Below are positions 1 through 38,050 of a stretch of 38,050 nt of DNA, piece after piece. The stretch covers positions 1 through 38,050 of the forward strand of contig JACRGR010000074.1 in NCBI GenBank assembly GCA_016212275.1, read 5' to 3'. The number at the start of each line of letters is the position of its first letter. The stretch's first letter is position 1. Source of the DNA: Nitrospinota bacterium (lineage in GTDB: Bacteria; Nitrospinota_A; UBA7883; JACRGQ01). Below the pieces are notes generated by a model that worked only from the letters and a program-made list of their open reading frames with translations, was not told the origin of the DNA and ran no database searches. The translations under genes and the position numbers were made by a program.

Positions 1-1
1 C

Positions 2-67
2 CCGATGGAGACCGTGGGCGGCGTTCACCAGTTCGTGAGCAACGCCATCCAGCTTGGGGACAAATGA
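2..67 (+). CDS. dsrK: DsrK C-terminal end (partial, cut by window edge)
   Basis: Only the last 21 codons are present, ending at the TGA at 65-67; the residues read PMETVGGVHQFVSNAIQLGD before the final Lys. I assign it from that tail, which resembles the C-terminus of DsrK, and from position: small gene, dsrJ, dsrO and dsrP follow at once. DsrK is the HdrD-like iron-sulfur subunit of the DsrMKJOP membrane complex, on the cytoplasmic face, linking quinone and periplasmic electrons to sulfur chemistry with DsrC as the likely partner. The stop overlaps the next start (ATGA), indicating translational coupling. Too little sequence is present to examine catalytic cysteines, so the identity leans on context. 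Confidence 0.6.
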   Translation, partial: PMETVGGVHQFVSNAIQLGDK

Positions 68-252
68 GCAAAAAAGATGAAAAAGAGAAATATGAACAGC
101 ATGTGGCGAGCCGGGGCGGATGCACCCGCACCAATTGGGATCTTCCCTGCGCCAACGTGCGCGAGTGCGGACGGGCGGGCTTTTGCCTCGATAAATACAA
201 AACCGGGCATTTCTCGCGCAAAAGCTTTCTCGCGCGGTTCAGGAAGAAATGA
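64..252 (+). CDS. Small four-cysteine protein between dsrK and dsrJ, unrecognised
   Basis: This 62-residue protein is not one I recognise. It is basic, begins with a lysine-rich stretch, and has four cysteines at 20, 29, 35 and 41, within GGC, LPC, REC and GFC contexts; the rest is hydrophilic and ends in Arg/Lys. There is no signal peptide or membrane segment, so it should be cytoplasmic. It is locked into the operon: its ATG overlaps the dsrK stop by 4 bases, its own stop overlaps the dsrJ ATG, and GGGGA lies just before its start. Four regularly spaced cysteines suggest a zinc or iron-sulfur site, by inference only. In the dsrMKJOP order I know, dsrK is followed directly by dsrJ, so the insertion is unusual. 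It is likely a real gene; its function is unknown. Confidence 0.6.
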   Translation: MSKKDEKEKYEQHVASRGGCTRTNWDLPCANVRECGRAGFCLDKYKTGHFSRKSFLARFRKK

Positions 253-596
253 ATAAGGCGGGCATCGCGGCGGCATTGGCGTTGTTGGCGCTCCTTTCCG
301 CGCCCTTCCTTTACACCGCGGCGGGCAACGGGGTCTTCCACAACCCGCCCAAGCCGGAACTCGTGCTTCCCACGAACGCGCAAAGGTGCATCGAGCCGAC
401 GGAGTTCATGCGTTCAAACCACATGAAACTGCTGGCGCACGAGCGCGACGAGATCGTGCGCAACCACGCCATCGCGCCGCACCACCACATAGAGAACTGC
501 AAGACCTGCCACACCAAACGGGCGGAGTTCTGCGACCGGTGCCATGATTACGCGGGAGTGAAACCGGAATGTTGGGATTGCCACTACCTTCCCTGA
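249..596 (+). CDS. dsrJ: DsrJ, periplasmic triheme cytochrome c of DsrMKJOP
   Basis: At 115 residues it has an uncleaved or cleavable hydrophobic N-terminus (about 5-24) and three haem c motifs: CKTCH (84-88), CDRCH (95-99) and CWDCH (108-112). Cys47, in the segment RCIEPTEFMR, matches the position of the DsrJ cysteine known to ligate one haem in an unusual His/Cys arrangement. DsrJ is the periplasmic electron carrier of the DsrMKJOP complex and works with the ferredoxin DsrO and membrane subunit DsrP encoded next. The start overlaps the stop of the four-cysteine gene. It is somewhat short for the family, mainly in the linker regions. The combination of three haems, conserved Cys47 and gene order makes this assignment strong. 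Confidence 0.9.
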   Translation: MNKAGIAAALALLALLSAPFLYTAAGNGVFHNPPKPELVLPTNAQRCIEPTEFMRSNHMKLLAHERDEIVRNHAIAPHHHIENCKTCHTKRAEFCDRCHDYAGVKPECWDCHYLP

Positions 597-608
597 CGAG
601 GATGAGAG

Positions 609-1346
609 ATGACTGAATTTGACCGACGGACATTGTTGAAGTTCGGGGCCGCCGCCGTTGTTGGCTCGGCGCTCGGCCCCGGTATCACCCTTTTTCAGGC
701 GTTCGCGCGGGACGGGGAAAAACGCGGCCCGTCCAAAATCCGGTGGGGACTGGTGATAGACGCGAACAAATGCACGGCGGACTGCACCGCTTGCACCAAC
801 GCCTGCCGGACGGAAAACAACGTGCCGCTCTTCGGCGACCCGCGCTACGACGGCCATTGGATACGCAAGGTGACGGTAACTCCCAAGACCGAAGGGGCGG
901 TAGGCCGCTCACTCCCCCTGCTGTGCAACCACTGCGAACAGCCGCCATGCCAGCACGTTTGCCCCGTGGCGGCCACCTTCACCCGTGACGACGGCATCGT
1001 GATGATAGACAAGCACCGGTGCATCGGATGCCGGTACTGCATGATCGCCTGCCCGTACAAGGCGCGCACGTTCGTCTTCAAGAACACGGAAAAATGGACG
1101 AACCCCGACGTGCCCAAGCGCGGCAAAGGGGTAGTGGAGAAATGCACCTTCTGCGCGCATCGGATAGACAAAGGGCAGATTCCCGCCTGCGTGGAAGCCT
1201 GCAACAAAGAGGGGGAAAAGGCGATGATCTTCGGGAACCTGAACGACCCGAACAGCGAGATCGTGCAATACATCCGCGCAAACACGCCGAAAGGCATCCG
1301 CGAGGACCTGGGGCTGGAACCGAAAGTGTTTTACAAAGGGATATGA
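609..1346 (+). CDS. dsrO: DsrO, TAT-exported 4Fe-4S ferredoxin subunit
   Basis: This 245-residue protein carries a twin-arginine signal (FDRRTLLKFG, residues 4-13, then a hydrophobic stretch) and several cysteine clusters typical of HybA/DsrO-type four-cluster ferredoxins: one at 55/59/62/66, a CNHCEQPPCQHVC segment, CIGCRYCMIAC, and a later CTFCAHR region. TAT export of the folded iron-sulfur protein places it in the periplasm, where it passes electrons between DsrJ and DsrP. A GAGGATGAG ribosome-binding sequence precedes the ATG. It is separated from dsrJ by 12 bases and from dsrP by 3 bases, so it sits firmly in the operon. NrfC-like ferredoxins are similar, but the dsrJ neighbour settles the name. 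Confidence 0.92.
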   Translation: MTEFDRRTLLKFGAAAVVGSALGPGITLFQAFARDGEKRGPSKIRWGLVIDANKCTADCTACTNACRTENNVPLFGDPRYDGHWIRKVTVTPKTEGAVGRSLPLLCNHCEQPPCQHVCPVAATFTRDDGIVMIDKHRCIGCRYCMIACPYKARTFVFKNTEKWTNPDVPKRGKGVVEKCTFCAHRIDKGQIPACVEACNKEGEKAMIFGNLNDPNSEIVQYIRANTPKGIREDLGLEPKVFYKGI

Positions 1347-1349
1347 CGG

Positions 1350-2549
1350 ATGGAAAAACCGCGCTTCTCCACCATTAAAGGGAACTCGCCGGGATACTAC
1401 GCGCTTGTGACGCTTTTGGGCGCCCTTGCGCTGGCCGGCTTCGCATCGGCGTGGTGCATGTTCTCGCAGGGGCACCACGTCACCGGGATGACCAACGCCA
1501 TCCCGTGGGGGTTTCCCATCGTGATGGCGATCTACCTCATCGGCCTCAGCGCCGGGTCGCTGGTGCTCTCGGCGCTCTCGTCCGTGTTCGGCAAGGCGGA
1601 GTTCAAGCCGTTTTCGCGCATCGCCGCGCTTTTGGCCGCCCTGCTCCTTATCGGCGCGCTGATGTGCATCATCCTCGATTGGGGAAAACCGGAACGGATA
1701 CTGATCCCGTTTTATTCCATGAACCCACGCTCCATGTTCTCGCTGAACGGAATGCTGTACTCCACCTACATCGGCATCTGCTTTGTGTACCTGTGGGCGA
1801 TGTTCAACGACAAGGAAAAGCTGGTAAAGCTCCTCGGCTTCGTGGCCGTGTTCTGGGCGGTGCTGGTGCATAGCGGCACCGGCGCCATTTTCGGTTTCGT
1901 GGGGGCGCGCGAACTGTACCACTCTCCCCTCCTGCCGCCCAGCTTCATATCCGCCGCGCTTTCGTCCGGCACGGCGCTGATGATCATCGTGCTGTACCTC
2001 ACGTTCCGCTGGACCGGCAGGACGCTGGACGAGGCGCTTTTAAAAAAGCTCGGGTTCTACCTCGCAATGTTCATCGCTGTGGTCGCGTACTTCGTGTTCA
2101 TCGAGAACGTCACGCGCTCCTACTGGCCCGCCAACTACGAAGTGCAGAAATTCCTCCTGCTCTCCGCCAACAAGTATTCGCTGGTATTTTGGCTGGGGAT
2201 GGTCGGTTGCGGACTGGTGTTCCCCTTCCTCATCTTGATCAATCCCGCCACGGGAAAGTCCATCGGCTGGATACTCGCCGCCTCCGCGCTCGTGATCATC
2301 GGCGTGCTGGCGGAGCGGTACGTTATCGTCATCCCCGGACAGGTGCTCCCGATGGAGCTGTTCCCCGGCATGACGGTGACGAGCGAATTCCAGGACGGCG
2401 TGGTGAACGATTATTCGGTGAGCCTCACGGAAGCGTTGTTCGGGCTGGGCATCGCGGGGTTTGTGTTCTTTTTGTACGTCGTGGCGCTACGGTTCTTCGA
2501 ACTGGTGCCGGAAAAGGCGGTAGCCGCGGGTGAAGAGGGCGTGAAATGA
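1350..2549 (+). CDS. dsrP: DsrP, NrfD/PsrC-family quinone-interacting membrane subunit
   Basis: The 399-residue protein is almost entirely hydrophobic, with about ten membrane segments, for example at residues 18-37, 47-67 and 84-107, matching the NrfD/PsrC/DsrP family in length and layout. It would exchange electrons between the quinone pool and the periplasmic ferredoxin DsrO. It follows dsrO by three bases. No cofactor motif is expected in this subunit. After its stop a 64-base gap with a strong GAAGGAGGG ribosome-binding site leads to the multihaem cytochrome gene, with no obvious terminator, so the cytochrome may be on the same transcript. Assignment to NrfD-like proteins is certain; the name DsrP comes from the neighbours. 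Confidence 0.9.
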   Translation: MEKPRFSTIKGNSPGYYALVTLLGALALAGFASAWCMFSQGHHVTGMTNAIPWGFPIVMAIYLIGLSAGSLVLSALSSVFGKAEFKPFSRIAALLAALLLIGALMCIILDWGKPERILIPFYSMNPRSMFSLNGMLYSTYIGICFVYLWAMFNDKEKLVKLLGFVAVFWAVLVHSGTGAIFGFVGARELYHSPLLPPSFISAALSSGTALMIIVLYLTFRWTGRTLDEALLKKLGFYLAMFIAVVAYFVFIENVTRSYWPANYEVQKFLLLSANKYSLVFWLGMVGCGLVFPFLILINPATGKSIGWILAASALVIIGVLAERYVIVIPGQVLPMELFPGMTVTSEFQDGVVNDYSVSLTEALFGLGIAGFVFFLYVVALRFFELVPEKAVAAGEEGVK

Positions 2550-2613
2550 CGGGAAGGCGAATATGGACGCCGGTTCCGTCGAAGGGGTTAAACTTTATTG
2601 AAGGAGGGCATCT

Positions 2614-4986
2614 ATGGCAAACTGGCTGAAACGAACGCCAAAGACCATGGAACGAACCCGTTTTCCCGTATGGCTTTTCGCCATCGGGCTGGCGGCGTCG
2701 TTCCTTGGCTTTGCGCCGCCGGGAGCGAACGCGGCGGACAAGGATGGGCACGATTATGTGATCTCCATCAACTATGAACTGGGGATGCACTGCACGGGAT
2801 TCGATTTCTCGTACTGTTGCGTGCTCCCCCCGTACAACAGCATCCAGTCGCAAGTGGTGAAACACGGCAAGTTCGGCGGCAAGGATCAACTGCCGAAACT
2901 TCTGCTGGCCGACCCGAAAGACCCGGAAGTGCTGGTGGACGGCAACAACCGCTACAAGCTCCACTACGAGCATGTGGGAAACTCCTACGCCGAAGGCAAT
3001 AAGATGGCGTATTGGAACGTGCCGTTCGACATCAACGGCAACGGCAACCCGTATGAGGCGGGCGAGAACGTGGCGAACGCCTATTTCCGCCACCTGTATG
3101 TGTACGCCGACCTGGAAGGCTCGAACCCCAAAAAGACCAGCGCCGACAAGGACAAGCTCCGCGTGGGCGTGGAGATACCGGTGAAGCAGGATGCGGGGCC
3201 GACCGGCCAGCCGGTTTCCAACGGCTACCTGAAAAACGCCGGCGACAAGGGGACCATCGTGTTCACCAAAAGCCCGGTGCTGGACAACGTGCCGATCGTG
3301 CTCACCAATCCCGGCATTTGGGAAGCGCTCGGCCTGCCGCTCACCCCGTTCGCCGATAAGGACGCGGCAAAGGGGCTGATGAAGCTGGAAGAAACGGACA
3401 TTCAGCCGTACCAGCTCGCGCGCGTGACGATGGTGGACGCGAAAACCGGCAAAGCGGTGATGGACTCTTCGGGCAAGCCGGTCTCCTACACCGGCACCAA
3501 CCCGATAGACGTGCCGAACTGCTACAACTGCCATTCCAACGCGAACGCCAACGGCGCGAAGTACGGCAAGTTCAAAGGCGAATACGCCTACTGGAAGGGC
3601 ATCGGCGCTTCCGACTGGTTCGCCAAGCTAAAGGCGACCGCCATCTCCATCATGGAAATACATGACGACAAGCACGGCACCGATTTCCTGAAAGGGTACA
3701 GCGCCACGGCCACCGGCAACCGCCTGGGCCGCCAGCCGGTGCTCTGCCAGGAATGCCATGCGGACAACGTCATCGGCAGGCTCTCCTCCAAGACCGTGGG
3801 CGAAGCCGTCCCCGGCGCGAAGGACGACGACAATGGCCGCCTCATAATGCCTTTGACCGAGGCGATCCACTCGGTACACCAGAAGATACGCCCGATGTCC
3901 GATTCGCAGGGCCGCACTGGCTCCTGCCAGGGATGCCATCCGGCGCACCGGTTCGACCGGAGCATGGCGGGCTACCCGATCACCACGAGCGGCGAGAACG
4001 GATACGCGAAAGCGGATAACCGCGACGCGGCTGGCGGCTGTTTCGTGGGGCGCGACGCGCATTCCAACGCGAGCATCAGGAAAGAGCTTGGTGAAACCGG
4101 GCCGCACCTGAACGCCATCGGGCAATATCTGGAAAAGAACGTGGTGTATGAAAAGGGCAAGTACAAAGGGCTGTGGTGCACCAACTGCCACAACCAGCTT
4201 ACCCGCGAACTGTATGAACGCGACAACCTGAAAAGCGCGTTCAACCCGTCCGACAAGGAAACGATCCGCGGCAAATCGCTCGACCAGATAGCGAAGGCCA
4301 TCGGCGTTACCGAAGCGGAACTGGTAAACAAGTATATCGATCCGAAGGTCCCGCTGACCGGCGAGGATAAGGACAGCGGCGTAATGCTCACCTGGGGCAA
4401 GAAGCGGCTGGTGCCTTCCATCGCGGTCATCGCCATTGAAAATGGCGGACCGGTGGTCAGCAAGGACGCCGACGGCGACGTGAGCGTGAGCATCCTATCG
4501 GCCAACCCGAGCGACGCGCCGAAGATCAAGAACGGCCTCGCCGTTCCGTATGAAGCGGCCACGCACGGGCGCGACTACTGGCTCTCCGCCGGCGCGCCGC
4601 ACTGCGCGGACTGCCACGCGGCGCCGTTCGTCGAGGGCCAAGGTGGAGTGGCTTTCCCGATCAATCAGCCGGGCAAGTACTCGCTCATGCGCTACTCGAA
4701 GGGACATTCGGGGTTGGCCTGCCAGGCGTGCCACGAATCCATCCACGGCCTCTACCCCGCGAACCCGAAGGTGGACCAGACCACCTACAAACAGGCGGGC
4801 ATGATGAACACCGACGGGAGCCACGGCCCCGTGAAGTGCGCCTCGTGCCACGTTGTGAACGGCGGCGGTGTGCCGAAGATCGCGGAGAACCGCGAGTATA
4901 ACGGCAAGAAGATCGGTAACGACTTCAAAGCCGCGGTTGCGTTCATGCACGCGACCGCGCCGGACCTTGGCGGGAAAAACCCGTAA
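2614..4986 (+). CDS. Exported seven-haem cytochrome c with long haem-free N-terminal domain
   Basis: The 790-residue precursor has an N-terminal signal peptide (hydrophobic core about residues 17-37, likely cut after GANA). Seven CXXCH motifs are visible: CYNCH near 302, CQECH near 377, CQGCH near 438, CTNCH near 521, CADCH near 665, CQACH near 703 and CASCH near 743. The first 300 residues hold no haem motif but include a cysteine-containing stretch (GMHCTGFDFSYCCVLPPYNS). It should act in the periplasm or on the outer surface as an electron conduit or a multihaem reductase. Its place directly after dsrP and before a terminator suggests electron exchange with the Dsr complex, which is inference. 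Translation could also begin at the ATG for residue 12. I do not recognise a named family. Confidence 0.85.
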   Translation: MANWLKRTPKTMERTRFPVWLFAIGLAASFLGFAPPGANAADKDGHDYVISINYELGMHCTGFDFSYCCVLPPYNSIQSQVVKHGKFGGKDQLPKLLLADPKDPEVLVDGNNRYKLHYEHVGNSYAEGNKMAYWNVPFDINGNGNPYEAGENVANAYFRHLYVYADLEGSNPKKTSADKDKLRVGVEIPVKQDAGPTGQPVSNGYLKNAGDKGTIVFTKSPVLDNVPIVLTNPGIWEALGLPLTPFADKDAAKGLMKLEETDIQPYQLARVTMVDAKTGKAVMDSSGKPVSYTGTNPIDVPNCYNCHSNANANGAKYGKFKGEYAYWKGIGASDWFAKLKATAISIMEIHDDKHGTDFLKGYSATATGNRLGRQPVLCQECHADNVIGRLSSKTVGEAVPGAKDDDNGRLIMPLTEAIHSVHQKIRPMSDSQGRTGSCQGCHPAHRFDRSMAGYPITTSGENGYAKADNRDAAGGCFVGRDAHSNASIRKELGETGPHLNAIGQYLEKNVVYEKGKYKGLWCTNCHNQLTRELYERDNLKSAFNPSDKETIRGKSLDQIAKAIGVTEAELVNKYIDPKVPLTGEDKDSGVMLTWGKKRLVPSIAVIAIENGGPVVSKDADGDVSVSILSANPSDAPKIKNGLAVPYEAATHGRDYWLSAGAPHCADCHAAPFVEGQGGVAFPINQPGKYSLMRYSKGHSGLACQACHESIHGLYPANPKVDQTTYKQAGMMNTDGSHGPVKCASCHVVNGGGVPKIAENREYNGKKIGNDFKAAVAFMHATAPDLGGKNP

Positions 4987-5008
4987 GAACCGGCAGTTTG
5001 TTATTGAA

Positions 5009-5045
5009 GTGGCCGGTGGCGAATGCCGCCGGCCACCTTATTTTG
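5009..5045 (+). terminator. Rho-independent terminator after the dsr/cytochrome operon
   Basis: Arms GTGGCCGGTGGC (5009-5020) and GCCGCCGGCCAC (5025-5036) form a 12-bp stem with one G-U pair and a four-base loop, followed by the T-rich run CTTATTTTGGTTTT. It lies 23 bases after the cytochrome stop and reads in the same direction, so it likely ends the dsr transcript. Confidence 0.8.
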
Positions 5046-5069
5046 GTTTTCGGACAAGAATTAGGAAGA

Positions 5070-6455
5070 ATGATGACTGATTTAACCACTGAGACACAGA
5101 CACACGGTAGGACAGGCAATCTTGCCTGTCATTGCACCCGGTTATTTGCCGCTTCGCGGCAACGACAGACAGGATTGTCTGCCCCACCAACACTCTTTCC
5201 CCTCAGTGCCTCCGTGTCTCTGTGGCTATTCCTCACTTTTTTCACCCCGGCATACGCCCAAGCCCAAACGCCCGCGGCGAAAGTGGGCGACCGGATAATC
5301 ACGCTCGAAGAACTGCAAAAGACCATCGCCAGCACCCCCTACGGCCTGCCGGACGCACAACAGGCAAAGCCGGAGGACAAGCTGGCCATGCTCCAGATAT
5401 TGACAGGGATGATAGACGCGGAACTTCTTTACGATGAAGCGGTCGCGTTGAAGATCACCCAATCCGCATCGTATCTGGAAGATGTGCGTCTATACCGGAA
5501 CAGCTTGCTGGCAGACCGCTACCGCCAGAAACTCGCGGCGCAAGCGCAATCGGTGGATCCCGAAGAGGTGAAAAAGCTGGCAAAGGAGAAATCCGTTTCG
5601 GAATCCGCCGCAAAATCGGTTTTGGTGAACGAACGGCGGAAGATGCTGGCATCGTCCGAAACCAACCGGCTTTTCGGGAAATTCAAGGTGGAGTACTCTC
5701 CCGCCCTCGCCAAAACCGCGATTGAAAAATACAAGGACACTGACAAACTGGTGACCTCATCGGCATTCACCGTCACCTTCCGCGATGTGAAGAACCTCCT
5801 CCGCGATTCGGGCAATACCAAAAACGCATTGCTGGACATACTCGCCCAATATGTGGAGCAGGAGCTTTTCGCGGCGCAGGCCCAAGAGGACAAGCTTGGT
5901 GAACAGATAATCGCCGACATGCGCGAATATGAAAAGAACCTCGCGGTGACGATACTTCGCGGGCAGTTGGAACAGAAATTCGCCCCGTCGAAAACTGACA
6001 TTAAGAAATACCTGAAGGAGAATGACTACCTACGCCACAAGCCGCAGACCATCACCGCTCTGATGATCGTGTCAAAAACCGAGGAGGAAGCGAACGGCAT
6101 CAGGCAAAAACTCATGGCGGGCGGGAACTTCTTTGAGATCGCCTCGGAACAATCCATTGCGCCGAATGCAAACGCGAACGCCGGGCGGATTGACCCGATA
6201 TCGGTTGGCGACCGTCCCTATTCGTCAATGGACAAGGCATTGCTGGCGTTGAAACCGGGAGAAATCTCAAAACCCCTGAAAGGCGCAAAAGGCTACAGCC
6301 TCTTTAAGCTGGTGAACGTCACTCCGCGCGAGTTGAGAAACGCGGGTGAGATGAAAGAGGATGCCCGGAAAACGATCCTCAACCAAAGGCTGGCGGACCA
6401 CATTGACACACTCCGCCAATCCACGAAGGTGGAGATTTACCCGTTCAACCATTAG
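5070..6455 (+). CDS. Exported SurA/parvulin-type peptidyl-prolyl isomerase
   Basis: From the ATG at 5070 the protein has 461 residues; ATG 5073 and GTG 5213 are alternatives. A hydrophobic stretch followed by TPAYAQA gives a Sec signal peptide cut near residue 67, an unusually late position because the first ~50 residues are encoded by the inserted repeat element. The mature part has a helical SurA-like N-terminal region (EELQKTIASTPYG and following) and a parvulin domain in about the last 120 residues (TITALMIVSKTEEEANGIRQ, then FEIASEQS, then LKPGEISKPL). It would fold outer-membrane or periplasmic proteins. Sitting after the multihaem cytochrome but beyond its terminator, it may assist exported cytochromes. 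The 3' end converges on the hicB-like gene 13 bases away. Confidence 0.75.
   Translation: MMTDLTTETQTHGRTGNLACHCTRLFAASRQRQTGLSAPPTLFPLSASVSLWLFLTFFTPAYAQAQTPAAKVGDRIITLEELQKTIASTPYGLPDAQQAKPEDKLAMLQILTGMIDAELLYDEAVALKITQSASYLEDVRLYRNSLLADRYRQKLAAQAQSVDPEEVKKLAKEKSVSESAAKSVLVNERRKMLASSETNRLFGKFKVEYSPALAKTAIEKYKDTDKLVTSSAFTVTFRDVKNLLRDSGNTKNALLDILAQYVEQELFAAQAQEDKLGEQIIADMREYEKNLAVTILRGQLEQKFAPSKTDIKKYLKENDYLRHKPQTITALMIVSKTEEEANGIRQKLMAGGNFFEIASEQSIAPNANANAGRIDPISVGDRPYSSMDKALLALKPGEISKPLKGAKGYSLFKLVNVTPRELRNAGEMKEDARKTILNQRLADHIDTLRQSTKVEIYPFNH
5081..5230. mobile_element. MITE-like inverted-repeat element inside the start of the chaperone gene
   Basis: Imperfect terminal inverted repeats of about 20 bases, 5086-5105 (CCACTGAGACACAGACACAC) and 5206-5225, match at 16 of 20 positions when one is reverse-complemented. 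Between them lie three hairpins: 5111-5130 (GACAGGCAA arms), 5146-5162 (TTGCCGC arms) and 5166-5181 (CAGACA arms). No transposase is encoded, so this is a miniature, non-autonomous or REP-like element. The reading frame of the exported chaperone runs through all of it. I recall similar accacagagacacagag-type repeats in other environmental genomes, but family membership needs a genome-wide search. Confidence 0.6.
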
Positions 6456-6468
6456 GGATTTAGAGGCA

Positions 6469-6681
6469 CTACGCGAACATTAACCGATGCCCCCTTGGTT
6501 CGGGAACCGGATCGCCAAATTCGTTGGCGGTATCTATCCATAACTTGATAGCGTCTTTAGCGTTTTTCAACGCCTCATCATAGGTATTGCCATGCGCCGA
6601 ACAACCGGCCAATTCCGGCACTTCGGCGATATAGACATTATCTTGTGTATCCCAATAAATAATGATTTCGTACTTGTACAT
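6469..6681 (-). CDS. HicB-like antitoxin-family protein, no HicA partner
   Basis: The 70-residue protein begins MYKYEIIIYWD and contains the HicB signature of a small antitoxin-like fold: VYIAEVPELAGCSAHG followed by YDEALKNAKDAIKLWID. I chose the ATG at 6681 because GGAGG lies about nine bases upstream and the family starts here; a longer reading frame upstream lacks HicB character. HicB normally neutralises the mRNA-cleaving toxin HicA, usually encoded adjacent. No HicA-like frame with its conserved histidine is present on either side, and there is no C-terminal DNA-binding extension. It is therefore an orphan, perhaps partnered with a distant HicA or retained for another role. Confidence 0.75.
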   Translation of the reverse strand: MYKYEIIIYWDTQDNVYIAEVPELAGCSAHGNTYDEALKNAKDAIKLWIDTANEFGDPVPEPRGHRLMFA

Positions 6682-6861
6682 CACGAATCGCCTCCGTGAA
6701 TATTCGCATCCGATGCGCCTCGCAAGACTTGATCCAGTATTTTCCCCGGTTTGACCACAAGGGCAATTTACCGACAGTGCACGCAAAATGCAACGGTCTT
6801 TTCATATTTGGGAAAGTGGAGAAATAAGGGATTCAATACAGCGGCCCGGCTTCCGCAAGTA

Positions 6862-6951
6862 ATTCCGGTTCCCGCGAAGAAACGGGAACCGGAATAGTGC
6901 CTTCATTCAGCTTGCGTCCCGATGGACGCAAGGACAGACTAAAGTCTGTCC
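6862..6951. repeat. Cluster of three perfect hairpins (REP-like)
   Basis: Three perfect inverted repeats lie in 90 bases: 13-bp arms ATTCCGGTTCCCG at 6862-6874 and 6883-6895; 9-bp arms CTTGCGTCC at 6911-6919 and 6924-6932; and 9-bp arms GGACAGACT at 6932-6940 and 6943-6951. None is followed by a T-run on either strand, so they are poor intrinsic terminators. The last resembles hairpins in the element at 5081-5230, including an adjoining CCCACC, which suggests a dispersed repeat family. The cluster fills the gap between the end of the DsrE-family gene and the start of hicB; the transcript of the minus-strand sulfur operon would end in it. Confidence 0.7.
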
Positions 6952-6966
6952 CACCAATCTTCCTTC

Positions 6967-7452
6967 CTAGAACGCGAGGGAAATATCGGAGTCCGCGGCG
7001 TAATCGAGGAAGGTGGCCGCGCCTCCTATCTCGATGCCGTCAACAAAATCCTCTTTTTTCACTCCCATCACGTCCATCGTCATCTGGCACCCTATCATCC
7101 GCACCCCGGACTTGATGCACATCTCCAAAAGTTTTTGGTACGAGGCGACGCCCGCCTTGTCCATCCAGCTTTTCATCATCAGAGTGGCGATGTCGGTCAT
7201 GCCGGGCAACATGCCCACGATGTTCGGCACCCGGAAGTTGCCCACCGGGGCCGGCGCCGCCGGGTTCGCTATCGGCGATACCTTCAAATTCGAGTTCTTC
7301 TTGATTATCTCCAACCCGTAGAAGGAGAAGAATATCGCCGCTTCCATATCCATCGCCACCGCCGCGCTCGCCAATATCAGCGGCGGATAGGCCTGGTCCA
7401 TCGTTCCGTTCAGCGCGATGATCGCTATCCGTTTCGGTCTTTCTTCGCTCAT
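6967..7452 (-). CDS. DsrE/DsrF-like (DsrE2-type) sulfur-carrier family protein
   Basis: The 161-residue protein starts with RIAIIALNGTMDQAYPPLIL and ends with a segment GVRMIGCQMTMDVMGVKKED, whose Cys122 in a C-x-M-x-M-D-x-M-G setting matches the conserved cysteine of DsrE2-type proteins. Moderately hydrophobic stretches (24-44) are also typical of that group. Family members bind sulfane sulfur as a cysteine persulfide and exchange it with TusA. That TusA is encoded 9 bases upstream in the same operon supports the role strongly. It is the last gene of the minus-strand operon of permease, kinase, regulator, tusA and this gene. Which exact DsrE subfamily it belongs to is less certain than the fold. 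Confidence 0.85.
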   Translation of the reverse strand: MSEERPKRIAIIALNGTMDQAYPPLILASAAVAMDMEAAIFFSFYGLEIIKKNSNLKVSPIANPAAPAPVGNFRVPNIVGMLPGMTDIATLMMKSWMDKAGVASYQKLLEMCIKSGVRMIGCQMTMDVMGVKKEDFVDGIEIGGAATFLDYAADSDISLAF

Positions 7453-7461
7453 GATCCCCCC

Positions 7462-7689
7462 TTATTTCTTTTTAACGTAGAAGGTGTAAACCGTCCCGTC
7501 CTGCTTTTGTTCCACTATGGTGTTGCCGGTGCGCTTGGCCCACGAGGCCATATCGGCCACGGAACCGGCGTCGGTGGCCTGCATTTCCACCACGTCGCCG
7601 GACTTCACTTCGCCCATCGCGGTCTTGATATCCAAGATCGGTTCCGGACAGCACTTGCCTTTGCAATCCAACACTTTCGCTACCTGCAT
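7462..7689 (-). CDS. tusA: TusA sulfurtransferase
   Basis: A 75-residue TusA/SirA-family protein. The motif LDCKGKCCPEPILDIKTAM gives the catalytic CPxP cysteine as Cys14, with extra cysteines at 9 and 13, so three lie within six residues. TusA carries sulfur as a persulfide in the cytoplasm, either for tRNA thiolation or, in dissimilatory sulfur organisms, to DsrE-type carriers and onward. Here it lies between a sigma-54 response regulator (24 bases upstream) and a DsrE-family gene, favouring the dissimilatory or regulatory role. A GGAGGATC ribosome-binding site precedes the ATG. The consecutive CysCys before Pro is a small departure from the usual pattern. Confidence 0.9.
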   Translation of the reverse strand: MQVAKVLDCKGKCCPEPILDIKTAMGEVKSGDVVEMQATDAGSVADMASWAKRTGNTIVEQKQDGTVYTFYVKKK

Positions 7690-7712
7690 CTCACGATCCT
7701 CCTTTAAATATT

Positions 7713-9107
7713 TTACTCTTCAAACGTCCTGCGCTTGATTTTGTACTTCTTGAGTTTGTTGTGGAAATTCTTGTAGTCCAGCCCCGCTTCTTTCGCCGCC
7801 GCGCTGATGTTCCCCTTGTGCTTTTTCATCACATTGGAGAGATAGTGGGTCTCGAACGATTCGATGACCTTTTTCTTGGAATCGTGGAACGATGTTTCAA
7901 GGCCCCCGATGGTCAGGTGCCCGTTGTTCCGCGTGTGGGGCAGTTCGATCTCGTCCAGCCGGTCTTTCGCGGACAGCACCACCGAGCGCTCGATGATGTT
8001 TTCCAGTTCGCGCACGTTGCCGGGCCATTCGTAGTGCATCAGCGCCGCCATCACGGAGGGGGAGATGTTCTTTATCTCCTTTCCGTTCTTCCGGTTGAAC
8101 CGGCGGATGAAATGGTTGACGAGGAGCGGGATGTCCTCCTTGCGCTCGCGCAGGGATGGCAGGTATATCGGTATCACGTTCAGCCGGTAGAAGAGGTCCG
8201 ACCGGAACTGATTCTCCTGAATCGCCTTTTCCAGATCGCGGTTGGTGGTGGCTATCGTGCGGGTATCCACCGTGATGGTCTCCTGCCCGCCCATGCGGTC
8301 CAGTTCCCCTTCCTGCAAAACGCGCAGGAGCTTCGCCTGCACCGACAGCGATATTTCGCCTATCTCGTCCAGATAGATGGTGCCGCCGTTGGCCCGCTCG
8401 AATTTGCCCATCTTCTGCGCCACCGCGCCGGTGAACGCCCCTTTTTCGTACCCGAACAGTTCCGCCTCCAGCAGTGTTTCGGGTATCGCCGCGCAATTCA
8501 CCCCCACGAAGTTGCGGTTGCGCCGCGCGCTGTGGCGGTGGATGGCGCGGGCGATGAGTTCCTTGCCGGTGCCGGTCTCGCCGCGGATGAGCACCGTGGC
8601 GTCGCTTTCGGCAACGGTCTTCACCTTTTCGTACACCTTCTGCATCTTCCGGCTTTGGCCCACGATGTTGTCCAACTCATAGTTGTCTTGCAGTTCGGAG
8701 CGGGTCTGCCACAGTTCCGTCAACAGGCGGTGATGCTCCACCGCGCGGTCCACCAGCGCCCCCATTTCGTCGTAGTTGATCGGCTTGGAAAGATAGTTGT
8801 ACGCGCCCGCCTTCATCGCCTCCACCGCCATGCCGATGGTGCCATAGGCGGTGATCATGATGATGATCGTCTCGCTGTCCTTTTTCTTCAGTTCCGCCAG
8901 CAGTTGAAAGCCGTTCATGTCCGGCAGGCTGTAATCGAGGATGATGGCGGCGTGCCGGGTCTCTTCCGCCATCGCCAGCGCCTCGCGCCCCGTTTGCGCG
9001 GTCTTCACCGTGTAGCCGCGCCGCTCCAGGTTCACGGTCATCACCTCCAGGATGGCGGGTTCGTCGTCCACCACGAGGATAGGGTACGGATACGGTTTCT
9101 GGCCCAT
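7713..9107 (-). CDS. NtrC-family sigma-54-dependent response regulator
   Basis: The 464-residue protein has the classic three-part layout. A receiver domain (1-125) carries acidic pair DDE and phospho-acceptor Asp58 in IILDYSLPDMNG. An AAA+ domain (about 145-380) has Walker A GETGTGKE at 176-183 and the sigma-54-contacting GAFTGA loop at 223-228. A Fis-type helix-turn-helix lies at the C-terminus (NISAAAKEAGLDYKNFHNKL). It activates sigma-54 promoters when phosphorylated, almost certainly by the histidine kinase encoded directly upstream, whose stop it overlaps. The sigma-54-like site at 11080-11094 in front of the operon suggests positive autoregulation together with the permease and sulfur-carrier genes. 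Confidence 0.93.
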   Translation of the reverse strand: MGQKPYPYPILVVDDEPAILEVMTVNLERRGYTVKTAQTGREALAMAEETRHAAIILDYSLPDMNGFQLLAELKKKDSETIIIMITAYGTIGMAVEAMKAGAYNYLSKPINYDEMGALVDRAVEHHRLLTELWQTRSELQDNYELDNIVGQSRKMQKVYEKVKTVAESDATVLIRGETGTGKELIARAIHRHSARRNRNFVGVNCAAIPETLLEAELFGYEKGAFTGAVAQKMGKFERANGGTIYLDEIGEISLSVQAKLLRVLQEGELDRMGGQETITVDTRTIATTNRDLEKAIQENQFRSDLFYRLNVIPIYLPSLRERKEDIPLLVNHFIRRFNRKNGKEIKNISPSVMAALMHYEWPGNVRELENIIERSVVLSAKDRLDEIELPHTRNNGHLTIGGLETSFHDSKKKVIESFETHYLSNVMKKHKGNISAAAKEAGLDYKNFHNKLKKYKIKRRTFEE

Positions 9108-10195
9108 CAGACCGGCAACCCCACGCGCACGCAGGTGCCCCCTTCGGGGTTGGACTCGATGAAGGCGTACCCGCCGTGGTTTTTCATTATGTCCTTCACG
9201 ATGGCAAGGCCCAGCCCCGTTCCGGTTTTTTTGGTGGTGTAAAAGGACTCGAATACTTTTTCCCGGTCGCCGTGGGGGATGCCCACACCGCTGTCAATGA
9301 AGCTGACCTCCACATAGTCCTCGCCGTTTATCTGGCGTATGTGGCCAACGATCTCGATGCTCCCGCCCCCTTCTATCGCGTCGGTGGCATTCCGCAGGAG
9401 GTTGATGAACACCTGTTGCAGACGCTCGCCATCGTACTTCACCGCGGGAAGGCGCTCGTCCATGTATATCTGCACTTCCACCCCGCGTTCGCGCAGTTCA
9501 TTTTCCAGCGCCTCCACGGACTTTATCAGCGGCAGGTTAACCAGCGCCTTTTCGCCGAACATCAGCTTGGGGCGCGCTGAGTCCAGCAGGTCGGTGGTCA
9601 CTTTATTCAGGCGGGCGATCTGATCCTGTATGAGGCCGAGGTACTTTTGTATCTTCGGGTCGTCCTTGTATTCGTTGAGCAGGTAGTGCGCCGCGCCCGC
9701 CATCGCGTTGAGCGGGTTGCGCACCTCGTGCGAGGTTTTCGCGGCCACCTCGCCGATGATGGCAAGCCTGCGGGAGGACATAAGTTCCTTCTCCATCCCC
9801 TGCCGCTCGGTCACGTCCTTGATGTACTCGATCATGTAGTCCACTTCGCCGTCACGGTTGCGGATGGGAAAATTCCATATCTCGAACTGGCGGCGCAGGT
9901 TTTCGCGGAAGCAGGTGCGGATGCGCGACGGCGGCTGTATGTTGCCGAACGCGGTTTGCGCCTGGCAGTCGTCGCACGGGATGTTGTTGTGGTGGCACAC
10001 GAAAAAGCACTGGTGCCCTTCGATGTCCTCGCCGGGCCGCCCCATGAATTTCTGCATCGCCTGGTTGTACATAACCACTTTGTAGCCGCGGTCAATCACC
10101 AGAATGCCGTCGGTGATGCCGTCGAAGATGGACTGGAGGATCGGGTGGCTTTCCGGCTTGCCCGCCTTTTTGCTCAGTTCCGCCACGTCACCCAT
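9107..10195 (-). CDS. PAS-domain histidine kinase with cysteine-rich sensor segment
   Basis: The 362-residue soluble kinase has a PAS domain (about 18-130), a HisKA dimerisation region with His156 in KTSHEVRNPLNAM, and a HATPase domain with DSGVGI and GTGLGLAIVK. No membrane segment is seen, so it senses cytoplasmic signals. In the PAS domain lies C63-x3-C67-H-H-x5-C74-x2-C77 plus Cys95, a spacing able to hold a metal or iron-sulfur cluster or to form persulfides. Similar cysteine-bearing PAS domains exist in other anaerobe kinases. It follows the permease gene by 19 bases and overlaps its regulator by one base. I infer that it senses redox or sulfur status for this operon. Confidence 0.9.
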   Translation of the reverse strand: MGDVAELSKKAGKPESHPILQSIFDGITDGILVIDRGYKVVMYNQAMQKFMGRPGEDIEGHQCFFVCHHNNIPCDDCQAQTAFGNIQPPSRIRTCFRENLRRQFEIWNFPIRNRDGEVDYMIEYIKDVTERQGMEKELMSSRRLAIIGEVAAKTSHEVRNPLNAMAGAAHYLLNEYKDDPKIQKYLGLIQDQIARLNKVTTDLLDSARPKLMFGEKALVNLPLIKSVEALENELRERGVEVQIYMDERLPAVKYDGERLQQVFINLLRNATDAIEGGGSIEIVGHIRQINGEDYVEVSFIDSGVGIPHGDREKVFESFYTTKKTGTGLGLAIVKDIMKNHGGYAFIESNPEGGTCVRVGLPV

Positions 10196-10214
10196 TGATT
10201 ACTCCCACCAGCGG

Positions 10215-11054
10215 TCAATGATTCAGTCCGGCCACCATGCTCACGAAGCTGATGACCGCCAACCCCGCCATCACGCGCTTTAGCACGAGGTTCGGCATAC
10301 TGTGGGCCGCCCGGGTGCCGATGCGTATCCCCGGCACCGCTCCCACGACCAGAAGCAAGGCAATGACCAGGTTCACGTTCCCATAGTACAGATATACGGC
10401 GGAACCGACAAGGGTTAGCGCCACCGAGATAAGAATGCTCGTTCCCACCACGCATTTTGCCGAAAGCTTAAAAACCCCGGTAAGCACCGGGATGATGAAT
10501 ATTCCGCCGCCAATCGAGGTGGCGCCCACCAGTCCTCCAATACCGGCTCCGTAAAATGCTCCCTTCACTTTCTGCCCGGCGGTCAACGGATCGCCGCATT
10601 TGTATCTATCATCCTGGTTTTTCTTGAATGCGTCCCATAGCAGGTAAAGGCTGATAAGAAACACCATCGCGGCCAAAAAAGCCTTCATCCAATAGTTGAA
10701 CACATCCGGTGGAACTGATTGTTTAAGCACGTTTACGCCGAACGAAGCGACAAGCACCATTGGCACCGCGCCGCTGGAGAGCGAGAAGTTCGTCTCCTTG
10801 TCAATGCTCCCCAACTTCCAGTGTTCCCATACACCAAACCCCTTGGACAGCACCGAAAACACCAAGCTGGTGCCGACCGCCACGGCGGGATCCACATGCG
10901 AAACGAACAAGAGCGCGGGCATGATCAAAACCCCGGCCCCTATTCCGGTCATCCCTATAAATATACCCAGCACCAGTCCGGTAATAAGTTGGCTGATAAG
11001 AAATGTGAAACTCATGTCCAATGGAAAAATCAAATTCCCCCCTTGCAAAAGCAC
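10215..11054 (-). CDS. TauE/SafE-family permease (likely sulfite or organosulfonate exporter)
   Basis: A polytopic protein of up to 279 residues with about eight membrane segments and the family's repeated glycine-rich motifs, LGIFIGMTGIGAGVLIMPAL near the start and GLVGATSIGGGIFIIPVL in the middle. TauE/SafE proteins export sulfite, sulfoacetate or related anions. The start is uncertain: GTG at 11054, TTG at 11033 (AAGGGGGG just before it) or ATG at 11015, which begins directly at the first membrane helix. The sigma-54-like site 26 bases upstream of the GTG would allow all three, with a leader favouring the later two. As first gene of an operon with a two-component pair, TusA and a DsrE-family protein, a sulfur substrate is plausible. 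Confidence 0.85.
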   Translation of the reverse strand: MLLQGGNLIFPLDMSFTFLISQLITGLVLGIFIGMTGIGAGVLIMPALLFVSHVDPAVAVGTSLVFSVLSKGFGVWEHWKLGSIDKETNFSLSSGAVPMVLVASFGVNVLKQSVPPDVFNYWMKAFLAAMVFLISLYLLWDAFKKNQDDRYKCGDPLTAGQKVKGAFYGAGIGGLVGATSIGGGIFIIPVLTGVFKLSAKCVVGTSILISVALTLVGSAVYLYYGNVNLVIALLLVVGAVPGIRIGTRAAHSMPNLVLKRVMAGLAVISFVSMVAGLNH

Positions 11055-11079
11055 CGATGCTTGTTATGCTCAATTGAAC

Positions 11080-11094
11080 GCAAGTTCACCCCCA
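11080..11094 (-). promoter_or_regulatory. Sigma-54-type -24/-12 promoter for the permease/sulfur-carrier operon
   Basis: On the minus strand TGGGGGTGAACTTGC keeps the invariant GG at -24 and GC at -12 with the correct eight bases between TGG and TTGC. It stands 26 bases before the earliest possible start of the permease, and the operon itself encodes a sigma-54 activator, which makes the match more credible than it would be alone. Confidence 0.5.
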
Positions 11095-11188
11095 TAAGTC
11101 TGTTATAAAAGAGCAAGGAACATACCAACGATATTCAATTCAACTGCTTGTTTTCATATGCATTATTTCCAGCAAATCTCCATCCGCG

Positions 11189-11248
11189 CCACACCTATGG
11201 CAAAAATACCACACATTGATGTCAATTCCATTGCATTGTCACCACACA
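11189..11248 (-). promoter_or_regulatory. Three TGTGG repeats, possible upstream activator sites
   Basis: Minus-strand GGTGTGG/TGTGTGG copies lie at 11189-11195, 11209-11215 and 11242-11248, spaced 20 and 33 bases (about two and three helical turns), 95-168 bases upstream of the sigma-54-like site. That is where enhancer sites for NtrC-type activators usually sit. The unit is short and not palindromic, so the idea is tentative. Confidence 0.2.
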
Positions 11249-11336
11249 AGTAGATTCAAAATGCCGTCAAAGGGTTCAAGAAAAGGAAGGCGGGAATGAA
11301 GCGCAAATCGTTCATTTGATATGCGATAATTTGAAT

Positions 11337-12317
11337 ATGCTCATACCTACACTCACGGGCAAAAACGGGATGGATGCCGTGATCATGGCGGGAGGGCCGC
11401 AATCGGTCTTCGCAAAATCGCTTCCCAACAAGACGTTCATCAAGATAAGGGGACGCGCATTATTTATCCACGTTCTCGCCACTCTGGTGCAAGTGGATGC
11501 GTTCGGCAGGATATTTATCGTTGGCCCCAAAAGGGACTTGGAGAAGGAAATGGATACCAGCGGACTCGACCTGAAAGGAAAGCAGGTCATCACCGTGCAA
11601 GAAGCAAACAGCCTTGTGGGGAACATGCTTGCCGCTTTCCGTCATTCCACCGGTTTGCACCTGCAAACGGGAAACCCCTCCCCCGCGCAACTTGACCAGC
11701 CGATCTTCGCTATCGGAGGCGATTCGCCGCTGGTATTGCCCGAAGAGGTGACGCAGTTCCTTTCAAGGTGCGATTTGGCCCAGTACGACTATTTCTTGGG
11801 GATGACTCCCGCGGATGTGATGGACCGATTCAAGCCGACGCTCACCCGCAGGGGTATTTCGATGGCATACACGCATTTCGCGGAAGATGCCATGCGGATA
11901 AACAACATGCACTTGGTAAAACCGTTACGGGTGGTGAACCAGCACGAGTTCAACGAGATTTACCGGCTCCGCCACCTGAGGAACCCGCTCAACATCCTGA
12001 AACTCGCCTATGCGCTAACCAAGCGCCATTTTGGATTGAGGGATTGGACCGGGTGGTTGGGGATGTTCATGGCGATGGCGTTGGGCCGTCTGCGGCTCAA
12101 ATTCCTCTCCACCCCCTTCAGGAAGAACATTTCATTGGAACGGGTGGAGCGCGTGGCCTCGCGCCTTTTGGGAACGCGCGCGAAGATAGTCGTGACCACT
12201 TGCGGCGGCGCCGCGCTGGACGTGGACAAGCTGAAAAATGTTGCCGCGATCGAGGAAAATTTCTACCGATGGACCGCCCTTCAGAGGGAACCGAACGCCC
12301 CGCGCCCCGGAGTATAA
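11337..12317 (+). CDS. MobA/GlmU-like nucleotidyltransferase family protein
   Basis: From the ATG at 11337 this is a 326-residue protein; ATG 11370 (MDAVIMAGG) is an alternative, and TTG 11316 is less likely. The N-terminus has the nucleotide-binding loop [18 protein letters not shown] with a following Lys, and a later [11 protein letters not shown] segment supplies the metal-binding Asp of NTP transferases. The glycine loop is slightly degenerate compared with the usual AGGxGxR. Such enzymes couple NTP to a sugar phosphate, cofactor or similar acceptor; the substrate cannot be told. A GATAAT hexamer ends six bases before the 11337 ATG and no ribosome-binding sequence is seen. It ends 7 bases before uvrB and probably shares its transcript. 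Confidence 0.7.
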
Positions 12318-12318
12318 T
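12313..12318 (+). promoter_or_regulatory. Perfect -10 hexamer six bases before uvrB start
   Basis: TATAAT lies exactly six bases before the uvrB ATG, a spacing that would give a leaderless transcript. No convincing -35 element is present 16-18 bases upstream (ACCGAA region), and a GGAG 12 bases before the start offers weak Shine-Dalgarno pairing, so this may be chance. Confidence 0.25.
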
Positions 12319-12324
12319 GAACGG

Positions 12325-14304
12325 ATGAAGTTCAAGCTCCATTCCGAATTCACTCCGAAGGGGGATCAGCCGGGCGCCATAAAAACGCTGACGGACAACC
12401 TGAATAACGGCGTTTCGCACCAGGTGCTTTTGGGCGTCACCGGCTCCGGCAAGACGTTCACGCTGGCGAACGTGATTGAACAAGTGCAAAAACCGACACT
12501 CGTGTTCGCGCCCAATAAAACACTGGCGGCACAGCTCTACAACGAGTTCAAATTTTTCTTCCCGGAAAACGCGGTGGACTACTTCGTGAGCTATTACGAC
12601 TACTACCAGCCGGAGGCGTACCTCCCGAAGTCCGACACCTTCATCGAAAAGGATTCCGCCATCAACGACGAGATAGACAAGCTCCGCCACTCCGCCACGC
12701 GCTCCCTGCTGGAGCGGCGCGACGTGATCATCGTGGCCTCCGTTTCCTGCATCTACGGCATCGGCTCGCCGGAGGCGTATTACGGGATGCTCACCCGCGT
12801 GGAGGTGGGCCAGCGCATCGGGCGCGATGATCTGGTGGGGCGATTGGTGGAAATGCAGTACGAGCGCAACAACATTGATTTCCGGCGCGGCACCTTCCGG
12901 GTGAACGGCGACATCGTGGAGATAATCCCGATATACGAATCGGAGGAAGGCCTGCGCATCGAGTTTTTCGGCGACGAGATAGAGTCCATCTCCCGCGTGG
13001 ATCCGCTCACGGGCCGGACCATCCAGAAACTCCAAAAAGCGCCCATCTACCCGGGTAGCCACTACGTCACCACCCCGCAAACGCTGGAACGCGCGATGGA
13101 GCAGATACGGCGCGAACTGATCATGGTGGCGGAGGATCACCGGAGCAACAACCGCCTGCTGGAATGCCAGCGGATAGAGCAACGCACGATGTTCGACCTG
13201 GAAATGATGAAGGAAACGGGGTACTGCAACGGCATCGAGAACTATTCGCGCTACCTCACGGGCCGCAAGGCCGGGGAAGCGCCCCCCACCCTGCTGGACT
13301 ATTTTCCGCCGGATGCCCTGCTGGTCGTTGACGAAAGCCATGTCTCGGTGCCGCAACTGCGCGGGATGTACGCGGGCGACCGCGCCCGCAAGGAAACGCT
13401 GGTGCGCTACGGGTTCCGCCTCCCTTCCGCGATGGACAACCGTCCGCTCAATTTCAGCGAGTTCGAGAAAGACCCCAAACAAAGGATATACGTTTCCGCC
13501 ACGCCGGGAGAATATGAACTCCAGAAAGGCGAAGGACGGGTGATTGAATTGGTCATCCGCCCCACCGGGCTGGTGGATCCCGAAATTGCGGTCCGCCCGG
13601 TGGAGGGACAGGTGGACGACTTGGTACATGAGATAAAGGCGCGCGCGGCGAAGAACGAACGGTCGCTTGTCACCACGCTCACCAAGCGGTTCTCCGAAGA
13701 CCTGACGGAGTACCTGCGCGAGGCGGGCATCCGCGCCAAGTACATGCACTCGGATATCGAGACATTGGAGCGCACCGAGATCCTGCGCGAACTCCGGCTG
13801 GGCGAGTTCGACGCCCTCATCGGCATCAACCTCCTGCGCGAGGGGCTGGACCTTCCCGAAGTCTCGCTGGTCGCGATCCTGGACGCCGACAAGGAGGGCT
13901 TTCTGCGCTCCGAAACGTCGCTCATACAGACCGCCGGACGCGCCGCGCGCAACCTTTCGGGACTGGTTATAATGTACGCCGACCGGCAAACCGGCAGTAT
14001 GCAACGCGCATTGGCGGAAATGGAACGGCGACGCAAACTGCAATCCGCCTACAACAAAAAACACGGCATCACACCGCAAACGGTGAAAAAGAGGATTTAC
14101 GAAACGATGGCCGCCCACGCCGACGACACCCCGATGGTGGCGGAGGAGAAAACGGATTACGCCAGCCGGGGCGAAATAACCTCGCTCATCAAGAAACTGG
14201 AGGCGGAGATGCGGCGGGAGGCGGCGGACCTGCATTTCGAGCGCGCCGCCGAGTGCCGCGATAAGATACGGGAACTGAAAAAAGTGGAGATACTGTACGC
14301 ATAA
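12325..14304 (+). CDS. uvrB: UvrB, excinuclease ABC subunit B
   Basis: The 659-residue protein opens with the standard UvrB sequence [11 protein letters not shown], has Walker A GVTGSGKT, the hairpin region YDYYQPEAY, a DES-type Walker B ([10 protein letters not shown]), the helicase segments VSATPGEYE and [27 protein letters not shown], and a C-terminal UVR domain ([13 protein letters not shown] to the end) for UvrC contact. It loads on damaged DNA with UvrA in nucleotide excision repair. I start at 12325, where the family begins; the frame runs open further upstream but overlaps the preceding gene. It overlaps the next gene (TAATG), linking repair and a sensor kinase in one transcript. Length and motifs are complete. 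Confidence 0.97.
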
Positions 14305-16175
14305 TGATTGACCTGACAAAGCTCAAGGAACGCATCCTCACCCAAGGATACCCCAGCCCCCAACGGATGCTCCTGGTCATCGCCGTTTCCATTTTCACCG
14401 TGGAAGCCGGCGTGATGACCTTGCTGGCCAATTTGCCGCCGATGACCTACGTCGGTGAAATGCTCGTGGACGCCGCCACACTCACCGCGGTCATCCTGCC
14501 GGTGCTGTTTTTCCTGTTCTACCGTCCGTTTTTGCATTACATAAACGACCTCAAGTCCGCCGAAGAGGACCTCTTGCGTTTTGCCACGGCCATTGACCAG
14601 GGCTTGGACGCGATCATGATCACCAACCCGGATGGCAACATCCAATACGTCAATCCCGCGTTCACCGCCATCACCGGTTATACCTGGGACGAGGCGATTA
14701 ACAACTCCCCGCGCATGTTGGACACCGGCACACACGGCCCCGCGATGGAACGGATGTGGACAACCATCTATTCCGGTGGCGATTGGCGGGGGGAAATCCC
14801 CCGCAGAAAAAAGAACGGCAATACCTACCATAGCAGGCTCCGGGTATCGCCAGTGAAAGATGTGGATGGGAGCGTTTCCAACCTCGTGTTCGTGGAGCAG
14901 GACATCACCGCCGAAAAGCTGGCGCAGGATGAAAGGGAAAACTATTTGCACCGGGTGGAGGAACTATCCACCTACAACGAGAACCTGATACAGAAGGCCC
15001 CCATCGGCGCATGGATAATCAATTTCCACAAACTGACAGAGGCGGACAAGACCGGCGACCCCTGTTACGAATGGCACCGCGGGATCGGCGTAAAGATCGT
15101 CACCGAACGGGTGAATGACCGGATGGCCGAAATGCTGGGGAGGACGAAAGGGGAGATCATCGGCAGATCCATCTTCGACCCGATTTTCGTGGACGACGAG
15201 AACGCCCGCAAATATGTGGACGAAATACTCCGCCGGAGGGAGGGGAAACAAAGTTCCTACGAACTCACGCTTCTCCACAGGTCGGGGGAGGCGGTCCATG
15301 TGCTCATCGGGGCCATCCCCACAAAAACCGACCTGCACACCGGCGCCGTCACCCAAAGTCTCGGCATGTTCCTGGACCTCACGGAGCGCAAGAAGGCCGA
15401 GCAGGAACGGGAAATGCTCATCATCGGACTGAACCGCGCCAACGAGGAACTGAGGGATTTCGCGTACATCGTCTCGCACGACCTCAAGGCGCCCCTGCGC
15501 GCCATCGGCTCGCTGGCGGAATGGATTGCGAAGGATTACGGCGATATACTGGGCGCGGAGGGACGCGAGAACCTGGACCTGTTGCTGGGACGCACCAAAC
15601 GGATGAATAACCTTATCGAAGGCATTTTGCGCTATTCCCGCGCCGGGCGGATAAAGCCGGAACTTGATACGCTGGACTGCGCCAAAACGGCCAGAGCGGT
15701 CATAGACGCGGTGGGGCCGCCCCCGAACATCAAAGTTGCGGTGGAAGGCGACCTGCCGAAAGTGATCTACGACCGCACCCACCTCGAACAGGTATTCCAA
15801 AACCTGATAAGCAACGCCATCAAGCATCACGGCAAGGCCGCGGGCAACGTAACCCTTTCCTGCCGCGACGCGGGGGAAATGTGGGAATTTTGCGTGCGCG
15901 ACGACGGGCAAGGCATCGAGGAAAAACATTTCGACCGCATCTTCAAGATATTCCAAAGCCTCAAGTCGCGGGACGAGGTGGAGTCCACCGGCATCGGACT
16001 TACGCTGGTGAAAAAGATCGTGGAACGCTATGGTGGTACGGTGTGGGTGAGATCCACAGTGGACGCGGGGAGCGAATTTTTCTTCACCGTTCCGAAATTC
16101 CCGCAAAACGTGGACGACGATACCGCCCGGATACTGGCCAAGGAGCTGAACGACATTCGGGGAGCGATGCTATGA
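14304..16175 (+). CDS. Membrane histidine kinase with two PAS domains
   Basis: A 623-residue kinase. Two membrane segments (about 20-43 and 50-74) with almost no periplasmic loop are followed by PAS1 (about 90-205), PAS2 (about 220-362), a HisKA segment with His392 in FAYIVSHDLKAPLRAI, and a HATPase domain with DDGQGI and GIGLTLVKKIV. The SHDLKAPL form of the H-box is the one seen in phytochrome-like and Rcp1-linked kinases. No GAF or chromophore domain is present. It is coupled to uvrB upstream and overlaps the downstream response regulator by four bases, which is the obvious partner. The signal is unknown. Confidence 0.9.
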   Translation: MIDLTKLKERILTQGYPSPQRMLLVIAVSIFTVEAGVMTLLANLPPMTYVGEMLVDAATLTAVILPVLFFLFYRPFLHYINDLKSAEEDLLRFATAIDQGLDAIMITNPDGNIQYVNPAFTAITGYTWDEAINNSPRMLDTGTHGPAMERMWTTIYSGGDWRGEIPRRKKNGNTYHSRLRVSPVKDVDGSVSNLVFVEQDITAEKLAQDERENYLHRVEELSTYNENLIQKAPIGAWIINFHKLTEADKTGDPCYEWHRGIGVKIVTERVNDRMAEMLGRTKGEIIGRSIFDPIFVDDENARKYVDEILRRREGKQSSYELTLLHRSGEAVHVLIGAIPTKTDLHTGAVTQSLGMFLDLTERKKAEQEREMLIIGLNRANEELRDFAYIVSHDLKAPLRAIGSLAEWIAKDYGDILGAEGRENLDLLLGRTKRMNNLIEGILRYSRAGRIKPELDTLDCAKTARAVIDAVGPPPNIKVAVEGDLPKVIYDRTHLEQVFQNLISNAIKHHGKAAGNVTLSCRDAGEMWEFCVRDDGQGIEEKHFDRIFKIFQSLKSRDEVESTGIGLTLVKKIVERYGGTVWVRSTVDAGSEFFFTVPKFPQNVDDDTARILAKELNDIRGAML

Positions 16176-16615
16176 CCGACAATATGCCGATTTTGCTGGT
16201 GGAAGACGATATCGTGGACGTGAAAACCGTCCAACGCGCGTTCAAGGAAAACCACATAGTCAACCCGCTGTACACCGCCGGGAACGGACAGATGGCGCTT
16301 GAATTCCTCCGGCGCGAGGGACGTTTCGCCAACCCTGAAACGTCACCCCGGCCCGGCATCATCCTGCTGGACCTCAATATGCCGGTGATGAACGGGATAG
16401 AGTTTTTAAAAGCCGTGAAAGCGGACGAGGAACTGAAAAGCATCCCGGTCGTCGTCCTCACCACTTCGAAAGAGGAAAATGACCGGTTTGCCTCCTACAA
16501 CCTCGGCATCGCCGGGTACATCGTAAAACCGGTGGAATTCGACAAATTTGTCGAAGCCATCAAAACCATAAAGATGTACTGGTCGCTGTGCCAACTGCCG
16601 CATACGGAAGAATGA
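16172..16615 (+). CDS. Rcp1-like single-domain response regulator
   Basis: A 147-residue stand-alone receiver: acidic residues in LLVEDDIVDVKTVQRAF, phospho-acceptor Asp in IILLDLNMPVMNG, the Thr of VVLTTSKEE, and Lys in YIVKPVEF. The longer loop after alpha-2 (REGRFANPETSPRPG) and the phrase EDD.VD match the Rcp1/phytochrome-partner group. It has no output domain, so it acts by protein contact or as a relay intermediate. I use the ATG at 16172, which overlaps the kinase stop as ATGA; a longer frame upstream lies in the kinase gene. The hybrid kinase gene follows after one base. Confidence 0.92.
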   Translation: MTDNMPILLVEDDIVDVKTVQRAFKENHIVNPLYTAGNGQMALEFLRREGRFANPETSPRPGIILLDLNMPVMNGIEFLKAVKADEELKSIPVVVLTTSKEENDRFASYNLGIAGYIVKPVEFDKFVEAIKTIKMYWSLCQLPHTEE

Positions 16616-16616
16616 C

Positions 16617-18446
16617 ATGCCGCACAATGTGATCCGCATCCTATTAGTGGACGACGACCGCGTGGACCGCATGGCGGTGGAACGGCTGGTGCAACGCGAA
16701 CACCTGCCGTATATCCTCACCACCGCGAGTTCGCAGAAAGAGGGACTGGAAAAACTGGCCACGGAACAGTTCGACCTGGTGATGGTGGACTACATGCTGG
16801 GAGACGGCACCGGGTTGGAGATACTGACAAAGATACAGGCCACCACACCCGTGATATTCGTGACGGGAAGCGGCGATGAGGGGATTGCCGTCCAAGCGAT
16901 GCGCATGGGCGCCTACGATTACCTGATAAAAGACCCGGAACGCAACTACCTGACCGTGCTACCGCAGACCGTCGCCAAAGTCATCGAGCGCAGGCGCGCC
17001 GAGGAAGCGGTAAACAAGCTCTCGCGCGTCATCGAGCAAACCGCCGACACCGTACTGATCACCGACCGGAACGGCACCATCGAATACGTCAACCCCGCAT
17101 TCCGCGAACTTACCGGCTACTCGGAGCAGGATGCCGTGGGCAAAACGCCGCGCATCCTGAAATCCGGCACGCATGACGCGGGGTTCTACAAATCATTGTG
17201 GGAAACGGTCCTCGCCGGGACGCCGTTCCGCGCGGAGTTCTACAACAGGAAAAAGGACGGCGCCATCTACTGTGAGGAAAAAACCATTACGCCGATCCGC
17301 GGCGCGCAAAATGTCATTACCCACTTCGTCGCCACCGGCAGGGACATTTCCGCCCGCAAGCGCGCTGAAAACGAACTGCGTACCGCCAAGGAGCGTGCCG
17401 AGGAAGCCACCCGCATGAAGGACAAATTCGTGTCCCTTGTATCGCACGACCTGAAAGGACCGCTGGGGACGATGCTGGGGTTCATCAAACTGACAAAGAG
17501 GGACAGCTTCGACGCGCTGGATAGCGAGACGAAAGGTCGGCTCGATATTGTCATCCAGGAAGGGGAACGGATGAACCGGCTGATCGAAGAACTGCTGAGC
17601 ATCAGCAGGCTCAAGACCGGAAAGATCCAACCCCGGTGCCGCTTTTTCGACGGCTTCTACCTCGCCGTCAAGGCGGCGATGTCGGCGGATTTCAACCTCA
17701 AGACGAAAGGCATTACCCTGCTCAACAAGGTGCCGCAGAAAACACGCCTGTACGCGGACCCCACGCTCTTCGAGGAAGTGATACAAAATATCATCTCAAA
17801 CGCGGTGAAATTCTCCCGCCCCGGAGACACCATTACCCTGTTCGTGCCGGAAGACCACCCCACCACCATCGCGGTGAGCGATACCGGCGTGGGCATCCCG
17901 CCGGAGGTAGCGCCCAAGCTCTTTCTGTACGATGTGAAGACCTCCACCGCGGGAACAGCGGGGGAAACAGGGACCGGCCTGGGCCTCCCCCTTTCGCATG
18001 ACATCATGCTGGCCCATAACGGGGACTTAACCGTGGTTTCAAAACCGGACAAAGGAAGCACCTTCTTCGCCACCTTGCCCCATCTGCGGCCTATCGTCCT
18101 TTTAGCGGAGGACGATTTCGTGGCGATGAAGATGGTACACGCGTTGCTCTCGAAAATTGACGTGGCGGTCATGGCCGCAAAGAACGGCGCGGAAGCGCTC
18201 CAGAAGATCGCCGAGGTGAAACCGCACCTCATCATCACCGACCTCAATATGCCGGTGATGGACGGCTTTGAGCTGATACAGCGCCTGAAGGCCGAGGAGG
18301 CGACCAGCCAAATCCCGATCATCGTGCTCACCAGCGCCGGGGCGGAAGAGCGGGAACGGGTTTTCCAGATGGGAGTGGACGACTTCGTATCCAAGATGGC
18401 GATGAAAGAGGAACTTGTCCCCCGCGTCGGCAGGATCATCGGTTAG
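16617..18446 (+). CDS. Hybrid receiver-PAS-histidine kinase-receiver protein
   Basis: The 609-residue protein joins a receiver (1-120, Asp58 in MVDYMLGDG), a PAS domain (about 131-245), HisKA with His277 in FVSLVSHDLKGPLG, a HATPase domain (DTGVGI, GTGLGLPLSHDI) and a C-terminal receiver (about 490-609, phospho-Asp in IITDLNMPVMDG). It has no membrane segment. Having receivers at both ends suggests it both takes phosphate from another kinase and passes it on, so with the two genes upstream it could form one relay. The ATG follows the previous stop by one base. The second receiver's usual invariant Lys is present within FVSKMAMK. No DNA-binding output is encoded nearby. Confidence 0.9.
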   Translation: MPHNVIRILLVDDDRVDRMAVERLVQREHLPYILTTASSQKEGLEKLATEQFDLVMVDYMLGDGTGLEILTKIQATTPVIFVTGSGDEGIAVQAMRMGAYDYLIKDPERNYLTVLPQTVAKVIERRRAEEAVNKLSRVIEQTADTVLITDRNGTIEYVNPAFRELTGYSEQDAVGKTPRILKSGTHDAGFYKSLWETVLAGTPFRAEFYNRKKDGAIYCEEKTITPIRGAQNVITHFVATGRDISARKRAENELRTAKERAEEATRMKDKFVSLVSHDLKGPLGTMLGFIKLTKRDSFDALDSETKGRLDIVIQEGERMNRLIEELLSISRLKTGKIQPRCRFFDGFYLAVKAAMSADFNLKTKGITLLNKVPQKTRLYADPTLFEEVIQNIISNAVKFSRPGDTITLFVPEDHPTTIAVSDTGVGIPPEVAPKLFLYDVKTSTAGTAGETGTGLGLPLSHDIMLAHNGDLTVVSKPDKGSTFFATLPHLRPIVLLAEDDFVAMKMVHALLSKIDVAVMAAKNGAEALQKIAEVKPHLIITDLNMPVMDGFELIQRLKAEEATSQIPIIVLTSAGAEERERVFQMGVDDFVSKMAMKEELVPRVGRIIG

Positions 18447-18535
18447 GGCAGTGAACCATTAATAAGGTCCGAAACAGCGCCGCCACCGTTCCCCGCAAAT
18501 GACGCCGCCATTCCGGACTTTTCAGAGAGTGCGGA

Positions 18536-20419
18536 TCAGTTGAACTCCATCTCCACTTTCAGTTTGCCGCTCTTTTCGGCGTCCCGCTTCAGCCCCGCCT
18601 GCCACGCGATCACCATGTCCTGCCGTTTGCGCGCGAGCAGGGATTCCTTGACCTGCGCCCGTTGGGTTTCGTATTCCTTCATGTCCGGCAGTTTGCGCTC
18701 CGCCAGCGCCACAAGGTAATAGTTGCCGCTGGCCTGCACTTTTTCCGCACCACCCTCTTTCAATGAAAATGCGGTACCCACCAGCACCGCGGGCGACCCT
18801 TGGATATTTCCGTTGCGCGCCACAAAGCCGGACTCCTTCATTTGGACTCCGGCGTCACGCGCCACGCCGGCGAACGGCGCGCCCTTTTTCAGGCGCTCCG
18901 ATGCCGCATCCGCCTTTTCGGCGGCGACGCGCTCAGATTCTTCCTTGCGGTATGCCCGATCCACTTCCGCTTTCGCTTCGGCGAAGGTGGCGGGACGCGT
19001 GGCCAGTATATCCGCCAGTTTGATTATGTATAACGACCCGTTTATTTCCAACGGGCCGGAGACGTCCCCTTTCGCCATGCCGAATACGCGCTTGACCAGC
19101 ATATCGGCTCCCGGCATGTTCTTGGGCATTTCACCGGCCCGCAACGTCAATGCCGCAAACGGCAGGTTCTTTCCTTTCGCCGCATCGGCAAAATCCATCT
19201 TGGCCGCTATGATGTCCGCTAACTGTTTCCGGGCCGATTCCTTACCCCGGATGTCCTGTATCCTGCTCTTTATGATCCGGGCCGCCGCTTCGTACGGCAT
19301 GGGCGTTTTCGGGTGTTTATCCTCCACCTTTATGATGTGGTATCCGAACTGGGTGCGCACAAGCCCGCTTATCTGCCCCTTGTCCAGCCCGAACGCCACG
19401 CGCTCGAATTCCGGCACCATGCGTGCGCGCGGGAAGTACCCCAAGTCTCCTCCTTTTGTTTTTGAACCGGGGTCGGCGGAATATTTTTGCGCCAGCTTGG
19501 CGAAGTCCGCCCCTTTTTGAAGTTCTTTTAACACCTGTTCGGCGTTCATCCGGATTAACTGTTGCGCCCCTTCGGGAGCGTTGCCGGGGACGGCGAAAAG
19601 AATGTGGCGGGCGCGCACAGCTTCATCGGTTACAAAGTCCGCGGCGTGGGAATCGTAATACGCCTTCACCTCGGCTTCCGCCACGGTCATCCCGGCGCGC
19701 ACGATATTCGGGTTAAGGGCGATCAATTCCACCTTGCGTTCCTCGGGGCGGGTGAACAGAGCCGCGTTTTTCGTGAAGTACTGTTCAAGCTCCTTGTCCG
19801 TTGCCTTCACCGCCGCGGGATTGGGGGCGATGGCGGCATAGCGCACTTTCACCTGCTCGCCGGAATGCACAAACTGGTCTTTTAATTCCTGCTCCGTCAC
19901 CTGCACGGAGTCCGTCACCAATTGGGTGATCTTCCGCACCATCAGGTCGCGCCGCAGGATGGCCTCGTATTCCTTCGGCGCGAGATTGTTGGCGCGCAGA
20001 ACGCCGAAGTAGGCGTCTTTGTTGAACCTGCCATTCTGCTGGAAATCGCGGTTATTCTCGATATCGAAACGCAACTCATCGTCGCTCACGGTCATCCCGG
20101 CGTCCTTGGCGGCCATAAGCTGGAGTTTTTCCATCACCAGCCCTTCCATCGCGGCACGGTCCAGATGAAACTGGCGGATCATATCCTGCGTCAGTTCGCC
20201 GCCGGTCATATCCTGAAGCCGCCGGAGCATGGAATCGTAATAGCGGCGGTATTCCGCCTGCGTCACGGGGATGTCGCCCACTTTCGCCACGGCTTTTTCG
20301 CCCTTATCGCCGCCGTAACCCCACACGAGGAATATCGTGCCCACAAACGCGAGCACGAGCGTCCACAACACCACTTTCACCAGCCAGCCGGTGGTTTTCT
20401 CCCTCAGTATCTGTAGCAT
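18536..20419 (-). CDS. ppiD: PpiD-like membrane-anchored peptidyl-prolyl isomerase
   Basis: The 627-residue protein begins MLQILREKTTGWLVKVVLWTLV..., a short cytoplasmic stretch and a single membrane helix (about 13-34), as in PpiD/SurA_N_3 proteins. The long periplasmic part has a helical chaperone region and a parvulin domain (about 275-375: ARHILFAVPG, FAKLAQKYSAD, GGDLGYFPRARMVPEFE, FGYHIIKVED). It assists folding of exported outer-membrane and periplasmic proteins. I place the start at 20419, with GGGAGA just upstream; the frame is open for 46 more codons that lack family character. It lies 13 bases after cpoB, in an envelope-maintenance operon. Confidence 0.9.
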   Translation of the reverse strand: MLQILREKTTGWLVKVVLWTLVLAFVGTIFLVWGYGGDKGEKAVAKVGDIPVTQAEYRRYYDSMLRRLQDMTGGELTQDMIRQFHLDRAAMEGLVMEKLQLMAAKDAGMTVSDDELRFDIENNRDFQQNGRFNKDAYFGVLRANNLAPKEYEAILRRDLMVRKITQLVTDSVQVTEQELKDQFVHSGEQVKVRYAAIAPNPAAVKATDKELEQYFTKNAALFTRPEERKVELIALNPNIVRAGMTVAEAEVKAYYDSHAADFVTDEAVRARHILFAVPGNAPEGAQQLIRMNAEQVLKELQKGADFAKLAQKYSADPGSKTKGGDLGYFPRARMVPEFERVAFGLDKGQISGLVRTQFGYHIIKVEDKHPKTPMPYEAAARIIKSRIQDIRGKESARKQLADIIAAKMDFADAAKGKNLPFAALTLRAGEMPKNMPGADMLVKRVFGMAKGDVSGPLEINGSLYIIKLADILATRPATFAEAKAEVDRAYRKEESERVAAEKADAASERLKKGAPFAGVARDAGVQMKESGFVARNGNIQGSPAVLVGTAFSLKEGGAEKVQASGNYYLVALAERKLPDMKEYETQRAQVKESLLARKRQDMVIAWQAGLKRDAEKSGKLKVEMEFN

Positions 20420-20432
20420 CTCATTCTCCCAG

Positions 20433-21377
20433 TCATTGTTGCCCTTCCGTCGCCTTGAGTTTTTCTTCCGCCAAGGCGGCCTCGTATGAGGCCGGATAAT
20501 TATCGCGTATTTTTGCCAGAATTGCGCGCACTTCTTCGTTCGCTCCGAATTTTTCAAATATCTCCGCGGCGCGCCACAACGCCGCGGGCGCTTTGGTGGA
20601 CTTCGGGAAGTTCTTCGCGGTCATTTTAAACGCTTCCGCCGCCTCTTTCAGCTTCCCCTGGTTGGCATACGCCTCGCCGATCCAGTACTGAGAATTGTCG
20701 CTCAAGTCCGTACCGGGATAGCGTTTGACATACTCGGCAAACTCGGCGGCGGCCTGCGCATAATCGCCCCTCAGAAAGTTTTTATAGGCGCTGTTGTACA
20801 GGTCTTCCGCAGATGCCGCCTTTGGCTTGGGCGCCGGTTTTTCTTTCGCCGCCTCTTCGGCCTTTCCCTTTTCCGGCTTTGCCGGGGGTTTTGCCTCCGG
20901 TTTCTTTTCCGGCTTTTTTTCGGCAATGGGCTTCCGCGCGTCAGGCGCGGTTCCCCGTATTTCCGCCAGCAGGGATTCGATCCGCTGGTTGTGCGCCATG
21001 CCGGATTCCATGGTGAGTATCTGAAGTTCACGCACCCGCTCTTCCAGTTTTTTCAGTTTATCGTCCACGGTTTTCAGATAGTGGGCGTTCTCTTCCAGCC
21101 CGGCTGAAAGGCTGTTCACCTTGGACACCATCACATCGTGATCCGCTTTTGAATCGGCCTGGTTTTTCAGCGCCACCTCGATGCCGGCTTCGGTACGTTT
21201 CTGGGATTCCTTGGCTTCTTCAAGGATCGCGCGGGACTCGGCCAATTGCGCGCCGAGGGAATCGGCGGCGGATTTTTGTTGTTCCAGCTTGCTCTCTACC
21301 TGCTTTACATCGGTATTGGTGGCGCAGGCGCAAAACAACGCCGCACACAAGAGCGCTGATCGAAGGTTCGTTCTCAT
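20433..21377 (-). CDS. cpoB: CpoB/YbgF, Tol-Pal associated TPR protein (probable lipoprotein)
   Basis: A 314-residue exported protein. The N-terminus is hydrophobic and ends LLCAALFCACATN, where Cys20 is the best lipidation site although the -3 position is Phe rather than Leu. A coiled coil covers about 25-115, then an Ala/Lys/Pro-rich linker (about 140-190), then TPR repeats in the YbgF style (LYNSAYKNFLRGDYAQAAAEF, LSDNSQYWIGEAYANQGKLKEA). CpoB links the Tol-Pal system to peptidoglycan synthesis in Enterobacteria. Here it follows pal, but a terminator hairpin ends only nine bases before its ATG and no clear ribosome-binding site remains. The E. coli protein is not a lipoprotein, so that detail differs. 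Confidence 0.88.
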   Translation of the reverse strand: MRTNLRSALLCAALFCACATNTDVKQVESKLEQQKSAADSLGAQLAESRAILEEAKESQKRTEAGIEVALKNQADSKADHDVMVSKVNSLSAGLEENAHYLKTVDDKLKKLEERVRELQILTMESGMAHNQRIESLLAEIRGTAPDARKPIAEKKPEKKPEAKPPAKPEKGKAEEAAKEKPAPKPKAASAEDLYNSAYKNFLRGDYAQAAAEFAEYVKRYPGTDLSDNSQYWIGEAYANQGKLKEAAEAFKMTAKNFPKSTKAPAALWRAAEIFEKFGANEEVRAILAKIRDNYPASYEAALAEEKLKATEGQQ

Positions 21378-21386
21378 CCCCGGCTT

Positions 21387-21420
21387 AAAAAAAAAGGTTC
21401 CGGCGGTTTAAGCCGGAACC
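21387..21420 (-). terminator. Strong intrinsic terminator between pal and cpoB
   Basis: On the minus strand GGTTCCGGC and GCCGGAACC form a perfect 9-bp stem with a seven-base loop, followed at once by nine T residues. It sits after pal and ends nine bases before the cpoB ATG, so it either ends most pal transcripts or acts as an attenuator for cpoB-ppiD. Confidence 0.88.
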
Positions 21421-21443
21421 CCCTGTTCGGCGGTTATCAGGCC

Positions 21444-22091
21444 TTATTCCTGGCTGTACTGCACGCGGCGGTTTTTCGCCCATGCCGCCTCGTTATGCCC
21501 GGCATCGGCGGGTTTTTCTTCGCCATAGCTGATGGTGTAGAGACGCGATTCGTCCACACCGAGCGACACCAGGTATTTCTTCGCGGCCGATGCGCGGCGT
21601 TCGCCCAACGCGAGGTTGTATTCCGAAGTGCCCCGCTCGTCGCAGTGCCCCTCGATGACCACCTTCACGCCCGGATTGGCCTTGATGATGCCGGCATCCT
21701 TCGCCAATGTCTCGCGCGACGGCGCGGTGATATCGAACTTGTCGAAGTCGAAATATATCCTGTCCAGATTGACCACGAAAGAGCCGCCCGCTTCGGTGGA
21801 GGTGGCGGCGGTTTCCACCGGCGCGCCGGGTTGCGCGGGTTTCATCCCCTCTTCCTGTTTCATTTTTTCAAGGTCGGCCTCTTTGCCGCGCTCCTGGTCT
21901 TCCTGTTGCTGGCGGGCCAATTCGTCGGTGGTGGGTTGAACTTCAACCGTTCCCTTCCCTTCCTGTTTGGGCGCAGATGCCTGCGATTCCGGCCCTTCGG
22001 CCTTTTTATCGCCGCTGGCGCACGCCCCGGTAAATAGGGCCAGAGATACAATAGCAACCGGCATTACGAACAATCTGGCAATACGTTTCAT
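21444..22091 (-). CDS. pal: Pal, peptidoglycan-associated outer-membrane lipoprotein
   Basis: The 215-residue precursor has a lipoprotein signal with lipobox FTGAC, then a Gln/Lys/Glu-rich flexible linker (about 28-100) and a C-terminal OmpA-like peptidoglycan-binding domain beginning RIYFDFDKFDIT and containing VVIEGHCDERGTSEYN and GERRASAAKKYLV. Pal anchors the outer membrane to the cell wall and pairs with Tol proteins. I start at 22091, where the signal peptide begins with AAGGGA-like sequence upstream; the longer frame is not convincing. The linker is longer than in E. coli Pal. tolQRAB genes are not in the window. It is divergent from nrnA, with a 131-base shared control region. Confidence 0.95.
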   Translation of the reverse strand: MKRIARLFVMPVAIVSLALFTGACASGDKKAEGPESQASAPKQEGKGTVEVQPTTDELARQQQEDQERGKEADLEKMKQEEGMKPAQPGAPVETAATSTEAGGSFVVNLDRIYFDFDKFDITAPSRETLAKDAGIIKANPGVKVVIEGHCDERGTSEYNLALGERRASAAKKYLVSLGVDESRLYTISYGEEKPADAGHNEAAWAKNRRVQYSQE

Positions 22092-22188
22092 CCGCCCGCT
22101 CCCTTCAGAATTCCAAGCCATTCTTTTTATTATTTCTATCGCCCAAATAATCAGGATTATTGTAACGCATTCCGGTGCTAAATCAAAA

Positions 22189-22216
22189 TTGCGTGCGGGT
22201 GGACGTGTGGTAACAT
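22189..22216 (+). promoter_or_regulatory. Possible leaderless promoter for nrnA
   Basis: TTGCGT (22189-22194) and TAACAT (22211-22216) are 16 bases apart, and the -10 hexamer ends six bases before the nrnA ATG. That would start the transcript at or next to the start codon. Both boxes are weak (3-4 of 6 consensus bases), so support is modest. Confidence 0.3.
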
Positions 22217-22222
22217 GGGAAC

Positions 22223-23191
22223 ATGGAATTTGAAAAAGCGATTGAATTTTTGCGCACAAGGGACAATTTCCTTCTCAGTTCGCACGTCAATCCCGACGGT
22301 GATGGCGTGGGTTCGATATTGGGAATGCTGGGATTATTGCAAAAACTCGGCAAAAATTACACCGTGATCACCGAGGACAAGCCGCAGGAAAAACTCTCCT
22401 TTCTCCAGCGCTTTGACGAGTTCACCCCCTACAACCACGAAATGAAAGGGAAGCTCTCGTTCAGTTCGGCGATCATCATTGATTCGCCGCACCTTGAGCG
22501 CATCGGCACCCCCGCGCAACTGTTGGCGAAAGACGCGCAGATATTGAACATTGACCACCACGTCAGCAGTGAGCGGTTCGGAACGGTGAACCTCATCATC
22601 CCTTCCGCCGCCGCGTCGGCTCAGGTGGTGGCTGGCCTTTTCGACCGCCTGAAAATTGCGATTGACCAGGATTCCGCCGATGCGCTGTACGTCGGCTTGA
22701 GCGTGGATACCGGGCGTTTCCGTTTCAACAACACCACCGCGGAGGTCTTCCGCCTTGCCGCCCGGCTGGTGGAGGCCGGGGTGCAACCGGACCTTATCGC
22801 GGACGAACTGTACTACCAGACCTCGATGGCGAACAAGACCGGGCTGGCGAAAGTGCTGGAATCCATCGAACTGCATTTTGACGGGAAGGTGGCCACCTCA
22901 TTTCTCGGCCATGAATTTCTCAATTCGCCCGATGGCAAAGACGTGGATACCGAAGGGTTCGTGAACCAGCCGATGTCCATCGAGGGGGTGCTGGTGGCGG
23001 TACTGATTCGCGAGAATGAAAAGGGAAAAACCCGCGTGAGCCTGCGCTCGCGGAACGATATAGACGTGAACGCCATCGCCGGGCAGTTTGGCGGCGGCGG
23101 CCATGTGCGGGCCAGCGGGTGCCGGATGGAAGGAAGCATTCAGGAAGTGAAAGCCAAACTTCTGGCCGCCATCGGCCCCCACGTTAAGTAA
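22223..23191 (+). CDS. nrnA: NrnA-like DHH phosphoesterase (oligoribonuclease/pAp phosphatase)
   Basis: The 322-residue protein has the DHH-family catalytic motifs in order: SSHVNPDGDGVGS (motif I), IIIDSPHLERIG (motif II), NIDHHVSSERFG (DHH, motif III), VGLSVDTGRF (motif IV), and the C-terminal DHHA1 glycine motif FGGGGHVRASG. NrnA degrades short oligonucleotides and dephosphorylates 3'-phosphoadenosine 5'-phosphate (pAp), a by-product of sulfate activation, which fits the sulfur setting. The start at 22223 is chosen by family alignment; ribosome-binding pairing is weak. Its last 8 bases overlap the end of the convergent kinase gene. Related single-domain DHH enzymes cleave c-di-AMP products, so exact substrate preference is uncertain. 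Confidence 0.9.
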   Translation: MEFEKAIEFLRTRDNFLLSSHVNPDGDGVGSILGMLGLLQKLGKNYTVITEDKPQEKLSFLQRFDEFTPYNHEMKGKLSFSSAIIIDSPHLERIGTPAQLLAKDAQILNIDHHVSSERFGTVNLIIPSAAASAQVVAGLFDRLKIAIDQDSADALYVGLSVDTGRFRFNNTTAEVFRLAARLVEAGVQPDLIADELYYQTSMANKTGLAKVLESIELHFDGKVATSFLGHEFLNSPDGKDVDTEGFVNQPMSIEGVLVAVLIRENEKGKTRVSLRSRNDIDVNAIAGQFGGGGHVRASGCRMEGSIQEVKAKLLAAIGPHVK

Positions 23192-24989
23192 CACCCGGTT
23201 TCCCGGGATCCTTCCCCCCGTCCCGCGGGACGCCCGCGGGCAATTCCAACATGAATACGGCCCCGGAGCCGCACGCGCCCCCTACGGTCATCTTTCCCCC
23301 CATTTCCTCGATGAGAGAACTGGCGATAGAAAGGCCAAGCCCCGTCCCCTTGCCCGGCTCCTTTGTGGTGAAAAACGGATCGAAAACCTTGGCGATCATA
23401 TCTGGCGGGATGCCCGGCCCATTGTCGGCAAAAGAAACGCTTACCTTTCCAGCGGTGGCGTTCGTCGTTATTGTCACCTTGCCGTCCGGCCGCCCGCGGA
23501 GCGCGTCGCGCGCGTTATTCAGGATATTCAAAAACACCTGCGCCAGTTTGTCTTCGTCCGCCCAGACCAGCGGAACGCCAAAGGCGAAATTCCGCTCGAT
23601 CATTATGTTGTCCAATTGCAAATCGTGCTCCAGCAACAGCAATGTCCTGTCCGTCAGCCCGTGCAGATCCACCAGCCGGTTTTCCGGTTTGTGGGGGTGG
23701 GCGAATACCCGCAATGCGTTCACGATCTTGGTGGCGCGCTGTATCTGGCGCATGATGGCGTCCAACCGCTCCATGACTTCGGGAGGATGGCGGTCCATTT
23801 GCATAAGCTGGACATCGGTGCCGATGATATTCAGCGGATTCAAGATCTCGTGCGTCACCCCGGCGGAAAGGGTGCCGAGCGAGGCCATTTTCTCCTGCCG
23901 CAACAACCCTTTCTCGGTATCCCGCCTACGTTTTGTTTCCTCCCCAATTTTTGCCAGCATGGCGTTTACCGACTCCGCAAGCGCCGCTATTTCGCGCGAG
24001 CCGCGCACCGGTACGCCCACGGGCGCCCCACCTTCGAGCGAAAGATTACGAACACTTTTTGACAATGCGGAAAGGGGTGAGAGTATTTGCCGGTTCAGCA
24101 GGGCCATCGTCACGGCAATGAATGTCCCCGCTACGGCGGTAAACAGTATAAGGAAATAGTCAATAGTAAGTTTCCCTTGGTTAGTTATGGACTTGGGCGC
24201 TTCGGTGCGGAATATGAACGCCGGTTTTCCGTAAACATCGTTGAGAACTCCATAAGCCCCTAAATATCCAGCCGCGGTGGGGACGACGGGAAACGGCTCG
24301 CCATTGGCCGACTTCAACCGCGCTTGCAAAAAGTCCGGGGGAAGCGCTTTGTCAAAATACCACCGCACCGCCACCGGCATTTTGATCATGTGCTCCATCC
24401 GGTAGATCGCAATGTCGTTCAGGTACCTTCCCCACAAGAACGTGCCATTTACCGGGCCAATCCCGTTGTTCTTGAGTATAGGCCGCGCGGCAATGACCAA
24501 CGCTCCATCCGGCATGGACACAATGCCCGCTATCCCTTGATTGCTGAAATCATTCAGCCGGTTAATCGGACTACCCGAACGGGCCATCTCCGCAAGGAGT
24601 GAGGGGGGGACGGTCACCTCTCGCTGAGCATCCAAGTCGTATCCGCCCGCATACAAGGTTTTGCCGTGACGGTCGAGGACAACGATAAAGTTCAGGTCCA
24701 GGGCCACAAATGTTTCCGGCAAAAAATTAGCGGAAACGTACCGCTTATTCCCGGTCGCGGAGAACCGGTAGGTATCATCCCAGGTGGACCAGTCGTTGAG
24801 CGACCGTTTCATCACCAGCATTTCATTGTGCATGTGGCTGATGGCCTGCTCCAAATGGTGTTGCACATCTCGCCGCTCTATCATCTCAAAGGCTGGCTGA
24901 AGGAGGAAACGGGATGTCGCCGATAAAAACAGCAAAAGGCCGACGAAAATAGCGGCGAGAATAAGAAGTACCCTTGACTTGACGGACAT
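23184..24989 (-). CDS. Membrane histidine kinase with CHASE4-like sensor domain
   Basis: This 601-residue kinase starts at the ATG at 24989, with AGAAGGG upstream. It has a membrane segment (about 7-24), an extracytoplasmic domain of about 250 residues with the CHASE4 hallmarks (SLNDWSTWDDTY, FVALDLNFIVVLDRHGKTLYAG), a second membrane segment (about 278-299), HAMP, HisKA with His380 in LSAGVTHEILNPLN, and a HATPase domain (DNGPGIPPDMI, GTGLGLSIASSLI). CHASE4 binds unknown small ligands. There is no receiver partner adjacent, so it is an orphan kinase. Its stop overlaps the end of nrnA, and it is divergent from the cyclase gene with back-to-back TATAAT boxes. Confidence 0.9.
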   Translation of the reverse strand: MSVKSRVLLILAAIFVGLLLFLSATSRFLLQPAFEMIERRDVQHHLEQAISHMHNEMLVMKRSLNDWSTWDDTYRFSATGNKRYVSANFLPETFVALDLNFIVVLDRHGKTLYAGGYDLDAQREVTVPPSLLAEMARSGSPINRLNDFSNQGIAGIVSMPDGALVIAARPILKNNGIGPVNGTFLWGRYLNDIAIYRMEHMIKMPVAVRWYFDKALPPDFLQARLKSANGEPFPVVPTAAGYLGAYGVLNDVYGKPAFIFRTEAPKSITNQGKLTIDYFLILFTAVAGTFIAVTMALLNRQILSPLSALSKSVRNLSLEGGAPVGVPVRGSREIAALAESVNAMLAKIGEETKRRRDTEKGLLRQEKMASLGTLSAGVTHEILNPLNIIGTDVQLMQMDRHPPEVMERLDAIMRQIQRATKIVNALRVFAHPHKPENRLVDLHGLTDRTLLLLEHDLQLDNIMIERNFAFGVPLVWADEDKLAQVFLNILNNARDALRGRPDGKVTITTNATAGKVSVSFADNGPGIPPDMIAKVFDPFFTTKEPGKGTGLGLSIASSLIEEMGGKMTVGGACGSGAVFMLELPAGVPRDGGKDPGKPGVT

Positions 24990-25016
24990 TGTTGTGGCCC
25001 TTCTTGAGATTGAAAC

Positions 25017-25022
25017 ATTATA
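25017..25022 (-). promoter_or_regulatory. -10 box for the CHASE4-like kinase gene
   Basis: A perfect TATAAT on the minus strand, 27 bases before the kinase ATG, preceded by no strong -35 match. It pairs divergently with the plus-strand TATAAT at 25079. Confidence 0.4.
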
Positions 25023-25078
25023 CCCCCGCCACCAGGCAAAAACCCCCAAGATTTTCAATGTGCCCGCCCCGATTGCGC

Positions 25079-25084
25079 TATAAT
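25079..25084 (+). promoter_or_regulatory. -10 box for the cyclase gene
   Basis: A perfect TATAAT 32 bases before the ATG at 25117, leaving a leader of about 25 bases with AAGGA at proper spacing. The -35 region is weak. Confidence 0.45.
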
Positions 25085-25116
25085 TGATTACCCGAATTTA
25101 TGAAGGAATGGGATTG

Positions 25117-26616
25117 ATGGACGACGCGAAAGGTAAAGATACGGATCCGACCACCTCCATCTCCGGCGATCTGGGGAGGCTTCTGGAAGAGCGTGAGCGG
25201 CTGGAGCAGATACTCCAGAAGAAATTCCAAAAGGTCATCACCGTGGTGTTCACCGATCTCAAGGGATCCACCAGCCTTGCCGACGAGCAGGGAAACCTGG
25301 CCGCCCGGCTTTTGATAAAACAGCACAACGACATCGTGTTCCCGGTCATCGAGCGCAATAGCGGCGTGCTGGTGAAAACGATGGGGGACGGCACCTTGTC
25401 ATGGTTCGCCAAAGCGCATGACGCCGTGCGCGCCGGAATGCAAATACAGGCGGAGGTGGCCGAATACAACCGCACCAAGTCCCCGAAGATACCGATCCAG
25501 ATACGCATCGGCATGCACACCGGCGAAGGGCTGGTGGAAAAGAACGATATTTTCGGGGACGTGGTGAACGTGGCGTCGCGCTTCGAATCGCAGGCCAATC
25601 CCGGCGAGGTGTACCTTTCGGAAGAGACGTACAACGCCATCGAGGACAAAGGCGAATTCCATGTTCGCTACTTGAAAAACGCCGCGCTGAAAGGCAAAAA
25701 AGAGGAATTCAGGATCTTCAAGGCGTTCTGGGATCCCGCGGAAATAGAGTCGGACAAAGCCTCCATGAAGTCCTATACGGTGGAAGAAGCGAGCACCAGC
25801 GCCATCCTCACCTCTTCCGGCTCGCACAAGTTCGCGAAAACGTCCACCCAGATAGCGGCGGAAACCGTACGCCCCACCCCCACCATCGTGATGGAAGGGG
25901 TGGACAGGCGGAAAAAGGTCATCCCGCTCACCAAGGACGTTATGGGTATCGGGCGCGCGCCCGATTCGGACATCGTGCTGGAAGAAACATACTGTTCGCG
26001 CCATCACGCGCAAATAACGCTGGAAGACGGCCAATACTACCTTGAAGACCTTGAAAGCAAGATCGGCGTATCGGTGAATGGCGAACGCATTTCCCGCCAC
26101 AAATTGAAATCCGGCGACGAGATACTATTGGGCGAGATACGGCTGACCTTCGTGGAACCGCACGAGTCCGCCAAAAGCGAGCCGGTGTTCGGCGACGCGG
26201 AAGCCACGGTGGTGATGGGCATCATGCGCTCCTTCAAGCTGGTCGTCAGACAACCAACCGGCGAACTGACGGAATACCCCATTGCCTCAGACGAGAAAAT
26301 ACTGGGAAGGCTGGACACGGCGGACGTCACGCTCAACGACAACGTAGTCTCGCGCAAGCACGCGCGGGTGTGGGCCGAGGGGGGCAAGGCGTTCATCGAA
26401 GACCTTGGCTCCCACAACGGCACTCTGGTGGATGGCACGCTCATTCCGAAGGGGGAAGCGGCGGAACTGAAAGAAAATTGCACCATCCAGATCGGGACGT
26501 TCCGCATGACCGTTTTGAACGCGCTGGACAAGGCAAGCCCTTCCCTATTCACCCCGCCCGAATCGAAAACCATCGCAGACAAGGTAAAAGGGTTCTGGGA
26601 CAAGGGGAAAAAGTAG
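25117..26616 (+). CDS. Class III nucleotide cyclase with two FHA domains
   Basis: The 499-residue soluble protein has a short coiled coil (about 17-38), a class III cyclase domain (about 39-205) and two FHA domains (about 265-340 and 370-450). Key cyclase residues are visible: metal-binding Asp47 in FTDLKGST and Asp91 in MGDGTLSW, and transition-state Asn151 and Arg155 in GDVVNVASRFES. Both FHA domains keep their phosphothreonine-loop signatures (GIGRAPDSDIVL..CSRHHAQI and LGRLDTADVTLNDNVVSRKHARV..GSHNGT). It should make cAMP or cGMP, regulated by phosphoproteins. I use ATG 25117, with AAGGA nine bases upstream. The cyclic-nucleotide-binding protein at 28188 is a candidate receiver of its product. 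cAMP versus cGMP cannot be decided. Confidence 0.92.
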   Translation: MDDAKGKDTDPTTSISGDLGRLLEERERLEQILQKKFQKVITVVFTDLKGSTSLADEQGNLAARLLIKQHNDIVFPVIERNSGVLVKTMGDGTLSWFAKAHDAVRAGMQIQAEVAEYNRTKSPKIPIQIRIGMHTGEGLVEKNDIFGDVVNVASRFESQANPGEVYLSEETYNAIEDKGEFHVRYLKNAALKGKKEEFRIFKAFWDPAEIESDKASMKSYTVEEASTSAILTSSGSHKFAKTSTQIAAETVRPTPTIVMEGVDRRKKVIPLTKDVMGIGRAPDSDIVLEETYCSRHHAQITLEDGQYYLEDLESKIGVSVNGERISRHKLKSGDEILLGEIRLTFVEPHESAKSEPVFGDAEATVVMGIMRSFKLVVRQPTGELTEYPIASDEKILGRLDTADVTLNDNVVSRKHARVWAEGGKAFIEDLGSHNGTLVDGTLIPKGEAAELKENCTIQIGTFRMTVLNALDKASPSLFTPPESKTIADKVKGFWDKGKK

Positions 26617-26624
26617 TCCGCTCC

Positions 26625-27332
26625 TTGCTGGACAATATCGGCATCGTGCTCGACCGCACCCGGCACGCGGCGAACATCGGCGCGGTCTGCCGCGTGATGA
26701 AAAACCTGGGCTTCAACCGTTTGCACCTTGTCAATCCCTCTGAATTCGGGCATCTGGCCGCCGTGCGCATGATGCAGGGCGCGGAAGACATTATGGAATC
26801 CGCCGAACCGCACGGCGCCGCGGAAGAAGCGATTGCGGAATACCATGTGGCGTTCGCCACCTCCCACCGGATGAAACAAGATGAGGCTTTGGACATCGAG
26901 ACCGCCGCGCGGAAGATTGCCGCGTTGGCCCGGAAAAACAGAGTTGCGGTACTGTTCGGTTCGGAAAAATTCGGCCTTGCCCGCGAAGATGCCGACCGGT
27001 GCCAATACGTCATCCGGCTCCCGGTGGAGCCGGGATTTCCCTCGGCAAACCTGGCGCAAGCGGTGACGATGGTTTGCCTGGAAATCCGGCTGGCCGCCAC
27101 GCGACGTAAAGCCGGGGCGGCGAGGACGCCCAAAGTAAGTCTTACGCTGGCGCAACGGAAGAGGTTTCAGGATGACCTGTTCGGACTGTTCGCCCAAATC
27201 GGGATGAAGGAACCGGCGGTGAAAAAGAAGATAAAGTCCGTGTTCGACCGCGCGAACATGACGGAACGGGAAATGAACCTTTTTTTCGGTTTGTTCAAGA
27301 AAATGCGACGCGCCCTCGCGGACAAACGGTGA
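26625..27332 (+). CDS. trmJ: TrmJ-like tRNA 2'-O-methyltransferase (SPOUT family)
   Basis: About 235 residues from a probable TTG at 26625, eight bases after the cyclase stop; no ATG fits the family start. N-terminal NIGIVLDRTRHAANIGAVCRVMKNLGF is the TrmH-group opening with Asn-Gly substrate residues, and the knot motifs follow as VAVLFGSEKFGLAREDADRC and FPSANLAQAVTMVCLEIRLA. The C-terminal extension ends in helices typical of TrmJ. Such enzymes methylate the ribose at tRNA position 32. Context is neutral, although a tRNA-Pro gene lies 51 bases downstream. The start codon is the weak point; the family is clear, but subgroup TrmJ versus another TrmH-type methylase is moderately sure. Confidence 0.85.
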   Translation: MLDNIGIVLDRTRHAANIGAVCRVMKNLGFNRLHLVNPSEFGHLAAVRMMQGAEDIMESAEPHGAAEEAIAEYHVAFATSHRMKQDEALDIETAARKIAALARKNRVAVLFGSEKFGLAREDADRCQYVIRLPVEPGFPSANLAQAVTMVCLEIRLAATRRKAGAARTPKVSLTLAQRKRFQDDLFGLFAQIGMKEPAVKKKIKSVFDRANMTEREMNLFFGLFKKMRRALADKR

Positions 27333-27383
27333 AATTTGTCCTATCGCCCCCCACAACTATTGTATGATTGTCCTTTCCGTGTC

Positions 27384-27460
27384 CGGGGTGTAGCGCAGCT
27401 GGCTAGCGCACCTGCTTTGGGAGCAGGGGGTCGCCAGTTCGAATCTGGCCACCCCGACCA
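27384..27460 (+). tRNA. tRNA-Pro (TGG anticodon)
   Basis: A complete 77-base cloverleaf: acceptor CGGGGTG pairs with CACCCCG, D arm AGCGCAGC..., anticodon stem CCTGC/GCAGG around loop TTTGGGA giving anticodon TGG, T arm with GTTCGAATC, discriminator A and an encoded CCA. The unusual C1-G72 pair is typical of bacterial proline tRNA. TATGAT at 27363-27368 is a plausible -10 box. Confidence 0.97.
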
Positions 27461-27608
27461 TTTATCCCCTTTCCCCGAATTATTCACCATTGGCCTAAAA
27501 TTCGTGGATAATACACTAAGGAGGAGACAACACAACGGGATAACGCCAACAGCGGACTCCTATACCACTCTCCCCGGATAGGGGTTCCGAAGCATCAAGG
27601 AGGATCCC

Positions 27609-28082
27609 ATGTCAGCTAAAAAAACCAACAAGGTACTTGAATACCTGCAATCCCTCCATACCGCCGAGATTGGGGCGATGGGCATCTACATGGATCAACA
27701 CGTTCGCTGTTCCAACGTCGGCCTTTCCAAATTGGCCGCAATGCTCAAAGATGACGCGGCGGAGGAAATGCATCACGCGGAAGAAGTGGCGGAACGGATC
27801 CTTTTCCTTGGCGGCTCGCTCCAATACGGGAAACACGATATCCCCAAGACGGGGCCGCTTGATCTGCCGGAAATGCTGAAACTCGACGTTGAAGTGGAAA
27901 AATACGCCATCATGCAACTCAACGGCGGGATACGGATATGCGCCGATGAGGCCGACAACGGCACTCGCCTTCTCCTTGAACACATTCTCAAGGAAGAGGA
28001 AGCGCATTTGAAAGACTATGAGACGATGCTCAACCATGTGGGAAAATATGGAGATACTTACATAGTCCAACACCTGTTATAA
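27609..28082 (+). CDS. bfr: Bacterioferritin
   Basis: A 157-residue four-helix ferritin-like protein. All ferroxidase ligands align with bacterioferritin: Glu20, Glu53, His56, Glu97, Glu130 and His133. Met54, directly after Glu53, occupies the place of the haem-ligating methionine of Bfr, so inter-subunit haem is expected. Bfr stores iron as a 24-mer in the cytoplasm and detoxifies Fe(II) with peroxide or oxygen, useful to a cytochrome-rich cell meeting oxygen. AGGAGG lies before the ATG. No clear Fur box is seen in the preceding 148-base gap, which contains a possible TTCACC/GATAAT promoter near 27483-27512 and a small CCCC/GGGG hairpin. A hairpin follows the stop. Confidence 0.93.
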   Translation: MSAKKTNKVLEYLQSLHTAEIGAMGIYMDQHVRCSNVGLSKLAAMLKDDAAEEMHHAEEVAERILFLGGSLQYGKHDIPKTGPLDLPEMLKLDVEVEKYAIMQLNGGIRICADEADNGTRLLLEHILKEEEAHLKDYETMLNHVGKYGDTYIVQHLL

Positions 28083-28086
28083 GCTA

Positions 28087-28129
28087 CCGTGGCCATTTGT
28101 CCCCCTATTTCCGGGGGGCAATTCCACGG
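28087..28129 (+). terminator. Two-part hairpin after bfr (terminator-like, no T-run)
   Basis: Outer arms CCGTGG (28087-28092) and CCACGG (28124-28129) flank an inner 9-bp stem, TTGTCCCCC (28097-28105) with GGGGGGCAA (28113-28121), one pair being G-U. No T-run follows, so it may protect the bfr mRNA end or slow transcription rather than terminate it. It lies five bases after the bfr stop. Confidence 0.5.
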
Positions 28130-28187
28130 GGATTTGCGGTATCATGGCGGGACTTACTTTATTTGCCAATACGTTCGGGGAGGAGCA

Positions 28188-29135
28188 ATGGCGGAGAAAA
28201 AGGGCAATTCAAACATAATCCTTGTGGCGGACATCAGCCCCACCGTGCGGCGGCTCATGCGCGGCTATTTAAAGGACGATTACGAGGTCTGCGAAGCGGA
28301 AAGCGGCAAGGAAGTGCTGTCGGTCTTGGCGGAGCGCCATGCCTGCGACTCGCACTGCGTAAAGGACGCGAAGGCCGGCGGCAACGCATCGCTGATGCCG
28401 GTCCTCAACGATTCCTGCGGCGCGAAAAACATCCTCGCCATCGTCATGGGGGGAGAACTGCCGGACGGGAGCGCCTTCGACCTGACCGCGAAGATCCGTA
28501 AGAAATACCACCCGAAATGCCTACCGGTGATCATCAGCACCTCGCACAACGACCGCGAGACGATCATCGAAGCGCTGGATAAAGGGGCAAACGACATCAT
28601 AGTTAAACCGTTCCCCCGCGAACTCATCCTCTCGAAACTCCGCAAGCTGGAGCACGAGATACCGCTTCAGGACCTTCAACTCAGCGAACCGGTGGCGAAG
28701 ATTCCGTTCTTCGCCGGGGTGCCGGTGGCGCAGGTGGCGTACATCCTGAACACCTGCTCACAAACGCTGGACAAGGAGAAAGGCGACATCATCTGCGAGC
28801 AAGACGACACCAACCTCGACCTGTTCATACTGGTGGAAGGAAAATGCAGTGTGGTGTTCAATAAACGGAAAGTGGCCGACATCACGCCGATAGACACCAT
28901 CGGCGAAATGGGGTTCGTGGCGAACACCAAACGCTCGGCAACGGTGATTGCGGCGGCCCCGTCGAAAGTCATCGTCATCAACAAAAAGAAGTTCGAGGAG
29001 TACCTCAACGAGGAGCGGGCGATATCCGAAATGATACTCAAGAACATCGTGCTGTCGCTCAACGATCGGATTCGGAAATCGAACGCGCTTATCAACCGGT
29101 TAAAGGTGGTCGCCGAAGAGTACCTGGGAGAGTGA
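28188..29135 (+). CDS. Pseudo-receiver plus cyclic-nucleotide-binding domain protein
   Basis: The 315-residue protein has a receiver-like fold (about 8-165) and a cyclic-nucleotide-binding domain (about 185-290) ending in a helical tail. The receiver is degenerate: the acidic pair is reduced (ADIS instead of DDS) and the phospho-acceptor position reads IVMGGELPDG, Gly in place of Asp, while Lys of IIVKPF remains. A 30-residue insert between the second and third structural blocks holds Cys53, Cys57 and Cys77. The cNMP domain keeps a phosphate-cassette-like GEMGFVANTKRSATV with its Arg. GGGGAGGAG precedes the chosen ATG. It sits convergent to cheA, 18 bases apart, and near the cyclase gene, so it may link cyclic nucleotide to the chemosensory array. 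Function inferred. Confidence 0.8.
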   Translation: MAEKKGNSNIILVADISPTVRRLMRGYLKDDYEVCEAESGKEVLSVLAERHACDSHCVKDAKAGGNASLMPVLNDSCGAKNILAIVMGGELPDGSAFDLTAKIRKKYHPKCLPVIISTSHNDRETIIEALDKGANDIIVKPFPRELILSKLRKLEHEIPLQDLQLSEPVAKIPFFAGVPVAQVAYILNTCSQTLDKEKGDIICEQDDTNLDLFILVEGKCSVVFNKRKVADITPIDTIGEMGFVANTKRSATVIAAAPSKVIVINKKKFEEYLNEERAISEMILKNIVLSLNDRIRKSNALINRLKVVAEEYLGE

Positions 29136-29153
29136 GGAAACGCGCTTAGACCA

Positions 29154-31376
29154 CTATTCCGCTTCCGGCATTACCTCGATGAGGGACTGCACGGTGGCCA
29201 ACAGGTTGGACTGGTCGAAACTCCCCTTGATGATGTAGGCGTTCGCCCCGGCCTGCATGCCGCGGCGCTTGTCTTCCTCTTTGTCGCGCGAACTGACGAT
29301 GATCACGGGGGTGTGCCGGTAGAGTTGCTCTTTCCTCAGTTTTTCGGTGAGCGTGAAGCCGTCCATGCGCGGCATTTCCACGTCCGTCACCACGAGGTCG
29401 TATTTGAACCCTTGCGCCTTCTCGTAACCGTTCAGGCCGTCGGTCGCCACGTCCACCTGGTAACCGTAAGACTCCAGGATGCTCCGCTCGATCTCCCGCG
29501 TGTTCACCGAGTCGTCCACCACCAGGATATGGATGGGACGTTCATGGACACGCTCTTCCTTCACCCGCGACGGTGCGGATATCTCGCGCGCCATGCCGAA
29601 CGCCTTTGAGACGTTCAACACTATGACGATGTCGTTTTTCCCGGTGATGGAAACGCCGGATATGAGGCCGGAACTGCGAAGGTGGCGCGGCAACGGCTTG
29701 ATCTCCATGTCTTCCTCGCTGATGAGCGAATCCACCACCAACCCCAGTTCCTCATTCCCCATCTGGAGCATGGCCAGTTGGACGCTGTCATTGCTCCGGT
29801 ATTCCTTCGGGGGAAGCCCCAGAAGGCCCCGCAGGTCCACAACGGGTATGAGCCGCTCCCGCAGGCGCACCGCCTTTTTGTCCACCACGTCTATCATGTC
29901 GCCGTGCTTGATCTTCAGCACTTCGGTGATGGAGCTGACCATGATGCCCACGATAACGTCCGAAACCGAAACCAGGAACATCCGCATGATGGCCAGTGTC
30001 AGCGGAAGCCGGATACGGAAGGCGGTCCCCTTCCCCGCCTCAGTTTTCACCTGGATGGAGCCTTTGAGCTGTTCAACGATATTTTCCTTCACCACGTCCA
30101 TGCCCACCCCGCGCCCGGATATGTCGGTGATGAACGCGCTTGTGGAAAAGCCGGGCCGGAATATCAGATTCAGCAACTGCTGTTCGGTCATCCGCTCAAG
30201 TTCTTCCTCGGTGTGAAGCCGTTTTTGGATCGCCTTTTCCTTCACTTTGTCCAGCGGAATCCCCCCGCCATCGTCCGCAACCTCGATGAAAGCGCTTCCC
30301 CCCTCGTATCCAGCCGTGATCCGTATGGCTCCGGTCTCCGGTTTGCCCGTCGATATACGCTCTTCCGGAATTTCGATACCGTGATCAACGCTGTTGCGCA
30401 CCATGTGCAATAGCGCGTCGCCGATCTTTTCAATTATTTTTTTGTCCATTTCCGTGTCCGCGCCGGAAACGCCGAGTTCGGCCTTTTTTCCGCAGGAGGC
30501 CGCGATGTCGCGCACATAGCGGGGAAATGAGTCCAGCGTGGTGGAGAGCGGGAGCATTCTCATGCGCGACACTTTTTCCAATAGTTCGTCCATTAAAAGA
30601 CTATGGTAGATAAGGTCGTTCTTATAGTTCATGTGGAACTGTTTCACCTGCAGGAAAATATGTTGGGCCATTTCCAGCCCTTCCGGGCCGGAAGCGGCCC
30701 CCTCCGCCTCCGCCAGCGCATCCATGTGGCGGCCAGACTCCTTCCGTAGGTTCTCCACGAAAGCGAGGTGTTGCTTAAGGCGGCTTTGGTTTGAAACCAT
30801 TTCACCCATGATCTTAATGGCGTCGTCCAGTTTTTCGGTATCAACGCGCACGGTCTCGATATTCCGCAAGACCGGCGATTTTACGGCGGGAGCGCCAACT
30901 GTCGGGAGCGGGGCCGAAGGCGGTTCCGGCTCGGATGATACCGGGGGCGCCGGGACCTCCGCGGTTTCCGGTTCCTTGTCCGGCATTAGGTTCCCTTTCG
31001 AGGCCATTTCCAGGATCCGGACGATCTCGCTGATGTCACCAATGTTTTCCCCGCCGCTTTTTATCACCTCGATCATCCCCGCGATCACATCGAGTCCCTG
31101 GAAAATCGCGTCGTAAAAAGCCCGCGAAGTCTTGATCTTCCCGTTCTTGAGCGCTTCCAACGCATCTTCCAGCTTGTGGGACACTTCCCCTATCTGGTTC
31201 AGCCCCAGCATCCGCGCCGACCCCTTGATGGTGTGGGCGGCGCGGAAAATATCGTTGAGCGTTTCCTGTTCCACGGCGCCTTTTTCCATGGCCAAAAATC
31301 CGTCGCTGATCTTTTTCAGGTGCTCGCGCGCCTCGGCGGCATAACTGGCGATGTATTTCGTTTTGTCGATCTTCAT
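29154..31376 (-). CDS. cheA: CheA histidine kinase fused to a C-terminal receiver
   Basis: The 740-residue protein starts at 31376, overlapping the cheR stop (ATGA). Domains in order: Hpt with His48 in FRAAHTIKGSARMLG; a linker without recognisable P2; dimerisation region (about 190-270); HATPase with MVRNSVDHGIEIPEER, DDGGGIPLDKVK and GRGVGMDVVKENI; a CheW-like domain (about 465-600); and a receiver (about 615-740) with phospho-acceptor Asp in VVTDVEMPRMDG and Lys in YIIKGSF. CheA-receiver fusions are common in non-flagellar chemosensory systems, such as Frz- and Chp-like ones. As no CheY is in the window, the fused receiver may be the output or a phosphate sink. The CheA identity is certain; the pathway is not. 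Confidence 0.95.
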   Translation of the reverse strand: MKIDKTKYIASYAAEAREHLKKISDGFLAMEKGAVEQETLNDIFRAAHTIKGSARMLGLNQIGEVSHKLEDALEALKNGKIKTSRAFYDAIFQGLDVIAGMIEVIKSGGENIGDISEIVRILEMASKGNLMPDKEPETAEVPAPPVSSEPEPPSAPLPTVGAPAVKSPVLRNIETVRVDTEKLDDAIKIMGEMVSNQSRLKQHLAFVENLRKESGRHMDALAEAEGAASGPEGLEMAQHIFLQVKQFHMNYKNDLIYHSLLMDELLEKVSRMRMLPLSTTLDSFPRYVRDIAASCGKKAELGVSGADTEMDKKIIEKIGDALLHMVRNSVDHGIEIPEERISTGKPETGAIRITAGYEGGSAFIEVADDGGGIPLDKVKEKAIQKRLHTEEELERMTEQQLLNLIFRPGFSTSAFITDISGRGVGMDVVKENIVEQLKGSIQVKTEAGKGTAFRIRLPLTLAIMRMFLVSVSDVIVGIMVSSITEVLKIKHGDMIDVVDKKAVRLRERLIPVVDLRGLLGLPPKEYRSNDSVQLAMLQMGNEELGLVVDSLISEEDMEIKPLPRHLRSSGLISGVSITGKNDIVIVLNVSKAFGMAREISAPSRVKEERVHERPIHILVVDDSVNTREIERSILESYGYQVDVATDGLNGYEKAQGFKYDLVVTDVEMPRMDGFTLTEKLRKEQLYRHTPVIIVSSRDKEEDKRRGMQAGANAYIIKGSFDQSNLLATVQSLIEVMPEAE

Positions 31377-32875
31377 GCCGAATGGACCGCCTTTCCGGCC
31401 ATCCGGCGCAACTTGTCCATATTGTGCCTGCATAAATGGATCAACTGGTCGACCGGGAACGAAAGCGGGAAATACGTCAGGCCGTGGTCTTCCATGCCAT
31501 GCTTTTCCAGAAGGCGCACCGCGACCCCATATTCTCCGTAAGCGCCCGAGTGATCCCCTTGGGCGAAGTAAATGTCGGCAAGGTAAAAGTGGGCGAGCCA
31601 GCAGGAAGAGCGGATGTACAGCGCCCCTTTGAATTTGGCGAGCGCCTCGTCCATTTTGTCTTCCACTTTGGCGATGATGCCGAGGAGCAGGTAGCCTTCC
31701 AGGTTCCATTCGTCCAACGCCATGATGCGCCGGCACATTTCCCGCGCCGCGTCCAATTCCTGCCGGTTGATGAGCACGCTCGCCTTAAGGGAATACGCTT
31801 TTATGAACGCGGGGTCTTTTTCCAACAGCGCATCCACTTTTTCGATCACCGGTGCGTACTCCTTGCGCATGGCGCATGCAAGCGCCTCGTCAAACAGCTC
31901 GCGCACATCCTGCCGCGCGCGCTTTTCGACGTACTTGGCCGAAGGCTGAACCGCCGCCACCGGCGTGGGGATGGCGCTTTTCACACGCGGCGCGAAAGGC
32001 GGAGTTGAAATGGGCGGTATCGTCTTGGACGCCGGATGGTATTTCCGGCGGTCATCGAACTCCATTTCCACTTTCTTCTTGTACACGAAGACGTCGCCAT
32101 ACTCTTTCAGGAACAGGATGCCGATGTTGTGGAAGTAAGTCTCCGCGGAGCTTAAAAACAGGAATCCTTCGGGGTTCAGTATTTCCGAGAGACGCTGGAA
32201 AATGAGTTTTTGCACTTCCCCCGCAAAATAGATCGAAACATTCCGGTAAAAGATGATGTCGATGTTTTTCAGGAAATCGGGATACGGATGAGTGAGCAGG
32301 TTGAATACCTGGAACTCCACCCCTTCCTTGAGGTAAGGGACCAGTTCAAAACGCTTATCCTTGGCGTGAACCACATATTTTTTCAACAGGGCATCGTCGC
32401 TCCTGAACGACTTGTTGCCGAAAATCCCCTCTTGGGCCATTCTGATGGCGTTGCGGTCGATATCCACCCCGATGATGGAGACGCGGTTGCGGATACCCAT
32501 GCCGTACTTTTCAGTGAGCGCGAGGAGAATGGAGTACGCCTCTTCGCCGGTGGAGCATCCGGCGCTGAGAATCCGCACCTTTTCGCTCCCGCGCTTGCGG
32601 TCGAGCATTTCCGGCATCACCGTATCCACCAAGAGCTTGAAATGCCGCGGTTCCCTGAGGAAATATGTCTCATTGATGGTGATGAGTTCAATGAGCCTGT
32701 CCATTTCCTCCTGATCGTTGCGGAGCATTTGGAGGTATATTTCGTTCGAGGCGGCCTTCAGGTCGCTCATCCGTTTCTGGAGCGACACTTCAAGCGTATA
32801 GGAGGAATCGTTCCGAAACGTAAAGCCGCACCGATCCTTGATGAGCGATTTGAAGGCTTCGAGCGTCAATTCCAT
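31373..32875 (-). CDS. cheR: CheR methyltransferase with C-terminal TPR region
   Basis: A 500-residue protein. The first ~275 residues are a full CheR: N-terminal helical domain (MELTLEAFKSLIKDRCGF), SAM-binding GxG-like motif in ILSAGCSTGEEAYSILLAL, acidic residue in GVDIDRNAIRMAQEG, and FYRNVSIYFAGEVQ. After a Pro/Ala linker a TPR-type region (about 330-480: ARQDVRELFDEALACAMRKEYAPVIEKVDALLEKDP...) follows, as in CheR-TPR proteins of alternative chemosensory systems such as FrzF. It methylates glutamates on the MCP encoded upstream. The start at 32875 has AAGGA five bases ahead. It lies between cheB (13-base gap) and cheA. Confidence 0.93.
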   Translation of the reverse strand: MELTLEAFKSLIKDRCGFTFRNDSSYTLEVSLQKRMSDLKAASNEIYLQMLRNDQEEMDRLIELITINETYFLREPRHFKLLVDTVMPEMLDRKRGSEKVRILSAGCSTGEEAYSILLALTEKYGMGIRNRVSIIGVDIDRNAIRMAQEGIFGNKSFRSDDALLKKYVVHAKDKRFELVPYLKEGVEFQVFNLLTHPYPDFLKNIDIIFYRNVSIYFAGEVQKLIFQRLSEILNPEGFLFLSSAETYFHNIGILFLKEYGDVFVYKKKVEMEFDDRRKYHPASKTIPPISTPPFAPRVKSAIPTPVAAVQPSAKYVEKRARQDVRELFDEALACAMRKEYAPVIEKVDALLEKDPAFIKAYSLKASVLINRQELDAAREMCRRIMALDEWNLEGYLLLGIIAKVEDKMDEALAKFKGALYIRSSCWLAHFYLADIYFAQGDHSGAYGEYGVAVRLLEKHGMEDHGLTYFPLSFPVDQLIHLCRHNMDKLRRMAGKAVHSA

Positions 32876-32888
32876 TTTATCCTTACCG

Positions 32889-33941
32889 TTAATTGGGGGT
32901 CGCCAAATGCCGCAATGCCCCGCCAATATCCCCCAGTGGCAACACACGGTCCACGCAACCGCTATTGATCGCCACGTTTGGCATTCCGAAAACCGAGGAA
33001 GTGGCCTCGTCCTGCGCGATGGTCATCCCGCCGCGTTCGTGTATCCTGCGCAAACCCTCCACGCCGTCGTCTCCCATCCCCGTCAGTATCACCCCGGCGC
33101 ATCCGGCGCCATACGCATCCCCCGCGGATTGCAGAAGGCGGTTGCATGAAGGATGGAAAATATCTTCGCGCGCCCGCTCCACAAGGGAAACCCTGCGCGT
33201 TGGGGAAACGGCGAGATGGAATCCGGCCGGGGCGAAATAGGCCGTATTGGCCCGCAACATTTCGCCCGTTTGCGCCAGCTTCACGTTTAACGAAGAGACG
33301 CCATCGAGCCACTCCACCAGCCCCGCGATAAACCCGTCGTCCATGTGCTGGGCCACCAGTATCGGCACCGGAAATCCGCCGTCGAGGTCGGAGAAGATTT
33401 GTGAAAGCGCTTTCGGTCCCCCGGTGGAACTGGCGATGGCAACCGCCCGCACCTGTTTTTCGGCAACCGGAACAGGCGCTACCGGCGGAGCTGGCGGAGC
33501 TAATGGGGCCAATACCGCCGCCACGCCCCTGTCCTTTTTCAATTGAAGGTGCCGGATGACCTTTACCTTTGCCAACAGTTTCACTTTGGCGATGAAATCC
33601 GCACCCTGCCCCATCGTCAAAAACGATTTTTGTTGCACGTCCAAGGCCCCCTTGGAAAGCGCGGCGAACGCCACCTTCGAATGGTCCAGATCCGTGACCA
33701 CCATGATCGGCCTTGGGTTATTCGCCATGATACGCTCGATGGCTTCCAGACCGTTCATCACCGGCATATTGATGTCCATGGTGATGATATCCGGTTGAAG
33801 GGTTTTGGCGCGTTCAACCGCTTCCAGACCGTTGCTGGCGGTTCCCACCACCCGCAGGTCGTGGTCGGAGGAGAAAATATCCTTCAACAGGTCTTGCACC
33901 GTGGCGCTGTCGTCGACTATAAGCACTTTTACTTCCGCCAT
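32889..33941 (-). CDS. cheB: CheB methylesterase with receiver domain
   Basis: A 350-residue protein with a receiver (1-125; DDS at 10-12, phospho-acceptor Asp56 in TMDINMPVMNG), a Pro/Ala-rich linker (about 145-170: LAPLAPPAPPVAPVPV) and a CheB esterase domain showing catalytic Ser in AIASSTGGPKAL, His in LVAQHMDDGF and Asp in TGMGDDGVEGL. It removes methyl groups from the MCP to reset adaptation. No ribosome-binding sequence precedes the ATG at 33941; instead a promoter-like TTGATT/TAATGT pair ends 7 bases before it, so cheBRA may have a separate leaderless transcript. It stands 82 bases after the MCP gene. Confidence 0.94.
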   Translation of the reverse strand: MAEVKVLIVDDSATVQDLLKDIFSSDHDLRVVGTASNGLEAVERAKTLQPDIITMDINMPVMNGLEAIERIMANNPRPIMVVTDLDHSKVAFAALSKGALDVQQKSFLTMGQGADFIAKVKLLAKVKVIRHLQLKKDRGVAAVLAPLAPPAPPVAPVPVAEKQVRAVAIASSTGGPKALSQIFSDLDGGFPVPILVAQHMDDGFIAGLVEWLDGVSSLNVKLAQTGEMLRANTAYFAPAGFHLAVSPTRRVSLVERAREDIFHPSCNRLLQSAGDAYGAGCAGVILTGMGDDGVEGLRRIHERGGMTIAQDEATSSVFGMPNVAINSGCVDRVLPLGDIGGALRHLATPN

Positions 33942-33948
33942 TCTTATC

Positions 33949-33978
33949 ACATTAGATGCCCCGCACCGCAAAAATCAA
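33949..33978 (-). promoter_or_regulatory. Sigma-70-like promoter for cheBRA, possibly leaderless
   Basis: Minus-strand TTGATT (33973-33978) and TAATGT (33949-33954) are 18 bases apart, and the -10 hexamer ends seven bases before the cheB ATG, which lacks a Shine-Dalgarno sequence. The two facts together suggest transcription starting at the start codon. Confidence 0.45.
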
Positions 33979-34023
33979 GTAGCACGGTAGCTTTTCTCCC
34001 GCAACGCCCTGTTTATTTACCTT

Positions 34024-35643
34024 TTAGGCACTACCATGACCGTTCGTGGAAATTTTGAAGACCTCTAACCGGTCCTTCAGGTCGTCCGACATGCTCTTGA
34101 GATTGATGGTTGCCGTCGAAGTCTGCTTGATGGACGCGGACGACTGGTGCAATCCCTGGTCAATCTCGGTAAGGGCGGTAAGCACCTGGCTGGAAGCGGT
34201 TTTTTGCTGTTGGGTGGAAAGCGATATTTGCATGGCCGATTCCGAAGCGGTTTTCGCCCCATCCACGATACGCATGAGTTCGTCCAAGGTGCCGGAGGCC
34301 GCTTGGGACCCGTCGTTGATGGCTTTCGACCCTTTTTCCGAAGCGATGACGAGCCGGTTGATGGCTTTTTGTATCTCCTCAATCTTGCTTTCGATCTCTC
34401 CGGTGGACTCCATCACGTTGTCCGCCAGCCGCCGAATTTCAACCGCCACCACGCTAAAGCGCTTGCCCGCCTCGCCGGAACTGGACGCTTCGATGGCCGC
34501 GTTGAAGGCTATCATCTTCGTTTGGTCGGCGATGTCGTTGATGATGCCCATGATCTTGCCAATCTCTTTCGATTTCCGGTCGAGGTCCAATATTTCGTTT
34601 ATGTTCTTGTTGTTGTCGGCGGTGATCTCGTCCATCTTTTCCTTGAGCCGGTTGAGCGCCACGACCCCCCGTTCGGATTCGCTTAGAGTGTTCTTGGAGG
34701 TGGAGGCCACGGCGTTTGCGTTATCCGCTATCTGCGACGAGGAAACGGAAAGCTCCTCCATCGTAGCCGTGATCTCGGTGAGCGACGCGGATTGCTGGGC
34801 CGTGATTGCCGCCTGCTCTTCCACCGAGGCGGCGATGTCGTTGGCCGAACCGTTCACTTTGTCCGTCATTCCCGATGCGTTGGCTATCACCCGTTCCAGG
34901 GATTCGATGTGGTGGTTGAACCGCTCCGCCAGGTCGCCGATCTCGTTCCTCGCGTTCACATTCACGCGGTAGCCCAGGTCGAGCGAGGAGGTGAACTCGC
35001 TGACCTGCCCCACGATGTCGAGTATCGGCCGGGAAATGCGGTTGCCCGCGATGACGGCGATGACCAAGGCCACCCCCATGGCGATAACGAATACGCCAAG
35101 CAGTTGCTTTACGACCATCATGCCCACGCCATCGAGCGCCTTGGCGGAGAAGATCGCATGCACGTCGCCGCCGTTCTTTACCTGCAGATCGCGGTGAATG
35201 AGCAAGGCCATCTTGCGTTCTTCAACATGGGTATTGTTGCCGGTGAAGCCTTCCATCATCTTGATAATGTCGGCATGGTCATCCACCGAGAACACGGGGT
35301 TAACGTATGTATACTCGATTTTCGCGGGGGGTATTTCTTCGGAATAATCGGTCTTTGGCGAACCCGCGCTCATCCCCTCCATTTTGAGGAACAGCAGGTC
35401 GGGGTTCGTCTTGTACAGGTCCAGGGCGGCGGTATTTTGCAGATTCATCAAATTGCCGCCATTCACGTTGCGGGTGGCGAGGGTGGTGATGGGCGCAAGC
35501 GATATTTCGCTTTTCTCGATAATGTGCGCCCGACGCGCGCTCACCTCGTTGAAATACTGGATCAACCCCGTGGCCGCCAACGCGAACAGCGTCACGCCGA
35601 CGATCGCCACCATTATTTCCATCCGAACACTGTTCAATCTCAC
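34024..35643 (-). CDS. Methyl-accepting chemotaxis protein with short periplasmic domain
   Basis: With the GTG at 35643 (GGGGGGA just before) this is a 539-residue receptor: first membrane helix about 9-27, an extracytoplasmic domain of about 150 residues, second helix about 181-202, HAMP (about 203-255) and a coiled-coil signalling domain. ATG 35622 or 35667 are alternatives. The hairpin tip is IADQTKMIAFNAAIEASSSGEAGKRFSVVAVEIRRLAD, a variant of the usual QTNLLALNAAIEAARAGE. The tip contacts CheA and CheW, so the change likely matches the special CheA/CheW proteins of this cluster. The sensor domain has no recognised Cache signature I can assert. The P460-like cytochrome gene just upstream is a candidate ligand partner. 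Confidence 0.93.
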   Translation of the reverse strand: MRLNSVRMEIMVAIVGVTLFALAATGLIQYFNEVSARRAHIIEKSEISLAPITTLATRNVNGGNLMNLQNTAALDLYKTNPDLLFLKMEGMSAGSPKTDYSEEIPPAKIEYTYVNPVFSVDDHADIIKMMEGFTGNNTHVEERKMALLIHRDLQVKNGGDVHAIFSAKALDGVGMMVVKQLLGVFVIAMGVALVIAVIAGNRISRPILDIVGQVSEFTSSLDLGYRVNVNARNEIGDLAERFNHHIESLERVIANASGMTDKVNGSANDIAASVEEQAAITAQQSASLTEITATMEELSVSSSQIADNANAVASTSKNTLSESERGVVALNRLKEKMDEITADNNKNINEILDLDRKSKEIGKIMGIINDIADQTKMIAFNAAIEASSSGEAGKRFSVVAVEIRRLADNVMESTGEIESKIEEIQKAINRLVIASEKGSKAINDGSQAASGTLDELMRIVDGAKTASESAMQISLSTQQQKTASSQVLTALTEIDQGLHQSSASIKQTSTATINLKSMSDDLKDRLEVFKISTNGHGSA

Positions 35644-35670
35644 GATTCCCCCCGTGGCTTTAAGCATTGC

Positions 35671-35692
35671 GGGCGGCGAATGACCGCCGCCC
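35671..35692 (-). repeat. Perfect 8-bp GC hairpin between the P460-like gene and the MCP gene
   Basis: Arms GGGCGGCG (35671-35678) and CGCCGCCC (35685-35692) with a six-base loop, in the 63-base gap between the two genes. No T-run follows on the minus strand, so it more likely stabilises the upstream mRNA or sets relative expression than terminates. Confidence 0.55.
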
Positions 35693-35706
35693 ACGCGCCC
35701 ATCAAA

Positions 35707-36228
35707 TTACTTGGATATCTTGCCGCATTGGCCGTCCACGCAGAACGCCGCGTAACCGGTATGACAGGTTTTGCAGGTCTCGATAGCCAACGGGCCGCTG
35801 GCGGCGGAAATGTCCTTGCCGTCCTCGGTAAATATCCCGTACTGGGCCTTGCCCCCTTTATGCGAGGTGACGAACAACACCTTCATATCCTGCAAGTGGA
35901 GGATGAGGTTCGAACCGTCCTTGAATTTCCCTTTGCGCGCCTCATATCCGGCTTTGGATGCCGGGTTTACCAGAACCGCAACCTTGCCCGGTCCGCCCTG
36001 CCGCACCGCGCAATAGGTCGCAACCGTTTCCTGGTAGATCGGAGGCAGGGTGCTCACGTTCGCTTCGCACCCCGGCAGTGCGCCAATTTTGGTGAGCGTG
36101 GTGGAAAGGCTGTCCCACTTTTTCCAATCCGCGGGGAACTGCCCCTCCGAGGCGGCAATCGCCCCTCCGGCAAAAATGCCGACCGCCATCAAAGATGTCA
36201 CCGCCAATGTTAGAATCCGGTTCACCAT
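35707..36228 (-). CDS. Exported cytochrome P460-like c-type haem protein
   Basis: The 173-residue precursor has a Sec signal peptide (cut near AIAA, residue 26). The mature protein shows a cytochrome P460-like pattern: FPADWKKWDSLS at the start, NPASKAGYEARKGKFKDGSNLILHLQ in the middle, then TCKTCHTGYAAFCVDGQC at the end with haem motif C152-K-T-C155-H156. Extra cysteines lie at 54, 73, 163 and 168. Classical P460 proteins oxidise hydroxylamine or bind NO with a Lys-crosslinked haem; the crosslinking Lys cannot be chosen here. AGGAGAG precedes ATG 36228. Its place between cheW-like and MCP genes suggests a periplasmic sensor or ligand-handling partner of the receptor. P460 membership is likely but should be checked by profile search. 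Confidence 0.7.
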   Translation of the reverse strand: MVNRILTLAVTSLMAVGIFAGGAIAASEGQFPADWKKWDSLSTTLTKIGALPGCEANVSTLPPIYQETVATYCAVRQGGPGKVAVLVNPASKAGYEARKGKFKDGSNLILHLQDMKVLFVTSHKGGKAQYGIFTEDGKDISAASGPLAIETCKTCHTGYAAFCVDGQCGKISK

Positions 36229-36305
36229 AGTTCTCTCCTTTTTCCATATATTGCCGTTCGGCCTTGGCGCCACAAGACCCCTTCCCAACCAACTAAAAAA
36301 AGCAT

Positions 36306-36785
36306 TCAGTTGCCCACCAGCGCTCCCCCTCCCCGCAAGGCGCGGTAGATCGGAATTTTATAAATGTCCGCGATGAAAACCATCCCGTTATTCAACAGCG
36401 CCGCTCCCCAAAAACCGGTGGCATGCGCATGTTTCCGGACCACCGGCGGCAGGGGCCGGATGTTTTCCACGGGCACATCCACAATATCTTCCGGCGTTTC
36501 CACCACGATGCCGATGCGCTTCCCGCTCACACCGCTTTGGCCGTCCCCCGGCAAAGGCTTCACAAATACCACCTTTGGCGTTGAACAATTGTATGACTCT
36601 TCGCCCATGCCGAACAACTCGTTGATAGTCACAAGGCAACTCTCATGTACATCCACCCTGCCGAAGTCGGTCATTCCTTCCATCTGGTCGGTATCGAACC
36701 CTATCGCCGTGCCGTCCATCCGGAACACCAAAAGCCGAATGCTTTTAATTGGCCGTTTTAACTCCAGTACCGCCGTGGATTCCAT
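36306..36785 (-). CDS. Divergent CheW-like coupling protein
   Basis: A 159-residue protein with the overall CheW pattern in weaker form: RLLVFRMDGTAIGFDTDQMEGM at the start, a central RIGIVVETPEDIVDVPVENIRPLP segment and a C-terminal LLNNGMVFIADIYKI. The strongly conserved strand and glycine segments of typical CheW (GvinlRG) are missing, replaced by TINELFGMGEESYN. It follows cheW by three bases and precedes the P460-like gene after 77 bases. It may be a second adaptor with altered contacts for the variant MCP tip, or a regulator of the array. The family assignment is good; the exact role is inference. Confidence 0.8.
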   Translation of the reverse strand: MESTAVLELKRPIKSIRLLVFRMDGTAIGFDTDQMEGMTDFGRVDVHESCLVTINELFGMGEESYNCSTPKVVFVKPLPGDGQSGVSGKRIGIVVETPEDIVDVPVENIRPLPPVVRKHAHATGFWGAALLNNGMVFIADIYKIPIYRALRGGGALVGN

Positions 36786-36788
36786 GCG

Positions 36789-37310
36789 TCACTCCGCCGC
36801 CAGCCGCTCGAACATCTTTCCCACATCCAGCATGGTGACCGATTTGCCTCCATGTTCCGTTTCACCGCTCACATAGTGTTTGATTCGCTCGTCCAGCGTG
36901 GAAAGCGAGGGCTGGATGGCCCTCACCGGCACATCCACCACGTCTTCCACGGAGCCGACCACCAGGCCGGATCGCACGCCGTTCTTCTCCGCGATGATCA
37001 CCTGTTTCTTTGCGGTCTCCTTCCCCTGAGGCAGTCCCAAAAACCGGGCCAGATCAATGACCGACTCCACGTCGCCACGCACGTTGATAACGCCGAGAAG
37101 GTACTCGGGGCAACCGGGGATGCGCGTTATCTTGCCCGGTTCCAGCACCTCTTTTGCGTCGGAGCCGGGGATGGCGTACACACCGCCCCCAATCGTGAAA
37201 ACGATGATTTGAGTCTTTTCTTCCTCAACGTCGACGATCTGCGCGTCGTCCGCGCGTTGGCTTATCTGCGCCAGCACTTCATCGCTTTTCGATTCTACCG
37301 GGACATCCAT
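36789..37310 (-). CDS. cheW: CheW coupling protein
   Basis: A 173-residue CheW with an acidic 30-residue N-terminal extension (MDVPVESKSDEVLAQISQRA). Core features: QIIVFTIGGGVYAIPGSDAKEVL, TRIPGCPEYLLGVINVRGDVESVIDLARFLGL, and VGSVEDVVDVPVRAIQPSL. It bridges the MCP and CheA. AGAGGG lies before the ATG. As first gene of the minus-strand cluster it is probably where the transcript begins, with a promoter-like pair and leader hairpin upstream. Neighbour order is cheW, cheW-like, P460-like, MCP, cheB, cheR, cheA. Confidence 0.94.
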   Translation of the reverse strand: MDVPVESKSDEVLAQISQRADDAQIVDVEEEKTQIIVFTIGGGVYAIPGSDAKEVLEPGKITRIPGCPEYLLGVINVRGDVESVIDLARFLGLPQGKETAKKQVIIAEKNGVRSGLVVGSVEDVVDVPVRAIQPSLSTLDERIKHYVSGETEHGGKSVTMLDVGKMFERLAAE

Positions 37311-37333
37311 TTCACCCTCTGCAAAACCCTTGA

Positions 37334-37357
37334 TCCCGAAGGCGTCAACATTCGGGA
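37334..37357 (-). promoter_or_regulatory. Leader hairpin upstream of cheW
   Basis: TCCCGAA (37334-37340) and TTCGGGA (37351-37357) form a perfect 7-bp stem with a ten-base loop in the presumed 5' leader, 23 bases before the cheW ATG. It could modulate translation or be a protein-binding site. Confidence 0.4.
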
Positions 37358-37377
37358 CTAACCACTACTTTCGCGGC

Positions 37378-37406
37378 ATTTTCCTTTATTTTTTGTGCCA
37401 TATCAA
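37378..37406 (-). promoter_or_regulatory. Sigma-70-like promoter for the chemosensory cluster
   Basis: TTGATA (37401-37406) and GAAAAT (37378-37383) on the minus strand are 17 bases apart; the -10 box matches 4 of 6 consensus bases. It is the best candidate in the 157-base gap before cheW. No FliA-type or sigma-54 site was seen there. Confidence 0.35.
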
Positions 37407-37467
37407 GCGGTAAATGCCCGATAACAGACGCATCTGGGGCTTATTGGGAAAAGGCCGGGAAAGAGGG

Positions 37468-37940
37468 CTAATTGAGAGTGCCAGTGATCGTCTTGGTGGC
37501 GGTTGAAGAGGTGGTCACAGAGGGATTCGCCTTATAGGTCACGCTGACGGTTATGGTACATGCCCGCGCGGTATTGTTGACGGAATCATCATCGGAAAGA
37601 GTAAATGCCAGTTCCACCGGGGTATATGCCCCGTTAACCGGAAGCGACGGAGATTGGGGAAATTGATACTTCACGGTGTTGCCGGACTGGAAACCTATGC
37701 TTCCGGCGGTTCTTGTAAGTGTGCCGACGTTGGCGCTAACGGTTATTTCACCACCATAGGTTGCGTCGAACGGGTACAGCTGGTTCAAATTGGAATCTCC
37801 CACCAACACCTTAAAATCTTTTGTTCCGCCGTTGGCTATATTGCCCACTTGGGCGTTGAATCCGATATTCGATGGCACCCCGGTGGTATACAGCAACTTT
37901 AATGGTTTAAAAGGGACTGTCTCAATAACTGTGTAAGTGA
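37468..37940 (-). pseudogene. Remnant of an Ig-like surface/secreted protein
   Basis: About 155 codons resemble a bacterial Ig-like or beta-sandwich surface protein: GGTKDFKVLVGDSNLNQLYPF, GEITVSANVGTLTRTAGSIG, VELAFTLSDDDSVNNTARAC and a Ser/Thr-rich tail ending TKTITGTLN. It lacks a plausible start, signal peptide and ribosome-binding site; upstream, the frame runs into the promoter and start of the opposite-strand gene at 37977 and meets a stop around 38030. That pattern fits the 3' end of a longer gene truncated by rearrangement. Alternatively it is an intact short gene with an unrecognised start. It is richer in AT than the cheW gene next to it. Confidence 0.5.
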
Positions 37941-37976
37941 CCTTAAAATAAACTTTATGTTTAAGGAGGTGCTTAC

Positions 37977-38050
37977 ATGGACGGAACAAAGAACAAGGGT
38001 GGCCATCTAAAGGGATCGGATGTTCAAGCCCGCATTAAAGAACTGATGCA
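37977..38050 (+). CDS. Start of an unidentified gene (cut by window edge)
   Basis: The ATG at 37977 is preceded by a very strong ribosome-binding sequence, AAGGAGG, seven bases upstream, and the frame stays open to the window edge for 24 codons. The visible protein, MDGTKNKGGHLKGSDVQARI followed by KELM, is hydrophilic and not one I recognise. The upstream 60 bases are AT-rich, as expected for a promoter. Without the rest nothing can be said of its function. Confidence 0.6.
   Translation, partial: MDGTKNKGGHLKGSDVQARIKELM

Follow-up and report, generated by a model that had tools for sequence, protein, structure and literature searches.

A chemosensory cluster with a cytochrome gene

The window, that is, the whole stretch of DNA analyzed here, is an entire contig of 38,050 bases from a Nitrospinota genome (2.19 Mb, 83% complete). 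An ORF and Pfam scan identified seven genes, all on the minus strand and arranged as cheW, divergent cheW, c-type cytochrome, MCP, cheB, cheR-TPR, and cheA-REC (Table 1). This is the order that had been proposed in a sequence-only reading of the contig, and it is borne out by Pfam matches, with the cytochrome scoring below the PF16694 cut-off. The genes are closely spaced, and the cheR and cheA frames share four bases (ATGA). The MCP start was set at a GTG codon with GGGGGGA upstream, and CheA most likely starts at 31376 rather than 31736. Upstream of cheW1, 740 bp of the contig remain.

Table 1. Features of the chemosensory cluster and its convergent neighbor in the window
Feature	Position	Strand	Support or remark
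CheW coupling protein (cheW1)	36789..37310	-	PF01584 E 3.1e-33
Divergent CheW (cheW2)	36306..36785	-	PF01584 E 9.4e-6, residues 51-144 of 159
Predicted secreted c-type cytochrome, predicted P460/c'-beta fold, 173 aa	35707..36228	-	
CXXCH haem-attachment motif (CKTCH) of the cytochrome	35761..35775	-	direct reading
MCP: TM, Cache-type ectodomain, TM, HAMP, signalling domain	34024..35643	-	PF00672, PF00015
MCP ectodomain, no haem motif, predicted single Cache fold	35119..35538	-	
Receptor hairpin tip, altered sequence KMIAFNAAIEASSS	34477..34518	-	
CheB (REC + methylesterase)	32889..33941	-	PF00072; PF01339 E 1.9e-57
CheR methyltransferase, C-terminal TPRs	31373..32875	-	PF01739 E 5.5e-44, TPR matches
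CheA kinase, C-terminal receiver	29154..31376	-	Hpt, H-kinase_dim, HATPase_c, CheW, Response_reg
REC + cyclic-nucleotide-binding protein	28089..29135	+	PF00072 E 3.1e-15, PF00027 E 1.2e-14; start codon uncertain

The arrangement of the cluster is not due to chance because the order cheW-cheW2-cytochrome recurs in seven other loci, six of which have the MCP next. Homologues of both cheW1 and cheW2 occupy the same places in these seven operon-type loci. In five of them (L027, L028, L029, L032, and L034), the cytochrome is followed by MCP, cheB, cheR, and cheA, with the cheR of L029 split into two frames. The available sequence stops after the receptor in L031 and after the cytochrome in L047.

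The scan of 28 window ORFs yielded neither a stand-alone CheY nor a motility gene, as the sequence-only reading had claimed. That reading missed a gene for a REC-cNMP-binding protein that is convergent with cheA and lies 18 bp from the cheA end. The gene is the last in a row of plus-strand genes (25084-29135) that also encode an FHA-domain adenylate cyclase (25084-26616), a SpoU-type rRNA methyltransferase, and a ferritin-like protein; the adenylate cyclase and the cNMP-binding protein may belong together. Elsewhere on the plus strand (609-6452), what looks like an electron-transfer module combines genes for an Fe-S protein, NrfD, and a large MtrC/MtrF-like multihaem cytochrome, with a PPIase gene behind them.

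Predicted folds and ligand positions

The window cytochrome scored 16.7-17.2 bits against PF16694, below the curated cut-off of 27. Among its relatives, 34 of 51 matched this family at E <= 0.01 (best 9.7e-6), and in precomputed annotation at least 4 of 318 relatives carry it (4 among the 120 that were listed). The CXXCH motif is C-terminal, and its two Cys and its His are invariant in the alignment of 51 cytochromes, from which a covalently attached c-haem is predicted. The predicted structure displays the beta-sheet P460/c'-beta fold. Foldseek returned no match to the model at E <= 0.001 (best E 0.36), and the structural match to P460/c'-beta proteins came only from a second aligner. The identity to solved c'-beta chains was 13-22%, and a PDB sequence search with the cytochrome family profile gave E values of 0.8-1. 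A mixed profile that included distant paralogues retrieved nine ribosomal bL31 chains and CuvA from the PDB (E 0.03-0.24) via the CxxCH stretch; these were dismissed as chance matches.

The position of the P460 cross-linking Lys is occupied by Leu110 in 51/51 cytochromes and that of the distal carboxylate by Gly (35), Ser (7), Ala (5), or Asn (4), as read from a weak alignment. A P460 fold lacking the Lys cross-link is what distinguishes a cytochrome c'-beta in Table 2 of PMC11928373, and the window cytochrome has this combination, as judged by model and alignment only. Because Leu replaces the cross-linking Lys and the distal carboxylate is absent, the predicted protein resembles gas-binding c'-beta rather than P460 enzymes. 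Hydroxylamine chemistry is therefore unlikely, and NO or another diatomic is the likelier ligand. Hydroxylamine oxidation by the cytochrome was accordingly rated low, with both catalytic positions absent by alignment. The sequence-only reading had listed NO, hydroxylamine, oxygen, or redox state as the signal. NO holds up as a candidate; hydroxylamine is unlikely, given Leu at the one position and Gly, Ser, Ala, or Asn at the other throughout the 51 sequences.

The receptor ectodomain was modeled by AlphaFold2 with a pLDDT of 93. The model has a predicted Cache fold, and its structural matches are WalK, LuxQ, and PctD. Ten residues are invariant across 42 ectodomain sequences, and GxNxM and NGG are among the stretches with invariant positions. 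There is no CXXCH motif in the ectodomain; 40 of the 42 aligned sequences have no Cys at all in the scored stretch and the other two have one. The idea that the receptor itself carries the haem was rejected because its ectodomain lacks this motif.

A two-gene module in two genomic settings

A genome search with the cytochrome family alone collected 44 loci. An MCP with the window-type ectodomain adjoins the cytochrome on the same strand, within 240 bp, in 41 of them, with the cytochrome gene ahead of the MCP gene in 38 and behind it in 3 (L030, L038, and L042). Two of the three unpaired loci (L047 and L067) lie at contig ends, and the genome of L067 has the ectodomain on another contig, in two pieces. 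The third, L033, has a different sensor gene: the cytochrome orthologue is followed by a truncated gene with the histidine-kinase sensor domain PF21623 (L033:9971-11096), possibly a case in which a sensor of another kind has taken over the cytochrome. Cytochrome and MCP form an authentic two-gene module conserved across phyla, and the earlier claim that the cytochrome belongs with the receptor is upheld. The hosts are labeled Nitrospinota, Pseudomonadota, Nitrospirota, Campylobacterota, Acidobacteriota, Bdellovibrionota, and Myxococcota; they are metagenome bins whose labels are perhaps partly wrong, as L049 (Acidobacteriota) nests among gammaproteobacterial sequences.

Searches in the opposite direction used the ectodomain profile. 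Among 24 Nitrospinota genomes, the three matches were the three genomes with a close cytochrome. The order of a Gallionella yielded 1/399 genomes, the query genome itself, and its family 2/158, both already in the set; in the order of a Sulfurimonas, 10/398 genomes matched. In these two orders, scoring was limited to seven candidates per genome, so receptors may have been missed there. The Sulfurimonas order gave six strong matches (E <= 4e-59), all with the cytochrome and two in genomes new to the set, and four weak partial matches (E 1e-4 to 6e-4), all without it. In the order of genome G092, 2/24 genomes matched, one of them already known; the other match was weak (E 7e-8) and without a cytochrome, at a contig start with the upstream side missing. 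The profile matched 40 of the 42 genomes of the cytochrome set, mostly once, and all 30 ectodomain loci returned from them contain the cytochrome, which is partly by construction. Absence of the P460-like gene in relatives, which the sequence-only reading had named as evidence against itself, was encountered neither in the loci found by the cytochrome nor at strong ectodomain matches.

As a control, no such receptor was found within 2.1-3.5 kb around each of 15 distant cytochrome paralogues (33-42% identity; 60 relatives). These paralogues (L012-L026) occur in 13/24 Nitrospinota genomes, and two of them (L014 and L018) look membrane-anchored. Two further observations concern the receptor genes. 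The MCP reading frame of L062 and L105 (G093) contains an in-frame TGA, which may reflect error or decay, and at L068:10504-14198 one cytochrome gene is followed by two tandem MCPs with this ectodomain.

Pairwise distances of cytochrome and ectodomain correlated at 0.73 across 39 loci, and at 0.49 in a partial correlation given the signalling domain; none of 2000 permutations was as high for either value. The distances of cytochrome and signalling domain correlated at 0.67. This co-variation is consistent with a specific partnership and also with joint inheritance or transfer.

The module occurs in two settings. No match to cheW, cheB, cheR, or cheA was found, at the thresholds used, around the pair in 35/41 paired loci, some of which have short flanks. 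The receptor tip follows the setting. All seven genomes with a visible operon-type receptor, the window included, have the tip K[ML]IAFNAAIEA[AS]S, from which the usual Arg is absent. All 31 pair-only loci that matched the tip pattern, namely L106, L107, and 29 from the set of 44, have the standard tip; nine loci did not match the pattern, three of them without such a receptor. The host genome has 14 MCPs, 11 with the standard tip, two with an altered one (the window and contig C80), and one that did not resolve. The altered tip of the operon type suggests an insulated, Wsp-like pathway or array. The C80 receptor (L130:2401-5196) has another ectodomain and a secreted-looking neighbor of 241 aa without a Pfam match, and it may share an insulated array with the window receptor.

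On the trees, the operon-type label requires two changes for the cytochrome and four for the ectodomain, and the operon type forms one side of a branch in 2% and 0% of bootstrap trees, respectively. The well-supported branches are compatible with a single origin, and the operon loci are therefore called a type or group rather than a clade.

The genes adjoining the operon point to varied outputs. HD-GYP domains have cyclic-di-GMP phosphodiesterase activity. A REC-GAF-HD-GYP gene, whose product is predicted from its domains to be such a phosphodiesterase, lies directly upstream of cheW in L027, L031, and L032 (two genomes of Gallionella and one of Methylococcaceae). In L028, a gene for a cNMP-binding GGDEF protein precedes the operon, and HDOD and REC-SpoIIE genes follow it. 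For the window, the nearest candidate that may carry the output is the REC-cNMP-binding protein. The sequence-only reading had noted that a CheY and flagellar or pilus genes directly outside the window would make the cluster an ordinary motility system. Single REC (CheY-like) genes do adjoin the operon in two relatives, upstream in L029 (frameshifted in the record) and downstream in L034; the host fliG lies on another contig. Ordinary flagellar chemotaxis was set aside as the role of the window cluster because contig C53, which carries fliG, also has a cheB, a cheR, and two further cheA genes. A flagellar or pilus output of the window operon is possible since the host has this fliG and seven T2SSE-type ATPase matches.

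A candidate NO-sensing pair and its relation to known systems

How would the cytochrome and the receptor work together? The best reading of the pair is NO sensing, to which we give about an even chance. The predicted secreted cytochrome would bind NO in the periplasm as a subunit of the receptor, would dock on its Cache-type ectodomain by analogy with LuxP-LuxQ, and would thereby alter CheA activity; this sequence of events, taken for the conserved pair as a whole, is put no higher than evenly balanced. Both folds are predicted by models, and we infer the NO ligand, the LuxP-LuxQ-style physical docking, and the direction of the CheA response. In pair-only loci, the standard-tip receptor would feed a common chemotaxis array. 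In the operon type, its own CheW, the second CheW, CheA-REC, CheB, and CheR-TPR, together with the altered tip, would form a separate pathway whose likely output gene varies: REC-GAF-HD-GYP, a single REC, or, in the window possibly, the REC-cNMP-binding protein. The broader proposal is that a detachable c'-beta acts as the NO subunit of Cache chemoreceptors in multiple phyla, with one group having acquired a private insulated array that steers second messengers rather than flagella; it is offered tentatively, with somewhat less than even confidence.

The cytochrome could instead be a redox or oxygen probe whose haem reacts with O2 or takes part in electron exchange with the respiratory chain, with the receptor reading its redox state. 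Cytochromes of the c type are redox-active, and the extra cysteines of this one (C54 and C73, invariant; C163 and C168, in 49/51) could be redox-active too. Gallionella and Sulfurimonas, which live at redox boundaries, are among the hosts. However, the combination of a P460/c'-beta fold and Leu in place of the Lys is in keeping with gas-binding members, and we regard a redox probe as rather unlikely. P460 enzymes are described in PMC11928373 as oxidizing hydroxylamine, so that the cytochrome might instead detoxify NO or hydroxylamine and merely be co-expressed with the receptor, with no part in sensing. The required Lys and carboxylate are absent from 51/51 sequences by the weak alignment, and co-expression alone does not account for a cytochrome that pairs almost universally, in several phyla, with a single kind of ectodomain, which makes a detoxifying enzyme decidedly improbable.

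The last alternative takes the cluster as an ordinary Wsp-like (ACF) operon with a chance cytochrome insertion. Its chassis of CheA-REC, CheR-TPR, CheB, and two CheW fits such an operon, and PMC3447774 links CheR-TPR and multidomain regulators to Wsp-like ACF systems as their markers. However, the pair stands without cheW, cheB, cheR, and cheA in most paired loci (35/41, some with short flanks), and chance insertion is hardly credible.

If the NO-sensing reading is true, a partner receptor would give one branch of the cytochromes c'-beta, whose physiological roles are described as still open in the superfamily review (PMC11928373), a testable function. It would also add to NO sensing outside the cytoplasm an unfamiliar route of gas detection, a separate haem subunit on a chemoreceptor, and the haem subunit and receptor could be exchanged between chemotaxis arrays shared with other receptors and operons dedicated to one signalling pathway. 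As the two genes are short neighbors and mostly present in one copy, binding and complex formation lend themselves to direct tests.

The Wsp system has a CheA-REC and two CheW, as does the window cluster, and its gene order differs. It also differs in that the window unit includes a cytochrome. The scan of 28 window ORFs turned up no WspR (REC-GGDEF), on a contig that stops 740 bp upstream of cheW1. Further likeness to Wsp/ACF systems lies in the CheR-TPR of the window cluster, a marker associated with ACF-class systems in PMC3447774, and in the multidomain response regulators that several relatives encode next to the operon.

By its predicted fold, the window cytochrome falls in the same P460/c'-beta superfamily as the cytochromes c'-beta McCP-beta, TtCP-beta, and NeCP-beta. 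The 2025 superfamily review names no chemoreceptor or methyl-accepting partner for these proteins, whereas here a receptor gene adjoins. In LuxP-LuxQ, the partner that docks on the Cache-type receptor is a periplasmic solute-binding protein and the output is a histidine kinase; here, the partner is a cytochrome and the receptor an MCP. The sCache_heme domain (DUF3365/Tll0287), as presented in PMC12889525, likewise combines c-type haem, extracytoplasmic NO sensing, and Cache-type receptors. However, its haem is inside the Cache domain, whereas in the window pair a protein separate from the receptor is predicted to carry it, and the receptor ectodomain lacks a CXXCH. The MCPs GSU0582 and GSU0935 of Geobacter and DcrA of Desulfovibrio also use c-type haem but carry it in the receptor itself, unlike the window pair.

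A pair of cytochrome P460 and chemoreceptor was not described in the literature searched, which took in only a minority of subscription papers. The P460 passage of one paper that also names methyl-accepting chemotaxis concerns hydroxylamine oxidoreductase, and the available text of an aerotaxis review (PMC13401364) names no such cytochrome partner. The closest published idea found is the haem-bearing Cache domain of PMC12889525. The statement of the sequence-only reading that no system of this make-up had been described thus applies to one part of the cluster only: the chassis of CheA-REC, CheR-TPR, and two CheW is known from Wsp/ACF-like systems, and the statement holds, in the papers searched, for the cytochrome-chemoreceptor pair.
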